From contig NZ_FNKL01000004.1 of assembly GCF_900100115.1 (NCBI RefSeq), positions 310,001 to 374,000 of the forward strand: DNA of 64,000 nt. The letters run 5' to 3'. Shown piece by piece: positions 1 through 64,000 of the stretch (position 1 is its first letter; each line of letters starts with the position of its first letter). The notes beneath the pieces were generated by a model. The model had not been told where the DNA came from. It worked only from the letters and a program-made list of their open reading frames with translations, and searched no databases. The position numbers and the translations under genes are program-made. The stretch is from Chryseobacterium soldanellicola (GTDB taxonomy: Bacteria; Bacteroidota; Bacteroidia; Flavobacteriales; Weeksellaceae).

Positions 1-1
1 T

Positions 2-412
2 TTTAATGTGAATATTATTTCGATGATTAGCGTAACAAGAGATTTTTTACCTTTAATGAAAAAAGGCGGCAGAATTATCTGTACGACTTCAGTTACGGCG
101 TACAGGGGAAGCGATCATCTGATTGATTATTCGGCTACAAAGGGCGCTATTGCAACATTTATCCGGTCTCTGGCAACAAATCTTGCAGAAAAGAAAATTC
201 TCGTAAACGGAGTTGCTCCCGGACCGATCTGGACGCCGCTTGTGAAAGAAACTTTCGATGATTTATCAACTTTTGGAAAAGATAATCCTATGAAAAGAGC
301 CGGCCAGCCCTCAGAAGTTGCTCCGGCCTATGTTTTTCTGGCTTCCGAGGATTCGAGCTTTATTACCGGAGAAATCATTCATATTAACGGAGGCGATTTT
401 GTAGGAGGATAA
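2..412 (+). CDS. SDR family oxidoreductase, C-terminal part (5' end outside window)
   Basis: The reading frame is open to the window edge, so the Rossmann nucleotide-binding half is missing and about 136 residues remain. The catalytic core of a short-chain dehydrogenase is visible: a TTSV serine segment, then YSATKGA (Tyr-x3-Lys), then the VNGVAPGPIWTPL loop that closes over NAD(P). The C-terminus SSFITGEIIHINGGDFVGG is the usual family ending. An internal GTG at position 8 is not the start. The substrate cannot be inferred. An SRPBCC gene follows after 30 nt on the same strand, so co-transcription is possible. Confidence 0.9.
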   Translation, partial: FNVNIISMISVTRDFLPLMKKGGRIICTTSVTAYRGSDHLIDYSATKGAIATFIRSLATNLAEKKILVNGVAPGPIWTPLVKETFDDLSTFGKDNPMKRAGQPSEVAPAYVFLASEDSSFITGEIIHINGGDFVGG

Positions 413-442
413 AATTAATTAAAAACCACTTAAATAGTAAAA

Positions 443-871
443 ATGGAAACTTTGGTATATACAATCCAGATCAATACCAGTCCGGAAAGAGTTTGGGACG
501 TACTTTGGGGTGAAATAACCTATAGACAATGGACGACAGCTTTTACCGAAGGCTCGTTTTATCAGGGGACATTAGAGGAAGGAAGTACGGTGAAATTTCT
601 CGATCCTAAAAACAACGGAATGTACAGCCGTGTTGAGAAAAATATTCCTCATAAGGAAATGAAATTTTTGCATCTCGGAGAAATTTATGATGGGGTTGAA
701 GCTCCTCAAAATTGGGGAGAAGCAACGGAATCTTATATTTTGGAGGAAAAAGATGACGGAACAGAATTAAAAGCTGAAATTCAGACTCCTGCTGAATTCA
801 AAGAGTTTTTTGAAGATAAATTTCCAAAAGCGTTGGGAATTGTGAAAAATCTTTCTGAAAATCAACTTTAG
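443..871 (+). CDS. SRPBCC domain-containing protein (AHSA1-like), copy 1
   Basis: This is a 142-residue cytoplasmic protein of the START/Bet v1 superfamily. The N-terminal strand and signature (VYTIQINTSPERVWDVLW, then YRQWT, then FLDPKNNGMYSRVE) are typical of AHSA1/SRPBCC proteins, which form a hydrophobic cavity for small ligands. No signal peptide is present. The next gene is a paralogue with the same layout (TVINAPKQKVWDILW, YREWT, FLDMNNEGMVS), so the pair is a tandem duplication. The function is unknown; the family includes ligand-binding and co-chaperone-like proteins. Confidence 0.85.
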   Translation: METLVYTIQINTSPERVWDVLWGEITYRQWTTAFTEGSFYQGTLEEGSTVKFLDPKNNGMYSRVEKNIPHKEMKFLHLGEIYDGVEAPQNWGEATESYILEEKDDGTELKAEIQTPAEFKEFFEDKFPKALGIVKNLSENQL

Positions 872-945
872 TAAGCAAATATCATTAATAATTTTCACAA
901 ATAAAATTAGTGTTTAATTTAAATCAGATCACAAAAAATAAAAAT

Positions 946-1392
946 ATGGAAACTTTATCATACGAAACAGTAATCAATGCACCTAAGCAAAAGGTTTGGG
1001 ATATTCTTTGGAATCCTGAAACCTACAGAGAATGGACGCAGTTTTTCAATCCCGCTTCTCAGTCCCAAATGAAATCCGATTGGAAAGTCGGAGGAAAAAC
1101 ATATTTTCTGGACATGAACAATGAAGGAATGGTTTCTACAATCGACAGTTTAGACGAGCCAAATCAGATTATTTTTAAACATTTAGGAATGGTGGATAAA
1201 AATGGAGTAGAAGATACCGAAAGCATGGAAATCAAGCAATGGAGCGGATGCTTTGAAAAATATATTTTAATAGATTTTGACGGAAAAACAAAACTCCATA
1301 CAGAAGTTCAGGTCGAAAAAAACTGGGAAGAGCATATGAATACGGGTTTTATAAAAGGTTTGGAAATTGTGAAAAATCTTGCTGAGAAATAA
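946..1392 (+). CDS. SRPBCC domain-containing protein (AHSA1-like), copy 2
   Basis: This 148-residue paralogue of the preceding gene has the same fold signature: METLSYETVINAPKQKVWDI, then WNPETYREWTQFF. The frame is open from a GTG at 910, but the ATG at 946 gives METLSYE, matching METLVYT of copy 1, so 946 is preferred. The copies have diverged inside the ligand cavity region (residues about 40-110), which suggests different ligands. No signal peptide or membrane segment is seen. It probably shares a transcript with copy 1 (74 nt apart). Confidence 0.85.
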   Translation: METLSYETVINAPKQKVWDILWNPETYREWTQFFNPASQSQMKSDWKVGGKTYFLDMNNEGMVSTIDSLDEPNQIIFKHLGMVDKNGVEDTESMEIKQWSGCFEKYILIDFDGKTKLHTEVQVEKNWEEHMNTGFIKGLEIVKNLAEK

Positions 1393-1404
1393 TTTACCTT
1401 TATC

Positions 1405-1498
1405 CCACAGATTTCGCAGATTTGCACAGATGATACGTTTTATATATTGCAATTAAAAAATATGCGCAATCATCTCTGCAAATCTGTGAAATCTGTGG
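1405..1498. repeat. Imperfect intergenic inverted repeat (30-bp arms)
   Basis: Arms at 1405-1434 and 1469-1498 are complementary at 28 of 30 positions and flank an AT-rich 34-nt centre. The arm contains three degenerate CACAGATT-like units (CCACAGATTTCGCAGATTTG). Transcribed, it would form a long hairpin between the SRPBCC pair and the next gene. A second element of similar design lies at 4194-4280. It looks like a dispersed non-coding repeat rather than a simple terminator, since no T-tract follows. Confidence 0.75.
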
Positions 1499-1519
1499 TA
1501 AATAAAATAAAAATCAAAT

Positions 1520-1978
1520 ATGAAATTATTAACGATCCTTTTTACGACTTTTATTCTGGCTTTATTGGCTACAAAAATCTTCCAGGGAAGCTGGAATTTT
1601 TTATTTTCAGGAAACCTGGGAATGGCGGTTTTCATCATTTTTACGGGGCTTTCACATTTTAAATTTCAAAAAGGAATGGCGTTGATGATTCCTGATTTTA
1701 TTCCTGCTAAAATGTTTTGGGTATATTTTACCGGAATTATTGAAATCGCTGCCGGAATTGGTTTAATGATTCCATCAATTCGTGAAACGACTGCGATTTT
1801 ATTAATAATTTTCTTTGTTTTGGTTTTCCTGGCGAATATTAATTCATCAAAGAAAAAGGTTAATATCTTCAAAGGAGATTACACCGGTCCCGGAATGAGA
1901 TATCTTTATAAAGAAAGAATCCCGATGCAGGTTATTTTAATTGTCTGGACGTGGTATTTCGGGATATATCTGAATTAA
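1520..1978 (+). CDS. DoxX-like small integral membrane protein
   Basis: A 152-residue protein with about four predicted membrane segments: residues 3-20, 30-47, 68-88 and 93-108, plus a C-terminal hydrophobic stretch. The pattern GxxHFKFxxxMALMIPDFIP followed by YFTGIIEIAAGIGLMIP is typical of DoxX/MauE-like proteins of Bacteroidota. Their biochemical role is mostly unknown; some relatives act in quinone or redox chemistry at the membrane. It stands alone between an inverted repeat and a weak terminator. Confidence 0.7.
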   Translation: MKLLTILFTTFILALLATKIFQGSWNFLFSGNLGMAVFIIFTGLSHFKFQKGMALMIPDFIPAKMFWVYFTGIIEIAAGIGLMIPSIRETTAILLIIFFVLVFLANINSSKKKVNIFKGDYTGPGMRYLYKERIPMQVILIVWTWYFGIYLN

Positions 1979-1995
1979 ATATAATCGTAACAATT

Positions 1996-2026
1996 AAAGC
2001 GGAGAATTTTTCTTTCCGTTTTTTTG
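1996..2026 (+). terminator. Weak rho-independent terminator
   Basis: A CGGA...TCCG stem with flanking partial pairs is followed by a run of seven T. It resembles the stronger hairpin at 4158-4190 and closes the DoxX-like gene. Confidence 0.5.
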
Positions 2027-2131
2027 TTAAATTTTAGGAATGGAGAGAAATTTTTGTAACATTTTATATTGTTTTAATGTCTTATAGATAAACATATAAA
2101 TAATAATTTCGAACCAAACCAACCTATTAGT

Positions 2132-4135
2132 ATGAACCTCAATTCTAAAATTTTTACAACCGCGCAAGTTGTACTATCAGCCATTATGATGAATGCACAA
2201 AGCAGCACCAAAAAGCTACCGGGCGATCCTACATTAGTCTCTTCAAAGGCTACTCTGGATAAGCTTATCTCTTATGATAAAGGGAATTTTAAATATAAAG
2301 TTGAAGACTATTTTGCAAGACCAAAAGCTTCACAATTTAAAATTTCTCCCGATGGGCAGTACCTTTCTTACAAAGAAAAAGACAAGGACATGAAGAATCA
2401 TGTTTACGTAAAAGATCTTACAACAGGAAAAATTACAAAATCACTTGTTGAAAAAGACGACCTGATCAAAAGCTACGGCTGGCTTGATAAAAAACGCCTT
2501 TTTTATACTCAGGATAAAGGAGGAAATGAAAATATCCATTTGTATGCCGCAGATATTGACGGGAAAAACCTTAAAGATTTAACTCCTTTTGAAGGCATTA
2601 CTCTAGGTTCCGTAAGATTGATCAAAGACACTGAATTTGTGATTGTTACAATGAATAAAAACAATAAGCAGATTTTTGAACCTTATAAAATCAATTTCAA
2701 TACAGGCGAAATGACGCAATTGTATGAAAATAAAGATGTTAATAGTCCGATTGATGATTATCTTTTTGATAAAGACGGTAATCTGAGAGGATATATTGTT
2801 CTTGAAAACGGGTTGACAACCAAAACATATTATAAAGATCTACAGACAGGTAAATTCAATCTTTTGAAATCAACGGATTGGAAAGATACATTCAGCATTA
2901 TCAGATTTAACGATAATTCCGATAATAAAGATGAAGCATACGCTGTATCAAATCTTGACAGTGATAAAACAAAAATTGTTTTGTATGATTTAAAGAAAAA
3001 TGCTGTTATTAAAGAAATTTATTCAAATCCTACGTTTGATGTAAGCTCAATCAGTGTTGCCGGAAAAAACAGAAATTATGAGCTTGATTACATTAGTTAC
3101 ACAGGAATTAAAAATGAGACAATTCCGGTAAGTAAATTTTACAGGGAAGTTCATGATAAGCTCGCTTCCGAATTTGGAGATAAACAGTTTTATATAGCTT
3201 CCTCCGATGATAATGATACTAAGCTTTTGGTCGTTGTTGACAGTGACAAGCTGTACGGAAAATACTATGAATACGATACAAAATCAAAAAGCATAAAACT
3301 TCTTTTCGACTTAATGCCGCAGTTAAAAGAAGAGGATATGGCAGAAATGCGACCGATCGAATTTAAAAGCAGAGATGGTTTGACGATTCACGGATACATT
3401 ACAATGCCGAAAGCCGCTCTGGAAGGCAAAAAAGTCCCTTTAATTGTTAATCCTCACGGCGGCCCGCAAGGGATCAGAGATGATTGGGGGTTCAATCCTG
3501 AGACGCAATTGTTTGCGAGCAGAGGATATGCGACGTTGCAGGTTAATTTCAGAATTTCAGGAGGTTACGGTAAAGAATTTCAGACTTCGGGTTATAAGCA
3601 AATCGGCAGAAAAGCGATGGATGATGTTGAAGATGGGGTAAAATACGTCATTCAACAAGGTTGGGTTGATAAAGATAAAGTGGCCATTTACGGTGGAAGT
3701 CACGGTGGTTACGCGACTTTGATGGGGTTGATCAAAACTCCGGATTTATATTCTTGTGGCGTTGATTACGTGGGAGTTTCAAATATTTTCACCTTTTTCG
3801 ACTCTTTTCCGGAATACTGGAAGCCTTACAAAGAAATGGTAAAGCAAATCTGGTATGATTTGGATAATCCTGAAGAAGCAAAAATTGCAAAAGAAGTTTC
3901 GCCTGTTTTCCAGATTGATAAGATTAAAAAACCTTTATTTGTTGTTCAGGGAGCGAATGATCCAAGAGTGAATATCAATGAATCTGATCAGATCGTAAAA
4001 GCATTGAGAGGAAAAGGTTTTGAAGTTCCGTACATGGTAAAATACGATGAAGGACACGGATTCGGAAAAGAACCCAACAGGCTTGAACTGTATAAATCAA
4101 TGTTAGGCTTTTTTGCTGAAAATTTTAATAAATAA
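2132..4135 (+). CDS. S9 family peptidase (prolyl oligopeptidase / acylaminoacyl-peptidase type)
   Basis: A 667-residue secreted serine peptidase. An N-terminal signal-like segment ends near NAQSS (residue 24). Residues about 50-400 form the beta-propeller, and the alpha/beta-hydrolase domain follows from about 410. The catalytic triad can be placed: Ser523 in GGSHGGYA, Asp610 in GANDPRVN, and His642 in DEGHGF. The oxyanion-region motif NPHGGPQG precedes it. Length and domain order match the S9 family, which cleaves short peptides, often after proline or at acylated N-termini. It is monocistronic, with a clear terminator at 4158. Confidence 0.93.
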   Translation: MNLNSKIFTTAQVVLSAIMMNAQSSTKKLPGDPTLVSSKATLDKLISYDKGNFKYKVEDYFARPKASQFKISPDGQYLSYKEKDKDMKNHVYVKDLTTGKITKSLVEKDDLIKSYGWLDKKRLFYTQDKGGNENIHLYAADIDGKNLKDLTPFEGITLGSVRLIKDTEFVIVTMNKNNKQIFEPYKINFNTGEMTQLYENKDVNSPIDDYLFDKDGNLRGYIVLENGLTTKTYYKDLQTGKFNLLKSTDWKDTFSIIRFNDNSDNKDEAYAVSNLDSDKTKIVLYDLKKNAVIKEIYSNPTFDVSSISVAGKNRNYELDYISYTGIKNETIPVSKFYREVHDKLASEFGDKQFYIASSDDNDTKLLVVVDSDKLYGKYYEYDTKSKSIKLLFDLMPQLKEEDMAEMRPIEFKSRDGLTIHGYITMPKAALEGKKVPLIVNPHGGPQGIRDDWGFNPETQLFASRGYATLQVNFRISGGYGKEFQTSGYKQIGRKAMDDVEDGVKYVIQQGWVDKDKVAIYGGSHGGYATLMGLIKTPDLYSCGVDYVGVSNIFTFFDSFPEYWKPYKEMVKQIWYDLDNPEEAKIAKEVSPVFQIDKIKKPLFVVQGANDPRVNINESDQIVKALRGKGFEVPYMVKYDEGHGFGKEPNRLELYKSMLGFFAENFNK

Positions 4136-4157
4136 GCTAGAATTTTATAATTAATTA

Positions 4158-4190
4158 AACGGGAAGTGTTTTTGCTTTCCGTTTTTTTGT
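4158..4190 (+). terminator. Rho-independent terminator of the S9 peptidase gene
   Basis: A 9-bp stem AACGGGAAG/CTTTCCGTT (one G-T pair) with an 8-nt loop is followed by a T-tract at 4182-4188. Confidence 0.8.
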
Positions 4191-4193
4191 TTT

Positions 4194-4280
4194 AAACACA
4201 AATAGCACAAATGATTTTCACAAATGACACGATGGAAATTATTTGTGGCATTAGTGTAAAGATTTGTGTTATTAGTGTTT
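4194..4280. repeat. Imperfect intergenic inverted repeat (CACAAAT units)
   Basis: The left arm 4194-4230 (AAACACAAATAGCACAAATG...) is largely complementary to the right arm ending at 4280 (...GTGTTATTAGTGTTT). The arms are built from degenerate ACAAAT units, as the arms at 1405-1498 are built from ACAGATT units. It probably belongs to the same class of dispersed palindromic repeat. Confidence 0.65.
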
Positions 4281-4402
4281 ATTTAAAATCAATGATTACA
4301 AAAAAACAATTAAAAACACGATTAATAAAAGAAAAACTGAATTTCCGGAAAAATATTTTAAATTTATTAAAGTAAAACAAAAATATCAATCGTCATAGCA
4401 AT

Positions 4403-4981
4403 ATGGAGATTGTCGAAAAAATAACAATGCCGCAAAAAGAGAAGGAAAATATCATCTCACAAACCGTTACAAAGTACGGCGGAAAGCTGATGTCTTACAT
4501 TCGCCCGAAAGTAAAAAATACGGAAGATGCGGAAGATATTCTGCAGGAGGTTTGGTATCAGTTCAGCAGTATTACCAATCTTTCTGAAATTGTGAACGTT
4601 GGCGGCTGGCTGTACAGAGTGACAGCAAATAAAATCACGGACAAATACCGAAAAAAGAAAACTGAAAATCTTGAAGATTTTGTCTACGAAGATGAAGACG
4701 GAAGTTTTTCCATAAAAGACATTCTTTTGCTTGATGAAAGCGCAGGTCCGGAAGTGAAAATGTTTCAGGATGAAATTTGGAAAAAGCTTTTTGAAGCATT
4801 GGATGAATTGCCTGAAAAACAAAGGCTCGTCTATGTAGAAAACGAGCTCAACGACAAAACCCTCCAGGAAATAGCCGATGAGCAGGGCGAAAATATTAAA
4901 ACAATTATCAGTCGGAAAAACTATGCGATAAAGCATTTGAGAAACAGATTGAAAAAATTATACGAAGATTTAAATAGTTAG
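4403..4981 (+). CDS. ECF-like RNA polymerase sigma-70 family factor
   Basis: A 192-residue alternative sigma factor. Region 2 spans residues about 25-95 and contains DAEDILQEVWYQF, the core-binding and -10-recognition helices. Region 4 spans residues about 135-185 (LPEKQRLVYVENELNDKTLQ, then IADEQGENIKTIISRKNYA), a helix-turn-helix for -35 recognition. No region 1 or 3 is present. The ATG at 4403 and an ATG at 4427 are both possible starts. Two small genes follow, the first a membrane protein, which suggests a sigma/membrane-partner unit responding to envelope or surface conditions. Confidence 0.88.
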   Translation: MEIVEKITMPQKEKENIISQTVTKYGGKLMSYIRPKVKNTEDAEDILQEVWYQFSSITNLSEIVNVGGWLYRVTANKITDKYRKKKTENLEDFVYEDEDGSFSIKDILLLDESAGPEVKMFQDEIWKKLFEALDELPEKQRLVYVENELNDKTLQEIADEQGENIKTIISRKNYAIKHLRNRLKKLYEDLNS

Positions 4982-4996
4982 TAAAAAAAGAAAGAT

Positions 4997-5341
4997 ATGA
5001 ATCATAAACATAAAAAAGGGTGGATTTTTTTATTTCTGTGTCCACCATTGATTTTACTGGGAGTTACATGGATCGTCATGTCCCTTTGGAATTGTCTGCT
5101 TCCCGATATTTTAGGCGTGAAATCGATTACCTATTGGCAGGCAATGGGAATTTTGATTTTAAGTAAAATCCTTTTCGGAGGTTTCCATTTTGGAAAAGGA
5201 ATGAGAGATTTTAAAGAAAAGAAAATGATGAGAGACAGAATGATGAGCCTATCTCCCGAAGAAAGAGAAAAATTTAAAGAAGTCTGGAAAGACAGATGTT
5301 CAGGAGGATTTTTCAACCGACACAACAGAACAAACGAATAA
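4997..5341 (+). CDS. Small membrane protein downstream of sigma factor
   Basis: A 114-residue protein with two membrane segments (residues about 8-30 and 45-63). A charged cytoplasmic-looking tail follows with LSPEEREKFKEVWKDRCSG. The tail resembles the LxPEQRxxF helix of Spy/CpxP-type and metal-sensor proteins, but that is only a local similarity. It begins 15 nt after the sigma gene, so the two are almost certainly co-transcribed. A role as a regulator or anchor of the sigma factor is an inference from position. Confidence 0.75.
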   Translation: MNHKHKKGWIFLFLCPPLILLGVTWIVMSLWNCLLPDILGVKSITYWQAMGILILSKILFGGFHFGKGMRDFKEKKMMRDRMMSLSPEEREKFKEVWKDRCSGGFFNRHNRTNE

Positions 5342-5428
5342 TAAAAATTTTAGAAGTAGTAAAGTAAAATTAAAATTCATTCGTCTATATAAAAAACAAG
5401 AAGTAGTAAAATTTAAAATTTTGAAAAA

Positions 5429-5701
5429 ATGAAAAATTCAGTATTAAAAGGTGCTCTGGGAGCATTAGCCGTAGCCGGCATAGCAATGATCGCTAAAAAA
5501 GCAATCGAAAGAAAAAGATTTGTAAAAGGTATTTTCGAAGAATACGGAATCAAAGAAAAATCTCCTTTCGGATTGGCTGACAAGATCAGAGAAATGAATG
5601 AAGAGCAATATCAGGAATTGAAAGGAAAATTCAAGAAAGAATTTGCTTCAAGATGCCGCCACAGAGGATTTGAGAAAAAAGAAAATATTGCAGAAGCATA
5701 A
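5429..5701 (+). CDS. Small conserved-looking protein, possible third gene of sigma operon
   Basis: A 90-residue protein with an N-terminal hydrophobic, Ala/Gly-rich helix (residues 5-25, GALGALAVAGIAMIAKKAI). A charged helical tail with the pattern IREMNEEQYQELKGKFKKEF follows, resembling the tail of the preceding protein (SPEEREKFKEV). The function is unknown. A strong terminator follows at once (5729-5772), so it probably ends the sigma-factor operon. No enzyme motif is visible. Confidence 0.7.
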   Translation: MKNSVLKGALGALAVAGIAMIAKKAIERKRFVKGIFEEYGIKEKSPFGLADKIREMNEEQYQELKGKFKKEFASRCRHRGFEKKENIAEA

Positions 5702-5728
5702 TAGAAAGTAAACTAAATTGAAATTGTT

Positions 5729-5772
5729 AATTCCGGCGCGGGAAGCAGAGCTTCCCGCGCCGGAATTTTTTT
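5729..5772 (+). terminator. Strong GC-rich hairpin terminator
   Basis: A perfect 18-bp stem (5729-5746 with 5750-5767) has a 3-nt AGA loop and a T-tract to 5772. The stem core CCGGCGCGGGAAGC is strikingly GC-rich against its AT-rich surroundings. The hairpin at 35067-35103 has the same design, with a GC-NNA-GC tip. Confidence 0.85.
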
Positions 5773-6280
5773 GCGTCATTGCGAACAGACTGAAGGTATG
5801 CGAATGTAGTTCAGAAGTGACGAAGTAATCTCAAAACTATAAATATAACAATTGTCATTCTGACGAAGGAAGAATCTCTATTACCAAAATCACTCATTGC
5901 TTATATTGTTTGAAGCTATATCCCGCTTTTCGTTGCAATCTTTTTTTTCAAAAAAGGATTTTCTCTTCAATCGGGGCTAGAGTGGTAGTCATTCTTTTCA
6001 ACATTACAAAATCACCATACAGTTTGTCATTCCGTAGGAATCTCAACAAAGATTAAAAAAAATACCTGCAAAATAAATATAGATTCTACGCTCCACTTCG
6101 TTCCGCTCTGAATGACAAACTGAATGTATATTCTAATCATCCAATCTGTGCTGAGTGAAAGGTCTTTGCGAACGAAAAATATATTCAATCCTTGCAAAAA
6201 ATCCTTGCAAACTTTGCGTTAAAAAAGAGATTGCTTCGCTTTGCTCGCAATCCCAAATTCCTTATTTTTGCATAGTTCAA
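5773..6280. repeat. Gene-free spacer filled with degenerate GTCATTC-type repeats
   Basis: About 500 bp without a credible gene. Several pieces resemble one another in both orientations: GCGTCATTGCGAACAGACTG (5774), GTCATTCTGACGAAGGAAGA (near 5854), GTCATTCCGTAGGAATCTCA (near 6028), and the reverse type CGTTCCGCTCTGAATGACAA (near 6100). These GTCATTC...GAATCTC units are a dispersed intergenic repeat type. The open frame from 6155 that runs into the J-domain gene lies in this repeat and is not coding. Confidence 0.65.
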
Positions 6281-6931
6281 ATGAAAGATTACTACTATTT
6301 TCTTGGGATTTCTCATGATGCTTCGGAAGAGGACATCAAAAAAGCTTATAGAAAACTGTCTTTAAAATATCATCCCGACAAAAACGAAAATGACGACTTT
6401 TTTGCAGACCGTTTTCGTGAAATTCAGGAAGCTTACGAAACATTGAGCGACAAAAGCAGAAGATACACTTACGACCAGAATTTAGAAAGTCACCAGAAAA
6501 GTTTCAGATATAATATTCCGCCGGCGATCAAAACGTTTACGGCGAATAAAATTCATGCGAAAAAAGGAGAGGAAATTATCATTAGCTGGCAGACCCAAAA
6601 TGCCGATGTAGTGAAAGTTTTACCTTTCGGACTCGAAAAATCTTATGGAGAAAGAGTTTTTAAAATAACGGAATTTAAAGACGGAAAATTCCAGATTTTA
6701 CTTCATGCGACGAATTCGCTTTTGCATAAAACAGTAGTCCAGGGAATTACCATTACGGAAGTCTTTGAAAGTGAAGGCGAAAAATTCAGAGAAAAAGCGG
6801 AAGAATTATTCAAATCACAACCGAGAACAGTTGCAAATCCGCATGGCCAGCCAAAAATTGCGAGAATAATCGCAGCTGTTTTGCTGTTGATTCTGGCGAT
6901 TTATTTTTTAGTGAAAAACTATAGCAATTAA
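6281..6931 (+). CDS. J domain-containing protein (DnaJ-like, C-terminal membrane anchor)
   Basis: A 216-residue protein. The N-terminal J domain (residues 1-65) begins [11 protein letters not shown] and carries the invariant HPD at residues 31-33 ([10 protein letters not shown]), which stimulates Hsp70/DnaK ATPase. There is no Gly/Phe or zinc-finger region. A middle beta-rich domain (about 85-155) follows, and a single C-terminal membrane helix (about 194-212) suggests a tail-anchored co-chaperone. The start at 6281 is chosen because the longer frame reads through repeat DNA. Its 3' end overlaps the convergent Cys-rich gene by 4 nt. Confidence 0.88.
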
Positions 6932-7083
6932 GCCATTTTCTTCCTTCCCGGACAAGATTTACATCTTTTTCCTTTTTTAAACTTCTTGCAGCAGGATTTC
7001 TTTGTGCCACAATTCATATCTTCATTACTGAACGAAAAAGCAGGAGTCAAAGCCGGTACTTTGAAAGGGACAATCGTATTCAT
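6928..7083 (-). CDS. 51-residue Cys-rich small protein
   Basis: A short gene on the minus strand encodes 51 residues. The N-terminal half begins [20 protein letters not shown]. The second half is very basic and cysteine-rich: [20 protein letters not shown], then CPGRKKMA. Cysteines occur as C-x5-CC and C-x2-C, which suggests a small metal-binding module. The basic stretch could bind nucleic acid. It has a normal ATG and stop, and overlaps the J-domain gene tail-to-tail by 4 nt. The function is unknown; composition and full open frame make it credible. Confidence 0.65.
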
Positions 7084-7507
7084 GCTGCAAATATATTAAT
7101 TTAGAATAAATATAGATAATAAATTTGCATAAATTGTTTTAAAGCTGATTATTAACAGCTTATCCTGTTATTTTACCTTCTGAAATATTGAAAAAACGAT
7201 ACAATCAATACAAAAACTGATTTTGAGAATCTTTTTTAGATTTAAAATTAAAAGAAAAAATTAGATAAAATGTATTATAATTTTATTAAAAAAAGAACGT
7301 TCTTTTATTGAACATTTATAAGTAAAGTTACAATTATGTTAAGAAATGCTAAATTAAAGTTTAAGCAAAAAAAGATTCAAAAGTCATTAATTTTAAAACT
7401 GATATGAAACTTTCTTTGCTTTTTCTGCAATTTTGGGAGGTTGTACAATCATGTAAAAAATTGTAATTTTACCAATCTTTTTTTACAAACAAAATCTAAT
7501 ATAAAAA
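7084..7507. other. AT-rich intergenic region upstream of gcvP
   Basis: About 420 bp of very AT-rich DNA holds no open frame of note. It must contain the gcvP promoter. A TAATTTTA sequence near 7464, one base from TANNTTTG, with a TTG about 20 bp upstream, is a weak candidate. No glycine-riboswitch-like GC-rich structure is visible. Confidence 0.4.
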
Positions 7508-10366
7508 ATGAATACAGAACAGTTTGTGAGCCGTCACATTTCCTTAAATGAAGCCGATAAACAGGCGATGTTGGAAAAAGTTGGCGTTTCAAGTATCGAA
7601 GAGCTCATCTCTCAAACCATCCCTTCTTCTATCCGTTTAGAAAAAGATCTTGAAATCTCAGAACCGCTTTCAGAATACGAAATGCTCATCCATTCTAAGG
7701 AATTGGCATCGAAAAATACTGATTATACAAGCTACATTGGTTTCGGATATCACAATACATTGTTGCCGTCGGCTATTCAGAGGAATATTTTTGAAAACCC
7801 GAGTTGGTACACAGCGTATACCCCTTATCAGGCGGAGATCGCACAGGGAAGATTGGAAGCTCTTTTGAATTTCCAGACTGTGGTGTGTGACTTGACAGGT
7901 TTTGCGTTGGCAAATGCTTCATTATTAGATGAATCTACAGCTGCTGCAGAAGCAATGCATATGTTCTTTAACAACAGAACAAAAGATCAGAAAAAAGCAA
8001 ATGCAAACAAATTCTTCGTTTCAGACCTTGTTTTACCTCAAACGGTTTCTGTTTTAAAAACAAAAGCTGAAGGGCTAGAAATCGAAATCGTAGAAGGTGA
8101 CCACAAAACTCACCAGTTTGACGAAACATATTATGGAGTTTTATTACAATATCCTGGTAAAAACGGTGTTGTTTTAGACTATACAGAAAATATTGTTGAA
8201 TACAAAAAATTAGATCTACAGGTAGTTGTAGCTTGTGATCCGATGGCTTTGGTTAAGCTGAAATCACCTGCGTCAATGGGCGCTGACTGTGCGGTGGGTA
8301 CTTCACAGAGATTTGGTATTCCATTGGGTTACGGAGGTCCTCACGCAGCATTTTTCTCTTGTAAGGAAGATTATAAGAGAGATATTCCGGGAAGAATTAT
8401 CGGGGTTTCTCAGGATGCATACGGAAAACGTGCCTTGAGAATGGCTTTACAAACGAGAGAACAGCATATTAAGAGAGAAAGAGCAACTTCAAACATCTGT
8501 ACCGCTCAGGTTCTTTTAGCTGTAATGGCCGGAATGTACGCTGTTTATCATGGTCCGAAAGGATTAAACTATATTGCTGACCAAATTCACTTTAAAGCAA
8601 ATGCTTTGAAAAACGGTCTTAAAGCATTAGGATATGAAGCGGTTGAAGAGCCAATCTTCGATACTGTAAAAATTTTATTAAATGAAGATGAGAAAGGAAG
8701 GCTGATGAGAATGATGCTGGATCATAAGCTTAACTTAAACTATTTCACAGAAGGCGTTGTAAGCATCGCGATCAACGAAAGTACAACATTGGAAAAATTA
8801 AATATTCTAATGGCGTCTTTTGCTCAGTTTAAAGATAAGCAGACTTTCAAATTAGAAATAAAAGAAGGATACAGCATTCCTGAAGAGAATTTAAGAAAAG
8901 ACGAAATTCTTACGGAAGAAGTATTCAACAAATACCATACAGAAACGGAATTGATGCGTTACATCAAACGTCTGGAAAGAAAAGATTTATCATTAACACA
9001 TTCAATGATTTCTCTGGGTTCTTGTACAATGAAACTGAATGCCGCTACTCAAATGTTACCGCTTTCCTGGGAAAATTGGGGAGCAGTTCATCCATTTGTA
9101 CCGGTTGATCAGGCCGGAGGTTATCAGGAAATGATTCGCGAGCTGGAAAAAGATTTAGCTGAAATCACTGGTTTTGCAGGAACTTCACTTCAGCCTAATT
9201 CTGGAGCTCAGGGAGAATATGCAGGACTAATGGTAATCAGAGAATACCACATCTCAAGAGGTGAAGGTCACAGAAATGTAGTATTGATTCCTCAGTCTGC
9301 ACACGGAACAAACCCTGCTTCTGCAGCAATGGCCGGAATGAAAATTGTTGTTGTTAAAAATCTTGAAAGCGGAGAAATTGATTTCGAAGACTTAAAAGCT
9401 AAAACAGAACAGCATTCTGAGAACTTATCTTGTGTAATGATCACGTATCCGTCAACTTACGGATTCTTTGATGCCAATATTAAAGAAATTACAAGCCTGA
9501 TCCACCAGCATGGCGGACAGGTATATATGGATGGTGCCAATATGAACGCTCAGGTAGGATATACAAGCCCCGGAAACATCGGAGCAGACGTTTGTCACTT
9601 AAATCTTCACAAAACTTTCGCCATTCCTCACGGAGGTGGAGGTCCTGGAGTTGGTCCGATCTGTGTGGCTAAACATTTGGTTCCTTTCTTGCCTACGAAC
9701 GCAAACATCAGAATTGGTTCTAAAGAAGCTATTGAAGGGATTTCTGCAGCGCCTTACGGTTCTGGTTTGATCCTGAATATTTCTTATGCTTACATCAAAA
9801 TGCTAGGAACTTCAGGATTGAAAAAAGCAACTGAGCATGCGATTTTAAATGCGAATTACTTAAAAGAAATCCTAGCGGAGCATTTCCCTATTTTATATTC
9901 AAATACTGAAGGTAGAGTAGCGCACGAATGTATCGTAGATTTCCGTCAGTTCAAGTCATTAGGAATTGAGGTTGCTGATGTTGCAAAAAGATTGATGGAT
10001 TATGGTTTCCATGCGCCAACAGTTTCTTTCCCGGTTGCAGGAACATTAATGATCGAGCCTACAGAATCTGAAAGCAAATCAGAAATCGACCGTTTTGCAG
10101 AGGCTTTAATTGCTATCAAGCATGAAATCGATGAAATCGCCAACGGAGAAGCAGACGCAACCAACAACGTATTGAAAAATGCCCCTCACACAGAGCAAAT
10201 TGTAATCTCTGATTCTTGGGATAAACCATACAGCAGAGAAAAAGCAGCATATCCGCTGGAGTGGGTAAGAGATCACAAATTTTTCGCTTCTGTTTCAAGA
10301 GTTGATGAAGCTTACGGAGATAGAAACTTAGTTTGTACTTGTGAGCCGATTGAAGCTTATATGTAA
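7508..10366 (+). CDS. gcvP: Aminomethyl-transferring glycine dehydrogenase (glycine cleavage P protein)
   Basis: A 952-residue PLP enzyme that decarboxylates glycine and passes the aminomethyl group to the lipoylated H protein. It is the single-chain form, with both homologous halves fused. The second-half active site is clear: Lys702 in LNLHKTFAIPHGGGGPG forms the Schiff base. Other family signatures are YTPYQAEIAQGRLEALLNFQ, SLGSCTMKLNAA and HGTNPASAAMAGM. Length matches other bacterial P proteins. The other gcv genes are not adjacent. A terminator lies at 10393-10425. Confidence 0.97.
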   Translation: MNTEQFVSRHISLNEADKQAMLEKVGVSSIEELISQTIPSSIRLEKDLEISEPLSEYEMLIHSKELASKNTDYTSYIGFGYHNTLLPSAIQRNIFENPSWYTAYTPYQAEIAQGRLEALLNFQTVVCDLTGFALANASLLDESTAAAEAMHMFFNNRTKDQKKANANKFFVSDLVLPQTVSVLKTKAEGLEIEIVEGDHKTHQFDETYYGVLLQYPGKNGVVLDYTENIVEYKKLDLQVVVACDPMALVKLKSPASMGADCAVGTSQRFGIPLGYGGPHAAFFSCKEDYKRDIPGRIIGVSQDAYGKRALRMALQTREQHIKRERATSNICTAQVLLAVMAGMYAVYHGPKGLNYIADQIHFKANALKNGLKALGYEAVEEPIFDTVKILLNEDEKGRLMRMMLDHKLNLNYFTEGVVSIAINESTTLEKLNILMASFAQFKDKQTFKLEIKEGYSIPEENLRKDEILTEEVFNKYHTETELMRYIKRLERKDLSLTHSMISLGSCTMKLNAATQMLPLSWENWGAVHPFVPVDQAGGYQEMIRELEKDLAEITGFAGTSLQPNSGAQGEYAGLMVIREYHISRGEGHRNVVLIPQSAHGTNPASAAMAGMKIVVVKNLESGEIDFEDLKAKTEQHSENLSCVMITYPSTYGFFDANIKEITSLIHQHGGQVYMDGANMNAQVGYTSPGNIGADVCHLNLHKTFAIPHGGGGPGVGPICVAKHLVPFLPTNANIRIGSKEAIEGISAAPYGSGLILNISYAYIKMLGTSGLKKATEHAILNANYLKEILAEHFPILYSNTEGRVAHECIVDFRQFKSLGIEVADVAKRLMDYGFHAPTVSFPVAGTLMIEPTESESKSEIDRFAEALIAIKHEIDEIANGEADATNNVLKNAPHTEQIVISDSWDKPYSREKAAYPLEWVRDHKFFASVSRVDEAYGDRNLVCTCEPIEAYM

Positions 10367-10392
10367 TTAGTAATTAAAGTTTTAGATATAAT

Positions 10393-10425
10393 AAATCCCT
10401 TTCAGTGATGAGAGGGATTTTTTTT
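10393..10425 (+). terminator. gcvP terminator, overlapping the next gene's 3' end
   Basis: The 8-bp stem AAATCCCT/AGGGATTT has a 12-nt loop and an eight-T tract. It overlaps the last codons of the convergent gene ending at 10402. Confidence 0.8.
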
Positions 10426-10872
10426 CTTCTTGATTTTGATTTTTTGGTTTAATGATCCTACATAGAATTGAGCTAAATATTCGTCTTTCCCAGGAGCCCA
10501 AAAAGATGTTTGAGATAAATTAAAAGATTCACAAGTTGAGAAGACCCTAAATTCTGTAAATTTTATTTTTTGATTAATTAATCTAAATATTGTTTTTAAT
10601 TCTTTCCTCTTTAAATCATATTCATCAATGGGTAAAATTAAAAAACCGTTGGATATACACTCATCATTAAGCCCATTATATGAATGTTGCTGTACAATAA
10701 AAAATTTTATTTTTTGATCATTGTAACTAACAGAATCCCATTCTACTTTATTCTGCTTACATTCTTTCCAAAAATTTATTTTATCATCATTTAAACAATT
10801 TTTATGAACCTGGGAATTTATTAGATTTGAAATTAAAAAAACGGATATGAAAAGTAATGTTTTATGATGCAT
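10402..10872 (-). CDS. Secreted hypothetical protein
   Basis: A 156-residue protein with a signal peptide (residues 1-20, ending LINSQ). The mature part has three cysteines and ends in a lysine-rich tail (KIKIKKKKNPSHH) that overlaps the gcvP terminator. No known domain is recognised. It is the last gene of a minus-strand series (AAA ATPase, small lipoprotein, ankyrin protein, this gene), separated from the ankyrin gene by 12 nt, so co-transcription with the latter is likely. Confidence 0.7.
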   Translation of the reverse strand: MHHKTLLFISVFLISNLINSQVHKNCLNDDKINFWKECKQNKVEWDSVSYNDQKIKFFIVQQHSYNGLNDECISNGFLILPIDEYDLKRKELKTIFRLINQKIKFTEFRVFSTCESFNLSQTSFWAPGKDEYLAQFYVGSLNQKIKIKKKKNPSHH

Positions 10873-10884
10873 AAAAATAAAGTT

Positions 10885-11610
10885 TTACTTTAAATTCTCC
10901 TGAATTAATTTTACGATTTCCGTGTGATTTTTCTCTTTAGCCATATCCAAAGCGGTCTTACCATCTTTATTCTTAATGGTCAAATCAAGTTTAAATTTGA
11001 GCAAGAATTTCACGGTTGCCAAATTTCCTCCCTGAGCACAATACATTATTGGAGTTTCATTATCTTTATCAATATTGTTAATATTTGCACCTTTTTGGAT
11101 AAGATATTCAGCAATATTTAAATAACCTTTTCCAATAGCACTTGCAAAAGGTGTTGCGAGATCGTTTGCTCTTGTATCTATTATCGCTTTATTTTCCGCC
11201 AAAAGTTTCACAACTTCCATTTTATTATTTCTTGTGGCAAATCGTAGAGCCGACCATCCGTTTACATCCTGAAAATTTGGATTTGCATTATTTTTTAAAA
11301 GTAATTCAACAATTTTTGTATATCCTTCCTGAGCTGCAAAATTCAGCGGTGTTGCTGTCGATTCCAAAGGTAAATTCACATCAGCACCTTTATTGATAAG
11401 AAGTTCAACTATTTTTACATTGCCTGTACCCACTGCAGAATATAAAGGTGTAATGCCTTCTTTTGATTTTTGATTAATATCTTCCCCTTTATCTAGTAGT
11501 TTATTAACTTTTTCAACATCTTGATCTTTAATAGCATTGAAAATTTTTTGTGAATAGATGGAACTAAATGTAAATAATGATAAAGCAACTAAAAAGCTTT
11601 TAGTTTTCAT
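10885..11610 (-). CDS. Secreted ankyrin repeat protein
   Basis: A 241-residue protein with a signal peptide (about residues 1-20, ending IYSQ) and about six ankyrin repeats from residue 25 to the end. Repeats such as EGITPLYSAVGTGNVKIVEL followed by LINKGADVNLP show the TPL, G, VxxLLxxGAdvN consensus. Ankyrin repeats bind proteins. An exported ankyrin protein next to another small secreted protein could form a periplasmic complex or an immunity-type pair, but nothing in the sequence proves either. Confidence 0.85.
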   Translation of the reverse strand: MKTKSFLVALSLFTFSSIYSQKIFNAIKDQDVEKVNKLLDKGEDINQKSKEGITPLYSAVGTGNVKIVELLINKGADVNLPLESTATPLNFAAQEGYTKIVELLLKNNANPNFQDVNGWSALRFATRNNKMEVVKLLAENKAIIDTRANDLATPFASAIGKGYLNIAEYLIQKGANINNIDKDNETPIMYCAQGGNLATVKFLLKFKLDLTIKNKDGKTALDMAKEKNHTEIVKLIQENLK

Positions 11611-11669
11611 AAGGTTTAGTTTTATTAGAATTAAAATTTTTTAAACAGCCAAATATAAAAACTAAATCT

Positions 11670-12032
11670 TCAATAAAAGCTGGGATTGAAAATTTCTTTT
11701 CTATTTATCAAAATAGAATCAAAATTTACTTTTTTGAATGAATCGTCTCTATTATAAAACTCGAATTTATATTTATAGATTTCAATGATTTTTTCTTTAA
11801 TTTCTTCATCGTTTTTTTGAAGATATTTATCACATAAACAAAGAGCTAATTTTCGCAATGCAGACTCATATTCCCATTGATTTGGAATTGCTTCATAATT
11901 AATTTTCCTTTCTTTTTCTTCATCATGAAGAGGATAATTGACCTTGCAGCTTTTAAAACTTACTTCTCCGGTATATTTTTGAGAACAGGAAATTAAGATT
12001 ATTAATAAGAATAAAGAGAATATTAATTTCAT
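11670..12032 (-). CDS. Small lipoprotein, hypothetical
   Basis: A 120-residue protein with a lipoprotein signal: hydrophobic residues 3-15, then LIS-Cys16. The mature part contains NQWEYESALRKLALCLCDKY, an amphipathic helical region with two cysteines. No family is recognised. It lies 59 nt upstream of the ankyrin gene and 50 nt downstream of the AAA ATPase gene on the same strand. Confidence 0.7.
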   Translation of the reverse strand: MKLIFSLFLLIILISCSQKYTGEVSFKSCKVNYPLHDEEKERKINYEAIPNQWEYESALRKLALCLCDKYLQKNDEEIKEKIIEIYKYKFEFYNRDDSFKKVNFDSILINRKEIFNPSFY

Positions 12033-12082
12033 ATGTGATTCAATTTGTTAGAAAATTTTACATATTAAAATAATGATATATC

Positions 12083-12805
12083 TTATAATATTTGTGCTGT
12101 TTCCCTTCCTTCCAACTTCTCAATCAACTTCCCTTTCACCACTGTAAAAGCATAATCCTTCGCTTCCGCAAAAGAAACCTCATACTTCCTTTCAATATTC
12201 CTCAAATCTTCCGGAAATTTCGACAACAAATTATCATAAAATCGATCCAAAAAATCTTTAGAAGGCATTTCATAATTAATTTTTAACTGAAAACGTCTTA
12301 TAATAGCAGAATCAATAATTTCAGGATGATTCGTAGCGCACAATAAAAGGGCGTTTTCGGGATAATAATCGATCAACTGGATCAAAGTATTCACCAGTCT
12401 TCTCATTTCGCCTACATCTTTGTCGTCGCTGCCTCTTGCTTTCCCGATTTGGTCGAGTTCATCAAGAAAAAGAACCGATCTTTCTCTCGAAGCTTTATCA
12501 AAAATCATTTTAATATTTTGAGATGTTTCCCCGATTCGTGATGAAACAATATTGCTTAAATTAAGAATAATAATATTTTTGCCCAAAGCATTGGCAATTG
12601 CTTTGGCAGTCATGGTTTTTCCACAACCCGAACTTCCCTGAAGAAGGATTTTATTATTGACAGGCAATCCGTATTTCTGCAGTTCTTTGATATAAGTGTG
12701 TTCTTTAACGAGCTGTACAAACTGTTCCTTATTTTTTAGCTCAAGAAAAACATCATTGAGCGCTACTTTTTCTTTGTCCTGAATAATAAGGTCATACAGA
12801 TTCAT
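12083..12805 (-). CDS. AAA family ATPase
   Basis: A 240-residue single-domain AAA protein. Walker A is GSSGCGKT (residues 57-64). Walker B is VLFLDELDQ (111-119). Sensor 1 is LLLCATNHPE, and an arginine-finger-like SAIIRRF follows. It has little N-terminal domain, so it is a minimal cytoplasmic AAA module like those paired with a substrate-recognition or protease partner, which is not visible here. Small AAA proteins of this type can act in remodelling or defence, but there is no contextual support for either. Confidence 0.88.
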   Translation of the reverse strand: MNLYDLIIQDKEKVALNDVFLELKNKEQFVQLVKEHTYIKELQKYGLPVNNKILLQGSSGCGKTMTAKAIANALGKNIIILNLSNIVSSRIGETSQNIKMIFDKASRERSVLFLDELDQIGKARGSDDKDVGEMRRLVNTLIQLIDYYPENALLLCATNHPEIIDSAIIRRFQLKINYEMPSKDFLDRFYDNLLSKFPEDLRNIERKYEVSFAEAKDYAFTVVKGKLIEKLEGRETAQIL

Positions 12806-12869
12806 AAAATTGAAGGATTTTAATTAACAAGTTCTTTGCAAAGATAAAATATTATAAAGTTTGAATTTA

Positions 12870-12902
12870 TAGAAAAAGAAAAGCCGGACTAAAAGCCCGG
12901 CT
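12870..12902 (-). terminator. Minus-strand terminator of the 26-residue peptide unit
   Basis: The stem AGCCGG/CCGGCT (12882-12887 with 12897-12902) is followed on the minus strand by TTTCTTTTTCT. It lies upstream of the AAA gene, so it ends a separate minus-strand transcript that comes from about 13.18 kb. Confidence 0.7.
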
Positions 12903-12962
12903 AAACTATATAATACTAAAATTTGTTCGTTTTATAAAGGTTTTTTTATGTTTTTGTGGCCC

Positions 12963-13008
12963 TTTTACTCCTATTTGAGTAAAAGAGCTAAATCTGTTTT
13001 ATCAGATT
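12963..13008 (-). other. Two consecutive hairpins in the peptide transcript's 3' region
   Basis: A perfect 9-bp stem CTTTTACTC/GAGTAAAAG (12963-12971 with 12978-12986) and a 6-bp stem AATCTG/CAGATT (within 12991-13008) lie between the stop of the 26-residue peptide and the terminator at 12870. This suggests a structured RNA. Confidence 0.55.
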
Positions 13009-13066
13009 AAACATAAACAATACATTCATATCTTCTCTACTTGAGAAAATTCATTCTTAAAAATTC

Positions 13067-13147
13067 TTAGTTATTCTCTCTCTTTATTGTCATGAAGTAA
13101 GAAGAAAATACTATTAAACATGTTGCGATTCCAATGTAAGTTACCAT
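13067..13147 (-). CDS. 26-residue single-pass membrane peptide
   Basis: This small ORF encodes MVTYIGIATCLIVFSSYFMT followed by IKRENN. It has one hydrophobic helix (residues 3-20) with a basic, polar tail, the typical layout of a small membrane peptide. A promoter-like pair sits upstream on the minus strand (13183-13215), and hairpins and a terminator follow, so it sits in its own transcription unit of about 300 nt. It could be a regulatory membrane peptide, a type I toxin-like peptide, or the coding part of a dual-function RNA. Confidence 0.5.
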   Translation of the reverse strand: MVTYIGIATCLIVFSSYFMTIKRENN

Positions 13148-13772
13148 TTTGTTTTATTTTTAATTATTTGACGTTTTATTATCAATTTTACATTTGCAAT
13201 ATTACAACTTTCAAATGATGTGCCAAATGAAATAATTATGATGTTTATCAGTTAGTTATATGTTTTTATGTTACGTTTTCGTAGCTTTTTGTTTACAAAT
13301 ATTTAATATGTTTTTGTATAATTATTGTTATTTTTATTATCTTATTCGTAAATAATTATTGATCTGATAAAGCTTTTATGTCTTGTATTTAAGACTTGAT
13401 AAAACAAAAAAGAAAAAATGATATGCATAATATTATCATTTGTGAGTGATATATTACGTTGAAATTTTAAATTGAAATGTTATTTTGTATTAATAAAAAT
13501 TATTGTGATCAATTTTTTCATCACTTAAATGTGAATTGTATGTTTCTTTTTAAACGATGAATTTCTTCAAATTTTACTTATTATAAGGTTTATAGTATTT
13601 TTTTACTTTGAAACAGTAAAAATTATTTTGAAAATAATTCTGAAAGAAAAGCTACAATAAAAACTTCCGACTAAATTAATGATCGGATATTATTAACTGA
13701 AACAAGGATAAAAGTAAATTTAAAGAGAAGTTTAAAGTTAAAGCAGTTTTTTAATAGATGATCAATTCAACA
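13148..13772. other. AT-rich gene-free region
   Basis: Apart from the promoter at 13183-13215, I see no gene, RNA or clear repeat in these 620 bp. The DNA is extremely AT-rich. Confidence 0.5.
13183..13215 (-). promoter_or_regulatory. Bacteroidota-type promoter of the 26-residue peptide unit
   Basis: Read on the minus strand: TTTG (13212-13215), 21-bp spacer, then TAAAATTG (13183-13190), one base from the TANNTTTG -7 consensus. The predicted leader to the ATG is about 30 nt. Confidence 0.55.
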
Positions 13773-14507
13773 TTAATATAATGTCTGATCATTCACGCAA
13801 TAAAAACTTCTTCTTTTTCCTTTGCCGGTCTGCTTTTTAATAAGTTTTTCCCCACATTTCGGGCAGACAGTTTTTGTATGGGCAAGCCAGTGTTTTTTAA
13901 GGACAAAATCCCTTTTCCATTTTAAAAAATCAAAGCTGTAATTTCTGGCTTCAGTAATCAGCTCTTTAATCTTTTTCGGGGGCATATTTCCGAGAAGGCT
14001 TTCCGGCTGTACACCAATCCTGAAAAGAACTTCATTTTTAATGATATTACCGACTCCCGAGAAAATATCCTGGTTCATTAAAGCATCACAAACCATCATT
14101 TCCGGGTTTGATTTTAATTTTTTTTCAGCTTTTTCTGGATTCCATTCTTCACTCATAATGTCGGCTTCCCAGTCGATTTTTTCCAGGCCTTTTGAGTCGA
14201 TAAGCTTCACCGAACAGGTATAAAAGTACATTCCGCCCACCTTAAACTGTAAAGATAAACGTAAGCTTTTATCGGGTTTTGTCTGCTCATCAATACTATA
14301 AGAACCAAACATCAGCAAGTGAATTCTTACACTTATTTCATCAAAAACAAGGTAAGTTTGTTTTCCAAAAGTCCGGATTTCCTTTAAAATTTTCCCTTCT
14401 AAAGGTTCTTTTTCGAACTTAGCGTTTCCATCTGCTTTCACAACTTTTTTACCTGCAAATTTTTGCAGATCTTCTTTCATTAATAATATGGATGGACCTT
14501 CTGGCAT
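13773..14507 (-). CDS. Fpg/Nei family DNA glycosylase (endonuclease VIII-like)
   Basis: A 244-residue base-excision repair glycosylase/AP lyase. The start is the ATG giving MPEGPSI, since the family needs Pro at position 2 as the Schiff-base nucleophile and Glu3 as general acid; the longer frame to 14537 would bury them. The helix-two-turn-helix DNA-binding region (about 150-200) contains NQDIFSGVGNIIKNEVLF. The C-terminal zinc finger reads C215-x2-C218 and C237-x2-D240, so the usual fourth cysteine is Asp. Confidence 0.9.
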   Translation of the reverse strand: MPEGPSILLMKEDLQKFAGKKVVKADGNAKFEKEPLEGKILKEIRTFGKQTYLVFDEISVRIHLLMFGSYSIDEQTKPDKSLRLSLQFKVGGMYFYTCSVKLIDSKGLEKIDWEADIMSEEWNPEKAEKKLKSNPEMMVCDALMNQDIFSGVGNIIKNEVLFRIGVQPESLLGNMPPKKIKELITEARNYSFDFLKWKRDFVLKKHWLAHTKTVCPKCGEKLIKKQTGKGKRRSFYCVNDQTLY

Positions 14508-14751
14508 GTGTTGAATGTATACTTGGATCAAATACAATTATTCTGCCATGATTTTAATATTAAAATAAAAATTAGCGTAAAATATTTACTTATATTAATA
14601 ATGAAATATTTAAATACAGATTTAATAATAACAAAATTAAATTAATCACAACTTGAATTTCCTGGAAATTTTTACGAATGGATTATTGATCATAAATGTG
14701 GGTTTTAAGAAAAAAGTAAATAGATTACTTCATAAAAAATAAAATTTGGAG

Positions 14752-14759
14752 TAATTTTG
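14752..14759 (+). promoter_or_regulatory. -7 box directly upstream of dgt
   Basis: TAATTTTG matches TANNTTTG exactly. It ends only 4 nt before the ATG at 14764, so transcription from it would give a leaderless or nearly leaderless mRNA. Confidence 0.45.
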
Positions 14760-14763
14760 AAAA

Positions 14764-16122
14764 ATGATGAACTTAAACCAGATTTTCACCAGTCAGCGTA
14801 CAGGAAACAACCCGAATACAATTGCTTCAAGAACGGATTTTCAAAGAGATTTTGACAGAATTATCTTCTCATCGGCTTTCAGAAGACTGCAGAATAAAAC
14901 GCAGGTTTTTCCGCTTCCGGGAAGTGTTTTTGTGCACAACCGTTTGACGCATTCTTTGGAAGTTTCGTCTGTTGGAAGGAGTTTGGGAAGCGTCATCGGG
15001 GAATATATTTCCGAGAATTTTAAAAATGATTTAACGGAAGAATCGAAGGGCTTTTACCTTCATAATTTAGGAAATGTAATTGCGGCGGGATGTCTTTGTC
15101 ACGACGTTGGAAATCCGGCGTTCGGACATTCGGGAGAAGATGCGATTGCCAGTTATTTTGAACGGAATGAAAATGATTTAAAGCCTAAATTCAATGAGAA
15201 AGAATGGAAAGATCTTGTTAATTTCGAAGGAAATGCCAACGCAATCAGGGTTTTGGCTCATCAACAACAGGGAAAAGATGCAGGCGGAATTCAGTTGACT
15301 TTCTCAACTTTAGCGAGTATTGCAAAATATCCTTGTGAAGCAATTGCGAGAGATAAAAAAATTATTCACAGAAAAAAATTCGGGTTTTTCCAAAATGAAA
15401 AAGATATTTTTCTTGAAATAGCAAAAGGAACAAATTTAATCTCAGAAAGCGAAGAGCCTCATATTTTTAAGAGACATCCGTTTGTTTGGCTGGTGGAAGC
15501 GGCAGATGATATTTGCTACAATATTATCGATATGGAAGATGCCCACAGATTGGGAATTGTGTCGACTTCCGACTGTGAAAACCTGTTTTTTGAGCTGGTA
15601 AAATCTGAAATGGATGATGTCGCAAGAATAGAAAGAAAATTAAGTTCAATTTCCAATGAGAATGAAAAAATTTCTTATTTGAGGGCAAAAGTTATCAATG
15701 CTTTAATTAATAAATCAATTGAGCTGTATAAATTAAATTTCGATAAAATACTAGCAGGAAATCTTGATAAAGCCTTACTTGATATATATAAATCTGACAA
15801 CAAGGCGTTACAGGATATCGCGGGTTTTTCGGTTGAAAAAATTTACAATCATAAAGCCGTCGTAGAGATCGAAAACGCTGGCTACAATGTAATGTATGAG
15901 CTTCTTGATCATTTTATTCCATCAATTTTGAAAACGGAAGGTCAGATAAAATCTTACGATACAAAAGCGTTAAAGCTGATTCCGAAACAATTTTTTTACG
16001 AGAGAGGAACCGATTATCAGAAGGTTCTCGGAGTCGTCGATTTTGTTTCCGGAATGACGGATAATTATGCGACTGATCTTTACCGAAAAATCAAAGGGAT
16101 CGACATTGGAATGACCATGTAA
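14764..16122 (+). CDS. dgt: Deoxyguanosinetriphosphate triphosphohydrolase (dGTPase)
   Basis: A 452-residue HD-superfamily enzyme that hydrolyses dNTPs to deoxynucleosides plus triphosphate. The N-terminal signature is IASRTDFQRDFDRIIFSSAF, then RRLQNKTQVFPL. Metal and catalytic motifs follow: HNRLTHSLEVSSVGR, then CHDVGNPAFGHSGEDA. Length matches the family. The start is one of two adjacent ATGs (14764 or 14767). The stop abuts the convergent nitronate monooxygenase gene. Confidence 0.95.
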   Translation: MMNLNQIFTSQRTGNNPNTIASRTDFQRDFDRIIFSSAFRRLQNKTQVFPLPGSVFVHNRLTHSLEVSSVGRSLGSVIGEYISENFKNDLTEESKGFYLHNLGNVIAAGCLCHDVGNPAFGHSGEDAIASYFERNENDLKPKFNEKEWKDLVNFEGNANAIRVLAHQQQGKDAGGIQLTFSTLASIAKYPCEAIARDKKIIHRKKFGFFQNEKDIFLEIAKGTNLISESEEPHIFKRHPFVWLVEAADDICYNIIDMEDAHRLGIVSTSDCENLFFELVKSEMDDVARIERKLSSISNENEKISYLRAKVINALINKSIELYKLNFDKILAGNLDKALLDIYKSDNKALQDIAGFSVEKIYNHKAVVEIENAGYNVMYELLDHFIPSILKTEGQIKSYDTKALKLIPKQFFYERGTDYQKVLGVVDFVSGMTDNYATDLYRKIKGIDIGMTM

Positions 16123-17205
16123 TCAGTTCTGTTTATTCAATATTTCAGAAGCATTCTTAATTAAAGATTCCATTAATGCTGATGCTTTTTTATGTTTTAA
16201 AATGGGAGCGATTTGTCCGGACCAGAAGAAAACCAATTCATGTTTCTTTTGTTCCAATGCTGCTTTTCTCATCGATGAAATAAAAGTTGTCTGTAAAGGA
16301 AAAGGCAAGGTCTGATCTGTTGCTGTCAGGAGTTTTCTTGTGATTTCTGTTGTAATTCCGCGGCCCAATCTTCCGGTATAAGCCCGGGAAAGGGTAGTGG
16401 ATTTTGCGGCTTCTGAAAACAAAAATTCTTTGTGAATTGGCAATGCTCCGGATTCTTCGGTGGCTAAAAATGCAGTTCCGATTTGTGCTGCTTCTGCTCC
16501 CAAAGTCATTGCTGCAGCAATTCCGCTACCGTTGGCAATTCCTCCGGCTGCTACAATCGGAGTTTTCACTTTATCCTTAACCAATTGAATCAAAGCAAAA
16601 GTTCCCGTCGTTGAAAGCTCGGCTTTATCCAAAAACGAAGGTCTGTGGCCGCCACTTTCAAAACCTGATGCAACAATTATATCTACACCGATGTTTTCCA
16701 AAGCGATGGCTTCGTCCAACGTTGTGGCATTTCCGGCAACGACCGTTCCCTGGTTTTTAAGTCTTTCAATAATATCAGGATCTAAAAGCCCGAACATAAA
16801 GCTGAAAACCTTAGGTTTAATATCAAAAATAACCTGCAGCTGATTCTGAAATCTCGACTCAAAAGATGGAGGGAGCGCAGGAACTTCAATATTTAAGCTG
16901 TCATAATAAGGTTTGAAAATTTCGACTGCTTTTTTATATTGATTTTCCGTGTTTTCCCGATCAATAATGTCATGATCGTTGACCCAAAGATTGAGATTGT
17001 AAGGCTTGTCTGTCTTTAATTTGATCTGTTTATCAATTTCATCAATTTCTTCTGGAGATAAAGTATAAGCTCCAAATCCGCCTAATCCGCCGAGATTACT
17101 CACTGTAGAAGTCAATTCAACCGTTGATAATCCGCCACCAAAAGGTCCCTGAAAAATTGGATATTCTATGCCCAATAAATCTGTTATTCTGTTTTTATTC
17201 CACAT
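16123..17205 (-). CDS. Nitronate monooxygenase
   Basis: A 360-residue FMN-dependent TIM-barrel enzyme that oxidises alkyl nitronates (for example propionate-3-nitronate). The N-terminal signature is LLGIEYPIFQGPFGGGLSTV. The FMN-binding segments are VASGFESGGHRPSF and PIVAAGGIANGSGIAAAMTL followed by GAEAAQIGTAF. It is the last gene of a minus-strand redox cluster under the Crp/Fnr gene at 19337. It ends immediately beside dgt with no intergenic base, so the two transcripts must overlap. Confidence 0.93.
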   Translation of the reverse strand: MWNKNRITDLLGIEYPIFQGPFGGGLSTVELTSTVSNLGGLGGFGAYTLSPEEIDEIDKQIKLKTDKPYNLNLWVNDHDIIDRENTENQYKKAVEIFKPYYDSLNIEVPALPPSFESRFQNQLQVIFDIKPKVFSFMFGLLDPDIIERLKNQGTVVAGNATTLDEAIALENIGVDIIVASGFESGGHRPSFLDKAELSTTGTFALIQLVKDKVKTPIVAAGGIANGSGIAAAMTLGAEAAQIGTAFLATEESGALPIHKEFLFSEAAKSTTLSRAYTGRLGRGITTEITRKLLTATDQTLPFPLQTTFISSMRKAALEQKKHELVFFWSGQIAPILKHKKASALMESLIKNASEILNKQN

Positions 17206-17236
17206 GATTTTGATGATTTTGGTTTAAAATTTAAAA

Positions 17237-17689
17237 TTAAAGTTCTACATCAGTTAATGTTTTATTGACAATGAGCCATTTACCATCAATTTTATGAAAA
17301 GTTATAAAATTATAGTAATTAAAATCATACATTTTTACATTTAATTTTGCTGTAGCAATCGTGTTTATCACGTCAATAGAGATGATTGTCGGCTTAAAAT
17401 CTTTCCCCGATTTTTGCGGACTTACCCTGCTTCCGACACCTTCAATATATTGTGTGGCGGTTTTGTAGTAAGGAACACCTTTTATATCTCCGAAAAGTAG
17501 GGCATCTTTGTGAAAAATTTCCTTTAAAAGGCTTGTATTCCCTTCATAAATTCCTTTAAGATAATAGTGCTCGATGGAATTTCTTATTTCTTTTTCTTGT
17601 ACCGGGTCTTTTTTCATGACTTTGATTTTTTGAGCAAAGCTGCTTACCGGAAAGATAAACAGCCATGCAAATAATAGCAGAGCTTTCAT
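17237..17689 (-). CDS. Secreted NTF2-like (SnoaL/DUF4440-type) protein
   Basis: A 150-residue protein with a signal peptide (residues 1-20, FPVSSFAQ). A cystatin-like alpha+beta barrel follows: an initial helix (VQEKEIRNSIEHYYLKGIYE), FHKDALLFGDIKGVPYY, and the terminal strands YNFITFHKIDGKWLIVNKTL. Such domains bind small hydrophobic molecules or act as non-metal enzymes. It lies 2 nt downstream of the SDR gene, so the pair is translated from one transcript. Confidence 0.85.
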   Translation of the reverse strand: MKALLLFAWLFIFPVSSFAQKIKVMKKDPVQEKEIRNSIEHYYLKGIYEGNTSLLKEIFHKDALLFGDIKGVPYYKTATQYIEGVGSRVSPQKSGKDFKPTIISIDVINTIATAKLNVKMYDFNYYNFITFHKIDGKWLIVNKTLTDVEL

Positions 17690-17691
17690 TT

Positions 17692-18423
17692 TTACAATTG
17701 ATGACCGGCGCCCATTCCTCCGTCTGCATTAATGATGGCGCCTGAGATAAATGTATTTTTAGCAATAGCATGAACCATCTGAGCGATTTCTTCAGGTTCT
17801 CCGATGCGGTTGATCAGATGAATTCCCGCATTATTGTCAATATTTTCATCGTGCATCGGCGTTCTGATCAATCCTGGTGCAACGACATTCACTCTGATAT
17901 TGTCTTTTCCGAATTCTGCTGCCAGTTGCAATGTCAAAGCGTGGATGGCTCCCTTGCTTGAAATCGGTGCCGTTGACGGAGATTGTGCGATCGCGTGATA
18001 AACCAATGGTGTACCAATATTGATAATAACTCCATCTTTTTGTTTCTGCATTTGAGGGATTACGGATTGTGTTGTGAAGAATGTTCCTTTTAAATTGGTA
18101 TTTAAAAATTTGTCTAAATATTCTTCCGTAACTTCTAAAAACGGTTTGTTTTCATAAATTCCTGCATTGTTCACCAATATATCGATCGAACCAAATCTTT
18201 CAATCGCCGTTTTTGCTAATTTTTCTCCAACGGATTTATCTGCAACGTTTCCCGCGACCATCGCAAGGTTTTCGCCGGCTCCCAATTCGTTATAAACCTG
18301 TTGTAATTTTGATTCTGTTTGTGAATTAATTACCACATTATCGCCTCTTTCCAGAAAATAACGGGCAATTTCCAAACCGATTCCTGATGATGCGCCTGTG
18401 ACGATTCCTGTTTGTTTTTTCAT
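17692..18423 (-). CDS. SDR family oxidoreductase
   Basis: A 243-residue classical short-chain dehydrogenase. The cofactor motif is GASSGIG (residues about 9-15) and the NNAGIYE segment is present. In the active site, the Ser-containing IGTPLVYHAIAQSPSTAPIS region precedes SKGAIHALTLQLA. The canonical YxxxK tyrosine position reads ISSKG, so the catalytic Tyr appears to be Ser while the Lys is kept. The C-terminus FISGAIINADGGMGAGHQL is normal. Activity may therefore be altered. It sits 8 nt from the tautomerase gene. Confidence 0.88.
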   Translation of the reverse strand: MKKQTGIVTGASSGIGLEIARYFLERGDNVVINSQTESKLQQVYNELGAGENLAMVAGNVADKSVGEKLAKTAIERFGSIDILVNNAGIYENKPFLEVTEEYLDKFLNTNLKGTFFTTQSVIPQMQKQKDGVIINIGTPLVYHAIAQSPSTAPISSKGAIHALTLQLAAEFGKDNIRVNVVAPGLIRTPMHDENIDNNAGIHLINRIGEPEEIAQMVHAIAKNTFISGAIINADGGMGAGHQL

Positions 18424-18430
18424 ATCTGAT

Positions 18431-18649
18431 TTATTTTTTTTCAGTTGAAAATCCTTGTTCTTTCAGCACGGAAACCTGTTCTCCGGCGTATCCCCAGTTG
18501 TCGTCTTCGATTTCGTTGATTACGATATGTGTCAAATGTGGATCTTTATTCAAAACTGTTGTTACAGCTTTACTGATTTCTCTGATTAACTGTTGTTTTT
18601 TTTCGCGGTTAAGATCTTCGCGCAAAACATCTACTTTTATGAATGGCAT
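18431..18649 (-). CDS. 4-oxalocrotonate tautomerase family protein
   Basis: A 72-residue protein of the tautomerase superfamily. Pro2 (MPFIKVDVLRED) is the catalytic general base/acid. The helix KKQQLIREISKAVTTVLNKD and the strand THIVINEIEDDNWGYAGEQV match the family. Length fits the 60-75-residue bacterial proteins that assemble as hexamers. In this redox cluster it may convert enol/keto forms of a substrate handled by the SDR or by nitronate monooxygenase. Confidence 0.88.
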   Translation of the reverse strand: MPFIKVDVLREDLNREKKQQLIREISKAVTTVLNKDPHLTHIVINEIEDDNWGYAGEQVSVLKEQGFSTEKK

Positions 18650-18684
18650 GATGTTAAATTTTTAAGGTTAATTTTTAATTTAGG

Positions 18685-19218
18685 TTAAATTGCTTCCGCA
18701 ACTAAGTGAACATTCAAGTCAAAATTGTTGTAGATTAAAGTATCTCCAAGATTGCTGAAGAAGTTTGATGATCTGAATTTGATGTTGAATTTTGTTCTGT
18801 CGATCACAATTTTAGCATTCAAAACTGCCACGTTGTCTGTCTTCACGATCTGTAAAGTCGTTTCCAAAGAATGTGTAATTCCTTTGATAGTAAGATCTCC
18901 GGTTACATAGTAAAAATTATTTTCACCAGGTTCTGCATGTTTGATTTCAAAAACGGCATCAGGAAACTGATCTGAGTTAAAGAAATCATCAGAAGCCAAA
19001 TGATTGGCGAATTGTGCATTTGTTTCAGGATCATCGATGTCAAGAATTTTGATTGATCTTGTGTTGATGACAAATTTTCCTGAAGAAAGAATATTGTTTT
19101 CAAAAGTAAAACTTCCTTCTTTTACTTCGATTGTTCCGTTGTGGGCTCCGGTTACTTTTCTCCCGATCCATTCAACTGAACTGTTTTCGCTGTTTACTTT
19201 AAAATTTTTTGTATCCAT
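18685..19218 (-). CDS. YceI family protein
   Basis: A 177-residue lipocalin-like YceI protein. Signature strands are VNSENSSVEWIGRKVTGAHN, then GTIEVKEGSF, GKFVINTRSI, HLASDDFFNSDQFPDAVFEI, and VTGDLTIKGITHSLE. The family binds polyisoprenoid-like lipids. The start at 19218 (MDTKNFKVN) is preferred over the upstream codon at 19245 because it lies next to the Crp-type site at 19273. No signal peptide is seen, so it should be cytoplasmic. It is the first gene of the operon running to nitronate monooxygenase. Confidence 0.9.
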   Translation of the reverse strand: MDTKNFKVNSENSSVEWIGRKVTGAHNGTIEVKEGSFTFENNILSSGKFVINTRSIKILDIDDPETNAQFANHLASDDFFNSDQFPDAVFEIKHAEPGENNFYYVTGDLTIKGITHSLETTLQIVKTDNVAVLNAKIVIDRTKFNIKFRSSNFFSNLGDTLIYNNFDLNVHLVAEAI

Positions 19219-19272
19219 TTTGATTTGTTTTAAATGATGATACAAATGTCAGCCGATTGACGGAAAAAGTTA

Positions 19273-19288
19273 CGTGACCTACATCACG
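19273..19288 (-). promoter_or_regulatory. Crp/Fnr-type operator of the YceI operon
   Basis: CGTGA-N6-TCACG is a perfect palindrome that closely follows the Crp/Fnr consensus TGTGA-N6-TCACA. On the minus strand it is followed after 22 nt by GACATTTG, one base from the TANNTTTG box, and then by the YceI start. It lies directly downstream of the Crp/Fnr regulator gene, its likely ligand. Confidence 0.65.
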
Positions 19289-19336
19289 AAATATCGGAAG
19301 TTTTAAGCAAGATTAGGGTAAGATTTAGGTTTAGAA

Positions 19337-19909
19337 TTATTGATGAAGTCTGCTTAAAGTCTCTCTTGTAACTCCCAAGTATGAGGCAATCAAATGTTTA
19401 GGAACTAAATTGTAGAGTTGAGGATACAGCGACAGAAGCTCTTCATACCTGAATTTAGCATCATTATTCATAAAGGAAAGTAGGCGTTTTTGGGCGGCAA
19501 CATAGCCTTTATTCGTTCGCCACCTGAAAAAATGCTCAACTTCATGAATTTCTTTACAGATCGTTTCCCTGTCTTCATTGGAGATTGATAAAATACTCGC
19601 GTTGGTGATGCAGTCGACATTAATGGTTGCCCGGCTTTTGCTGTAAAGCGCGTCAAAATCTGTCACCCACCAGTTGGGCATTGCAAACTGCAGGATAAAC
19701 ATTTTCATGCTGTCATTAAGATAGAAGGCTTTCAGGCAGCCATCCAGAACAAAATATTCATGGTTTACGAAATCACCTTCTGAGATCAGGCTCTGTCCTT
19801 TTTTTAAACTGATCATAGTAAAATGTGAAAAAACATAATCGAACTGCTCTTCGGTAAGAAAAGTAAATTTTGAGATGTGTTCTTTTAATATTTCCTTAGG
19901 ATCAACCAT
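19337..19909 (-). CDS. Crp/Fnr family transcriptional regulator
   Basis: A 190-residue regulator. The N-terminal cyclic-nucleotide-binding-like domain contains LKKGQSLISEGDFVNHEYFV then LDGCLKAF. The C-terminal winged helix ends YLGVTRETLSRLHQ, the recognition helix. It lacks the four Fnr cysteines, so it probably senses a small ligand rather than carrying a 4Fe-4S cluster. It lies upstream of the YceI operon on the same strand. The palindrome at 19273 is a plausible binding site. Confidence 0.88.
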   Translation of the reverse strand: MVDPKEILKEHISKFTFLTEEQFDYVFSHFTMISLKKGQSLISEGDFVNHEYFVLDGCLKAFYLNDSMKMFILQFAMPNWWVTDFDALYSKSRATINVDCITNASILSISNEDRETICKEIHEVEHFFRWRTNKGYVAAQKRLLSFMNNDAKFRYEELLSLYPQLYNLVPKHLIASYLGVTRETLSRLHQ

Positions 19910-19991
19910 AATGGGTAATTAATAGTCAAAATTAAGTCTTTTATTAAAATAATTTTCACATCGGCTTATTTTTTTGTCTGGTGTACTATAT

Positions 19992-20068
19992 GTAGGTTGC
20001 TTCGTACAGTCTATAGTGTTTTATTACAGGATAGTGTATCGGCTTACAGCATAAATCCTATATTTTTG
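19992..20068 (+). promoter_or_regulatory. Tandem-box promoter 1 (drives a short RNA)
   Basis: Box 1 is at 19992-20008 (GTAGGTTGCTTCGTACA) and box 2 at 20013-20028 (ATAGTGTTTTATTACA, one base short). A 32-nt spacer leads to a perfect TATTTTTG box at 20061-20068. The boxes are more degenerate than in other copies, but the 32-nt distance is exact. Transcription runs into a gene-free stretch that ends at the terminator at 20201. Confidence 0.6.
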
Positions 20069-20074
20069 AAACTT

Positions 20075-20229
20075 GGGAACAGTGCAGAAAAAATAATATA
20101 TTATTCATATTTTTCCTCCTTTTATAATGGTTCACCACGTTAGTATTAGTTTTAAATGATGGGAAAGATGGAGGAACATTTTTCATCTTCTGAGTTTTTT
20201 AACCTCCTTTTTATAGGGAGGTTTTTTTA
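20075..20229 (+). ncRNA. Predicted short RNA from tandem-box promoter 1
   Basis: The predicted transcript runs from just after the -7 box to a terminator with stem AACCTCC/GGAGGTT (20201-20207 with 20217-20223) and a T-tract. It contains TTTTTCCTCCTTTTATAATG and, downstream, GGGAAAGATGGAGGAACATT, able to pair as TTCCTCC/GGAGGAA. The only ORF is ten codons (ATG in the loop). The pyrimidine stem, T-rich linker and CCTCC/GGAGG terminator recur in the other transcripts of this regulon. Confidence 0.5.
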
Positions 20230-20261
20230 TTTTTTAAATTAAAATGATATATAATTCATAA

Positions 20262-20296
20262 TTTGTTTCTCTAAGTTAATTTTTTTATTATCTTTG
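20262..20296 (+). promoter_or_regulatory. Promoter of the 67-nt RNA
   Basis: TTTG (20262-20265), 23-bp spacer, then a perfect TATCTTTG -7 box (20289-20296). No tandem boxes are present, so this promoter is probably not controlled like its neighbours. Confidence 0.5.
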
Positions 20297-20297
20297 G

Positions 20298-20364
20298 AAT
20301 GTCTTGAAAAAGACATTTTTTTTCATCATTTGTGTTTTTAGGCTTCCTACGGGAAGCTTTTTTT
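20298..20364 (+). ncRNA. Predicted 67-nt structured small RNA
   Basis: The first hairpin AATGTCTT-GAAA-AAGACATT (20298-20317) is an 8-bp stem closed by a GNRA-type GAAA tetraloop. A linker TTTTTTCATCATTTGTGTTT follows, and a terminator GCTTCC-TACG-GGAAGC (20342-20357) with seven T ends it. No ORF is present. The linker ATCATTTGTGTT is shared with the 3' ends of the transcripts at 21635-21646 and 23925-23936. It has its own promoter. Confidence 0.6.
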
Positions 20365-20393
20365 ATAGGTGTATTCTTGTAAGGTATTCATTT

Positions 20394-20472
20394 GTAGTAC
20401 TTTTAGTACAGCTTTGTAGTGATTTTAGTACAGATTTTATGCTTGAGGAAAGATCATAAACCTGTATTTTTG
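20394..20472 (+). promoter_or_regulatory. Tandem-box promoter 2
   Basis: Two near-perfect boxes, GTAGTACTTTTAGTACA (20394-20410) and GTAGTGATTTTAGTACA (20416-20432), lie exactly 22 bp apart. A 32-nt spacer leads to TATTTTTG (20465-20472). No -33 TTTG is present at the normal place, so an activator is expected. It drives the small ORF at 20486. Confidence 0.75.
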
Positions 20473-20485
20473 GAATACTAAAACC

Positions 20486-20548
20486 ATGATTATGAAAAAA
20501 CAATTAAACCCTTTGATTAGTACAGGACATTCTTGTCCGCTGATTTGA
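20486..20548 (+). CDS. 20-residue peptide ORF behind tandem-box promoter 2
   Basis: The ORF encodes MIMKKQLNPLISTGHSCPLI, or 18 residues from the second Met at 20492. It begins about 14 nt after the -7 box, so its ATG would be the first codon of a short-leader mRNA. It has a basic start, one Cys and a hydrophobic end, and no known family. Downstream (to 20690) a 10-bp pairing ACTTTCCTCC/GGGGGAAAGT encloses a small AATATG/CATATT hairpin. It may be a leader peptide, a secreted signal, or chance. Confidence 0.35.
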   Translation: MIMKKQLNPLISTGHSCPLI

Positions 20549-20693
20549 TTTCTTTTTATTCAATAAAATAATTTTTTAACTGCTATTTTAATAATTGATA
20601 ATACTTTCCTCCTTTTGAATATGTTCCCCGGCATATTTGATTTAGAAAAGATAAATAGGGGGAAAGTTGTTCTGGTCATTTATTTTAATAGGT

Positions 20694-20770
20694 GTAAAGA
20701 TTTTAGTACCGCTTGTAGTACTTTTACTACATATTTTGTAGTAAAAAAAATGCTGAATCAAGTATTTTTG
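20694..20770 (+). promoter_or_regulatory. Tandem-box promoter 3, upstream of the 20788 gene
   Basis: Boxes GTAAAGATTTTAGTACC (20694-20710) and GTAGTACTTTTACTACA (20715-20731) are 21 bp apart. A 31-nt spacer leads to TATTTTTG (20763-20770). Box 2 is a perfect palindrome, GTAGTA-CTTT-TACTAC. The ATG at 20788 is only 17 nt past the -7 box. Confidence 0.75.
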
Positions 20771-20787
20771 ATTTTAAAAAAGATGCT

Positions 20788-21528
20788 ATGAAAAAAAAGA
20801 TTGCCATTTTACTGATTTTAGGACTTGGAGTTATAAAAATAAACGCCCAGATCGGGGTTAATACGTCAAATCCTCAGGCCGCATTTCATGTAGACGGTGC
20901 GAAAGACAACCCTGCTACAGGAGTTCCTACGGCAGCTCAGCAAACCAATGATGTAGCGGTTACACAGCAAGGCAGGGTGGGAATAGGAACGATCGCGCCA
21001 ACAAATAGCCTTGAAGTAGACAGCCGTGTAGCCGGAGCTTCGGGAGTGAAAATGACCCGACTGCCGTCAGCTACCACATTAGCCACCGATGCGAGTGGGA
21101 ATGTGATCTCCGGAAATACCGAAGATGCAGGAGTTTCTGTAACAAAGCTGCGTTTGGCCGTAGCAAGCCCGAGCTTGGTTTTAAATAGCGGATCCGGGGC
21201 TTATTCCTTCAGATATACTTCTACGAATACTGGGGGAACATGGCAGATCAGGATAAATACAGGCGCTACAAGACAGTTTAATATCTGGGATACCGAGTAT
21301 AGCGGACAAAACGGAACCGGAGCATCAGACACCGTATGGCAGCTGAGAACAGTAAAAAACTTAGCACTAAATACATGGACCGCTTTAGATGATAATATTG
21401 CAGGAGGTGCCAATGAATACAATGTTTATCATGTCTATGACCTGAGTACGGGCACAATTTTAAGATTGACCGTTACACTTTCCAGTGTCTCAGGAATCAG
21501 AGAATCAATGATTCTGGAAGAGTTTTAA
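20788..21528 (+). CDS. Secreted tail-fibre-like surface protein (GVNTxxPxxxLDVxG family)
   Basis: A 246-residue protein with a signal peptide (residues 1-20, ending INAQ). The N-terminal surface-family motif IGVNTSNPQAAFHVDGAKD is followed by a second copy-like motif, VGIGTIAPTNSLEVDSRVAG. The C-terminal half (about 115-246) is beta-rich, with the ending IRESMILEEF. This resembles the N-terminal part of tail-fibre-like and collar-like secreted proteins of Flavobacteriales. The function is unknown; a cell-surface or extracellular adhesin role is likely. It is expressed from tandem-box promoter 3 and ends at the terminator at 21648. Confidence 0.75.
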   Translation: MKKKIAILLILGLGVIKINAQIGVNTSNPQAAFHVDGAKDNPATGVPTAAQQTNDVAVTQQGRVGIGTIAPTNSLEVDSRVAGASGVKMTRLPSATTLATDASGNVISGNTEDAGVSVTKLRLAVASPSLVLNSGSGAYSFRYTSTNTGGTWQIRINTGATRQFNIWDTEYSGQNGTGASDTVWQLRTVKNLALNTWTALDDNIAGGANEYNVYHVYDLSTGTILRLTVTLSSVSGIRESMILEEF

Positions 21529-21647
21529 TTTTGATCATACGACCTTATGACATTTCTTTCTCACTTCATATTTTGTTCCCGACATTCATATTTATTTTGC
21601 AAAAATGATGAGAAAAGACGAGAAAGATTTTAATCATTTGTGTTACC

Positions 21648-21709
21648 AGCCTCCCGAAAATGGGAGGCTTTTTTATTAAATGAAAAGACCTCTCAGTACG
21701 GGAGGTCTT
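21648..21709 (+). terminator. Double terminator of the 20788 gene
   Basis: The first hairpin AGCCTCCC/GGGAGGCT (21648-21655 with 21662-21669) is followed by TTTTTT. A second hairpin AAGACCTC/GAGGTCTT (21685-21692 with 21702-21709) follows. The second shares CCTCTCAGT...GGGAGGTCTT with the terminator at 26956. The ATCATTTGTGTT linker is just upstream (21635-21646). Confidence 0.8.
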
Positions 21710-21829
21710 ATTGATCTAAGGGGAATGTTTTCTTTACCATTATTAAAACAGGCTAAACCATTTTTATCCATTGACAATGGGTGTTGATTCTTAAAAATCG
21801 TCTGTCTTAATCGTATTTAAGTTTAAAAG

Positions 21830-22042
21830 AAAGGGGGCTTTGTATTTCTAAAGTCCCCTTTTACCCTTCCATACCCGTCTGCGGGTACTTGTACAAGGGT
21901 TTGGGGATGGTTATATAAGGGTCTGCGGGTATTTATTAAGGGCCTGCATCCCCTTGTTAAAGTGGTTTACCCCCCTTACCCAAGGGGGGTAAACCACTTG
22001 CCCAACCCCCTAAAGGGACTTTGGAAGTGCCCGCGGGCACTT
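21830..22042. other. GC-rich, multi-hairpin intergenic element
   Basis: This unusually GC-rich 213-bp stretch sits between convergent genes. Stems seen: a 12-bp stem at 21830-21841 with 21850-21861; a 6-bp TACCCG/CGGGTA stem at 21872-21887; a 7-bp GGGGATG/CATCCCC stem (21903-21909 with 21947-21953); an 18-bp perfect hairpin at 21960-21977 with 21982-21999 (loop ACCC); and an 18-bp perfect palindrome at 22025-22042. TCTGCGGGTA occurs twice. There is no long ORF and no T-tract. It could be a structured RNA, a palindromic mobile repeat cluster or a mutual transcription block. Confidence 0.6.
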
Positions 22043-22055
22043 GTGCAACAGTCCG

Positions 22056-22547
22056 TTACTCCTTCTTAGAGGCCTCGGCAGGGCTTGCAGAAGTGGGTGC
22101 GCTGCTAAAAAACTGTCTCAGGTCTTCATGGATCACATTGGTTCCCGGAACATTTTCGCCTGCCAGAAATTTTACATTCCTGTAAAAAGTAATTGCGTTG
22201 TGATAGTTGTCATGATCTAATAAAACCTTTGTATCAGCCAGCTGCTCGTTTACAGAGCTCAGCCTTTGCATGCGGCTTTCAATCTGCTGCCTGGCAGAAT
22301 AATCTCTGTCAAATTCTGTTTTATCAATAAAAGAAGGAACATATTGAGGATATTGCTCCATGTAATTTTTAGATTTATCAACGAAGAGCTTATTCTGCTC
22401 GGCTATTCGCCCGTATTGCTGCCTCTGGTCGGGCGTAAGGTTGATGGTTTTTCCCGAAAGCACATTTTCTATACTGCTTAAAGCCTGATCCAATATGGAA
22501 AGATCGCTTTCTGAAAATGTAAGGCTGATTAAATTGTCTAATGCCAT
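22056..22547 (-). CDS. Hypothetical cytoplasmic helical protein
   Basis: A 163-residue protein without a signal peptide, predicted mostly helical. Residues about 10-130 are rich in Gln, Glu and Lys with heptad-like spacing (coiled coil), and the C-terminus is Ala/Ser/Pro-rich (SSAPTSASPAEASKKE). No family is recognised. It is the only minus-strand gene within the tandem-box region and converges on the 20788 gene across the GC-rich element. I see no tandem boxes at its own start. Confidence 0.65.
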   Translation of the reverse strand: MALDNLISLTFSESDLSILDQALSSIENVLSGKTINLTPDQRQQYGRIAEQNKLFVDKSKNYMEQYPQYVPSFIDKTEFDRDYSARQQIESRMQRLSSVNEQLADTKVLLDHDNYHNAITFYRNVKFLAGENVPGTNVIHEDLRQFFSSAPTSASPAEASKKE

Positions 22548-22929
22548 TGTTGTATTTTTTTGTTGATTATTCTCTCAAATATATGTAATACAGCAGGTCA
22601 AAATACGCAGGACCTTCAATTTTTTAAGGGTCATTCATCACTTTGATAAAGCCGGCTAAATTTATTTTATTAAACTTTATTTATTGTGAGTATTTTTCTT
22701 ATTCTCTTTAGTTTTTATTAATATTTAATTGTCACTTTCTTAGCATGCGGTGTAGTAGTATTGGTACAAAGGTGTAGTATTCTTAGTACAGGGATTTTTA
22801 TGATGTCATTATTAATAAAGATATATTTGACCTGTTTTTCTGAACAAATTTTTCTATGCTTAAATGCATTACCCGCTACGAAAAATTATTGATAATTAAT
22901 CTTTACTCATCATTCAAAATAATAAAAAC
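22548..22929. other. Divergent intergenic region holding tandem-box promoter 4
   Basis: 380 bp between the minus-strand helical protein and the plus-strand 22930 gene. It holds the tandem-box promoter at 22752-22829; the remainder is AT-rich with no other feature I can support. Confidence 0.5.
22752..22829 (+). promoter_or_regulatory. Tandem-box promoter 4, upstream of the 22930 gene
   Basis: Boxes GTAGTAGTATTGGTACA (22752-22768) and GTAGTATTCTTAGTACA (22774-22790) are 22 bp apart. A 31-nt spacer leads to TATATTTG (22822-22829). The leader to the ATG at 22930 is about 95 nt. Confidence 0.72.
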
Positions 22930-23841
22930 ATGAAAAAAATTATTACAAGCTTATTCTTTCTGGCAGCAGGCTCATCTGCTTTTGCTCAAGTAGGTGTAAA
23001 TACACCCACTCCACAAGGCTCACTGGACGTGGCGTATGTGCCCACGAAACCCACCTCGCCACAGGGCGTATTATTTCCCAGGCTTACAGGTGATGAGGTA
23101 CAGGCGATGACTGTGGGAGCAGGCCAAAACGGAATGTTTGTGTTTGCTACTTCGCGTCCTACGAATTCTATAGCCCGAACGAGCTTAATTACAGAATCCG
23201 GGCTGTATTATTATTTTTCAGCTGATGATAAATGGCGAAATGTAAATCAGATCATAAATCCCAGCTCACTGTTTTCTACAAGCTACCAAAATACAGATAT
23301 GCTGATTGCGCAATACACAGGCGGGGCAGGAGCTGCTGATTACAATTCAGGTCAGATGTCACATATATTTTTTGTAAACGGTACTGAAACACCATTCAAC
23401 AGCTCACCATTTGTAGCAGTGAGAACTGCTGATAACAATCGTGGGATAGATTTCCTGAAATCCGGCATCTACAGTGTCACCATTCAGTTTACTTTTGTTT
23501 ATCAGAGGGATGTTGCGGGTGATGGAGCAAGCAGCCCAACCCTCCCGGACAGGCTGGGAAGCCAGGTTACTTATCAGCTGGTTCCCAATTTTATAAATTC
23601 TCCTGCTTCCGCATATGTCAGCAATATTACGCATAATACAGATTATATGACGATCAGGCAGGGCTCAGGCCTTTTCAGGATTAGTGGTATCGCGGTAGGA
23701 AATATTATTGTAAAACAGGATAATGTGGTTAAATTTATCCCTGAAATCAGAACAAGCGGCTATTGGCTTTCCTCAGAAGAATTAATGCCGACCGGCGGCT
23801 TAAGTATGCATATTACAAGGGTTTCTGATTATACGCCATAA
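22930..23841 (+). CDS. Secreted surface protein (GVNTxxPxxxLDV family), 303 aa
   Basis: A signal peptide (residues 1-20, GSSAFAQ) precedes VGVNTPTPQGSLDVAYV, the family's N-terminal signature. It continues with LFPRLTGDEVQAMTVGAGQN followed by GMFVFA, as in tail-fibre-like secreted proteins. Residues about 110-300 look like a beta-sandwich or jelly-roll (TNF-like shape: ...SGIYSVTIQFTFVYQ... LMPTGGLSMHITRVSDYTP). It could be an adhesin or receptor-like surface protein. It has its own tandem-box promoter and ends at the terminator at 23939. Confidence 0.72.
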   Translation: MKKIITSLFFLAAGSSAFAQVGVNTPTPQGSLDVAYVPTKPTSPQGVLFPRLTGDEVQAMTVGAGQNGMFVFATSRPTNSIARTSLITESGLYYYFSADDKWRNVNQIINPSSLFSTSYQNTDMLIAQYTGGAGAADYNSGQMSHIFFVNGTETPFNSSPFVAVRTADNNRGIDFLKSGIYSVTIQFTFVYQRDVAGDGASSPTLPDRLGSQVTYQLVPNFINSPASAYVSNITHNTDYMTIRQGSGLFRISGIAVGNIIVKQDNVVKFIPEIRTSGYWLSSEELMPTGGLSMHITRVSDYTP

Positions 23842-23938
23842 TAGATCAACGATTAAAATACGCTTTTAAAAACAGAACTACTTTTCCCTCCTTTAATGAG
23901 AAAAGAGGAGGTGAATTTTTTTTTATCATTTGTGTTTG

Positions 23939-23967
23939 TACCTCCCATATCGGGAGGTATGTTTTTA
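23939..23967 (+). terminator. Terminator of the 22930 gene with conserved linker upstream
   Basis: The stem TACCTCCC/GGGAGGTA (23939-23946 with 23952-23959) with a 5-nt loop is followed by TGTTTTT. Upstream are a CCTCC/GGAGG pairing (about 23887-23911) and the linker ATCATTTGTGTT (23925-23936), the same order as in the other regulon transcripts. Confidence 0.75.
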
Positions 23968-23994
23968 TTTAAAGATCTTACCGGTTTTCCCGGT

Positions 23995-24073
23995 GTGGAT
24001 ATCTTAGTACATTTTTGTAGTATTTTTAGTACAAATGTAATTCTTAAGAGACGCCATAAATCCTATAATTTTG
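23995..24073 (+). promoter_or_regulatory. Tandem-box promoter 5, upstream of the 24299-26828 genes
   Basis: Boxes GTGGATATCTTAGTACA (23995-24011) and GTAGTATTTTTAGTACA (24017-24033) are exactly 22 bp apart. A 32-nt spacer leads to TAATTTTG (24066-24073). The leader is long, about 220 nt to the ATG at 24299, and carries no clear ORF. Confidence 0.75.
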
Positions 24074-24298
24074 ACGGTGAAATGTGAGCGTATAAAATGT
24101 GATATTGAGAATTATCAATCTATTACACTTATTCAGAAAGCTACTTTCCATTTAATCTTTTAATAAGTAGGAATATATACAAAGCAAAAAAAATCAGCCG
24201 TAATGATAGTAATTCTTTAATAACGGTAGTAGCTATTGGCATTTTAATCCTTGAAAACATCAATTATTCTAACAACATTCTTTTATAATAACTTGAAA

Positions 24299-25348
24299 AT
24301 GAAAAAAAACAATCTCTATGTAGCTGCCCTCGTTTTGGGATGCTTTACAGCCAATGCACAGGGCGTGGGAATCGGAACCCCTTCACCAGTTGCTTCCGCA
24401 ATGTTAGAAGTGAATTCTACCAGCAAAGGATTTTTGATGCCACGTATGACAACATCAGAAAGAGTAGCTGTTACCTCTCCAGCAAAAGGGCTTCAGGTAT
24501 TTGATACAACAACGAATACACTTTGGTATTTCAACGGAACGATCTGGGTAAACGCCGGAGCGGCAGTGGCTGATAACCTGGGAAACCATTCTGCAACACA
24601 GGATTTATTATTAAACAGCAATGCCTTACAATTAGAAGGAGCGGGTGGTGTAAATAAAATTGTATACAATACTACAGTGGATGGTCCTGTAATTACAGGT
24701 AACGCAGGCGGCTCTTTAGGAACGGCAAGCGGCGGTAACGCAACTGCTTTAACATGGTTGGCCAACGGTGCAGTAGGTGTCGGAACCACCACTCCGTTTG
24801 CTACAGCAAAGTTTCAGGCAGCACAGGATAAAACAGCATATGGAGAGTTTGGACAGCTAATGGCAACCGGTCTTACTGATCCCAATCAAAAACTGGTTTT
24901 AGGCTATAATACAACAACCGATAAAGGCTTTATACAGTCCGTACACAGCGGTACAGCATGGACAAATCTTTCTCTGCAACCCAACAACGGCAACGTAACC
25001 GTTGGAGCTTTCACCGATAATGCAACCAGTAAGCTGGAAGTAAACGGCGCTTCTACCAATTATGTCGCTTACAATGCCGGTGCGGGAAGAACGATCAACT
25101 ACCTGCTGAGTAACCTTGCTTATACTACAGCCAATGCTGCAGGTACCTTTACATTAACAGGCGTAAAAGACGGCGGAACTTACAGCCTTGCCGTAAGAGG
25201 AACGGTAAGCGGTACCGCACTTTTCGCCGCATCCGGATTTACCGTAAAATATGCCAATAACCGTCCCACTACAGCAGGCACGGAAACAGTATATACTCTG
25301 GTCGTAATGGGAAGCACCATTTATGTGTATATGTCTGCAGGATTTTAA
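24299..25348 (+). CDS. Secreted tail-fibre-like surface protein, 349 aa
   Basis: A signal peptide (MKKNNLYVAALVLGCFTANA) leads to QGVGIGTPSPVASAMLEVNS then TSKGFLMPRMTTSERVA, the signature shared by tail-fibre-like secreted proteins. The middle contains more VGTTTPFATAKFQ-type units, and the C-terminus (about 255-349) is a beta-rich domain ending STIYVYMSAGF. The start at 24299 is preferred to the TTG at 24251 because it begins directly at the signal peptide. The next gene begins 31 nt after the stop, so the two form an operon under tandem-box promoter 5. Confidence 0.75.
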   Translation: MKKNNLYVAALVLGCFTANAQGVGIGTPSPVASAMLEVNSTSKGFLMPRMTTSERVAVTSPAKGLQVFDTTTNTLWYFNGTIWVNAGAAVADNLGNHSATQDLLLNSNALQLEGAGGVNKIVYNTTVDGPVITGNAGGSLGTASGGNATALTWLANGAVGVGTTTPFATAKFQAAQDKTAYGEFGQLMATGLTDPNQKLVLGYNTTTDKGFIQSVHSGTAWTNLSLQPNNGNVTVGAFTDNATSKLEVNGASTNYVAYNAGAGRTINYLLSNLAYTTANAAGTFTLTGVKDGGTYSLAVRGTVSGTALFAASGFTVKYANNRPTTAGTETVYTLVVMGSTIYVYMSAGF

Positions 25349-25379
25349 TTTTTAAAACCCTTTATAATTAATTAAGATT

Positions 25380-26828
25380 ATGATAAAAATAAAAAAAGGG
25401 CTTACAACCTTTCTCTGCTGTATAGTACTGCTTGGAGCGATACAGTTCGGGGCTGCACAGGCGGTAGGTACTCCTTATATAACACCCACACAGGACATTC
25501 CTTTCAGCTTTCTTGCGGGGGGTAGTGCGGCAGAATCTCCTGCTCTGGTAGAGCAAACTGCTGACAGTGGCTATATTACCATTAGTGGCTCGAGTTCATC
25601 AGCAACAGGAAATATAACAGGAGCCAGCCATGGAAATGTAGATATTTGGGTCACAAAATATGATCAATATGGCAAAATAGAATGGCAACGTCTGTATGGC
25701 GGAGCAGGTTTTGAATATGGTTATTCTATTAAACAAACTTCCGAAGGTGGATATATTTTTGTAGGAACAACTACTTCCTCAGGAACAGGAGATGTAATGA
25801 CTGCTCCGGCAGATCACGAGGGTAATGGAGATATCTGGGTGGTAAAATTAACTGCTGCCGGTGCCATTACATGGCAAAAAATACTGGGAGGTAATGCCAC
25901 GGATTATGGTAATGTTATTCACCAGACTGCTGATGGTGGATATATTGTTGGAGGTCGTACCCGGTCATCGGCGAGTGGCGAGGTTACAAGCACCAGACCT
26001 ATTAATGCCTTTGATTTCTGGGTGATAAAGCTTACTTCTACGGGTGCAGTTACCTGGCAACAGGCATATGGAAACCCAACAGGTGGTTCAGGAGAAGATT
26101 ATTTATATGGTTTGGATCCTACTAGCGATGGTACCGGGTATATATTGGGTGGTTATGGCCTGGATGTAAATAACGGTAACTTTTTTGCAGTGAAAATAAA
26201 TCTGACCGGAGCAGTAGTATGGACAAGAACTTATGGCAGCTCAGGTACTGATACTTGTTTTTCTTCCTTTGCAACTTCTGATGGAGGTGCTATACTGGCT
26301 GGCTATTCAACGGGTTCAGCTAATGGTGATGTTACGGCAACCAATCATGGTGGTGATGATATGTGGGTAGTCAAGTTAAACTCGGCGGGTAACATACAAT
26401 GGCAGCGTCTTCTTGGTGGTACAGGTAATGAACGGGCTACTTCAGTCATACAAACAGCAGACGGCAATTTTGTAGTGGCAGGGTATTCTACTTCTTCTGC
26501 CAATGGAGATGTTACGGCAACCAGTCACGGAGCTGCTGATGTTTGTGTATTTAAATTAAGCTCAACAGGCACCACACTATGGCATCGCCTGTTTGGAGGA
26601 ACGCTTAATGATGGTGCCGTAAATACAACGACTATAAATCCTGCACCTGTTCATATATATCAGACGACGGACGGAGACTATGTGATCACAAGTACTTCCA
26701 TTTCAACAAATACAGGAGACGTTACCGATACCAACAACGGAACCGGTAATACTAATCCTGATCAGTGGTTGTTTAAGTTTAATGAAACCGGCGATATTGT
26801 CTGGGTTCCGGATCTCGGACAAAAATAA
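25380..26828 (+). CDS. Secreted repeat protein, probable beta-propeller
   Basis: A 482-residue protein with a signal peptide (residues about 1-26, GAAQA). About six to seven repeats of 60-65 residues follow. Each has QTxDGGYIxxGxSxSxxxGD, then an HGxxDxWVVKLxxxG segment, then xxWQRLxGG, for example GGDDMWVVKLNSAGNIQWQR. One repeat probably forms one propeller blade. There is no C-terminal type IX sorting domain, so it is likely periplasmic or released. It probably works with the preceding surface protein. The terminator is at 26956. Confidence 0.75.
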   Translation: MIKIKKGLTTFLCCIVLLGAIQFGAAQAVGTPYITPTQDIPFSFLAGGSAAESPALVEQTADSGYITISGSSSSATGNITGASHGNVDIWVTKYDQYGKIEWQRLYGGAGFEYGYSIKQTSEGGYIFVGTTTSSGTGDVMTAPADHEGNGDIWVVKLTAAGAITWQKILGGNATDYGNVIHQTADGGYIVGGRTRSSASGEVTSTRPINAFDFWVIKLTSTGAVTWQQAYGNPTGGSGEDYLYGLDPTSDGTGYILGGYGLDVNNGNFFAVKINLTGAVVWTRTYGSSGTDTCFSSFATSDGGAILAGYSTGSANGDVTATNHGGDDMWVVKLNSAGNIQWQRLLGGTGNERATSVIQTADGNFVVAGYSTSSANGDVTATSHGAADVCVFKLSSTGTTLWHRLFGGTLNDGAVNTTTINPAPVHIYQTTDGDYVITSTSISTNTGDVTDTNNGTGNTNPDQWLFKFNETGDIVWVPDLGQK

Positions 26829-26955
26829 TAACTGCATTTCCAGATATTTTAAATCTTTATTAATTCAATTTAACGTAGAGTTTATTACTATTTCCCTTAA
26901 ATATTTGATATAGGGAAAACAAACTCAAACAGCGATTCTGAAAACACATTATAAA

Positions 26956-26984
26956 AAGGCCTCTCAGTTTGGGAGGTCTTTTGC
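26956..26984 (+). terminator. Terminator of the 24299-25380 operon
   Basis: The stem AGGCCTCTC/GGGAGGTCT (26957-26965 with 26971-26979, two wobble pairs) has the loop AGTTT and then TTTT. It is nearly identical to the second hairpin at 21685-21709. Confidence 0.75.
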
Positions 26985-27272
26985 TTCTGTAAATAATTTA
27001 CTATTATTTTTAATTTAATGAATATATTTTATCGACAAAAATCTATTTCAACGGTTTTTTTGTTTTTATATCTTTGATATGTTTTTATTAGTAACAATAA
27101 TTAAATTATTAATTATGATGAATTTATTTTATTATAATGTAAATTATGAAGAATATTTTTCTTTTATGCTTTCGCCTTATTTATTAAATAAATATTTCTG
27201 TAAATTAAAAAAATCTGAATTTATTTAATATTAAATTTTTGGCTAAAATTTGTAATAAAAATTTGACACTTT

Positions 27273-27317
27273 GTAGAATTTTTTCTACAAAAATGTAATT
27301 ATTGTATATTATATTTG
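27273..27317 (+). promoter_or_regulatory. Palindrome and -7 box of the kinase/regulator operon
   Basis: The perfect palindrome GTAGAA-TTTT-TTCTAC (27273-27288) resembles box 2 of tandem-box promoter 3 (GTAGTA-CTTT-TACTAC). A perfect TATATTTG -7 box follows at 27310-27317. Counted the same way, the distance is 20 nt instead of 31-32, about one helical turn less. Autoregulation is a reasonable inference. Confidence 0.5.
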
Positions 27318-27349
27318 CACATCCAACTAAAACCTAACACAAGTTATTG

Positions 27350-30340
27350 ATGAAGTTTTATCCGTTTGTTTTTTTATTTTTTTCACTATTTTTCCATAGC
27401 CAGCGTTACACTTCACAGTGGTATGGTATGGATGAGGGCCTGCCCCAGAATAGTATAAAAGATATCATAAAAGATCAGTATGGTTTCATCTGGCTGTCAA
27501 CCGACGGCGGTATCGTAAGGTATGATGGTAAAAGTTTTTTATTGCATAATGAATTTAAAATCAGTAGTTTAAGTTTTAAAGATTTTCTCAGAGATAAAAA
27601 CGGAGGAATCACTTGCTTTAATAATGGCGAAAAAGACTGTGTCCTGATTTCAAACCGGACAGCGACGATTTTACCTCAGGAAAAAATTGAACGGACTTAC
27701 GCTTTAACAAAGGAAGCTCAATATAAAAGGTTTTATAAAAACAGTCTTATTGACCGGTTTTATCCGGAAGTTAATTATTATTATATAAAAACAGATGCCG
27801 GCATTTACTATTTTGATAATCATACCATTGAATATAAACCAAACAAAGGATTATCAAAAATTATAAAGAAAAATTTTCTTCATACAGATCTTAAAGGTGC
27901 CTTTGAGCATGATAATGTTGTCTATATTGCTGATCCTAATAACAGAACGACAATGATTCTCAAAAACGGAAATGTGTCCTACGATAATCAGCCATCTTTA
28001 TACAACGATCCCGAAACAAGAATTTACTGGCACCAAGGCACAAAACAGGTTTTTCTGATCAAAAACGGTGATATTTACATCAGTAAAATAGTAAATAACA
28101 AACCCAGGCTTACATTCTTGATGGGCTATAAAAATATTGAAAAGAATTTTATTTACTGCATGTATTTTGATGAAGAGGCCAATAAATTATATTTCGGAAA
28201 TGTAGTAAAAGGACTTAATATTGTTAATCTTTCTAATTTTTATGTTTCGCAGAAAAATATTCCCTTTTTGGGAGAATTTGTCTATGAAGCATTGCCTTTC
28301 AGCCCCAATTCAGTGATTACAAAACAGGGGATAGAATACTATAAAGACCGGATAAATAAAATATACAATACAGTTGTAAAGTATGATAAACGCTATCTTC
28401 TGTATGATAATTCCCAAAATCTTCTTTATTTAGAATATAATAAGATCCAAAGAAGACTTAAGTCCTCAAATTATCAGAAAAAAGACTCTGTAAAGCTTGG
28501 GAAATCAGTTGAAGGACTGTTCAAAATAGGTACAAATTACATGGTAAATGTAGCGGATTACAAATTTAATTATTATCTGAAAGTATTTCCCGATGATAAG
28601 TTTAAAAAGCCAAGCAATATTTTTAAATTTAAAAAAGATATAAATTTCGTTACGCCTTACAATAATGATCTTTTTTATGTCGGGACAAGCAACGGAATTT
28701 ACCTTTTATCACTTTTAAAAAACAAAATTGTCAAATATCTGGCGAAAGATTTACCGATTAAGGAAATCCAGCGTACAAAAGACGGAAACTTCTGGTTTAC
28801 AACGCATAATAAAGGATTTTATCTGATTAAAAACAATGAAGTGATCAAAATGCCGGACGACAAAAACGGATATATTGCCAATGCACACCATATTCTGGAA
28901 GACACGCAAGGCATGTTTTGGATATCTTCAAATAACGGTTTGTTTAAAATTCCTGAAAAAATTCTTCTGAATTATGCGCAGAATAGAAATTCCAAGGTCA
29001 CGTATTACCGGTATACCAAAGAAAACGGTTTTGTGAATAATGAATTTAACGGCAGCGCCAACCCAAGCGGAAATATACTTCAAAACGGAGAATTTGTCTT
29101 TCCGTCAATGGAAGGTTTTGTATTTTTTAAGCCCCATGAAATTAAAAGCCATTATCCCAAAAGCGACCAGCTTTATATTGAAAGAGCCAAAATCGGAAAT
29201 AATATGATCAGTTTTAAAGATACAATCCGTTTAAAAAGTGACTATAAAAATGTTGATATTTTCCTTGATCTTCCTTATTATTATGACATCGAAAATGTTT
29301 ATCTTGAAGCTAAGCTCGAAAATGGAAAAAACAGTAAATGGGAAGAGATAAAAAATGATAAAAAATTTACATTAAATCCCGTAAATCCGGGAAATTATAC
29401 TCTTTTAGTACGATTCTTAATTGCTGAGGACGGAAAATTTGCCTACAAAAAGATCTTTTTGGAGATAAAACCGTTTTTTTATCAGACAATGTTGTTTAAG
29501 ATATTCATTATGTTGTTGATTTTAACAGTCATTTTGATGATTATTCAGATGCGGACCAATTTTCTCAGAATTAAAAATAAAAAATTAAAAAATAACCTCT
29601 ACAGCAAAGATCAGGAGCTGAAAGAAACCAGTAACACGCTGGAAATCACAAAGAATAAGCTTAAAAATGAAGCTGAATATCAGCAAAAAATAATGGAAAG
29701 CATCAGCCATGATATTACGACTCCCGTAAGATTCATTGCTTTACTTTCACAAAAGCTCAGCACCGCGGAAGATGCTCAGATTCAGAAAAAATATTTCGAT
29801 GGAATTTATAAAACTTCTGAGCAGCTCTTCAAATTTACATTAGGCTTAAAAGAATATACCGAGCTTTACAAAGAAGAGAATATTTTAGAAAGCGAAGAGT
29901 ATGCTTTGTATGATCTCGTGGAAGATAAAAAGTTGCTTTTTGAAGAAATGGCGATGGATAATAATACGACAATAGCTAATCTTTGTGATCCGGATTTACG
30001 ACTGAAAACCAATCGGAATATTTTTTCGGCAATGCTTCATAATCTGATTGATAATGCGGTGAAAAATACAACAGACGGAAAAATAACCATAACAGCTGCC
30101 GTAAAAGATGCTCAGGTGGAAATAGGAATTTCCGATACCGGAAAGGGAATGTCACAAAGCCAGATAGAATATTATTCTCATGTTTTTGAAAGCATGGAAA
30201 CGGAAAATTTTGTTTTTAAAAATTATGGTTTAGGACTACACATGGTTATTCAGCTGAGTAAAAAAATAAATGCAAAAATAAGTTTTCATGAAAATGTACC
30301 GAAAGGAACCGTGGTAAAAATTTTTCTTAAAATTGACTGA
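27350..30340 (+). CDS. Reg_prop/Y_Y_Y sensor histidine kinase
   Basis: A 996-residue hybrid-type sensor without its own receiver. A signal peptide (1-18) is followed by a large periplasmic Reg_prop propeller (about 20-560; QYGFIWLSTDGGIVRYDGKS, GNFWFTTHNKGFYLI, GMFWISSNNGLFKIP). Next come a Y_Y_Y-like domain (about 630-700) and one membrane helix (about 714-737). The HisKA phospho-acceptor is His787 in ESISHDITTPVRF. The HATPase has its N box at LIDNAVKN and G boxes at DTGKGMS and GLGLH. The family commonly senses extracellular glycans. The start is the ATG at 27350, not the TTG before it. It lies 2 nt from the response regulator. Confidence 0.92.
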   Translation: MKFYPFVFLFFSLFFHSQRYTSQWYGMDEGLPQNSIKDIIKDQYGFIWLSTDGGIVRYDGKSFLLHNEFKISSLSFKDFLRDKNGGITCFNNGEKDCVLISNRTATILPQEKIERTYALTKEAQYKRFYKNSLIDRFYPEVNYYYIKTDAGIYYFDNHTIEYKPNKGLSKIIKKNFLHTDLKGAFEHDNVVYIADPNNRTTMILKNGNVSYDNQPSLYNDPETRIYWHQGTKQVFLIKNGDIYISKIVNNKPRLTFLMGYKNIEKNFIYCMYFDEEANKLYFGNVVKGLNIVNLSNFYVSQKNIPFLGEFVYEALPFSPNSVITKQGIEYYKDRINKIYNTVVKYDKRYLLYDNSQNLLYLEYNKIQRRLKSSNYQKKDSVKLGKSVEGLFKIGTNYMVNVADYKFNYYLKVFPDDKFKKPSNIFKFKKDINFVTPYNNDLFYVGTSNGIYLLSLLKNKIVKYLAKDLPIKEIQRTKDGNFWFTTHNKGFYLIKNNEVIKMPDDKNGYIANAHHILEDTQGMFWISSNNGLFKIPEKILLNYAQNRNSKVTYYRYTKENGFVNNEFNGSANPSGNILQNGEFVFPSMEGFVFFKPHEIKSHYPKSDQLYIERAKIGNNMISFKDTIRLKSDYKNVDIFLDLPYYYDIENVYLEAKLENGKNSKWEEIKNDKKFTLNPVNPGNYTLLVRFLIAEDGKFAYKKIFLEIKPFFYQTMLFKIFIMLLILTVILMIIQMRTNFLRIKNKKLKNNLYSKDQELKETSNTLEITKNKLKNEAEYQQKIMESISHDITTPVRFIALLSQKLSTAEDAQIQKKYFDGIYKTSEQLFKFTLGLKEYTELYKEENILESEEYALYDLVEDKKLLFEEMAMDNNTTIANLCDPDLRLKTNRNIFSAMLHNLIDNAVKNTTDGKITITAAVKDAQVEIGISDTGKGMSQSQIEYYSHVFESMETENFVFKNYGLGLHMVIQLSKKINAKISFHENVPKGTVVKIFLKID

Positions 30341-30342
30341 TT

Positions 30343-30963
30343 ATGAATAAAAAAATACTAATTGCAGATGATCATTATGTAGTGAGACTTGGGACCGCCT
30401 TGGTTTTGGAAAATCAATTTTCCAAGATTTCAATCGATTACGCAGAAAATTATGATGAGGTTAAAATGAAGCTGAAGGCCGAAAAGTTTGATCTTATTAT
30501 TCTTGATATCGAAATGCCGGGAAGTACTTTTAAGAATATGATTAAAGAGCTGAAAATGATTCAGGAAGATCTGATGATCATGATTTTTTCCTCCTACAAA
30601 GAAAGTGTTGCTATAGAATATATTCAGGAAGGTGCAGAAGGATATTTAAATAAATTAAGCAGTGAAAAGACTTTGATTAAAGCGATGCAGTCAATTTTCG
30701 AAGACGGTTATTATTATCCTCTTAAATTAGTAAAACAGTTATCAAGCCGTCCGGAGAAAAAAGAAGTCGAGCGTATTTTATCGGAAAGAGAGCTGCAGGT
30801 TTTCAAGCTTTTAGCAGAAGGAAACGGAAATCTTGAAATCGCGAATATCCTGCAAATCCAGATGACTACCGCAAGCACCTATAAAAGACGGATTTATGCT
30901 AAATTGGGCGTCAATAATCTGATTGATCTTCTCAAAGTGTATAATAATCAAATCGGAGAGTAA
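30343..30963 (+). CDS. LuxR/NarL-type response regulator
   Basis: A 206-residue two-domain regulator. In the receiver domain (residues 1-120), the acidic pair is DDH and the phospho-acceptor is Asp55 in LIILDIEMPG; SS and K follow at the usual places (IFSSYKES, GYLNKLSS). The C-terminal LuxR helix-turn-helix (about 142-203) is LSERELQVFKLLAEGNGNLE then IANILQIQMTTASTYKRRIY. NarL-type dimers bind short inverted repeats ending in TAC/GTA, which fits the GTACT-N3-AGTAC boxes nearby. It is translated with the kinase gene. Confidence 0.92.
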   Translation: MNKKILIADDHYVVRLGTALVLENQFSKISIDYAENYDEVKMKLKAEKFDLIILDIEMPGSTFKNMIKELKMIQEDLMIMIFSSYKESVAIEYIQEGAEGYLNKLSSEKTLIKAMQSIFEDGYYYPLKLVKQLSSRPEKKEVERILSERELQVFKLLAEGNGNLEIANILQIQMTTASTYKRRIYAKLGVNNLIDLLKVYNNQIGE

Positions 30964-31013
30964 GTTTAGTTATCTCTAAAAATAATTTTCGCATTAAATT
31001 AAAAAATAGAGAA

Positions 31014-31043
31014 TAAAAAAACACCAGACCTCCAGATCTGATG
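31014..31043 (-). terminator. Second minus-strand terminator, tail-to-tail with the response regulator
   Basis: The 9-bp stem CACCAGACC/GATCTGATG (two wobbles, loop TCCA) is followed on the minus strand by a run of T (the A-run 31014-31021). Confidence 0.6.
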
Positions 31044-31146
31044 CGATGATGGGTTTTTAGAGGAACAAACCATCAATTAGAAAGCGCTATTAAATATATT
31101 TTAAAACAGTAAAATGATCTACCGGATAACTCCGGCAGACCGGATG

Positions 31147-31262
31147 AAAAAAAAGCAACAATTACTGTTGATAATTGCTTACTGTGTCCCTTATTATAAG
31201 CTTTTTGATCATTTAATATATGCTGTTGAATTGAATTCGCTGTTTTGATTTCTACTTATATA
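31147..31262 (-). ncRNA. Predicted short minus-strand RNA from tandem-box promoter 6
   Basis: The predicted transcript begins just after the -7 box and runs to a hairpin (AAGC and AATTA paired with TAATT and GCTT, 31153-31180) followed by eight T on the minus strand. It contains a 16-codon ORF (31162-31212, MIKKLIIRDTVSNYQQ) whose last codons lie in the terminator stem. Read-through would extend it to the terminator at 31014. It may act as an RNA or encode a small peptide. Confidence 0.45.
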
Positions 31263-31268
31263 CTTGTG

Positions 31269-31347
31269 CAAAAATATGATCGTAAGTTTGAATTTTAAGT
31301 ATAAAAGGTGTACTAAGAACACTACGGTATTGTACTAAAAGTACTAC
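31269..31347 (-). promoter_or_regulatory. Tandem-box promoter 6 (minus strand)
   Basis: Read on the minus strand: GTAGTACTTTTAGTACA (31331-31347) and GTAGTGTTCTTAGTACA (31309-31325) are exactly 22 bp apart. A 32-nt spacer leads to TATTTTTG (31269-31276). The geometry is identical to promoters 2 and 5, but it points toward the 3' end of the kinase/regulator operon and has no protein gene of normal length downstream. Confidence 0.75.
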
Positions 31348-31508
31348 AAAAACATTAAAATTGACAGTGATAAACGTTTTTTCGGAAGATTCTACGTTTT
31401 CCTTTGTTATATAGGATTAAATAACTATTTTAATCGAAGAAATAAGCAGCTTATTACACTTTTTTTAACAAAATATAAACGGTTGCGACTCATTAAAAAA
31501 AACAGATT

Positions 31509-32440
31509 ATGGCATATTTAGGAATTATTATTTTTATCGGATTGGTGACATTATTTGCGTCTTTTTTTACCGTAAAGCAGGAAACGGCGGCAATTGTGGA
31601 GCGCTTAGGAAAATTTCACTCTGTCCGGCATGCGGGTTTACAGTTGAAAATACCTTATTTGGATAAAATTTCAAAAAGGATGAACCTCAGGATTCAGCAG
31701 CTGGATGTAATGATTGATACCAAAACGCTGGACAATGTTTTGTAAAAATGAAGATCTCCGTGCAGTTTCAGGTAATCAGAACGCAGGTTGGAGATGCTTT
31801 TTACCGATTGGAAAGTCCGCACGATCAGATTACTTCCTATGTTTTTGATGTGGTAAGGGCCGAAGTTCCGAAGTTAAAGTTAGATGATGTTTTCCTTAAA
31901 AAAGATGATATTGCCGTTGCTGTAAAAGCCGAGCTTCAGGAAGCCATGCAAAGCTACGGTTATGATATTATCAAAGCATTGGTAACGGATATTGACCCTG
32001 ATGAGCAGGTAAAACACGCGATGAACAGAATTAATGCCGCCGAAAGAGAAAAAACCGCCGCCGAATACGAATCTGAAGCACAGAGAATCAGAATTGTAGC
32101 CGTTGCAAAAGCCGAAGCGGAATCTAAAAAACTGCAAGGGCAGGGCATTGCAGATCAAAGAAGAGAAATCGCAAAAGGCCTTGAAGAATCGGTAAGAATG
32201 CTGAATAATGTAGACATTAATTCTCACGAAGCTTCTGCATTGATCGTGGTTACACAACATTACGATACATTGCATTCGGTGGGAGCAAATAACAGAAGCA
32301 ACCTGGTTTTACTGCCAAATTCACCCACTGCCGCCAGCGGAATGCTTAATGATCTGGTTGCTGCGATGACCACGGCCAATACGGTCGGTGAAATGACCAA
32401 AGGAAAATATCCGCCACCGCCAAAAGAACATGAACATTAA
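31509..32440 (+). pseudogene. SPFH/band 7 (stomatin-like) protein gene, split by a frameshift
   Basis: Two frames together encode one SPFH protein. The first (31509-31745) gives the membrane anchor and the start of the SPFH domain and ends TKTLDNVL. The second (31748-32440) continues MKISVQFQVIRTQVGDAF through a coiled coil to PPPPKEHEH. Adding one T to the TTTT run at 31738-31741 joins them as DNVFVKMKIS. As written, the gene is broken: a pseudogene, a phase-variable run or a base-calling error. Intact proteins organise membrane microdomains. The terminator is at 32449. Confidence 0.88.
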
Positions 32441-32448
32441 TCAATAAA

Positions 32449-32476
32449 AAATCTCCTGAAGCTCAGGAGATTTTGT
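32449..32476 (+). terminator. Terminator between the SPFH and DUF4377 genes
   Basis: The stem AATCTCCTGA/TCAGGAGATT with an AGC loop is followed by a T-rich tract. It may serve both convergent genes. Confidence 0.8.
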
Positions 32477-32477
32477 T

Positions 32478-32825
32478 TTATTTTTTAGTTTTCGAAACTT
32501 GCTTTACCAAAATATATTTAATTGAAGAGCCGTCAGCCGGCGGATTTTCAACTTTTTCTGTTTTTACTTTTAAAACATATTCATAGCCCGGCTCATAAGT
32601 GAATCCTTCAATATTACTGTAAAAATTGGTCCAATTTCCTGTTTGGTTTTCTTTAACCTGAAGGCATTTCATAGGTGCAACACCTGTACAATCTGCGGTT
32701 TGCGGACCGACAATAAATGTTTTTTCATCCCCACCGGAAGCGCTTGCCGAAGCTGTACATTGTGTAATAATAAGTAAAGATGCCGCTAAAATTGTTCCTC
32801 TGAAAATTGATTTAATATTGGTCAT
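32478..32825 (-). CDS. DUF4377 domain-containing lipoprotein
   Basis: A 115-residue lipoprotein. The signal peptide ends IITQ-Cys23. The mature part has the DUF4377 signature: DCTGVAPMKCLQVKENQTGN then WTNFYSNIEGFTYEPGYEYV then LKVKTEKVENPPADGSSIKY. The domain occurs in envelope lipoproteins, often near META/HslJ-type proteins, and its function is unknown. Two cysteines flanking the GVAPM loop are conserved and may form a disulfide. Confidence 0.85.
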   Translation of the reverse strand: MTNIKSIFRGTILAASLLIITQCTASASASGGDEKTFIVGPQTADCTGVAPMKCLQVKENQTGNWTNFYSNIEGFTYEPGYEYVLKVKTEKVENPPADGSSIKYILVKQVSKTKK

Positions 32826-32975
32826 ATTGTTGGTTTATTCTTCAGGCGACAATTTCTGTGCCGAAGTCTTTCCAACATATTGTAGTGATTTTGCTCTTGT
32901 TTTTTAGATTTTAAATAATTAATTTGAGCTCCTTTAAATTTTTAAACCAAATTATACAAATCGTAAAATTTAAAT

Positions 32976-34997
32976 ATGGAAAATCAAATTCAAACGGAAA
33001 ATTATAGGATTCAGAAACCGGAATCATGGGCAGGAAGCTTTGAAGATCATGAGTTGATTAATCGTATAAAAGAGTCGGATTTCTCAAATATCCAGATGAA
33101 TGAAGGACGGGATTACTGCTATTTTATCGATAAAAAATACCATACAACGAACAAAGAAAATAGTGAATATGTCTGCATGGCTTATACTTTGAATGAGCCT
33201 GCCAATCTTGAAAGAGCTTCCGTTTCGGATATTGTTGTGGAAGAAAATGAAGTTTATAACATTCACAGAATAAGTGTTTTAAGAGATGGTGTTTTGATTG
33301 ATAAAATTCCGGATACCAAAATTAAAGTGTTAGATAATGAAAACCAGAGCAGTGGTGGGATTTTAAGCAGTAATAAAAAAATTAATATTACTATTAAAGA
33401 TTTAAGATTATATGATGTGTTGATTTTGGAAGATTCCAGAGTAAAAGCATTTACAGATCGTGATTTTTTAAGAAAAGAATTTTCAAAATATGTATGGGTG
33501 AGCCCGGATAATTATTGGGCTTACGGAAGTTATAGTTTTACTTTCATTAATGAAAGAGAGCAGAAAATCGCCTATAAAAAAACGTTTTTCAGGGATGAAA
33601 GCGGGAATGTTTTATCTCCTGAAATTAATTATTTACAAAAAGGTGAAAAATTTGTTTTTGAAAAACAGAATTATATTAACCCTGTCGATGCAAACCGCGA
33701 AATTTTTCCTTATATAGATTTTGCAACAGAAAGCAGCTGGAGTGATTTGTCGAATTACATTGCCCCGATTTATGATGAAATTTTTAAAAACGCCTCTTTG
33801 CAGGATTTTGCCCCGGATTTAGTTGAAAAATTAAATGCTATTGCTAATCAGGACGAAAAAATTCAATTCGCCATTGAGTATGTTCAGAATAATATTTACT
33901 ACATTTTCAATGCTGATGAGATGAACGGCCATAAGCCTCAGGAGCCGGCAAAAACATACGAAACAAAACAGGGAGATTGTAAGGCGAAATCTGTTTTATT
34001 GAAGGCTATTTTAGATTTTATCGGTGTAGATTCTTCTATTGTCCTGGTGAATTTTCATACGGATTTCTATATTAAATATTACCTTCCTTCATTGTTGACG
34101 TTCAATCATGCCATTGTGAAAATTAATTATAAAGGGGATGAATATTTTATTGATGCTACCATTCGTGATGAGTTCGGATTGCTTGAAAATCGCGGATTTA
34201 TCTACTTTATGCATTATCTTGAAGTGAAGCCGGATCAGGAACTAAAAGAGAGGAAGCCACATAAATTCCCCTATTATTGTATTAATGAAAAAGTAGAATT
34301 TAATACTACTAAAAATGTAGGAGAGTTAAAATTAAACACAACCTATAAAGGAAATCGCGCCAATGCCATGCGCAGATATTTTAAAAATACCAACAAAAGA
34401 GAAATTGTTGACAGCTGGAATAATTTTTTGTTTTATAGCTTAAATTACTCCAATGACAGAAACGGAACCGACCTTAGAAATATCTTTAAAGATGCAGCAA
34501 TAGACATTGTAAGCGATGATAAAAAGCTCAATGAGTTTCAAATTAAATATACTGCGACAGTTGAAAATCCATATTATATTGATCAGCAGAAAAACCGGTT
34601 TTTAATGTATTTTGACCGGAATGTTGTAAAAGCAAGCGCAAGGGATTTTATTCATAAGGATCTTTCTTTCTGGCATAATTTTGACAGCGAAAAGTATGAA
34701 ATCAGTCTTAATACAGATCAGAAAATCGATACTGAAGAAAAATATACAACTCAGGAAAGTACAATCAATAATCCTTATTTTGATTTTACAAGCCGTAAAA
34801 AAGTAACTAAAAACGGAGCAACAGTTACGATTGATTACAAACCTTTGGTCAATCTTGAAATTCCTCAAAATGATTTTGAAAAATTCCGTACTGACCACCA
34901 TGCGGTTGCTGACAGTAATTTCGGATTGGGAATCGATATCATCGAACCGGGGTTAATGAATATGCTTAAGTTTAGCTTTAAAAAGAGGTTTAAGTAG
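32976..34997 (+). CDS. DUF3857/transglutaminase-like domain protein
   Basis: A 673-residue protein without a signal peptide. The N-terminal part (about 1-260) is the DUF3857 beta-sandwich. The transglutaminase-like core (about 285-400) has the Cys-His-Asp triad: Cys335 (KQGDCKAKS), His378 (TFNHAIVK) and Asp393 (YFIDATIRD). A C-terminal beta domain (about 430-660) follows. The family includes peptidases and protein-crosslinking folds of unknown substrate, usually secreted. The missing signal here is unusual and suggests a cytoplasmic role or a start further upstream. The terminator is at 35021. Confidence 0.88.
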   Translation: MENQIQTENYRIQKPESWAGSFEDHELINRIKESDFSNIQMNEGRDYCYFIDKKYHTTNKENSEYVCMAYTLNEPANLERASVSDIVVEENEVYNIHRISVLRDGVLIDKIPDTKIKVLDNENQSSGGILSSNKKINITIKDLRLYDVLILEDSRVKAFTDRDFLRKEFSKYVWVSPDNYWAYGSYSFTFINEREQKIAYKKTFFRDESGNVLSPEINYLQKGEKFVFEKQNYINPVDANREIFPYIDFATESSWSDLSNYIAPIYDEIFKNASLQDFAPDLVEKLNAIANQDEKIQFAIEYVQNNIYYIFNADEMNGHKPQEPAKTYETKQGDCKAKSVLLKAILDFIGVDSSIVLVNFHTDFYIKYYLPSLLTFNHAIVKINYKGDEYFIDATIRDEFGLLENRGFIYFMHYLEVKPDQELKERKPHKFPYYCINEKVEFNTTKNVGELKLNTTYKGNRANAMRRYFKNTNKREIVDSWNNFLFYSLNYSNDRNGTDLRNIFKDAAIDIVSDDKKLNEFQIKYTATVENPYYIDQQKNRFLMYFDRNVVKASARDFIHKDLSFWHNFDSEKYEISLNTDQKIDTEEKYTTQESTINNPYFDFTSRKKVTKNGATVTIDYKPLVNLEIPQNDFEKFRTDHHAVADSNFGLGIDIIEPGLMNMLKFSFKKRFK

Positions 34998-35002
34998 TTT
35001 GG

Positions 35003-35057
35003 AATTAGAAATTAGAAATTAGAAATTAGGTTTTTGATAATATTCTAATTTCTTTTT
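35003..35057 (+). terminator. Terminator with embedded 7-bp tandem repeat
   Basis: Four copies of AATTAGA (35003-35030, the last AATTAGG) run into a stem GAAATTAG/CTAATTTC (35022-35029 with 35045-35052) and a TTTTT tract. Confidence 0.65.
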
Positions 35058-35066
35058 ATAATATAA

Positions 35067-35103
35067 AGTTTCGGCGGGTTTGCAAAGCAAACCCGCCGAA
35101 ACT
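35067..35103. other. Perfect 17-bp GC-rich hairpin
   Basis: Stem 35067-35083 pairs with 35087-35103 (loop AAA). The core CGGCGGG and the GC-AAA-GC tip resemble the hairpin at 5729-5767 (GC-AGA-GC tip). It lies 70 bp after the transglutaminase gene and has no T-tract. It could be a second terminator or a dispersed palindromic repeat. Confidence 0.7.
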
Positions 35104-35190
35104 GTTTTATGAAATTAAGCCTTTTATTTAATTTTGATCTATACATCAAATTAAGAATCAAAGACTTGTACCATTGTTATAGCCAAAAAA

Positions 35191-35529
35191 CTATTCCCAA
35201 GGTTGTTTTGGTCTGCTGACCCCAATAAAGCTTTGTTTTCCGATTAATAATTCAAAAAACAATCTGAAGTCAGAAATCAGTGACCATAAAGGGTATTTAA
35301 ATGTTGCAGGTCTATTTTTTTCGATTAAAGCGTGGCTTAACCATGCAAAACCATAACCAAAAATAGGAACGTACCACAGAAACCTTTCTTTTCCTGAGCT
35401 GATCACGTATCCGATCACGAAAAATACAAGTAAAGTCCCTATAAAATGGAAGATTCTTGTTCCTGTTCTACTGTGCTCAGTAAGATAAAACTGGTAAAAT
35501 TCTTTAAATGTTTTTATTCTTTCAGACAT
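35191..35529 (-). CDS. DUF962 (Mpo1-like) family membrane protein
   Basis: A 112-residue protein starting MSERIKTFKEFYQFYLTEHS; the longer frame to 35631 lacks support. The family signature is the short helix FYQFYLTEHSRTGTRIFHFI with HSR/FH histidines, then two membrane hairpins (about 29-47 and 55-70) with WLSHALIEKNRPATFKYPLW. Yeast Mpo1 of this family is a dioxygenase acting on 2-hydroxy fatty acids with histidine-bound iron. A bacterial lipid-oxidation role is plausible but not shown. Confidence 0.85.
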   Translation of the reverse strand: MSERIKTFKEFYQFYLTEHSRTGTRIFHFIGTLLVFFVIGYVISSGKERFLWYVPIFGYGFAWLSHALIEKNRPATFKYPLWSLISDFRLFFELLIGKQSFIGVSRPKQPWE

Positions 35530-35606
35530 GGCATTTTTTAGTTTAAGGTTGTTAAGCATTTTAAAGCAATAAGTTCGCCAATTTTTTAAGCAAAGCTTCA
35601 AAAAGC

Positions 35607-35643
35607 AAAAAGGTAAAACCGTGATTAACAATTTTACCTTTTA
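35607..35643 (-). terminator. Terminator of the APC permease gene
   Basis: The 11-bp AT stem AAAAGGTAAAA/TTTTACCTTTT (35608-35618 with 35632-35642) is followed on the minus strand by a T-rich tract. Confidence 0.6.
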
Positions 35644-35664
35644 TTATGTTTAAGCTCTTAAGAA

Positions 35665-37338
35665 TTAAGCTTTCCTGAGCTTACTGTGTCTATAGCCGTA
35701 GCAGAAATAAATAATTAAGCCTAATGCAAACCAAAGCCCGAACCAGAACCAATTTTCATGACTCATCCCTGTAAGAAGATATAAGCATGAACTTAACCCA
35801 ATTAAAGGAATTAAAGAGAAATTTTTAATAAAAGTGAAAATACACAGAATTAAATTAATCAGGATAAAAATAAGAATAGAAGCCCTGAATTCACCATCTT
35901 TAGGATCGTTCCAATCGGTTAAAGAATTAAAAAATTCCGGCTGCCAGATGTAAAATCCGATTAACCCACCAATGAAAATAACAGGAAATATAATCTTACC
36001 GTTAATATAGGGAAGGTGAAATCTGCCCTTGATCTTTTCTTTGGCAGGAAGCATCAGAACTCCTGCGCAAACCAGGACAAAAGCAAAAATAGTCCCAATA
36101 CTCGTAAAATCCAGAATAAAAGTTTTATCTGTAAACAAGATAGGAATACCTACGGCAACACCCGTAACGATGGTAGCAAATGAAGGAGTTTTATATTTTG
36201 GATGTACAGTCTTGAATTTTTCAGGCATCAAACCGTCGCGGCTCATGGCGTACCAGATTCTCGGCTGTCCCATTTGGAAAACCAACAAAACAGTGGTAAT
36301 GGCAACAATGGCGACAAAAGAAACGGTAAGCTCCATCCATGCGACATTAGCATTTGATTTTTCAAATATAAATGAAAGCGGATCACCGATACCGTCGAAT
36401 TTTCTGTAATCAACCATTCCGGTTAACACCAAGGTTAACGCAATGTAGATCACAGTACACAATACCAATGAAATAATCATCCCTTTTGGTAAAGTTTTCT
36501 GAGGATCTTTTGTTTCTTCGGAAAGTACGCTTAATGCATCAAAACCGATATAAGCAAAGAAAACTCCGGAAACTGCGCTCATTACTCCCGCAAAACCATT
36601 CGGCATGAAAGATGCAACATGGGTTTCTGGGTTAACGGGTGTCCAGTTTTCTGTATTGATATAAGCAAAGCCCACTAAAATGACTAAAACAATTACAGCT
36701 AATTTTAAGATAACCAAAGAGTTATTGAAGTTCTTACTTTCTTTTACCCCAACATAGCATAACCAAGTGATTAAGCCATTGATAACCAATGCCGGAACGT
36801 CAACGATAAGTTTTAAACTTCCTAACAAAGGAGCTGATTTCCAGGCGTTAAGAAGATCTTTGTTTTCAGAACCATTCATAAAAGCTTTTCTGGCTTCGGT
36901 ATAGCTGCAGGTTAAATAATCAGGAATATGCATTCCCAAACGTTCTAAAAAGCTCGTAAAATAATCCGACCATGAAAAAGCAACGTAAATATTTCCGAAA
37001 GAATATTCCATAATCAAGGCCCAGCCGATAATCCAGGCGATCAATTCACCAAAACTGGCATAAGCATACGTGTAAGCAGAGCCGGCAGTAGGAATTCTAC
37101 TTGCAAATTCGGCATAACAAAGCGCCGTAAAACCACATGCAAAACCGCATATCAAATATAGCAAGATCACGCCGGGACCGCCTCTGAAAACGGCTTCCCC
37201 CAAACTGCTGAAACTTCCTGCCCCGATAATAGCCGCAATACCAAAAAAAACGATATCCCAAACACCTAAAACTCTCAAAAGATTTGTGGAAGTATCTGTC
37301 TCTGAATAGTTTTTCCTTCTAAAAAGTTGATTCATCAA
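35665..37338 (-). CDS. APC family amino acid permease
   Basis: A 557-residue inner-membrane transporter with about 12-14 membrane segments. APC signatures: LGVWDIVFFGIAAIIGAGSF (helix 1 with the unwound GAGSF substrate motif), then FACGFTALCYAEFASRIPTA and GSAYTYAYASFGELIAWIIG. Length and the cationic-amino-acid-transporter-like arrangement, with a long loop after helix 3-4, suggest a basic-amino-acid transporter, but specificity cannot be assigned. It is monocistronic. Confidence 0.93.
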   Translation of the reverse strand: MMNQLFRRKNYSETDTSTNLLRVLGVWDIVFFGIAAIIGAGSFSSLGEAVFRGGPGVILLYLICGFACGFTALCYAEFASRIPTAGSAYTYAYASFGELIAWIIGWALIMEYSFGNIYVAFSWSDYFTSFLERLGMHIPDYLTCSYTEARKAFMNGSENKDLLNAWKSAPLLGSLKLIVDVPALVINGLITWLCYVGVKESKNFNNSLVILKLAVIVLVILVGFAYINTENWTPVNPETHVASFMPNGFAGVMSAVSGVFFAYIGFDALSVLSEETKDPQKTLPKGMIISLVLCTVIYIALTLVLTGMVDYRKFDGIGDPLSFIFEKSNANVAWMELTVSFVAIVAITTVLLVFQMGQPRIWYAMSRDGLMPEKFKTVHPKYKTPSFATIVTGVAVGIPILFTDKTFILDFTSIGTIFAFVLVCAGVLMLPAKEKIKGRFHLPYINGKIIFPVIFIGGLIGFYIWQPEFFNSLTDWNDPKDGEFRASILIFILINLILCIFTFIKNFSLIPLIGLSSCLYLLTGMSHENWFWFGLWFALGLIIYFCYGYRHSKLRKA

Positions 37339-37585
37339 TGTCTATATTTGATTTGAAAAAAACAAATGTAATTATTTCTGCGAAATAATTAAGATTTTCT
37401 TAAAATTTCTTATAAGAAAGTTAATAAGTATTAAAAAATAATCCACATACTAACAATATGTTAAAACACTTGTTTATACAATATCTTTTCAATATTTTCG
37501 TTGATAAATTGTGGATAAAATTTACCTAAAATTTAAAATATCTGGCCTCCTGTTTAGGCTTACACATTTTAAAATTTGATAATAA

Positions 37586-40549
37586 ATGAAATCAAAAAAA
37601 ATACTTTTAGCAGCCGCTGTATTTTATTTCGGAATTTCCGAGGGACAGCAGTCTCAATACTTTACCCAGAAAGAGAATTACAGGTTTAACCTAGCCGAAA
37701 ACCTTTACCAGACCAAAATATACAACGCTTCTCAATACGAATACGCAAGACAATATTTTTATAATCAAAATCTGTCGAGATCCAAAAAAGAAGCCGCCCA
37801 GTTTTTTGATAACGTAATTGGAGTTATTCTTCAGAAAAATCATGCTGAAGATGGGTTAACTGCTTTTATGAAAGAATATCCGAATTCTGCTTATTTTGCT
37901 CAGGCTAATCTTCCTTTGGCGGATTATTATCTGGCTAAAAAAGATTTTCCGAAAGCTTTAGAGACTTTGAAAAAGGTTAACCAATACCAGCTTTCAAAAG
38001 AAGAGAACACACAGTATATTTTGAAATTAGGTTATGCTAAATTCATGATGGGTGATTCTAAAGGGGCAACTGATGCTTTGGAAGAAGCTTATAAAACTGC
38101 TGATGATTCTCAAAAAGGCGATATTGCATATATGTTGGGGCATTTGTATTATTCTGACAGACAGAATGATAAGGCTTTTCAATATTTTGATTCTGTGAAA
38201 GATCAGCCGAAATATTCGAAGCTGGTTCGGCCTTATTATGTACAGATGTATTACAATGATAAGGATTATGATAAAGCAATTTCTGAAGGAAATCTTTTAT
38301 TGAACGAAGATATTTCCGATGCTTATAAAGCTGAAGTTCACAAGATTATCGGTGAAAGTTATTTCATGAAAGGTGATTATACTTCTGCTTATCCTCACTT
38401 AAAAGATTATCTGAGCGTTCAGCAAAATCCTTCTGAAAATGACCTTTATGAGATGGGATTTGTAGCGGCTCAGCTTAAAAAATATGATGAAGCGGTTTCT
38501 TATTATAACCAATTGTTAAACAGCAATTCTGCGTTAGCTCAGAATGCTTACTATCAGCTTGGAAATGCTTATTTAGCGGTTGATAAAAAGCAGGAAGCAC
38601 TTTCGGCGTTCCGATCATCTTATCAGATGAATTATGATCCGAAGGTTAAAAAACTGGCTCACGAGCAATACGCAAAGTTAAGCTACGATATCGGTAACCC
38701 GTTTGAAAGCCCTTCAACGGTTATTCAAAATTATATCAATGAAAATCAAAATGCGGCAAATGCTGCTGAAATGAGATCACTTTTGGTGAAATCATATTTG
38801 TATTCAGGGAATTTTAAAGAAACGCTGAACGCAATTGATAAACTTCAAAGTTCGTCTCCGGACATTGATAAAGTAGATCAGGAAGTTTCGTATTTATTAG
38901 GAACGGAAGAATTTAATAAAGGAAATTATGACGAAGCCGAAAAATATTTCTTAAGAAGTTTAGAATTTAACATTAATAAAGAATTCAACAGCCGAGCTTT
39001 ATATTGGTTGGGGCAGGTTTATTATCAGAAAGGAAATTATCCGTCTGCGATTGTTCGTTATGAAAAATTGCTTACCGAAACCTTCCCTGAAAAGCAGCAA
39101 TTGCCTTATGATTTAGGATATGCTTATTTTAAATCTAAAAAATTCGATCAGGCGGAAACTTATTTTAAGCAATATTTAACCAATCCGAAACCTGAGTTTA
39201 AAAATGATGCAGAACTTCGTTTGGCAGATATTAATTACGCCAATAATAACCTGAACGAGGCAATCGCGATCTACGATAAAAACGAAGATGCAACCGACTA
39301 TACTTTATATCAAAAAGCAATGGCTTTAGGATTTAAAGGTGATACTCAGGCGAAAATTGCCAACTTAAAAAATCTGTTATCAAAATATCCGGATTCTGAA
39401 TATTATGATGATGCCCAGTATGAAATGGGAACGGCTTATGCGGCTCAGGATGATTTTGCGAATTCAAATGATTTATTTGGAAAAGTGATTAAAACTTCGT
39501 CTGATAAAGATTTGATTGCCAATGCATCGATTTACAGAGCTCAGAATTATATCGATCAAAATCAAAATGATAAGGCTTTATCTGAATTAAAATCTCTTGG
39601 AGATCAGTATAAAAATACAGCTTACGCAGAAAAAATAGTTCAGGCTGCAAAACCGATTTTCACGAAAAACGGAGATGTTGCGGGCTATGAAAGTTTTGCA
39701 AAAAATATCGGGGTAAATGTTGATGCTTCTGAAATTGACGAGATCAACCTTTCTACGGCAAAACAATATTTCACCAAAAAAGATTACAAAAACGCGATTT
39801 CTTATTACGAAAAATATTTAACGCAAAATCCAACAGGAGAGGGGCTTTACCAGGCTAAATACGAGCTTGGAGAAAGTTATTATCAAACCAAAAATACAAC
39901 AAAAGCCTTGTTGGTTTTACAGGAAATTGCAAATGTTCAGAATGATTATCAGGATGATGCACAGACCCGTTTAGCTCAAATTTACATTGCGCAGGGTGAT
40001 AATGCGGAGGCGAGAAAATATCTGGAAAATATCAAAAATTCTTCTGATGTCAATGTTAAAAACTACGCAAACGTAGAATTAATGAAGATGTATGCAGATG
40101 AAAAGAATTTCTCACAGGCTGAAAAATTGGCCGATGCGGTAATTGCCAACAATAAAAACTCAGCGGCAGTTATTGAAACTGCAAAAGTGATCAAGGCGAG
40201 AAGTCTGATGAATTCAGGGAAAGATAAAGATGCGCAGGCAGCTTATACATCTCTTGAAAAGTCTTCCAACACGGAAGTTGCAGCGGAAGCTATTTATGTA
40301 AAAGCGTTCTATCAAAATAAAGGGAAAGCCTTTAAATCTTCCAATGAAACAATCTTTAAACTGGCTAACAACTATGCTTCCGAAGAATATTGGGGTGCAA
40401 AAGCATTGGTTTTAATGGCTAAAAATTATATTGGTTTAAAAGATAATTATCAGGCAAGTTATACGTGCGACCAGATCATTGAAAACTATAAAGATTTCCC
40501 TGAGATCGTTGCTGAAGCTAAAGAAGTGAAGAAGTCTATTAAAAAGTAA
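37586..40549 (+). CDS. Large secreted TPR-repeat protein
   Basis: A 987-residue protein with a signal peptide (about 1-21). The rest is a superhelix of tetratricopeptide repeats (roughly 20 units), for example AYYQLGNAYLAVDKKQEALS and ALYWLGQVYYQKGNYPSAIV. There is no membrane helix, so it should be periplasmic, or lipid-free at the outer membrane, acting as a scaffold. It lies 71 nt upstream of an outer-membrane barrel gene on the same strand, a conserved-looking arrangement suggesting a joint role in envelope biogenesis or transport. Confidence 0.88.
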   Translation: MKSKKILLAAAVFYFGISEGQQSQYFTQKENYRFNLAENLYQTKIYNASQYEYARQYFYNQNLSRSKKEAAQFFDNVIGVILQKNHAEDGLTAFMKEYPNSAYFAQANLPLADYYLAKKDFPKALETLKKVNQYQLSKEENTQYILKLGYAKFMMGDSKGATDALEEAYKTADDSQKGDIAYMLGHLYYSDRQNDKAFQYFDSVKDQPKYSKLVRPYYVQMYYNDKDYDKAISEGNLLLNEDISDAYKAEVHKIIGESYFMKGDYTSAYPHLKDYLSVQQNPSENDLYEMGFVAAQLKKYDEAVSYYNQLLNSNSALAQNAYYQLGNAYLAVDKKQEALSAFRSSYQMNYDPKVKKLAHEQYAKLSYDIGNPFESPSTVIQNYINENQNAANAAEMRSLLVKSYLYSGNFKETLNAIDKLQSSSPDIDKVDQEVSYLLGTEEFNKGNYDEAEKYFLRSLEFNINKEFNSRALYWLGQVYYQKGNYPSAIVRYEKLLTETFPEKQQLPYDLGYAYFKSKKFDQAETYFKQYLTNPKPEFKNDAELRLADINYANNNLNEAIAIYDKNEDATDYTLYQKAMALGFKGDTQAKIANLKNLLSKYPDSEYYDDAQYEMGTAYAAQDDFANSNDLFGKVIKTSSDKDLIANASIYRAQNYIDQNQNDKALSELKSLGDQYKNTAYAEKIVQAAKPIFTKNGDVAGYESFAKNIGVNVDASEIDEINLSTAKQYFTKKDYKNAISYYEKYLTQNPTGEGLYQAKYELGESYYQTKNTTKALLVLQEIANVQNDYQDDAQTRLAQIYIAQGDNAEARKYLENIKNSSDVNVKNYANVELMKMYADEKNFSQAEKLADAVIANNKNSAAVIETAKVIKARSLMNSGKDKDAQAAYTSLEKSSNTEVAAEAIYVKAFYQNKGKAFKSSNETIFKLANNYASEEYWGAKALVLMAKNYIGLKDNYQASYTCDQIIENYKDFPEIVAEAKEVKKSIKK

Positions 40550-40620
40550 ATGTACTATCGTATTCACGTAAAATATATTTATCATGAATATTTTTTACCA
40601 AATACTTAAATACAAGAAAA

Positions 40621-42384
40621 ATGAACAAAAGAATTCAATTATTATCCATCATATTTTTAGGGTTTTCGTCGGTTGCGTTTTCCCAGATCAAAGAAGAAAA
40701 ACTGATTCTTAATAAAAAAAGAGAACCGGAAGTAAAAAAGATCGAAAAAAAGAAAACTTCCGTGGAAACAATCAAGAATTATCCGCCGGAAGAGAAATCT
40801 CAGAATCCTGTAAAATATACTATTACAGATGTTCCTGCGGTTTCTGATTTTAAAACCTCAACCATTCAGGGACAGGATGTTACGCCGAAATTTGAAGGAG
40901 CGGCCCAGAATAACTATGTTCAGTTCGGAATGGGTAATTATGGAAAAATTTTAGGAGACCTTAATATTTCAAAAACCCTTGAAAATAAGCTGGAAGTTGG
41001 AGTTGATGCCCATTTTCTGTCAACTTTAGGACTTAAAAAAGAATATGAATGGGATTCTAAGCAAAGTGATGGAACGGTTGGAGCTTTCTTAAATTCTTAC
41101 GGAGATAAAGGGAAATTCAACTTAAATGCTGAATATGGCCTGCATAATAACAACTATTACGGGATTTATGCTTTACAGCCGGGAGATGTTGATTTGGATC
41201 AGAGAGTCAATCAGTTTAAGGTAAATGGGTATTATGACTTTTATTCAAACGAAATTCTGAATGATGTAAGAGTAAAATCTTCATTCTTAAAGGATCATTT
41301 TGATGCTCAGGAAAACCAGGTTTCTATCTTGGCTAATCTTTCCAAGCATGCTGTAGAAATCGGGAAATCGGGGATTAATTTAAATGCAGATTTAGGTGTC
41401 GGATTAGAAGCCGTGAAGAGTGAATTTGCAATCAGAGATAAAAATACATCCAATTTTGTCAATACAAGCTTAGCGCCGAAAGTGACGTTCAGAAAAGGGG
41501 AGTCTTATTTGATGCTAGGTTCTTCTTTCTCGTTTTTGAATTCAAAAAATCAAAACGATCTGATGCCTGAACAGATGAAAAACAACAAGACCTATTGGTT
41601 TCCACAGGCGGAATTTCAATATGCTGCAGCAAAAGAATTCAAGTTTTATGGGGGAGTTGACGGTGGTTTAAAATTGAATACCTATTCAGATTTATATCAG
41701 GAAAATCCGTTCATCGTTTCTGATCAGTATTTAAGGCCGACCGAAACGAAATACCATTTTTATGCAGGTTTGAGAGGTGATATCGATGAAACTTTTAAAT
41801 ATGACGTTTCTGCAGGTTACGGAAAAATGAAAGATATTATGTTCTTTAAAGCGAACAGCATATTTGATAATGATTATACGCTGAACCGCTCTGCATACAA
41901 TTTTGCAAATACTTTTTCTGCCATTTATGACGACGGAAATGTAAGCGATATTAAAGGAAGTCTGCAGTATTTTCCATTGGCAAATTTAGTTTTGGATGGA
42001 GAGGTGAAGTTCACGAAATTTGATTTAAAAAATTACGAAGATATTTACAATGTTCCGTTGCTTACGGCAAGTATCGGTGCAAAATATACGATGCTTGATC
42101 AAAAATTATTACTGGGTTTCAAAGGGATTTTTGCAAGCGACAGAACGACGAATTCCTTTATGATTGAAGGAGTTGGAAGCCCGATGATGTATCAGTCGAC
42201 AGAAGATACCAACGATAAAGTTGGTGGTTATGCTGATTTAAATCTTTCTGCAGAGTATAAAATTCACAAAAATTTCAGTATTTTCGCGATCGGAAATAAT
42301 CTTCTTAACTCAAATTATCAGACGTACAAAGGATATAAAGTTCTTGGTGCACAGATTTTAGGAGGGGTGAAGATTACGTTTTAG
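40621..42384 (+). CDS. Outer-membrane beta-barrel protein (TonB-receptor-like, no plug)
   Basis: A 587-residue protein. A signal peptide (1-21, SSVAFS) precedes a basic periplasmic linker (about 25-65, rich in KKREPEVKKIEKKK). A barrel of about 20 strands follows with alternating aromatic residues, such as FKFYGGVDGGLKLNTY, and the C-terminal strand YKVLGAQILGGVKITF ends in Phe. There is no plug domain or TonB box. It probably partners the upstream TPR protein. A tRNA follows 90 nt after the stop. Confidence 0.82.
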   Translation: MNKRIQLLSIIFLGFSSVAFSQIKEEKLILNKKREPEVKKIEKKKTSVETIKNYPPEEKSQNPVKYTITDVPAVSDFKTSTIQGQDVTPKFEGAAQNNYVQFGMGNYGKILGDLNISKTLENKLEVGVDAHFLSTLGLKKEYEWDSKQSDGTVGAFLNSYGDKGKFNLNAEYGLHNNNYYGIYALQPGDVDLDQRVNQFKVNGYYDFYSNEILNDVRVKSSFLKDHFDAQENQVSILANLSKHAVEIGKSGINLNADLGVGLEAVKSEFAIRDKNTSNFVNTSLAPKVTFRKGESYLMLGSSFSFLNSKNQNDLMPEQMKNNKTYWFPQAEFQYAAAKEFKFYGGVDGGLKLNTYSDLYQENPFIVSDQYLRPTETKYHFYAGLRGDIDETFKYDVSAGYGKMKDIMFFKANSIFDNDYTLNRSAYNFANTFSAIYDDGNVSDIKGSLQYFPLANLVLDGEVKFTKFDLKNYEDIYNVPLLTASIGAKYTMLDQKLLLGFKGIFASDRTTNSFMIEGVGSPMMYQSTEDTNDKVGGYADLNLSAEYKIHKNFSIFAIGNNLLNSNYQTYKGYKVLGAQILGGVKITF

Positions 42385-42472
42385 ACTTGAGGATAGGAGA
42401 GTTGAGTATAAGTGGTTAAATATTTTAGCATTAATTGACTCTAAAAACGCTCTAACCCTCAAACCCCAAACC

Positions 42473-42544
42473 GGCTGCATAGTTTAATGGATAGAACTTC
42501 GGATTTCGGCTCCGACAGTGAGGGTTCGAATCCTTCTGCGGTCA
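42473..42544 (+). tRNA. tRNA-Arg(TCG)
   Basis: A complete 72-nt cloverleaf. The acceptor is GGCTGCA/TGCGGTC (two wobble pairs), the D-stem GTTT/GAAC with loop AATGGATA, the anticodon stem TCGGA/TCCGA with loop TTTCGGC, and the T-arm GAGGG-TTCGAAT-CCTTC. The anticodon at 42506-42508 is TCG, reading CGA-type arginine codons. CCA is not encoded. A terminator follows at once. Confidence 0.93.
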
Positions 42545-42549
42545 CTTAT

Positions 42550-42587
42550 CGGGACAAATCTAAAAATGGTAGATTTGTCCCGTTTTT
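42550..42587 (+). terminator. tRNA-Arg terminator
   Basis: The perfect 12-bp stem CGGGACAAATCT/AGATTTGTCCCG with a 9-nt loop is followed by five T. It begins 5 nt after the tRNA. Confidence 0.88.
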
Positions 42588-42878
42588 ATTTTCTGATAAG
42601 TCGTTGATATTTAAATCTGCAATCTGACGAAGTATCTCATTTCTTTCTGTATTTCTTATTGCAGTTTGATTGTTATAATTTTCTATTTATGGCTTCGATA
42701 AAAACATCAGATGATTGTAGATAAAGTTAAAAAGAATAATAGAACGGCAGTTTTTTGAGCTTGATCAGGTTTGTTTACTGTCAATATTTTACATAAATCA
42801 AGAAATTTTAGATTTTTTTTTCGAAATTTGTACAGAACCCAAGTTTATAAAAATTACCAATAACAAAATCACTAACAT
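42588..42878. other. AT-rich spacer after tRNA-Arg
   Basis: About 290 bp without a gene or clear repeat. No copy of the tRNA 3' end that would mark an attachment site is visible here. Confidence 0.4.
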
Positions 42879-43487
42879 ATGAAAAGAATGATTGTTCTGT
42901 TTCTAACATCAGTTACTATTCTTGCCTGCAATAAATCCCAAAAGGAAGATCAAGGCCACGAAGTTTATAATAAAACAGTACCACCGGTCAGTGGTGCAGA
43001 ATCGGAGAACAAGTTTGATATTGAACATATTGCTTATTCAACTGCTGATCTGGGCAATTTCCCTTTCTTGACTTTGCCAAAAGGGTTGAAAGAAATGAAT
43101 AAACCGTTGAAGAAAAGTTTTGATGTGTGCTTTTTCCCTATGAATGGCAAGATGACGCCATTTGAGGGACAGCTTTACAAAGCGAATATCAGTGCAGAAC
43201 AGGGACAGGAATTTTCTCAGTATTATTTTGAAAAAAGTATGGAAGATCTCTTGAAATCTGTAGGTGCTGTAAAGGTTTTTGACGGGGAAATAACCCAGAA
43301 GGAATATGATAGTTACAATAAGCAGGACACGAATAAGGGTGAGGAAGGAGATATGGGCTATCCTGGGGAAGCCATAAAATTCTACGTCATCCGCAGCAAG
43401 GAAATGGGGGATATCTATGTTCAGTACACGGCCAATAATGCGGCCGGCAAATTAAATATCTTACAGTCGAAAAACGCTAATAATTAA
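42879..43487 (+). CDS. Hypothetical lipoprotein
   Basis: A 202-residue lipoprotein (TILA-Cys17). The mature part contains DIEHIAYSTADLGNFPFLTL, SFDVCFFPMNGKMTPFEGQL and IKFYVIRSKEMGDIYVQYTA. This alpha/beta layout is similar to the region preceding OmpA domains in some Bacteroidota lipoproteins, but no OmpA domain is present. The function is unknown. It stands alone between the tRNA and a decayed region. Confidence 0.7.
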   Translation: MKRMIVLFLTSVTILACNKSQKEDQGHEVYNKTVPPVSGAESENKFDIEHIAYSTADLGNFPFLTLPKGLKEMNKPLKKSFDVCFFPMNGKMTPFEGQLYKANISAEQGQEFSQYYFEKSMEDLLKSVGAVKVFDGEITQKEYDSYNKQDTNKGEEGDMGYPGEAIKFYVIRSKEMGDIYVQYTANNAAGKLNILQSKNANN

Positions 43488-43517
43488 TTTGCTGAAATAC
43501 TTTTTAATGGATTTTAA

Positions 43518-43607
43518 ATAATTGCAGAAGAAATTATTCGTTTAAAAAATAATGATCTGGAATTTTGGGAAAAACTTATTCGAGAAGGAGAACTTGTAAA
43601 TGGTTAA
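43518..43607 (+). pseudogene. Possible short coding remnant
   Basis: A 29-codon open stretch reads like the C-terminus of a protein (AEEIIRLKNNDLEFWEKLIR, then EGELVNG and a stop) but has no start codon and follows a stop directly. It could be a decayed gene end or chance. Confidence 0.25.
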
Positions 43608-43714
43608 TTGAAGGGATCATAGGCAGTTCGTTAATTGCAACGTTTATTGTTACATGAATCTTGATGGATCACATATAAGGACGAAAAGAAGTTTATCTGC
43701 TAATAGATTGTTTA

Positions 43715-44938
43715 TTAATAGGCCTCATTAGATAATAACTTTGATTTTAATCCAAAACCATATTTATAAAGATCTTCATAGATATCGAAAAATTTATTTT
43801 CATCGGCTTCACTTAATGAAGTGTTGAAAAATACAATCACAGCTATTTCTTTGTTTAGATCAGAAAGCATAAATGTTCTTACGCCCGGATCAGAACCATT
43901 GTGCCCAATTCTTTTGCCTCCCATTTTGGTTGCCCAGAAAATTCCTGAATTAAGCTTATCAGGTTTGACATTGTCAGGTTTATTAGATTCTGTGAACTGA
44001 AAACGTAGCATTTCTTCTGCTAATTCTTTTTTTAGTAATCTCGTGTTATTGTATTTTCCATCATCCAGCAGGGTGATAAAAAATCTTGAAAGCTCATCCA
44101 CAGAAGTTCTGACACCGCCATCTGGATAAGTTGTACCTTCATATAGCTTTATTGACTTTATTTTACCGTCTTCTTTTTGATAAAGTTTGGAGTGGTTTTT
44201 TAAATTGATTTCTGATAGATTCCAACCCGAATTTTTCATCTTTAAAGGTTTGAAAATATATTTTTTGCTGTACTCATTGAGTTTTTGTCCCGTTCTCAAT
44301 TCAATGATATAGCCTGCAAGACCTGCGCCTATATTAGAATAGTCGCGATTTGTACCAGGTTTTGAATTTAGAAAATTGTCCTTATCGTAATGTTTACCAT
44401 CTTTTACGAAATAGTTTTTCAAAAAATCTCCCAAAGGCTCAGGTTTTTCCCTGTTATAAACATAAGTGCTATCTGTATAAAAAGGATAACGGTCTGCCAA
44501 ACCGGAAGTATGGGTGGCCAGATGTCTCAAGGTAATTTTCTCATCGGGAAAATTGGGGTTGATCACTTTGAAAGGCAGATAATGGTTAATATCTTCATCA
44601 AGATCGACCTTTCCTTCCTCAACCGCTTTCATTATACAAAATCCTGTAAAAGTCTTGCTTATGGAAGCAATGTTCATAATGGTCGTGGGAGAAAAAGGAA
44701 TTTTATTTTCTTTGTCTGCAAAACCATAGCCGTTTGTCCAGACCAGTTTTTTGTCGATAATAATGGCGGCTCCGATGCCGACGATTCCCGCCTTATCCAT
44801 TTTCTTTTCGATAAGGCTGTCAATGGAGTTCTTTTTATTATTTTTGATATGGGTACTAATTTGTGCCGACAGATTCTGGATGCAAAATAGGGCAGTCAGG
44901 CAACAGATCAGTAAAAGTTTTTTATTAAGTTTTTTCAT
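43715..44938 (-). CDS. Serine hydrolase, class C beta-lactamase-related
   Basis: A 407-residue secreted protein (signal about 1-25, NLSAQ) of the beta-lactamase/penicillin-binding-protein family. SxxK is Ser92-Ile-Ser-Lys95 (ASISKTF). YxN is Tyr200-Ser-Asn202 (RDYSNIGAGLAGY). The third motif is in the GHNGSDPG segment. These proteins include D,D-peptidases, esterases and beta-lactamase-like enzymes; resistance activity cannot be assumed. A truncated relative lies just upstream (44985-45212). Confidence 0.9.
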   Translation of the reverse strand: MKKLNKKLLLICCLTALFCIQNLSAQISTHIKNNKKNSIDSLIEKKMDKAGIVGIGAAIIIDKKLVWTNGYGFADKENKIPFSPTTIMNIASISKTFTGFCIMKAVEEGKVDLDEDINHYLPFKVINPNFPDEKITLRHLATHTSGLADRYPFYTDSTYVYNREKPEPLGDFLKNYFVKDGKHYDKDNFLNSKPGTNRDYSNIGAGLAGYIIELRTGQKLNEYSKKYIFKPLKMKNSGWNLSEINLKNHSKLYQKEDGKIKSIKLYEGTTYPDGGVRTSVDELSRFFITLLDDGKYNNTRLLKKELAEEMLRFQFTESNKPDNVKPDKLNSGIFWATKMGGKRIGHNGSDPGVRTFMLSDLNKEIAVIVFFNTSLSEADENKFFDIYEDLYKYGFGLKSKLLSNEAY

Positions 44939-44984
44939 AATTTCAATGTCTTTTGATTTGTAATTGTTGAAAAATCGGCATGAA

Positions 44985-45212
44985 TTATTTTTTTAGATTT
45001 TCAAGAGCCAGTTTAGCCATATCTTTTACCAACTGAGTGGTAAAGTTACAGTCACAATTGCTGAATCCAAGCACATTAATATGTTCACTTGGAATATAAA
45101 CAGCCATAGATTTGAATCCGAAAATATTTCCGTCATGTTCAAGGGTTGGGATTCCGCTGATATTTTTCAAATGCCAACCATAGCCGTATTCGATTTCATC
45201 ATCATTATTCAA
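44985..45212 (-). pseudogene. Truncated serine hydrolase, C-terminal fragment only
   Basis: A 75-residue frame corresponding to the last part of a class C beta-lactamase-type protein. YGYGWHLKNISGIPTLEHDG then NIFGFKSMAVYIPSEHINVL matches the usual GYGW...HxGxxxGF...P end. Motifs SxxK and YxN are absent. The sequence before it (45213-45327) is not homologous, so the 5' part has been lost. It sits head-to-tail with the intact paralogue, suggesting a partial duplication or a decayed former tandem. Confidence 0.7.
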
Positions 45213-45327
45213 TTGTATATTTTGTCTTTATTATAAAGTGTGTATATTTGGATCTATTCTCTTACAAAGTTGAATTTTTCCATCCTCAACATCCGAAGAA
45301 TTGCTGTAATTTATTGGATTGTAGATA

Positions 45328-46134
45328 CTATTTAGTTCTATTCCTAAATCCTGAAACTTTGAAATTACTTACCAGTACCCCTGAATCATTTGCATATCGC
45401 CACGGTGCCGATATATAAAAATTTTTAGCCACTGTAGGACTGAAGAGAACTTCATCAGCTAGATTTACATCATCTACATATACCGCCATCCGTTCCCCGT
45501 TAACCGACAGGACGATATGTAGCGGACGATTGACCCATGGCTGAAGATCAAAGGTCGTATTTAGAAATTTTTTCGGTTCAATGCTACCTATATAAACTTG
45601 ATCCGTATCGTAGTAGTGCAGTTGCACATAAGTCCCGATATTACTATCATAGTGGTGGACACTGTTATCGCTGGCAAAACCAAACGACAATGGCGCAATT
45701 TCTTTGACCTCTTCTGCTTTTGCGATAATGTCAAAAGATAAGGTAAACCGGCGGGGATAGTTTAGCGGAATTAAAAATTTGTAGATCTCCCTATTCCCTA
45801 TCTCCATCCATTTCCCTTTCTGGCCTTCTACCATTCTAATAGTAGCCGCTCCATTTGTCTTGAAGCTTGTAGCAGTAGTACCTGGTTGAAATGCCGAAAA
45901 ATCTTCTGCAAATATCAGCGAATCACCAGCCACTGCAGTGCTACTACGATTCTCTGATCTATACGCGTCTTTCCCTTCTTCTGAAGTGGTATTTTTGTCA
46001 ATTTTTTTTTCTTTAAACTTTGTAGTTTTATCTTCGCCATTTTGAAATATATCACTGAGTTGGGCATGCATCTCAATTCCTGAGAGCAATAGTACAAGGA
46101 AAAGTAGTTCTGTGATTTTTTTATCTGTTTTCAT
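45328..46134 (-). CDS. Secreted jelly-roll-like protein
   Basis: A 268-residue protein with a signal peptide (about 1-24, GIEMHAQ), a polar linker (25-70), then a concanavalin-like beta-sandwich (about 75-265): IFAEDFSAFQPG, RRFTLSFDIIAKAEEV, RPLHIVLSVNGERMAVYVDD and NFYISAPWRYANDSGVLVSN followed by FKVSGF. The fold often binds or cleaves glycans. It shares this layout with the 46330 gene, suggesting a small glycan-related cluster with the beta-helix protein. A second frame across its 3' end reads on as LNSIYNPINYSNSSDVEDGK, so its C-terminus may be frameshifted. Confidence 0.7.
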   Translation of the reverse strand: MKTDKKITELLFLVLLLSGIEMHAQLSDIFQNGEDKTTKFKEKKIDKNTTSEEGKDAYRSENRSSTAVAGDSLIFAEDFSAFQPGTTATSFKTNGAATIRMVEGQKGKWMEIGNREIYKFLIPLNYPRRFTLSFDIIAKAEEVKEIAPLSFGFASDNSVHHYDSNIGTYVQLHYYDTDQVYIGSIEPKKFLNTTFDLQPWVNRPLHIVLSVNGERMAVYVDDVNLADEVLFSPTVAKNFYISAPWRYANDSGVLVSNFKVSGFRNRTK

Positions 46135-46329
46135 GATGCAATATATTTTTGTTTACTAATGGAGGTTAACTGTAACGATTTCACCATCTTCCTTTACCTC
46201 TAAAACGCCTCCATTCTTTCTTGATGGTCAACAGAAAAGCTCTTTTATTGATAATAGTCTGTCTGACCGCCGTAAGTATTGTATCCGGTTCCGGTATAAG
46301 TTTTTGTATAAAGTATTTGTCCTCTTCTT
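46135..46329 (-). pseudogene. Spacer with two short coding-like remnants
   Basis: Short minus-strand stretches look like protein ends without starts: SRKNGGVLEVKEDGEIVTVN-LH (stop near 46160) and GQILYTKTYTGTGYNTYGGQ-TDYYQ (stop near 46245). Neither forms a full gene. They probably mark a degraded gene between the two jelly-roll genes. Confidence 0.3.
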
Positions 46330-47004
46330 CTATTTTGAAGGGCTGATTTTCAGATTTCGGAAATAGCCTTCTGTTCCTACATCGACAAATAAGCCGACTG
46401 CACCCATCGCATCGGGGCCGTGTTTAAGGTCATTCACGATAAGGGAGGGATATTTGTTCTTATTTAAAAATAGTTTTGCCTGGTTGCCTTTGACTTCAAT
46501 TTTTAAGGTAATCCATTCATCCACCGCCATATCAGCATATGACTCATACTTTTCGGGATCCTCTTTTCTGAGGCGTTCATATTTAAAACCTGGATAAGAA
46601 AAGTATTGAATGGAGTGGTTGCGTCTTACCTGATCTTCAGCCCTGCCATTCGTCGGACGGATATATATCGATTCAAATTTAGAATTGGTTTGATTTATTC
46701 TGAATGCTAATCCAATAAACCCGCGGTCAGTCGGAGAAGCAGTAGGGAGAAGCTGGCTTAGAACTTCTACCTCGATAATACCATTTTTAAAATTAGTGTT
46801 ATTTATCCGTACAAATGTAGGTTCGTCCGCTTCTTTCACGGCAGGATCTTTTACGACCCTGACAATACTTTCACCTTTCAGTTTGACAATTTGCATATAA
46901 ACTTTATTAGATAAAAGATTGCTCTCTTCCAAAATTATTTCTTGGCTGTATGCACTTTCTGAAACTAATAAAAAAAGAAATAAAATTGTTTTTAATTTTT
47001 TCAT
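46330..47004 (-). CDS. Secreted concanavalin/DUF1080-like protein
   Basis: A 224-residue protein with a signal peptide (about 1-20, ESAYSQ) and a LamG/concanavalin-like beta-sandwich. FIGLAFRINQTNSKFESIYI then RPTNGRAEDQVRRNHSIQYF, then DEWITLKIEVKGNQAKLFLN, and a closing GLFVDVGTEGYFRNLKIS, resemble 3-keto-disaccharide hydrolase (DUF1080) domains. It probably binds or processes carbohydrate. It ends 42 nt before the pectate-lyase-like gene on the same strand in the direction of transcription. Confidence 0.75.
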   Translation of the reverse strand: MKKLKTILFLFLLVSESAYSQEIILEESNLLSNKVYMQIVKLKGESIVRVVKDPAVKEADEPTFVRINNTNFKNGIIEVEVLSQLLPTASPTDRGFIGLAFRINQTNSKFESIYIRPTNGRAEDQVRRNHSIQYFSYPGFKYERLRKEDPEKYESYADMAVDEWITLKIEVKGNQAKLFLNKNKYPSLIVNDLKHGPDAMGAVGLFVDVGTEGYFRNLKISPSK

Positions 47005-47045
47005 ACTTCTTACTGTAGAGAGTTTATGGCTTTTATGATTACAAC

Positions 47046-48098
47046 TTATTTTTTAAAAAGTCCGGCATTTAGATTCGAACCGAATGAACCATCCGCCAAT
47101 TGCAGGTAATTGCGTTTACTCTGATCTTTTTCAATGATTACGGTTCCTGTGGTCTGTACATTTTTCATTTCCAGAAAATCCGTTGACGTGGCGTCACTGT
47201 CGCTTAACGGGCCGCTTCCGTATCCTGCCAGTTTATTGTAATTGACAAAAATACAGTCAGAAGCTTTGTACCTGCGTTTACTTCCCTTTTCCCTTATCCA
47301 TATAGTACTTGTATTGGCGATGATGTTGTGATGAAAGTCAAAATCATCTCCATTGGTACCCTGTGTTGTCCAGACCCCGCAGAAGTATCCGCCATAGACC
47401 AACGAATGTCTCATGGCACTGCGGCTGCCGGTGCTTCCATCGTTTTTCCAGAAGACAACAGGGATCTTACAGTTGAAAAAAACACAATGGTCGATCACCA
47501 GACCGTATCCATTGGCTATGACACCGACATGTAATGGCATTACATCTACATTCCCTGCAAACAGGCATTGGGTTACCAGAAGGTCATCCAGTTTTTTTCC
47601 ATCACGCCATATAGGGTAGGAGCGGCGTAAATTATCATGATCGAGATAAGTATAATCAGGACTGCCTGTAAACCGCAGGCCTTCAATGGTCACATGGCTT
47701 ACCTCGGTCTGTATGCCTTTCGCTTCTTCTCCGCCTATGCCAGGCTCAAGGGGTACAGCTGTTATGATGACCGGCATTTTATTGGGTGTCCAGTCTTCAT
47801 CATCGGGCATAATTTCGGCCCGAATGACAAGACGGTTGCTAATGCTGTATTTATCGTTGTTAAACAGCACGGTTTGAGTTAAAATATGAATCCCTTCTGA
47901 AAGAATGATCGTTGTTTCTCCTTGCTCTTTGTTTAGGTTGACCTGTCTGGCAGCCTCTGAAAGGTTCTTTAATGGCTGGGTCTTTGTTCCGGAATTGGTA
48001 TCATTGCCGATCCTTGGATCAACATACAATTGCTCTGCCTTGATCCAAAGCAGGTTCATAAAGAAGAATAAAAGACTTAGTGTTGCGGATTTTATCAT
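47046..48098 (-). CDS. Secreted right-handed beta-helix (pectate-lyase-like) protein
   Basis: A 350-residue protein with a signal peptide (about 1-21) and a DUF1565-type opening: LYVDPRIGNDTNSGTKTQPL then KNLSEAARQVN. Beta-helix coils follow (VTIEGLRFTGSPDYTYLDHD; NGYGLVIDHCVFFNCKIPVV; DFDFHHNIIANTS). Such folds are found in polysaccharide lyases and epimerases, but no catalytic set can be assigned. Base composition here is visibly more GC-rich than in the surrounding genes. It lies downstream of the AraC gene at 48165. Confidence 0.8.
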   Translation of the reverse strand: MIKSATLSLLFFFMNLLWIKAEQLYVDPRIGNDTNSGTKTQPLKNLSEAARQVNLNKEQGETTIILSEGIHILTQTVLFNNDKYSISNRLVIRAEIMPDDEDWTPNKMPVIITAVPLEPGIGGEEAKGIQTEVSHVTIEGLRFTGSPDYTYLDHDNLRRSYPIWRDGKKLDDLLVTQCLFAGNVDVMPLHVGVIANGYGLVIDHCVFFNCKIPVVFWKNDGSTGSRSAMRHSLVYGGYFCGVWTTQGTNGDDFDFHHNIIANTSTIWIREKGSKRRYKASDCIFVNYNKLAGYGSGPLSDSDATSTDFLEMKNVQTTGTVIIEKDQSKRNYLQLADGSFGSNLNAGLFKK

Positions 48099-48164
48099 AT
48101 TCTTTTTTTTGTAAAATTAGAAACATTCATATCCTGCAAAAAGGTCATTTTATCTTTAAAGTTG

Positions 48165-49034
48165 TCATTTTATACTCTTCCGATATTGCTGTGGCGTGAT
48201 GTGGGTGATTTTTTTAAAGAAACGGTTAAAGTTGGACGGGTCAGAGAATCCCAGCTCATAGCAGATCTCTTTTACGGATTTATTCTGATGCAGCTGTTTT
48301 TTTATTTCTGAAACCAGCTTGTGATGGATCATTTGCTGCGCTGACAATCCGCTGAACTGCCTGCAGATCTTATTGAGGAATCCGGGACTTATATTAAGCA
48401 TTCTGGTATAGGACTCAACGGTCTGGTTCTGTAAGAATCTTTTTTCCAGCAGCGACCGGAATCGATAGAAATCCGCATGGACATAGGTATCCGGCTGGAC
48501 ATTGTACGTACCGGCATAATAGCGGTTGAGTACGATAAGCAGCTGGTATAGAAGTGACCTGATCATATGATTGCTGTCATTCTGGATTTGTCCGAACTCC
48601 TGTTCTATTTCCTGTAAAATTTGCAGGCATTTCTTGAATGATGTTTGATCGATCTGCATTTCTGCGGGATGCGAATACTGATGAAAGTACTGGAACCGGT
48701 ACAGAAAAAGTTCATCCGAAAAAAATAGATGGAGAAAATCTTTATCAAAGAAAAGCGTGTAGCCTTTTACCTGCTGTTCAATTTCCCACCGTCGAACCTG
48801 TCCGGGAGTGGTGAAAATGATGGTTTGCGGATGAATCGACACTTTATTCTCGTCCAGTGTCAATGTTCCGGATCCTTCTCTGATGAAAATAATTTCGTAA
48901 AAACTAAGTTGATGCAGTGTGCTGTCCAATACATAATTTTTCAACGTTTCAATACGTCCGATATCCAATAACAGCTCCGAGCCATATTTAAAGGGCAGAA
49001 AATGATAGGTTTTAATTGGTGGAATCGATGCCAT
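48165..49034 (-). CDS. AraC family transcriptional regulator
   Basis: A 289-residue regulator. The N-terminal cupin sensor (about 15-130; EIIFIREGSGTLTLDENKVS) is followed by the C-terminal AraC double helix-turn-helix (about 190-289), with TRMLNISPGFLNKICRQFSG and KEICYELGFSDPSNFNRFFK then KITHITPQQYRKS. The sensor suggests control by a small sugar-like ligand. It is transcribed toward the beta-helix and jelly-roll genes and is their probable regulator. It shares their higher GC content. Confidence 0.9.
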   Translation of the reverse strand: MASIPPIKTYHFLPFKYGSELLLDIGRIETLKNYVLDSTLHQLSFYEIIFIREGSGTLTLDENKVSIHPQTIIFTTPGQVRRWEIEQQVKGYTLFFDKDFLHLFFSDELFLYRFQYFHQYSHPAEMQIDQTSFKKCLQILQEIEQEFGQIQNDSNHMIRSLLYQLLIVLNRYYAGTYNVQPDTYVHADFYRFRSLLEKRFLQNQTVESYTRMLNISPGFLNKICRQFSGLSAQQMIHHKLVSEIKKQLHQNKSVKEICYELGFSDPSNFNRFFKKITHITPQQYRKSIK

Positions 49035-49314
49035 CTTTTACAATTTCTTGTACGTTAAAAATACAAATTTTTGTTGTCATGAAAACCGAGAATATAAGTG
49101 TTGCCCTGATGGGAAAATCAGTTTATCTTTTACTGGCTTTTCTTTTCTGGAAAAAGGTATATCATATCTGTGATTTTAACCCACGGGCTTTTATTATATG
49201 AGGGACATTATTTTATTTCAATTAGCAATATCTTTGCTTATAATGCTTTTTAAAACGACAGTCAATCACATGGACGATCAAGAAGTCTCTTAAACATATT
49301 TATTGCGTTAAAAA

Positions 49315-49887
49315 ATGAAAGAACTGATTTTAAAAAAAATTGCTCTGCGTAAGCGTTGGAGTTTAGGATTATTTATCACATGTCTTATACTTATGTGGGC
49401 AGGTCTGTTCATCTTATTATATTATACCTCACGTGATGATAATAGCTATTTACATTTTCCTCTTTTTCTTATTTTGTTTATCTGTTTATTATTTAGCACC
49501 CTGGGAATTTTTATGTTTAAATTCTTTAAATCTTATATAACTACTCTTAACGAATTGAGTGAAAAAGAATCATCAATGTTTGTTGAACAGGGAACCTCTC
49601 GTCCCTTTGCCGAGCAATGGATGCCTTCTTTTATTATTTATCAGGGTAAAGTGAAGTTTTTTAAATTATTTAAACAACCTGAGTATGATTTTGCTGATAT
49701 AAAAGCTATCCAATTTAAAAGATTCAATTTTACAAAAAGCAGACAGGATTGCAGAATAAATATTCAATTAATCAATGGCATAAAACATTATTTTCATGTA
49801 AATGGAAATCTGAGCCAAAGGACCTATTTAAAAAATGAAGCTCTGGCATGTAATCCAAAAATAATAATTGATGATCAATATGATTAA
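49315..49887 (+). CDS. Hypothetical protein with two membrane helices
   Basis: A 190-residue protein. Two membrane segments (about 15-38 and 45-70) form a hairpin, followed by a soluble domain (75-190) with QPEYDFADIKAIQFKRFN and QDCRINIQLINGIKHYFHVN, a beta-rich PH-like pattern. The family is not recognised. It overlaps the start of the following lipoprotein gene by about 17 nt, so the pair is one unit. Confidence 0.65.
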   Translation: MKELILKKIALRKRWSLGLFITCLILMWAGLFILLYYTSRDDNSYLHFPLFLILFICLLFSTLGIFMFKFFKSYITTLNELSEKESSMFVEQGTSRPFAEQWMPSFIIYQGKVKFFKLFKQPEYDFADIKAIQFKRFNFTKSRQDCRINIQLINGIKHYFHVNGNLSQRTYLKNEALACNPKIIIDDQYD

Positions 49888-50404
49888 GTGTAGTCCATTA
49901 TCAAAAATAAAAAAACAGTTTGTTTTGCTTTTCATCATATTTCTTTTTTCGTGTAATGAGAATAGTAATCAGCAAGTCGAGAAAAAAATAAACGATACGA
50001 TATCCACCAACCTAAAAGCTGAACCTGTAAAAAACAACAATAAAAGTTTGCCGCATCGAAATATCGAAAATGGTGCGAAAAGCAGAGTAGCAGGCAAAAC
50101 CTTTGTAGCAAAGTTAAGCCAAAGCTGTAGGGCGACTACGAATGGTGCATATGATATTTATATTTTTTTAAACTTAAGTTTTGATTATGATAGTGTTACA
50201 ATCACACAGCAACGAGTAGATACGTAGACGCACATTATTGATGAAAAAAAGTTTCATTGGGCAATAGAAGGAAATGCTGTGACCATTGATCATTTTGATG
50301 ATTATGGTAAAATCGAAATAAAAGCAAACGGATTGATAGGAAACGAGTATGATGGGTCTGAAATCGAATTTATAGATAAAGATGTACATCCATTCAGCAG
50401 ATGA
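49871..50404 (+). pseudogene. Lipoprotein gene with an in-frame TAG stop
   Basis: The first frame encodes a lipoprotein (hydrophobic stretch, FLFS-Cys) to a TAG at 50225-50227. The same frame then stays open for 58 more codons (THIIDEKKFHWAIEGNAVTI, DHFDDYGKIEIKANGLIGNE, then a stop at 50402-50404) and clearly continues the beta-rich domain. A single nonsense change (TAG from AAG or CAG) has cut the gene. The overlap with the upstream membrane protein supports a former two-gene unit. Confidence 0.75.
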
Positions 50405-50591
50405 TACCATTAACTTATTAACAAAACTTGGGTAAATGTCAAATTTAACGGTCCAAAGTATGAATAAAATTCAATGTCTTTTGGGAACGGAATGTCTTAA
50501 TATCAACTCTTGCATATCGGAAATACTTTTGAGGTATATTTTTTGACCGTTCCTCAACCATTTCCCTTGGCAGATCCTCATTTTTAATTCA

Positions 50592-51485
50592 CTATTCAGG
50601 CTGAATGATGACAAAATGAACCAATGGAAATTCTTTTTTTATATTTTCACGAATACGCTTTATCGCCTCAGTGATTTCTTCGGTGTCAAGATGGTCTTCA
50701 AAATCGATAATGAGCATTAGTACAACTTCCTCTGGCGACTGGTATGTAGAGAGTATACTTTTTGTTCTGACCACTGAAGCATCTTTTTCAGCGAGTTTTG
50801 CGATCTTTTCTCTGGTTTCCGGGGCTATTCCTTCACCCATCAATAAGCTGCGACTCTCTCTGGCCAGAATAAAAGAGACAAATACCAGTATCAATCCGAC
50901 AATGATCGAGGCAAGCCCATCAAGTTCAGGTATCTGGAAGGTATGACTTATTCCCATCAATACCATTACTACAATTAGACCTGCCACTGCGGCACCGTCT
51001 TCAAAGACTACCAGAAAGCTTGCGGGGTCTTTACTTTTGATAATCGCATCCCACCATTTCAGACCGTTGCGGGTCTTATTGAATTCTTTTACGGCAATAT
51101 ACAGGGAGGTACCTTCGAAAATGAGTGAGAGTACCAATACGATATAATTCCAGAACGGATCTTTCATCAGTTCAGGTTCCAGAATATGCAAGATCCCTTG
51201 GTAAATAGATAATGCACCACCAAGACCAAATATTAATATCGAAACGACAAAAGACCAGAAATACAATTCCTTGCCATAACCGAAAGGATGAGATTCATCT
51301 GCCGGCTTTTTGCTCCTTTTCAATCCGTACAATAATAACAACTGGTTGGTGGTATCAACAGTGGAGTGGATCCCTTCAGAGATCATAGAAGAACTGTTGG
51401 TGAATGCCCCTGCAATAAACTTGGTCAACGCGATCAGCAGGTTGGCGGCAAGTGCACTGTAAATTGATTTACGATTGTTAGCCAT
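50592..51485 (-). CDS. Cation diffusion facilitator family transporter
   Basis: A 297-residue inner-membrane metal/proton antiporter. CDF signatures: KFIAGAFTNSSSMISEGIHS then TVDTTNQLLLLYG (helix 2 HxxxD metal site) and PELDGLASIIVGLILVFVSF (helix 5). The helix 2-3 loop is RSKKPADESHPFGYGKELYF. The C-terminal cytoplasmic domain (about 210-297) is present (VVLMLIIDFEDHLDTEEITE). Expected substrates are Zn, Fe or Mn. It is monocistronic and convergent with nothing nearby. Confidence 0.92.
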   Translation of the reverse strand: MANNRKSIYSALAANLLIALTKFIAGAFTNSSSMISEGIHSTVDTTNQLLLLYGLKRSKKPADESHPFGYGKELYFWSFVVSILIFGLGGALSIYQGILHILEPELMKDPFWNYIVLVLSLIFEGTSLYIAVKEFNKTRNGLKWWDAIIKSKDPASFLVVFEDGAAVAGLIVVMVLMGISHTFQIPELDGLASIIVGLILVFVSFILARESRSLLMGEGIAPETREKIAKLAEKDASVVRTKSILSTYQSPEEVVLMLIIDFEDHLDTEEITEAIKRIRENIKKEFPLVHFVIIQPE

Positions 51486-51538
51486 TTATAGAACTGAGGT
51501 ATTAGATAAAATCATTTAAATTTTCAGAGTATATCGAT

Positions 51539-51925
51539 TTACAATTTATTGTCCATTTTTCTCTTCATTCCCGAAATAATACGTTTTCGATGGATAAAGC
51601 CCCAGTCTGCTATTGTATTCGTGAGCTGTTGAAGTGATTTGCCATAGTCTGTGATCTGATATTCCACAGCAACAGGTGAAGTATTTAGGACATGGCGGTC
51701 GATCAATTCATTGATCTCCAGATCTTTCAACTCACGGCTAAGCATCTTGCCGGAAATGCCTTTGATCTCTTTTAAAAGCTCAGAATAACGCATCGGCTTG
51801 TAGCAAAGACAGGCAATAATGGACATTTTCCATTTCCCGTTTAAAATTTCCATCGTATCACTGATCGCAAGTATCTTTTGGCTGCAATCTTTTACCAAAT
51901 CAAATTCTTGTTCCATACTATTCAC
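51539..51925 (-). CDS. HxlR family transcriptional regulator
   Basis: A 128-residue winged-helix regulator (DUF24/HxlR). Signatures: DTMEILNGKWKMSIIACLCY then KPMRYSELLKEIKGISGKML then SRELKDLEINELIDRHVLNT. An N-terminal cysteine (DCSQKI) precedes the helix, as in redox- or electrophile-sensing members such as HypR and YodB. It is divergent from the nitroreductase gene and very likely controls it through the repeats at 51937-51961. Confidence 0.92.
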   Translation of the reverse strand: MNSMEQEFDLVKDCSQKILAISDTMEILNGKWKMSIIACLCYKPMRYSELLKEIKGISGKMLSRELKDLEINELIDRHVLNTSPVAVEYQITDYGKSLQQLTNTIADWGFIHRKRIISGMKRKMDNKL

Positions 51926-51936
51926 TTGGTTACCCG

Positions 51937-51961
51937 TTTGTCACTATAACTTTTTGTCACT
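51937..51961. promoter_or_regulatory. Direct repeat TTTGTCACT, candidate HxlR operator
   Basis: TTTGTCACT occurs at 51937-51945 and 51953-51961 (16-bp period). It is flanked outside by GGTTAC (51928) and AGTTAC (51963). It lies in the divergent promoter, just upstream of the nitroreductase -7 box. Confidence 0.5.
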
Positions 51962-51988
51962 TAGTTACAAAGATACACATTGAAGATA

Positions 51989-51996
51989 TAACTTTG
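51989..51996 (+). promoter_or_regulatory. -7 box of the nitroreductase gene
   Basis: TAACTTTG is a perfect TANNTTTG, placing the start of transcription near 52002. It supports the ATG at 52021 over the upstream TTG at 51994, which lies inside the box. Confidence 0.65.
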
Positions 51997-52020
51997 CTTC
52001 TTCAATTTATAAATAACAAA

Positions 52021-52650
52021 ATGGAATTAATCAAAAACTTGAAATGGCGTTATGCTGTCAAAAAATACTCAGAGGAGCAAGTCAGCGAAGACAAGGTCGA
52101 TCAAATTGTTGAAGCCATCAACCTTACCGCCTCTTCTTGCGGAATACAGCCATACAGACTGTTTGTCATCACCAAGCCTGAAGTAAGACAAAGGTTAGGC
52201 GAAGGGTCATTCAATGCGCAGATTCATGCTTCTTCTCATTTACTGGTCTTTGCAGGATTTAATAACATAACCTCTGATTACATCAGAGATTATGTTAAGA
52301 TGATGGAACAGCAGCGAAATTTGGAAAACGGAGCATTAAACGTCTTGAATGATACGCTGATCGATTATTTCTCCGTCCAGACACCCGAGCAAAATGTAAT
52401 CTGGTCGGATAAGCAAGCTTATATCGGTCTGGGTACGGCCCTTATCGCTGCTGCAGAGCTAAAGGTTGATGCAACACCTATGGAAGGCTTTGATCCCAAA
52501 CTGTTTGATGAAGTTTTAGGTTTATCAGAACAAGGTCTTCACGCTTCGGTTATATTGTCATTGGGCTACCGTGATGAAGCCAATGATTTTCTGGCTTCTA
52601 TGCCGAAAGCCCGATTACCGATCAATATATTTTCTGTCAGAATAAATTAA
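52021..52650 (+). CDS. NAD(P)H-dependent oxidoreductase, nitroreductase family
   Basis: A 209-residue FMN enzyme of the NfsB/nitroreductase type. The N-terminal FMN site is NLKWRYAVKKYS, then SCGIQPYRLFVI (usually SxxNxQPW/Y). C-terminal motifs are ATPMEGFDPKLFDEVLGL and SVILSLGYRDEAND. It reduces quinones or nitro compounds with NAD(P)H. Divergence from HxlR and the operator-like repeats suggest induction by electrophiles. The terminator is at 52704. Confidence 0.92.
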   Translation: MELIKNLKWRYAVKKYSEEQVSEDKVDQIVEAINLTASSCGIQPYRLFVITKPEVRQRLGEGSFNAQIHASSHLLVFAGFNNITSDYIRDYVKMMEQQRNLENGALNVLNDTLIDYFSVQTPEQNVIWSDKQAYIGLGTALIAAAELKVDATPMEGFDPKLFDEVLGLSEQGLHASVILSLGYRDEANDFLASMPKARLPINIFSVRIN

Positions 52651-53148
52651 TGAGCTAACCGCCGGAATTTATTTTTGACTTTTTAAAATTTTGAGATTAT
52701 TAAAACAGCCCTGACACTTGTCGGGGCTGTTGTGTTCTTCGATGATTATAGCATTGTAAGTAAGTGCAATTTTAATTATTAAAATGTTTTTGGATGGTTT
52801 AAAATTATTTTAATCTGAATAAAATGTCGACTTTCTTCGTCGGTAAGCAATTTAATATTTGAAAATTCACCATATTTGGAAAAACAACTAAATTAGTTAA
52901 ACTAAATCTTTATTATCAAATTAAGATCTCCCTTCTTAGTATTATTTGAATATCCTGAATGATGAGTAAAGAATAGTTCCCAAAAAAAAGGGTTTTTAGT
53001 TTGATAAACCATATTATAGTGTGAAAACAAATTTCTATACTATTTGATACCCTTTATAGATTATCCTGAAATCATGAGATGTACCTAGTGTATTTGTGCA
53101 GTAGTATATCTGCTACGCGACAACAGTTATAATCTAATAAAACTAATG
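52651..53148. other. Gene-free spacer
   Basis: Apart from the hairpin at 52704-52731, nothing is seen in about 500 bp of AT-rich DNA. Confidence 0.5.
52704..52731 (+). terminator. Nitroreductase terminator
   Basis: The 10-bp stem AACAGCCCTG/CGGGGCTGTT (one wobble) is followed by a weak T-rich tract. Confidence 0.65.
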
Positions 53149-54255
53149 TCATTTTTCCAGCTGCAATCTGATTAAATTAATTTTCTGCTTCTCATTATTA
53201 TCAATCAATATATCTGGTTTTATGCCAATATTATCAATAGGATTTCGAGGAAGTCGCTTTGATCTTGATATAGGTATGATTAAATTATATTCCGTACAAA
53301 AAATATCAAAATATTGTGAGTTGGCATAATCTAACATTCCATAAGAATTTTCGCCAAATATAGTTACCTTCTTACTCTGTTTAGCTGTTAACAATAAGGA
53401 TTCTGCTGAACTTGCCGTATTGCGATCAATTAAAAAAGCGACTTTTTTAGGATATTCATATATAGAGTCTAATTTAACATAGATTGTATCCTTACCTCCT
53501 GGGTTTATAAAACTACCTATGTTCTTTTTCATTAGTGCGACAGCATCTGCAATATATTTTTTAGCTTCGTCGTCCACACTTTTATCTTTAAGCTGCTGCT
53601 CATAGTTTTTAATATTGTCTTCGCTAGCCCAATATTCTGAAGGAAATATTGCTATCGAATTTGTATATAGATAAGGTATAATCGGACTGTAAGTTAAATC
53701 ATTTCCTCCCATATTCCCCCTCAAATCAATAATCCAATATGGAGTTTTGCTAAGCAGTACCTGATTTTTTTTTATTATACTATCAATTTTTTTCTTCTCA
53801 TCCCACTCAAATGAAGGCAATGCTATTAATAACGTTTTATCATTTAATTGTTTTAAACTCGCTTCTTTTGCTAAGGTATCTTTTGCCGGAGGAGGAAGGT
53901 TTTTAAATTTAGGAATCTGTTTATTGAGCTGACTTAGTTTGTTAGGATATTTTTCTCTGTAACGCCAATCGAGTTGTATTCTCAAATGATGATCCTTAAA
54001 ATAGTTTGTCCAAGTTCGTAATAAAACATAACAGGAATCAATATTAGTTGTTTTTTTCGATCTTGATAACAAGTTATTAGTAAGTTGGCTAAATGCTCTT
54101 TTATTATTCAGATTGATTTTGTCATTATAGCCCGCATAGTTTTTGCTTACTTTGTTCACCATAAAATTAAAATTATCTAAACAGTCACAGTTCTGCGCCA
54201 TTAAATTTGATGTCAATAGCATAAAAACAGTTGAGATAAATATTCTCTTTGTCAT
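53149..54255 (-). CDS. S41 family peptidase
   Basis: A 368-residue secreted protein (signal about 1-20, NLMAQ) with a C-terminal-processing-peptidase/tricorn-type S41 domain. IIDLRGNMGGND (about 175-185) is followed by FLIDRNTASSAESLLLTAKQ with catalytic Ser283 (SSAES) and Lys292 nearby. There is no PDZ domain. The N-terminal part (about 25-140) is helical, as in Bacteroidota S41 proteins that act on envelope peptides. It is monocistronic. Confidence 0.87.
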   Translation of the reverse strand: MTKRIFISTVFMLLTSNLMAQNCDCLDNFNFMVNKVSKNYAGYNDKINLNNKRAFSQLTNNLLSRSKKTTNIDSCYVLLRTWTNYFKDHHLRIQLDWRYREKYPNKLSQLNKQIPKFKNLPPPAKDTLAKEASLKQLNDKTLLIALPSFEWDEKKKIDSIIKKNQVLLSKTPYWIIDLRGNMGGNDLTYSPIIPYLYTNSIAIFPSEYWASEDNIKNYEQQLKDKSVDDEAKKYIADAVALMKKNIGSFINPGGKDTIYVKLDSIYEYPKKVAFLIDRNTASSAESLLLTAKQSKKVTIFGENSYGMLDYANSQYFDIFCTEYNLIIPISRSKRLPRNPIDNIGIKPDILIDNNEKQKINLIRLQLEK

Positions 54256-54383
54256 GGGTTTCTTTTTTGGCTTCTCAAAATATAATGCACAGCTGTGCGT
54301 GTATTGATAAAGTGAGACTTGTTAAATTATATCGTGGAATAAATTACAAAAATTATTGCAATTAATAATGCTTGGATCTTAAA

Positions 54384-54506
54384 TTAACATCGTCCTAAAA
54401 CTTCAATGGTGCTTTCTTTGATAGGCTTTTTTACTACTCGTTTTGGAACGGGAAGGTAGAAATTTGTAATCAGATCAATCACTTTTTCAGGGACATTGTT
54501 GTTCAC
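54384..54506 (-). CDS. Small ORF overlapping the MDR gene stop (TAGTG)
   Basis: A 40-residue frame, NNNVPEKVIDLITNFYLPVP then KRVVKKPIKESTIEVLGRC, begins with GTG that shares one base with the TAG of the MDR gene, a layout seen in translationally coupled genes. The same frame is open further upstream inside the MDR gene, so it may instead be the tail of an older gene. No family is recognised. Confidence 0.35.
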   Translation of the reverse strand: MNNNVPEKVIDLITNFYLPVPKRVVKKPIKESTIEVLGRC

Positions 54507-55480
54507 TATATCGTTACTACAAGTCTTTTTCCATCCGACACTTCTGTATCCCAAAGTCTTTCAATATCTTGCAGTGCTACTGTTTCGGTTTCTGCTTTCA
54601 GCTTGTTGTCGGCAGCCAATTGAAACATTTCGGGAATTATTTCTTTAAACAGTTTTTGCATTTCTTCTTTTGTCCAACTGCCTAAACCTGAACCCGATAT
54701 TTGTAAATCAACGCTTCTTAAAATTTCAGATGAAAGTTGAATTTTGTCGCCCGTTACAGAGCCAATAGAAACAAAACGTGTCTTATGTGTAAATGCACCT
54801 TTGCCTTTCAATGCTTCCAAAATAAGTTCGGCCGTATGGCCCCACAAATAATCTATGACAATATCTATAGGTGTATTGTTGTGTATTTGCTGTATTTGGA
54901 AAACGAAATTTTCATCGTCTTGTGTTATAGGAACGATTTCGTCAGCACCTAAAGTCAACAAGGATTGTAGCGTTCGCTCATTTCTGCCTGTAACAATGAT
55001 TTTCCCTGCCCCATAATATTTAGAGATTTGAACAGCTATCTTTCCTGTAAAACCAGTTGCACCGTTTATCAAAACAGTTTCACCAGCCTTCATTGCTGCC
55101 CTGAACTGAAGTGCCATTGCTGAACCGGCTACTGCATTTGGTAATGCCGCTGCTGTAATGTTGTCAATCCCGTCAGGTAGTTTTATCATTCTGCTTCTTT
55201 CGATAATTGCTTTCTCAGCAATCATTCCACTAACACCTAAAGCAAATACTCTTGTTCCGTCTGCCAGTACCCCGACACCATCACCACCTGGTACTTTGGC
55301 CTGATGAATGTTGTCTTTTACGGAGTAGTGTTTTCCGCTTGCTTGTGATTTGTCCAAATGCTTAACCGCTGCTGCTTTTACCGAAATCAAAATTTCGTCT
55401 TCACCATTAGCAATTGGTTCCGGAAAATCTTGTGTGTATTGAGGCATTTCGCCCCTTTGAAAAATTACTGCTGCTTTCAT
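54506..55480 (-). CDS. Zinc-independent MDR (quinone oxidoreductase-like) protein
   Basis: A 324-residue medium-chain dehydrogenase/reductase. The N-terminal GroES-like domain includes VPGGDGVGVLADGTRVFALG. The NAD(P)-binding motif is INGATGFTGKIAVQISKYYG, followed by the ITGRNERTLQSL-type second strand. The catalytic zinc ligands are absent, as in quinone oxidoreductases. It begins 1 nt after the DoxX gene, forming an operon with it and the Crp/Fnr gene. Redox detoxification is likely. Confidence 0.9.
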   Translation of the reverse strand: MKAAVIFQRGEMPQYTQDFPEPIANGEDEILISVKAAAVKHLDKSQASGKHYSVKDNIHQAKVPGGDGVGVLADGTRVFALGVSGMIAEKAIIERSRMIKLPDGIDNITAAALPNAVAGSAMALQFRAAMKAGETVLINGATGFTGKIAVQISKYYGAGKIIVTGRNERTLQSLLTLGADEIVPITQDDENFVFQIQQIHNNTPIDIVIDYLWGHTAELILEALKGKGAFTHKTRFVSIGSVTGDKIQLSSEILRSVDLQISGSGLGSWTKEEMQKLFKEIIPEMFQLAADNKLKAETETVALQDIERLWDTEVSDGKRLVVTI

Positions 55481-55481
55481 T

Positions 55482-55847
55482 TTAAATATGTTTTAAGTTG
55501 TTATAACTAAAATAAGAGGTAAGTAAAATTGCCAACGCTACCAAAGCTGATAATGAAGATTGAAAACTGTCCCGTGAGCAAACGTGGGCAACAAATCCTG
55601 AAATTACTGTGATTACAAATCCGGAATATACCCACTCTTTTATTCTTCCTTTTATGGCGGGAAGCAATAGCAGAATTACACCAATGATTTTTGCAAATGC
55701 CAATTCCACCCTGAAATAATCAGGAAAACCGAAGTGCCTGCAAAGCTGTTTTGCTTCTTCAGATGTGAGATAGAAATAAGCGTTTAGTACCATCCACGAA
55801 CAGAAAAAAACTGTGGTGACCCAATAAATTATTTTTTGAATTTTCAT
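55482..55847 (-). CDS. DoxX family membrane protein
   Basis: A 121-residue protein with four membrane helices (about 5-25, 45-64, 70-90, 97-116). The DoxX-like pattern EEAKQLCRHFGFPDYFRVEL then AFAKIIGVILLLLPAIKGRI is clear. It is translated ahead of the MDR gene with almost no gap. Proteins of this family are often paired with redox enzymes. The promoter lies beside the palindrome at 55899. Confidence 0.85.
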   Translation of the reverse strand: MKIQKIIYWVTTVFFCSWMVLNAYFYLTSEEAKQLCRHFGFPDYFRVELAFAKIIGVILLLLPAIKGRIKEWVYSGFVITVISGFVAHVCSRDSFQSSLSALVALAILLTSYFSYNNLKHI

Positions 55848-55875
55848 TTCGCATTGTCTAAATACAAGACAAAAC

Positions 55876-55914
55876 TACATAGTTGTCAAATGGTGTACGA
55901 TAACATTTGTTATC
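55876..55914 (-). promoter_or_regulatory. Palindrome and -7 box of the DoxX-MDR operon
   Basis: GATAAC-N4-GTTATC (55899-55914) is followed on the minus strand after 21 nt by TAGTTTTG, a perfect TANNTTTG. The spacing equals that of the Crp-type site at 19273, which fits class-II-like activation by the Crp/Fnr protein encoded just upstream. Confidence 0.55.
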
Positions 55915-55922
55915 AAATAGGG

Positions 55923-56459
55923 TTACTTTTTTTCTCTTGCTATTTTGCCTTTAATACGGCTTAAATGAACAGTAGTAACACCTAAATAAGAGGCTATATA
56001 ATGCTGCGGAATACGCTGGATAATATGCGGGTGTTCCACAATTAGCTCTTGATAGCGTTGTAGATGATTATTTTTAAGATAGGAATAGAAAAGTTTTTGG
56101 GTATGTAAAAGTCGTCTGAACAAATGCTCTTCCAATTCTTTTTTTATTTCGGGCAAATTCTGTAAAGCACTTTGAAAGTCCTGTTGTGAAATTGTCTGTA
56201 AAATACATGGCTCTAAACTTTCGATGCTGTATAAACTCGGTTGTTTTGTTCTGAAACTTTCAATGGAAGCAACCCTGTCGCCTTCAAAGAAAAATTGCGT
56301 GGTAATATCTTTACCATCATTATTAACCCAAGTTCGCAAGCAACCTTTTTCAATAAAGAACATTGTTCTCGAAATTTGCCCCTCCTGTAGCAGTGTTGTT
56401 TTAGCCGGAACTTCCTGCCGTTTGAAAAGATGTTTTAATTTATCCCAGTCACTATTCAT
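55923..56459 (-). CDS. Crp/Fnr family transcriptional regulator
   Basis: A 178-residue regulator. The cyclic-nucleotide-like domain reads PAKTTLLQEGQISRTMFFIE then KGCLRTWV. The C-terminal helix-turn-helix is IPQHYIASYLGVTTVHLSRI. It is similar in build to the 19337 regulator (IASYLGVT in both), so the two are paralogues. It lies directly upstream of the DoxX-MDR genes on the same strand; the palindrome between them is its probable site. Confidence 0.9.
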   Translation of the reverse strand: MNSDWDKLKHLFKRQEVPAKTTLLQEGQISRTMFFIEKGCLRTWVNNDGKDITTQFFFEGDRVASIESFRTKQPSLYSIESLEPCILQTISQQDFQSALQNLPEIKKELEEHLFRRLLHTQKLFYSYLKNNHLQRYQELIVEHPHIIQRIPQHYIASYLGVTTVHLSRIKGKIAREKK

Positions 56460-56723
56460 TTATTACTATAGTTTTATTTGTTTATAGGCTATCACTATCA
56501 GGGATTTTGTATTTTCGTATTAGGGATATTTTTTCTTTTTCTCGGAGAATAATAACCCCATAGTGATAGCTCATCTAAAATAATAAAGGAGTAAGCTATC
56601 CATTTTACCAGCCGTTTCAATCTATTTAATGAAAACCAAACTTTCTTCTGTTAATTCAGTAACGAAGTACCAAGCCTGCAACCAAAAAATATCATTGCTA
56701 TAAAGAGTGATAAAACCATATCC

Positions 56724-57065
56724 TCACATTTTTAATTTCACAAGTGTAAATTTAAGAAATATTGATGAGCCGGTAACATATGTGGATTTTATTTGAAGTG
56801 ACCCATCTGTTTCGAGCGAAAGCCCATTATGAACAAGCCCGATAAGATAATACTCGGGAACTCCTTTGAGTAGCAGGAGTGCCTTTTGATAATGAATGAA
56901 TGATCCGCCAAAAATTTTCATAATAGCTATAGCCCAATAACTGTCATTTTTTCGCAGCCAACCAATATCGGCTAACTTTTTTGTCAAACAAATAAATAAC
57001 TGTCGTAAGGTATAACCAGCCTTGACATGTACGGATCGGTCTAAAATATAATAGGAGGACATCAA
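56724..57065 (-). CDS. Hypothetical protein, possibly decayed
   Basis: A 113-residue frame. It has hydrophobic stretches but no clear signal peptide (DSYWAIAIMKIFGGSFIHYQ then KALLLLKGVPEYYLIGLVHN). I do not recognise a family. The surrounding DNA (56460-57554) has short coding-like pieces without starts, so this may be part of a degraded locus. Confidence 0.35.
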   Translation of the reverse strand: MMSSYYILDRSVHVKAGYTLRQLFICLTKKLADIGWLRKNDSYWAIAIMKIFGGSFIHYQKALLLLKGVPEYYLIGLVHNGLSLETDGSLQIKSTYVTGSSIFLKFTLVKLKM

Positions 57066-57554
57066 AATTAATTCTGTAAACCTGATCTCCGGTTTATTAG
57101 AAGCTTAAACTAAATTTACAGCCCGACAAATTGATATTAACAGTCCAGTAGAAAGATATGCTGGTCAATTAAGAGAATAGATCATTATTCGCAGCAATTA
57201 ACATCTCAAATGATATTGATTTCTCACGTGACAGTTTAAAAGAATTAATAGGTTGGCTTAAAAAATATAAAAGAGCCATATAATATGAATTTGTATGGCC
57301 CCGTCATTTTGTGTTTTTAGAATCTGAAATATTGTAGCAAAAGTAAATGGGAATAATGATTCTGGAAAAATGATAGATCGTTTTCCTGATAATGATACAT
57401 TTTTATAATTTAAAATTATGAACTGTGATAAAATGATAACAAAAGAAAGCTACAGTCTGCCAACAGCCTGAAAAAGTACTGACTAACAAAGGGCATAAAC
57501 TAAAATTATTCTTCTCCGGCTGTCTGCTATTAACTGTAGCTATCGGTATAAAAA
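57066..57554. other. Gene-poor region with coding-like remnants
   Basis: Plus-strand pieces such as QIDINSPVERYAGQLRE (near 57128-57178) and DIDFSRDSLKELIGWLKKYK (near 57212-57283) end at stops and have no starts. They look like remains of a lost gene. No RNA or repeat is recognised. Confidence 0.35.
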
Positions 57555-58268
57555 TTATTGTCCTAAATAAATAAAAGTATTTACCGCTAAAAACTCCGGT
57601 ACTATATTAAGAGGTACACCGCTTCCACCGGTTGATGCGGCCACGCTGTGAGTGTGATCTCCTATATAGCTGGTAGCTCTTCGGTTTGCGTACAAATTAT
57701 GTCCATAGCTATAACCTGGTCGATAAGACCAAGCTGCATTTAATTGTTCATACAAATCTGCAAATGAATGTGTATGATTACCATTTTGTGTGGTATTATT
57801 GCTGACAGTGGTATATGCCGGCATATTGGCTTGGGATATCGTATTTGAATTGGCGCCTCCTAAACTGCCAACTGTTTCAGAAGCTTGGGTACGTATCATC
57901 CGGTCCGTCATATTCGGCAAAGAAGAGATTCCTAAAGTACTGGCACCTGCTTGTGCAGCAGGAGGTAAAACTGAAGTGGCACGACCGTTCATAAGGTACC
58001 ATCCATTATGATCTGTGGTTTCCAGCCCATGTTTTACATCGCCAACTTTACCGGAAACAGTCTTAATGCTGTTAATATTACCATTACCATCTACTGAAAG
58101 CAAACTTTTGTCATTAGTAGTAGCTGTGGTAGGTAAAGAACGGACTCTCATTTCACCATTCACGTCCAATGTTCTGGTTGGGCTATTGGTGTTGACGCCC
58201 ACCTGTGCAAAAACTATTTGGCAGCTTATTATGATGAATAATAAGGCAAGTATGTATGTTTTTTTCAT
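57555..58268 (-). CDS. Secreted tail-collar-like protein 1
   Basis: A 237-residue protein starting MKKTYILALLFIIISC; the longer frame overlaps the upstream gene. The N-terminal GVNTNSPTRTLDVNGEMRV motif leads to a collar domain (about 85-237): GDVKHGLETTDHNGWYLMNG, the TLGISSLPNMTDRMIRTQAS rim, and paired His motifs (NGNHTHSFADLYEQ and IGDHTHSVAAS). It ends TFIYLGQ. Phage tail-collar and fibre-tip domains use HxH motifs to hold metal ions. It is the last gene of a three-paralogue run. Confidence 0.8.
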   Translation of the reverse strand: MKKTYILALLFIIISCQIVFAQVGVNTNSPTRTLDVNGEMRVRSLPTTATTNDKSLLSVDGNGNINSIKTVSGKVGDVKHGLETTDHNGWYLMNGRATSVLPPAAQAGASTLGISSLPNMTDRMIRTQASETVGSLGGANSNTISQANMPAYTTVSNNTTQNGNHTHSFADLYEQLNAAWSYRPGYSYGHNLYANRRATSYIGDHTHSVAASTGGSGVPLNIVPEFLAVNTFIYLGQ

Positions 58269-58278
58269 TTGTGTAATT

Positions 58279-59004
58279 TTAATTTCCAAGATATACAAAA
58301 GATTTTAATGCAATATAGGCAGGGCTTAGACCCATCGCCTGATTTCCTCCATTAGAGCTTAGTGTAAAAGTATGCAGGTGATTACCCGCTGCCTCTGTGT
58401 TACTACCATGATCAGCATATATATAATAGTTCCAGGCACCCCCGCTATCAGCAGGCGCTGCATCGGCATAATATACATTTGCAGTAGTATAGGTATCTTC
58501 ATAAGAGTGTGTATGATCTCCCGGATTATTTGTAACAGCGTTCAAATTGTATTGTGGTAAATTTGCTTTTAAAATACTTACCGTAGAGCTTCCTCCAGAA
58601 GTATTTAGTGGTTCCACTGTAGCAGCAGTTTTTGCGTAAGAACCGGCGAAATCAGGCAAGCTTGTGCTAAAACCAAGGGTAGCTGCATTAGCTTGCACTG
58701 CTGCTGAAAGAGAAGCTATACTGCGTCCGTTTAACAAATACCATCCGTCGTGGTCTGCTGTGGCGTAGCTGTCTTTGATATCACCTATACTTGCGGTACG
58801 TACCGAAGCAGTCTGCTTTAAAATATTACCCGAAGCATCGGCAACAATTAGTTTGTCTGCACCTGTACCTGCTGGCAACGTTCGTATGCGCAAATCTCCG
58901 TTTATATCCAACGTTTTAGTAGGAACAGGAGTGTTGATTCCTACATTTTGTGCCTGCAAAAAATGTAGATTACATAGGATGCATAGTATATATATTTTTT
59001 TCAT
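58279..59004 (-). CDS. Secreted tail-collar-like protein 2
   Basis: A 241-residue paralogue. Signal peptide (1-18, HFLQAQ), NVGINTPVPTKTLDINGDLR, then GDIKDSYATADHDGWYLLNG, and His motifs PGDHTHSYEDTYT and AAGNHLHTFTLSSN. It ends SFVYLGN. It lies 10 nt upstream of copy 1 and 10 nt downstream of copy 3. The variable region between the two His motifs (about 170-210) differs strongly from its paralogues, as expected for ligand-binding tips. Confidence 0.8.
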   Translation of the reverse strand: MKKIYILCILCNLHFLQAQNVGINTPVPTKTLDINGDLRIRTLPAGTGADKLIVADASGNILKQTASVRTASIGDIKDSYATADHDGWYLLNGRSIASLSAAVQANAATLGFSTSLPDFAGSYAKTAATVEPLNTSGGSSTVSILKANLPQYNLNAVTNNPGDHTHSYEDTYTTANVYYADAAPADSGGAWNYYIYADHGSNTEAAGNHLHTFTLSSNGGNQAMGLSPAYIALKSFVYLGN

Positions 59005-59014
59005 GGTATTACAT

Positions 59015-59722
59015 TTAATTTCCTAAAAAGATAAAAGTGTTCACGGTAATATTTTTGGGCAGAACAGAAAAAGAGCTGCCGCCCCCTTCATTATTTACTG
59101 TCGCGGTGTGGATGTGATTACCTGCAGGATTAGTGGTTCGGGTAATTGTGGCATATTTAACAGTATAATTGGGACCAGATAATATCTGGATATCTCCTCC
59201 ACCAATTACACCAAGCTCTGTTAAAATGTGTGCATGGCCACCTGCTGCACTGGTAGAACCCGTATAATCGTATAACGGCAGATTGGCTTGCGTTAAAGTT
59301 CTGCTGTTAGAGCCTCCCACGCTTCCTAATGTTTCGGTTGCTGACTTTGTTTTCAGAAATCTTCCGCGAGCATCCGGTAAAGCAGTTAGCCCTAAACTTG
59401 CGGCACCCGCCTGTCCGCCCGGCAGTAAGTTCGTAGCCCTGCCATCTAAAAGATACCAGCCATCATGATCTGTAGGCTGAAATCCTTTTTTAATATCACC
59501 TACAGTATTTCCGGAAACCGTCAATGTGCTGACGGAAATGTTGCCATTTACATCTGCTAATAGGTTTTTAACGGTTTGCGTAGTGACATCAGGAACTGTA
59601 CGTACTATTACATTTCCATTAATATCGAGCATTTTGGTTGGATTAGGCGTGTTAATGCCTATTTGGGAGAAAAAATGACTGCTGATGAGCATTGCAGAAA
59701 TGCAAAATAAGTTTTTTTTCAT
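59015..59722 (-). CDS. Secreted tail-collar-like protein 3
   Basis: A 235-residue paralogue. Signal peptide (1-19), then QIGINTPNPTKMLDINGNVI, GDIKKGFQPTDHDGWYLLDG, and His motifs AAGGHAHILTELG and PAGNHIHTATVNN, ending TFIFLGN. The first His motif is HAH rather than HTH. It is the first of the three collar genes, 214 nt downstream of the 59937 gene, and probably shares its promoter. Confidence 0.8.
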   Translation of the reverse strand: MKKNLFCISAMLISSHFFSQIGINTPNPTKMLDINGNVIVRTVPDVTTQTVKNLLADVNGNISVSTLTVSGNTVGDIKKGFQPTDHDGWYLLDGRATNLLPGGQAGAASLGLTALPDARGRFLKTKSATETLGSVGGSNSRTLTQANLPLYDYTGSTSAAGGHAHILTELGVIGGGDIQILSGPNYTVKYATITRTTNPAGNHIHTATVNNEGGGSSFSVLPKNITVNTFIFLGN

Positions 59723-59936
59723 GAGTTATAAGTTTGTAAAGGTTTAAATGACAGTAATTAGGGAAAATTACTGCTTGGAATATTGTGTTTCTAAAATCGT
59801 TTTTCTAATTCGGGGTATCGTACTTATAAATTTCAATTCGTTGCAGCAAAATATCTTTGAATAAATTTTAAATTGAAATATGAAAGCACTTTATGGAAAA
59901 GTACAGTTGATGTTAAACGCTATTTTAAGATTTATT

Positions 59937-60689
59937 TTATTTCGTAGCTAAAGTATTGATATAAAATGGCGTTAAGCTATAGCCGGATAAGTTATTGGGT
60001 GAGTTGGCTCTCAGTATATATACTTGGATAAAATAATTTGTATTAGCAGCAATTTCTGACTTGGCAATATTAATGGAGACCGACTGGCCGTTACCGTTAT
60101 TAGCAAGCAATCCGAATGAATCTCTTGGGTTGTTGGCATTAGGTAATACAGAAGCCAAGGGTGTAGTTCCAGGTGTAATTTTAACTAAAACATCGCATTC
60201 AGCAAGTGTTCCCGAAGGACCCTGAGCAACTAAAGTAGCTGTAATTACGGTTTTTATATTTGTGCCTAAAGAAACACTCACATTTTGTCTTAATGCAGTA
60301 ACCTCCCGCCAATTTCCATCACCATTCGGATAAGTGTTGAGATTAATAGCAGGTGAGAGATCTAATGATGTGTATTCAATTGTAGTACCGCCCGGTCTTT
60401 GCATTTGGAGCATTCTCCAATCGGGTAGGGTCGATGTGCCAATATTTAGATACAGACCTGCACTTGCAAAATTAGTGTTTGTGTTATAAACAACTAGTCC
60501 ATTAGCAGGAGTGGGTACTGTCGTTGCATCTGTAGCACTTGTTAAGCCAACTCTAGGAGGTAAAAAGCCTTTATTGTTTGAAGACAATTCTAAAACTGAG
60601 GACTGATCGGGAATACTGGTTCCTATACCAATTTGTGCGAATGTAAATGAACTTAAGAAAATAACTACCGCCGCTAATTTTGTTTTCAT
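59937..60689 (-). CDS. Secreted surface protein, first gene of the collar operon
   Basis: A 250-residue protein. Signal peptide (1-18, FTFAQ) and IGIGTSIPDQSSVLELSSNN then KGFLPPRVGLTSATD, the opening typical of tail-fibre-like surface proteins. The C-terminal part (about 100-250) is a beta-sandwich-like domain. No His-rich collar motif is present, so it differs from the three downstream genes. The promoter region carries two copies of a palindrome (60847, 60911) that may bind the TPR-AraC regulator encoded upstream. Confidence 0.75.
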   Translation of the reverse strand: MKTKLAAVVIFLSSFTFAQIGIGTSIPDQSSVLELSSNNKGFLPPRVGLTSATDATTVPTPANGLVVYNTNTNFASAGLYLNIGTSTLPDWRMLQMQRPGGTTIEYTSLDLSPAINLNTYPNGDGNWREVTALRQNVSVSLGTNIKTVITATLVAQGPSGTLAECDVLVKITPGTTPLASVLPNANNPRDSFGLLANNGNGQSVSINIAKSEIAANTNYFIQVYILRANSPNNLSGYSLTPFYINTLATK

Positions 60690-61043
60690 TCTTATATATT
60701 GTTTGAATTAATAACAACCATATATCTCATTTTGTCATGATTTTATGGAAAAAGTTGGAAGACTCACATTGTTTTATTTTGAATCATCTTCTCAATGTTT
60801 GGCAAAAGTAAGTAAGGAATAGGTGTTTTTGAAGCTTAACATTTACCATTTTCATGAAAATGATACAGATTGAAGTAGGCAATGGCTTTGTTCAAATGGT
60901 ATATATTTATCATTTTCATGAAAGCAATACTTGCTTTTTTCAAATGACAGGGAATAGAAGATTCTGACAAAACTGATAGTTAATATGATTCAACTTTTCA
61001 GAGATTTTAATATGTACAGATGAATTTACATGCATTGTCTATT
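60690..61043 (-). promoter_or_regulatory. Collar-operon control region with two TTTCATGAAA palindromes
   Basis: CATTTTCATGAAAATG (60847-60862) is a perfect 16-bp palindrome. A second copy (60911-60926) keeps CATTTTCATGAAA. On the minus strand both read TTTCATGAAAATGRTAAAT, as direct repeats 64 bp apart. A further palindrome, AAGCAA-TAC-TTGCTT, overlaps the second copy's edge. This 350-bp gap holds no gene. Confidence 0.55.
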
Positions 61044-62624
61044 TTACACTTCCCGAAGTTCGGCGACATTTTGATCCTGCAGCCCTTCTTCATTCAAGTA
61101 CTTGATAAAAGTAGACGGACTAAATGATGTTACTTTTTTAAAAATCAACGAAAACTTATTTGCGGATGAAAATCCTGCATCTTCCGCCAATGTGGCCAAT
61201 TTATATTTTCTGTAAAGAGGATTGTTTCTTAAATTAGTGATAACGTAATTGATTCGGAGGGTATTAATATAATTGTTAAAATCACCGTCTTTGTGTGTAT
61301 TAATAATATAAGAAAGATACCTGCTGTTTGTCTCACAATATGTTGCCAGATACGAAAGAGAAACGCTGTTATTGGTAAATAATTTTGATTCTTCAAATTT
61401 CTGTAAAAAATCCAGGATTCTTTGTTCTGTTTCAGAAGACATCATTCGCTGAGAAATGGATTGTGATTCTTCTTCTTCGATCATTTCAGCTACAACAGGA
61501 AGAGGCACCGACCGCTTTTCATCTAATTCTTTAGTAATTTTTTTAAAGTGCTCGATATTTAAGCGTTGTATCTTTCGGTATCTGATAAAAAGGATAATCC
61601 CAATTAAAAATAAGAGGACAATGATAAAAATAATAATCGTTTTGGATGAATCATTTCTTTTGATTTCAACATTCTCTTTATCAATTTTGGAATAGGATTT
61701 ATTAGCAGCAAGCTGTTGGTTCTTTTGAAGAATTTTTTTTACCGTATCATGTTTTTCTTTTGTCTGTACATAATCTTCCAGATCTTTGGTGGCAGCATAA
61801 TATTTTTCAGAGGTATTATATACTTCATTTTTAAGAGATGGATTTTTGGATTCCTCAGCAATTCTGAGCGTAATATCTAAATGCTCTTTCGCTTTTTTTA
61901 AATCTTTTTTTTCGACATACAGCAATGTAAGACCACTATGAATGAGTGCTGTCATGTAGTTTTCGGGAGTGTTTTTAGACATTTCAAGTGCTTTCTGATA
62001 ATGCCTAAAAGATTCTTCAAACTTACCCACGTTATAATAACTACAGCCCAAAAGCTGCTCATTAGTGATCGTTAAATATTGTTTAGAAGAAGTTGTCTTT
62101 TCTGTGTATTCTTCGGCTTTCTTTGCATTTTCAATCGAACTCTGAAATTTTCTTCTTCCAATATTATTATATGCCATTTCCTGCATCATCATAGCTTTTG
62201 TATTGTTGGCAACTTCAGGATTGGTAATATCTTTGGCTGTATTGAGACCTATTTCAAAATATTTCTTCGATTTCTCAAAAAGTCCTATAAAACGGTATTG
62301 TGATGACAAAAAACCATATACCCTGGCTTTCCAGATAGCATTATCTGTATTTTCAATGATTTTTTCAGACTGCAAAGCATAATTTATTGCCTTTTCAAAG
62401 TTTCCGGCCTGCTGATAAAGTGTTGCTGTCAACATTAAGCTCTTTGTTTGCAGTAAAGGAGTTTCTGAAATAGAATATAGTGAATCTGCAACTTTTAAGG
62501 CTTTATCAAAATCTTTTTGGGAAGTTTCAAGGTAAGTTTTTGTGTAGATAGCGTTGAAGGCTGCAAGATCCTGCGCATGATAAATACCTGTAAAAAATAC
62601 AAATAATAAGGTCAGAAGTTTCAT
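61044..62624 (-). CDS. TPR-membrane-AraC type transcriptional regulator
   Basis: A 526-residue Bacteroidota-type regulator. Signal-like start (MKLLTLLFVFFTGIYHAQ), periplasmic TPR repeats (about 45-290), one membrane helix (about 325-347, IIIFIIVLLFLIGIILFI), then a cytoplasmic AraC helix-turn-helix (about 430-515; RKYKLATLAEDAGFSSANKF then SLIFKKVTSFSPSTFIKYLN). It senses outside and binds DNA inside in one chain. The start at 62624 matches the signal peptide. It lies upstream of the collar operon on the same strand. Confidence 0.9.
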   Translation of the reverse strand: MKLLTLLFVFFTGIYHAQDLAAFNAIYTKTYLETSQKDFDKALKVADSLYSISETPLLQTKSLMLTATLYQQAGNFEKAINYALQSEKIIENTDNAIWKARVYGFLSSQYRFIGLFEKSKKYFEIGLNTAKDITNPEVANNTKAMMMQEMAYNNIGRRKFQSSIENAKKAEEYTEKTTSSKQYLTITNEQLLGCSYYNVGKFEESFRHYQKALEMSKNTPENYMTALIHSGLTLLYVEKKDLKKAKEHLDITLRIAEESKNPSLKNEVYNTSEKYYAATKDLEDYVQTKEKHDTVKKILQKNQQLAANKSYSKIDKENVEIKRNDSSKTIIIFIIVLLFLIGIILFIRYRKIQRLNIEHFKKITKELDEKRSVPLPVVAEMIEEEESQSISQRMMSSETEQRILDFLQKFEESKLFTNNSVSLSYLATYCETNSRYLSYIINTHKDGDFNNYINTLRINYVITNLRNNPLYRKYKLATLAEDAGFSSANKFSLIFKKVTSFSPSTFIKYLNEEGLQDQNVAELREV

Positions 62625-62926
62625 AATACGGAATAATGGCAAAGATAGTCAAAATAGTATCTTACACTTTTTAAGAATATTAATTTTAAGATTATATATA
62701 CTCTATTAATTGATATATTAATCATCTTCGTTTGCTTTCGAATTAGATGATTTCTACGGGCAGTCAAAAATTTATGGCTTTTTGAAAGTTGCGCTCACAT
62801 TTCCCCGTAGAATTAAGAAAACTTTCTGTGGAAGAATTAAAAGATAATATTTTAAATTTATAAAACCCTTACTAGTGAAGGGTTTTATAAATAATGCACT
62901 TTTGTAAAATGCGAAATAAAGATAAG
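62625..62926. other. Spacer with a perfect 15-bp hairpin
   Basis: ATTTATAAAACCCTT/AAGGGTTTTATAAAT (62856-62870 with 62878-62892, loop ACTAGTG) is a likely terminator for the DUF4249 gene on the minus strand. Nothing else is seen. Confidence 0.6.
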
Positions 62927-63748
62927 CTATTGAATCGTATAATCTTTTAGAGCCACTTCCGACAACCTGAAATATCCATAAGCAAAATTGTCGCTGTTAG
63001 TCTGATTGATGATATTACCCCGAACATCTGTTGGTGTTGTTGAAAAAGGATTTCCATCATTTCCTGAAGCATTCAGGAGTTTTCTGAAATATTCATAATA
63101 CCTCTTGGATATTCCGTACAATTTTATGTTGACGATATCTCCGGGTTTCAAATCTTCGTGGGAAAAATAAACCGGTGTCAATCCTCCCTGCGTATCGTCA
63201 TCATCTTCAACTTCATATTGTGGAAAAGCAACCTGAGGAATTTTATTGCTGTATAAATAATAATTGAGTTGAGAGCCGTCATCCTGATAATAATAAGTGA
63301 TTTCGATTTCGTCACCTGCTATTCCGCCTTCGTTGTTTTGGTCGATATTGTCTTCGATTTTTACGACACTCATCATTTTTTCCGTTGCGGTGTAAGTTTC
63401 TCCGTTTAGAATAACTTTTAGGGTATAAGTCTCTCCAATCACAGGTTGAAAATTGTTGCATACATATTCTCCCGTTCCCGTATTTTCTACGAAATTAAAA
63501 ACCGTGTTAGATGAGTTTGAAACGGTAACAGTGGCACCGGAAACTATTGGAAATTCTTCATTGTAATAGGCTGTGGTCATAGAAAGTTTGATTTTTTGCT
63601 CGTTCCCCGTGGTATTTTTTTGCCAATCTATAGAAGCATCTATTACCAATCTTGGTTCTGCTGTATCTAAGTCAACATCTATTACATCTTCACAAGAAAT
63701 CAGAAGCAATCCCAATGCTATGATAAAATATTTTTTGAAAAAATTCAT
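62927..63748 (-). CDS. DUF4249 domain-containing lipoprotein
   Basis: A 273-residue outer-membrane-associated lipoprotein (LLIS-Cys19, then EDVIDVDLDTAEPRLVIDAS). DUF4249 signatures: an Ig-like beta-sandwich with SGATVTVSNSSNTVFNFVEN and the GETYTLKVILNGETYTATEK-type strand. DUF4249 proteins occur next to TonB-dependent receptors and probably act as their surface-exposed partner for substrate capture. It begins 18 nt after the receptor gene. Confidence 0.9.
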   Translation of the reverse strand: MNFFKKYFIIALGLLLISCEDVIDVDLDTAEPRLVIDASIDWQKNTTGNEQKIKLSMTTAYYNEEFPIVSGATVTVSNSSNTVFNFVENTGTGEYVCNNFQPVIGETYTLKVILNGETYTATEKMMSVVKIEDNIDQNNEGGIAGDEIEITYYYQDDGSQLNYYLYSNKIPQVAFPQYEVEDDDDTQGGLTPVYFSHEDLKPGDIVNIKLYGISKRYYEYFRKLLNASGNDGNPFSTTPTDVRGNIINQTNSDNFAYGYFRLSEVALKDYTIQ

Positions 63749-63766
63749 TTTTATATGTTTTTAGAA

Positions 63767-64000
63767 TTAAAATTTAAAATTATAGGTCACACTCGGGATG
63801 ATTCCGAAAATTGATATTCTGCTGGCTTCGCTCAAGCCGGTATCGGTATTTTGTCCGAATGTTAAAGAAGCTGCATTTTTTCTTGCATAGATGTTGTAGA
63901 TGCTAAAAACCCATTCGCTTTTCCATTTTTTATTGCTGTCAGCTTTGGGAGTATAAGTTGCCGAAATATCTAAGTGATGATATGCAGGAAGCGAGTCTTC
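63767..64000 (-). CDS. TonB-dependent receptor, C-terminal end (gene continues beyond window)
   Basis: The last 77 residues of an outer-membrane barrel. Typical closing strands of a TonB receptor are visible: YHHLDISATYTPKADSNKKW, KSEWVFSIYNIYARKNAASL, and the terminal strand ISIFGIIPSVTYNFKF, ending in aromatic Phe. The rest lies past position 64000. Together with the DUF4249 lipoprotein it forms a nutrient-uptake pair of unknown substrate. Confidence 0.85.
   Translation of the reverse strand, partial: EDSLPAYHHLDISATYTPKADSNKKWKSEWVFSIYNIYARKNAASLTFGQNTDTGLSEASRISIFGIIPSVTYNFKF

Follow-up and report, generated by a model that had tools for sequence, protein, structure and literature searches.

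A two-component system and its proposed tandem-box promoters

Paired 18-bp boxes that stand at a fixed distance before the -7 element of promoters for exported-looking proteins are, in our reading, operator pairs through which the LuxR/NarL-type response regulator encoded at 30343, together with the histidine kinase at 27350, would activate these targets as well as its own operon; we put the probability of this at roughly 85%. Here and below, the window is the whole 64-kb stretch of DNA that was analysed, and positions count from its first letter. Judging from sequence, the cognate factor is very probably this regulator with its propeller kinase. The original prediction of a regulon under the linked LuxR-type regulator is favoured by the comparative data, in that box and recognition helix co-occur, orthologous targets are rewired, and the kinase promoter has a box pair of its own.

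27350 to 30340, + strand: sensor histidine kinase (Reg_prop; HATPase_c at E 1.9e-15; HisKA below cut-off)
30343 to 30963, + strand: LuxR/NarL-type response regulator, the proposed activator (Response_reg and GerE; recognition helix MTTASTYKRR)

Both domains of the regulator score above gathering (PF00072 at E 5.8e-18 and PF00196 at E 2e-15), and its start codon lies 2 bp after the kinase stop (ORF end 30340, start 30343). Because the two genes adjoin, we infer that kinase and regulator form a cognate pair. Moreover, Asp9, Asp10, Asp55, and Lys104 of the regulator are invariant among 22 aligned sequences, as is His788 of the kinase among 17. When the regulator was compared with the named NCBIfam NarL-family regulators (FimZ, NarL, UhpA, CsgD, and others), the best 25 of 79 were all below cut-off, with FimZ, for instance, at 94 bits against a cut-off of 271.

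Box motif and promoter geometry in the window

The promoters first predicted, here numbered P1 to P6, are the following.

19991 to 20068, + strand: P1, degenerate pair (box 1 at 19991-20008; weak box 2 at about 20011-20030; -7 box TATTTTTG at 20061-20068; predicted start at about 20073)
20393 to 20472, + strand: P2 (boxes at 20393-20410 and 20415-20432; -7 box TATTTTTG at 20465-20472)
20693 to 20770, + strand: P3 (boxes at 20693-20710 and 20714-20731; -7 box TATTTTTG at 20763-20770)
22751 to 22829, + strand: P4 (boxes at 22751-22768 and 22773-22790; -7 box TATATTTG at 22822-22829)
23994 to 24073, + strand: P5 (boxes at 23994-24011 and 24016-24033; -7 box TAATTTTG at 24066-24073)
31269 to 31348, - strand: P6 (boxes at 31348-31331 and 31326-31309; -7 box TATTTTTG at 31276-31269)

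The box had been described as a 17-mer with the consensus GTAGTnnTTTTAGTACA, which at up to 2 mismatches is matched 8 times in the 64-kb window against 0.13 expected, far above chance, but the true site, as derived from 20 boxes, is the 18-mer TGTAGT-N6-AGTACA. An inner palindrome, GTACT-N3-AGTAC, was overstated and is present in only 2 of the 10 P2-P6 boxes, and the outer palindrome TGTAST-N6-ASTACA is found in 6 of these 10. Likewise, the six promoters had been called identical; five of them (P2-P6) are as described, but P1, the one given at 19992, is degenerate. Its box 1 has 4 mismatches, its box 2 (TATAGTGTTTTATTACA) is shifted out of register by 1-2 bp, and both tandem scans missed it. 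In the nearest relative, L066, the promoter with the same place in the order (4471) has two good boxes; those at 4806 and 5101 come next, and then the gene for the 246-aa protein.

As predicted, the spacing of the boxes is nearly constant, with a period of 22, 21, 22, 22, and 22 bp for P2 to P6, and it stays fixed while the sequence between and around the boxes differs. The distance to the -7 box is similarly held: TANNTTTG is found at 69-71 from box 1 in all six promoters (at +69, +71, +69, +70, +71, and +71 from the box-1 starts at 19992, 20394, 20694, 22752, 23995, and, on the minus strand, 31347). With the -7 box placed at -12 to -5, as in F. psychrophilum, the box centres would lie near -52.5 and -74. 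The earlier claim that no -33 element is present is correct for P1, P4, P5, and P6, but P2 has a TTG with a 19-nt gap and P3 a TTG with a 24-nt gap. Counted at a gap of 17-23, a TTG at -33 occurs in 1 of the 6 window promoters and 3 of 10 promoters genome-wide, and in the control, all TANNTTTG occurrences in the window, in 10 of 101. P1, P2, and P6 have no ORF of at least 70 aa of their own, nor any ATG ORF longer than 56 aa in the 420 nt read, and transcription from P2 could read through into the P3 gene.

Promoters elsewhere in the genome

The six sites of the original prediction are part of a wider set, which extends to the kinase promoter (see below) and to four promoters unlinked to the window. 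The latter emerged, with the same geometry, from the genome-wide motif scan that had been proposed as a check, carried out on the G000 genome (4.14 Mb in 9 contigs).

C9:986525 (- strand), C9:643316 (+ strand), C6:87372 (- strand), and C4:400285 (+ strand): further promoters, -7 box at 69-70

All four precede exported-looking proteins, and a VG(I/L)(N/Y)(T/S) start is found in three. The TANNTTTG -7 box lies at 69-71 in 10 of the 10 promoters listed for the genome, of which 7 came from tandem scans blind to the -7 box. Single boxes with 0-1 mismatch number 17 genome-wide, and 13 of these are in tandem promoters; of the remaining four, one is at C4:463151 and three are near-identical repeats close to the ends of contigs. 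When 3 mismatches are allowed, single boxes (210) are rarer genome-wide than matches to the reversed pattern (608), and the case is therefore carried by the low-mismatch boxes and the tandem layout.

Geometry in related loci

Kinase relatives at E<=1e-150 are present in 100 of the 173 genomes of the genus; at family level, they occur in 65 of 246 genomes, from 3 of 33 genera. For comparison of the promoters, 40 kinase loci and 78 named loci were gathered. A search of the named genomes with the kinase sequence alone gave no relative; repeated with an alignment, it gave at least 589 stretches, of which the best 80 were kept, resulting in the 78 loci (11 without a regulator inside the distance filter and two with an empty helix string).

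The mask used for scanning fixes only the TGTA and TACA of each box, the period, and the -7 distance, and its counts include hits inside ORFs longer than 110 aa, with palindromic pairs counted on both strands. In the window and 20 loci at threshold 13, there were 32 hits versus 0-4 when the -7 box was shifted and 0-5 when the period was shifted. In 41 loci, there were 39 hits against 0, 0, 0, 1, and 0 in first-order shuffles. The 78 named loci, whose counts are non-independent since they overlap with the 40 kinase loci (same genomes), gave 50 hits versus 0-2 at 8 of the 9 -7 shifts, 0-4 at the ten period shifts, and 18 at the -12 shift. These last 18 we infer to be the kinase-promoter class, going by the 41-locus list and not hit by hit. 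Over 41 loci at threshold 14, the -7 distance is 70/71 in 26 hits and 58/59 in 6, with six single hits elsewhere, and the box period is 21-22 in 28 of 32. In many loci of the more distant paralogues, no pair was found at threshold 13.

The kinase promoter

27251 to 27317, + strand: kinase promoter (boxes at 27251-27268, TGTAATAAAAATTTGACA, and 27272-27289, TGTAGAATTTTTTCTACA; -7 box TATATTTG at 27310-27317)

The pair before the kinase lies about one helical turn nearer to the -7 box than those in P2-P6, with centres near -41.5 and -62.5. In the window, L066, and L077-L081, hence in 7 of 41 loci, the kinase is immediately preceded by a pair at 58-59, and in L083 by a weaker one; a clear kinase-type pair is absent from 34 of the 41. 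The presence of such a pair in the kinase's own promoter suggests autoregulation.

This promoter also bears on whether the regulator, acting on the same boxes, might repress, or both repress and activate depending on phosphorylation. In L068 and L071, the kinase-promoter box starts just 26 bp before the -7 box, where binding could hinder the polymerase. However, the P2-P6 boxes are well upstream and there is no fixed -33 element, which is the layout of an activator; we therefore regard repression as unlikely, and activation as the probable mode.

Covariation of recognition helix and box

Among relatives, the spacing is conserved, while the letters of the boxes vary along with the recognition helix of the regulator. 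Five regulators with the helix MTTASTYKRR (G000, G195, G127, G024 C17, and G079) stand beside TGTAGT...AGTACA boxes, five with the helix AGT[MV] (G004, G161, G027, G013, and G019) beside TGTCTT-type boxes, and those with ESTVG beside TGTAAATATTTATCCACA/TGTGAA...CTACA in most loci read. The boxes of G127 are mixed (TGTAGT, TGTCAT, and AGTCGT) and miss the strict scan for the first type (A), while G019 misses the scan for the second (B). Among the 173 genus genomes, the tandem A box is found in four (G000, G195, G024, and G079; the same four with 4- and 3-nt linkers) and the tandem B box in four others (G004, G027, G161, and G013), none of them A-box genomes, and the reversed-pattern controls of both scans gave 0 in all. 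All four tandem-A genomes are among the five with MTTASTYKRR (Fisher 1.4e-7, with relatedness uncorrected), and all four tandem-B genomes have the helix AGT[MV]. Helices were read for all 27 regulators at E<=1e-74, which comprise five MTTAS and four AGT, with more distant regulators outside this list; the fifth AGT row, G019, is from a separate locus set.

Outside the window genome, G195 has five unlinked sites, all with the -7 box at 69-70 and all before surface-type proteins. One G024 site, at C17:97624, is without a -7 box at the expected position, and one G079 site (L125) has no ORF of at least 90 aa after it within the locus.

By its receiver, G004 is closer to G000 (74% identity) than to G013 (60%), yet its helix start and box are as in G013. 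In the receiver-domain tree, which is poorly resolved, the five AGT rows fall together with two MTTAS rows under a fork of weak support (84/84), so that shared descent of helix and box is possible. In other genera, the fit is mixed and required relaxed settings, which revealed TGTCT boxes at 70-71 in two distinct PGTV loci of another genus group, L243 and L242 (whose 9,053-base contig is also that of L204); at these settings, such boxes were not seen in L205 (PGTV), L240, or L241.

Since the G000 genome has at least three kinases of the same family, the true binder might be another of its paralogous regulators, such as that at C5:685343. This paralogue, however, has the helix ESTVGTYKRR and other boxes (TGTAAATTTTTTTCCACA/TGTAGAATTATTTCTACA) at its own kinase; moreover, tandem A boxes are found only in genomes with the MTTAS regulator, and genomes with ESTVG regulators alone are without them. 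A paralogous binder is accordingly very unlikely. Still less probable is the Crp/Fnr-like regulator encoded beside P1 (19337-19909). CRP-family proteins do bind palindromes of similar length, and in G000, as in G195 (L066 3822-4391, 90.5% identical), the Crp-like gene and the first promoter are divergent. Its homologues at E<=1e-40, though, occur in 135 of the 173 genus genomes against the tandem A box in 4, there is none in G127, and the best match in box-bearing G024 is a 42% homologue. A close copy is present in just one of the 40 kinase loci, L066; another three have matches of 22-30%. Because the gene's distribution differs from that of the boxes, the Crp-like binder, and with it a Crp/Fnr regulon, was rejected. 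The linked LuxR-type regulator remains the preferred binder.

Putative target proteins

20788 to 21528, + strand: probable predicted secreted surface protein, 246 aa, behind P3
22930 to 23841, + strand: probable predicted secreted surface protein, 303 aa, behind P4
24299 to 25348, + strand: probable predicted secreted surface protein, 349 aa, behind P5, with a leader of about 220 nt
25380 to 26828, + strand: SBBP-like beta-propeller protein, 482 aa, 31 nt after the 349-aa gene (NF047494 at E 3e-16, below its curated cut-off)

Three of the promoters had been said to drive secreted tail-fibre-like proteins. Indeed, P3, P4, and P5 precede proteins with MKK...AQ-type starts, on which the label "secreted" is based, and with a VG(V/I)(N/G)T motif, and their export is predicted accordingly from sequence. 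For a likeness to tail fibres, support is thin: among the four proteins searched against PHROG, the 246-aa protein matched family 18345 (tail fibre) at E 4.6e-4 over 33 residues, the 349-aa protein matched a family of virion structural proteins (E 7.4e-6, 50 residues), and the 303-aa protein matched nothing. The three proteins had no match in Pfam or NCBIfam. No PDB fold matched the model of the 246-aa protein (mean pLDDT 61.5) at E<=0.001, and that of the 303-aa protein (pLDDT 34.6) was set aside. The 349-aa gene (24299) and the 482-aa propeller gene (25380) possibly form one operon.

The surface genes have N-terminal modules in common and unlike C-termini, the leaders of different genes have sequence in common, and one leader (L067) contains the truncated start of a surface gene. 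All this would fit boxes that are copies of a promoter cassette, spread among surface genes by duplication and recombination and kept by descent without a regulator. Yet such copies would sit poorly with a spacing that is fixed while the sequence between and around the boxes differs, and with a kinase promoter that holds a pair at another fixed distance. Orthologous genes hold different boxes, which match the resident regulator. The 246-aa orthologues are 87% identical in L066/G195 (A box) and 76% in L070/G004 (B box), with the same geometry; the boxes before this target are of type A in G000 and G195, and of type B in G004 and G161. Given such rewired orthologues, a passive cassette is highly improbable, and operators read by the resident regulator are preferred.

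Short peptides encoded after P2 and other promoters were also considered as signals; their sequences differ between promoters and, given the truncated surface-protein start in the L067 leader, they resemble remnants more than members of a peptide family.

Candidate short RNAs

20073 to 20235, + strand: candidate for a short RNA of about 150 nt made from P1 (terminator-like stem at 20201-20223; start predicted from the -7 position)
31116 to 31264, - strand: candidate for a small RNA of about 150 nt made from P6 (terminator-like stem at 31141-31116; a second at 31044-31021)

P1, P6, and the divergent promoter of a paralogous system may make RNAs of about 100-150 nt. In the stretch scanned, terminator-like stems number 17 versus 7.7 in shuffles. 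The candidate P6 RNA has counterparts next to the regulator or kinase gene in L066, L067, L068, and L069; their sequences are weakly conserved, at a mean column identity of 47%. For the ESTVG paralogue, 14 named loci have a pair between the kinase and a divergent promoter, followed by a candidate RNA of about 110 nt that ends in a terminator stem. TGTTCCC is present in 10 of these 14, and the 5' part of the consensus is mostly unpaired; the same motif also occurs in leaders and 3' regions near window genes. Searching Rfam with 19000-33000 at E<=1 gave only two mir-299 matches, far below gathering and on a GC-rich inverted repeat.

Proposed mechanism and comparison with known systems

We propose that a signal would reach the propeller of kinase 27350, which would phosphorylate regulator 30343. 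Two regulator dimers would then bind the two 18-bp sites, which are two helical turns apart and presumably face the same side of the DNA, and would bring RNA polymerase-sigma A to promoters with a -7 box and without a fixed -33 box. Of this scheme, the sequences themselves show the motif, its geometry and distribution, and its covariation with the recognition helix. From the pair about one turn nearer to the -7 box, the regulator would act on its own operon too. The targets would be exported-looking proteins, alike in their N-terminal module and varied in their C-termini, together with the candidate small RNAs.

NarL/FixJ regulators are typically encoded in an operon with a histidine kinase and bind palindromic sites upstream of the promoter, often several per promoter. 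With its receiver and GerE domains, the window regulator is similar to these LuxR-type proteins, but the system differs from them in its site, TGTAGT-N6-AGTACA, and rigid 21-22-bp tandem, in its two discrete distances to the Bacteroidetes TANNTTTG box, and in a set of paralogues in which boxes and helix vary together. In the hybrid two-component systems of Bacteroidetes, the sensor part is a Reg_prop propeller, as it is in the window kinase. Unlike in those systems, kinase and regulator are here separate genes and the regulator is of the GerE rather than the AraC type. The flavobacterial sigma-A promoter, as given for F. psychrophilum in PMC9723704, has a TAnnTTTG box at -12 to -5; in the window promoters, by contrast, the -33 part appears to be replaced by the regulator box pair. 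The term "LuxR" has 0 occurrences in the main text of that paper. In the open literature, with most subscription papers beyond the reach of the search, we found no earlier description of this regulon. While the parts of the regulon are of known kind (two-component, NarL/FixJ family), its rigid two-distance promoter grammar and helix-box series are unusual.

Implications

A broader reading of these results, which we offer tentatively and at somewhat less than even odds, is that paralogous kinase-regulator pairs make up a whole family, in Chryseobacterium and its near relatives, with one rigid promoter grammar: the start of the tandem pair would lie about 70 bp before the -7 box at targets, and about 58 bp before it at the kinase itself. 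Its members would diverge by changing a few recognition-helix residues together with box positions 4-6 (MTT with TGTAG, AGT or PGT with TGTCT, and EST with TGTAAA or TGTGAA), and each would drive its own modular surface proteins, often along with a small RNA with an unpaired UGUUCCC. If true, nature would here provide a code for the specificity of LuxR-type regulators, along with a circuit for surface display that has an RNA arm built in.

Little of the gene regulation of Flavobacteriia has been mapped, and the tandem-box layout provides a testable promoter model in which a LuxR-type activator pair may substitute for the -33 element. The natural series of regulators and boxes could, in turn, be a source for reading the GerE-type recognition code, and for the organism itself, the system would link a sensor to a shuffled set of putative surface proteins.

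Repeats and a candidate small RNA

Three copies of one element, followed by a terminator hairpin, are found in the window, with a further, degenerate copy at 20180; two of the copies lie behind surface genes, which encode probable secreted surface proteins.

Window 20320-20347, 21628-21655, 23920-23947: repeated element TTTTYATCATTTGTGTT
Window 21959-22002: intergenic inverted repeat, GC-rich

The inverted repeat matched mir-299 in Rfam, with a score far below the gathering score. Elsewhere in the genome, a repeat whose copies are nearly identical to one another occurs at the ends of contigs C5 and C8.

L012 297-313, L014 132-148, L015 1501-1517 (locus coordinates): palindrome TGTAGTTATTTTACTACA of the contig-end repeat

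Here, the palindrome is followed 60 bp downstream by TAGATTTG, and this single box has a geometry unlike that of the tandem promoters. The L012 copy lies upstream of a 181-residue protein with a signal-like start.

Divergent from the kinase of the paralogous ESTVG-type kinase-regulator system, we noticed a candidate small RNA with a terminator stem, in which TGTTCCC is present at 10 of 14 loci.

Upstream of the kinase, L142-L146, L148, L150, L151, L153, L155, L157, L159, L190, L192: candidate small RNA, about 110 nt

Leaders of the surface genes

L072 13915-14070 and 15525-15680, L070 13860-14010, L073 13733-13885: group-B (TGTCTT-type box) leaders
L067 8361-8522: truncated surface-protein start AQVGINTYTPNATLDVV, in the leader behind a tandem promoter

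The group-B leaders, which precede different surface genes, share a mean column identity of 80% and look as if copied from gene to gene. The truncated start in the L067 leader runs for 53 codons before a stop, and we take it to be gene turnover behind retained promoters.
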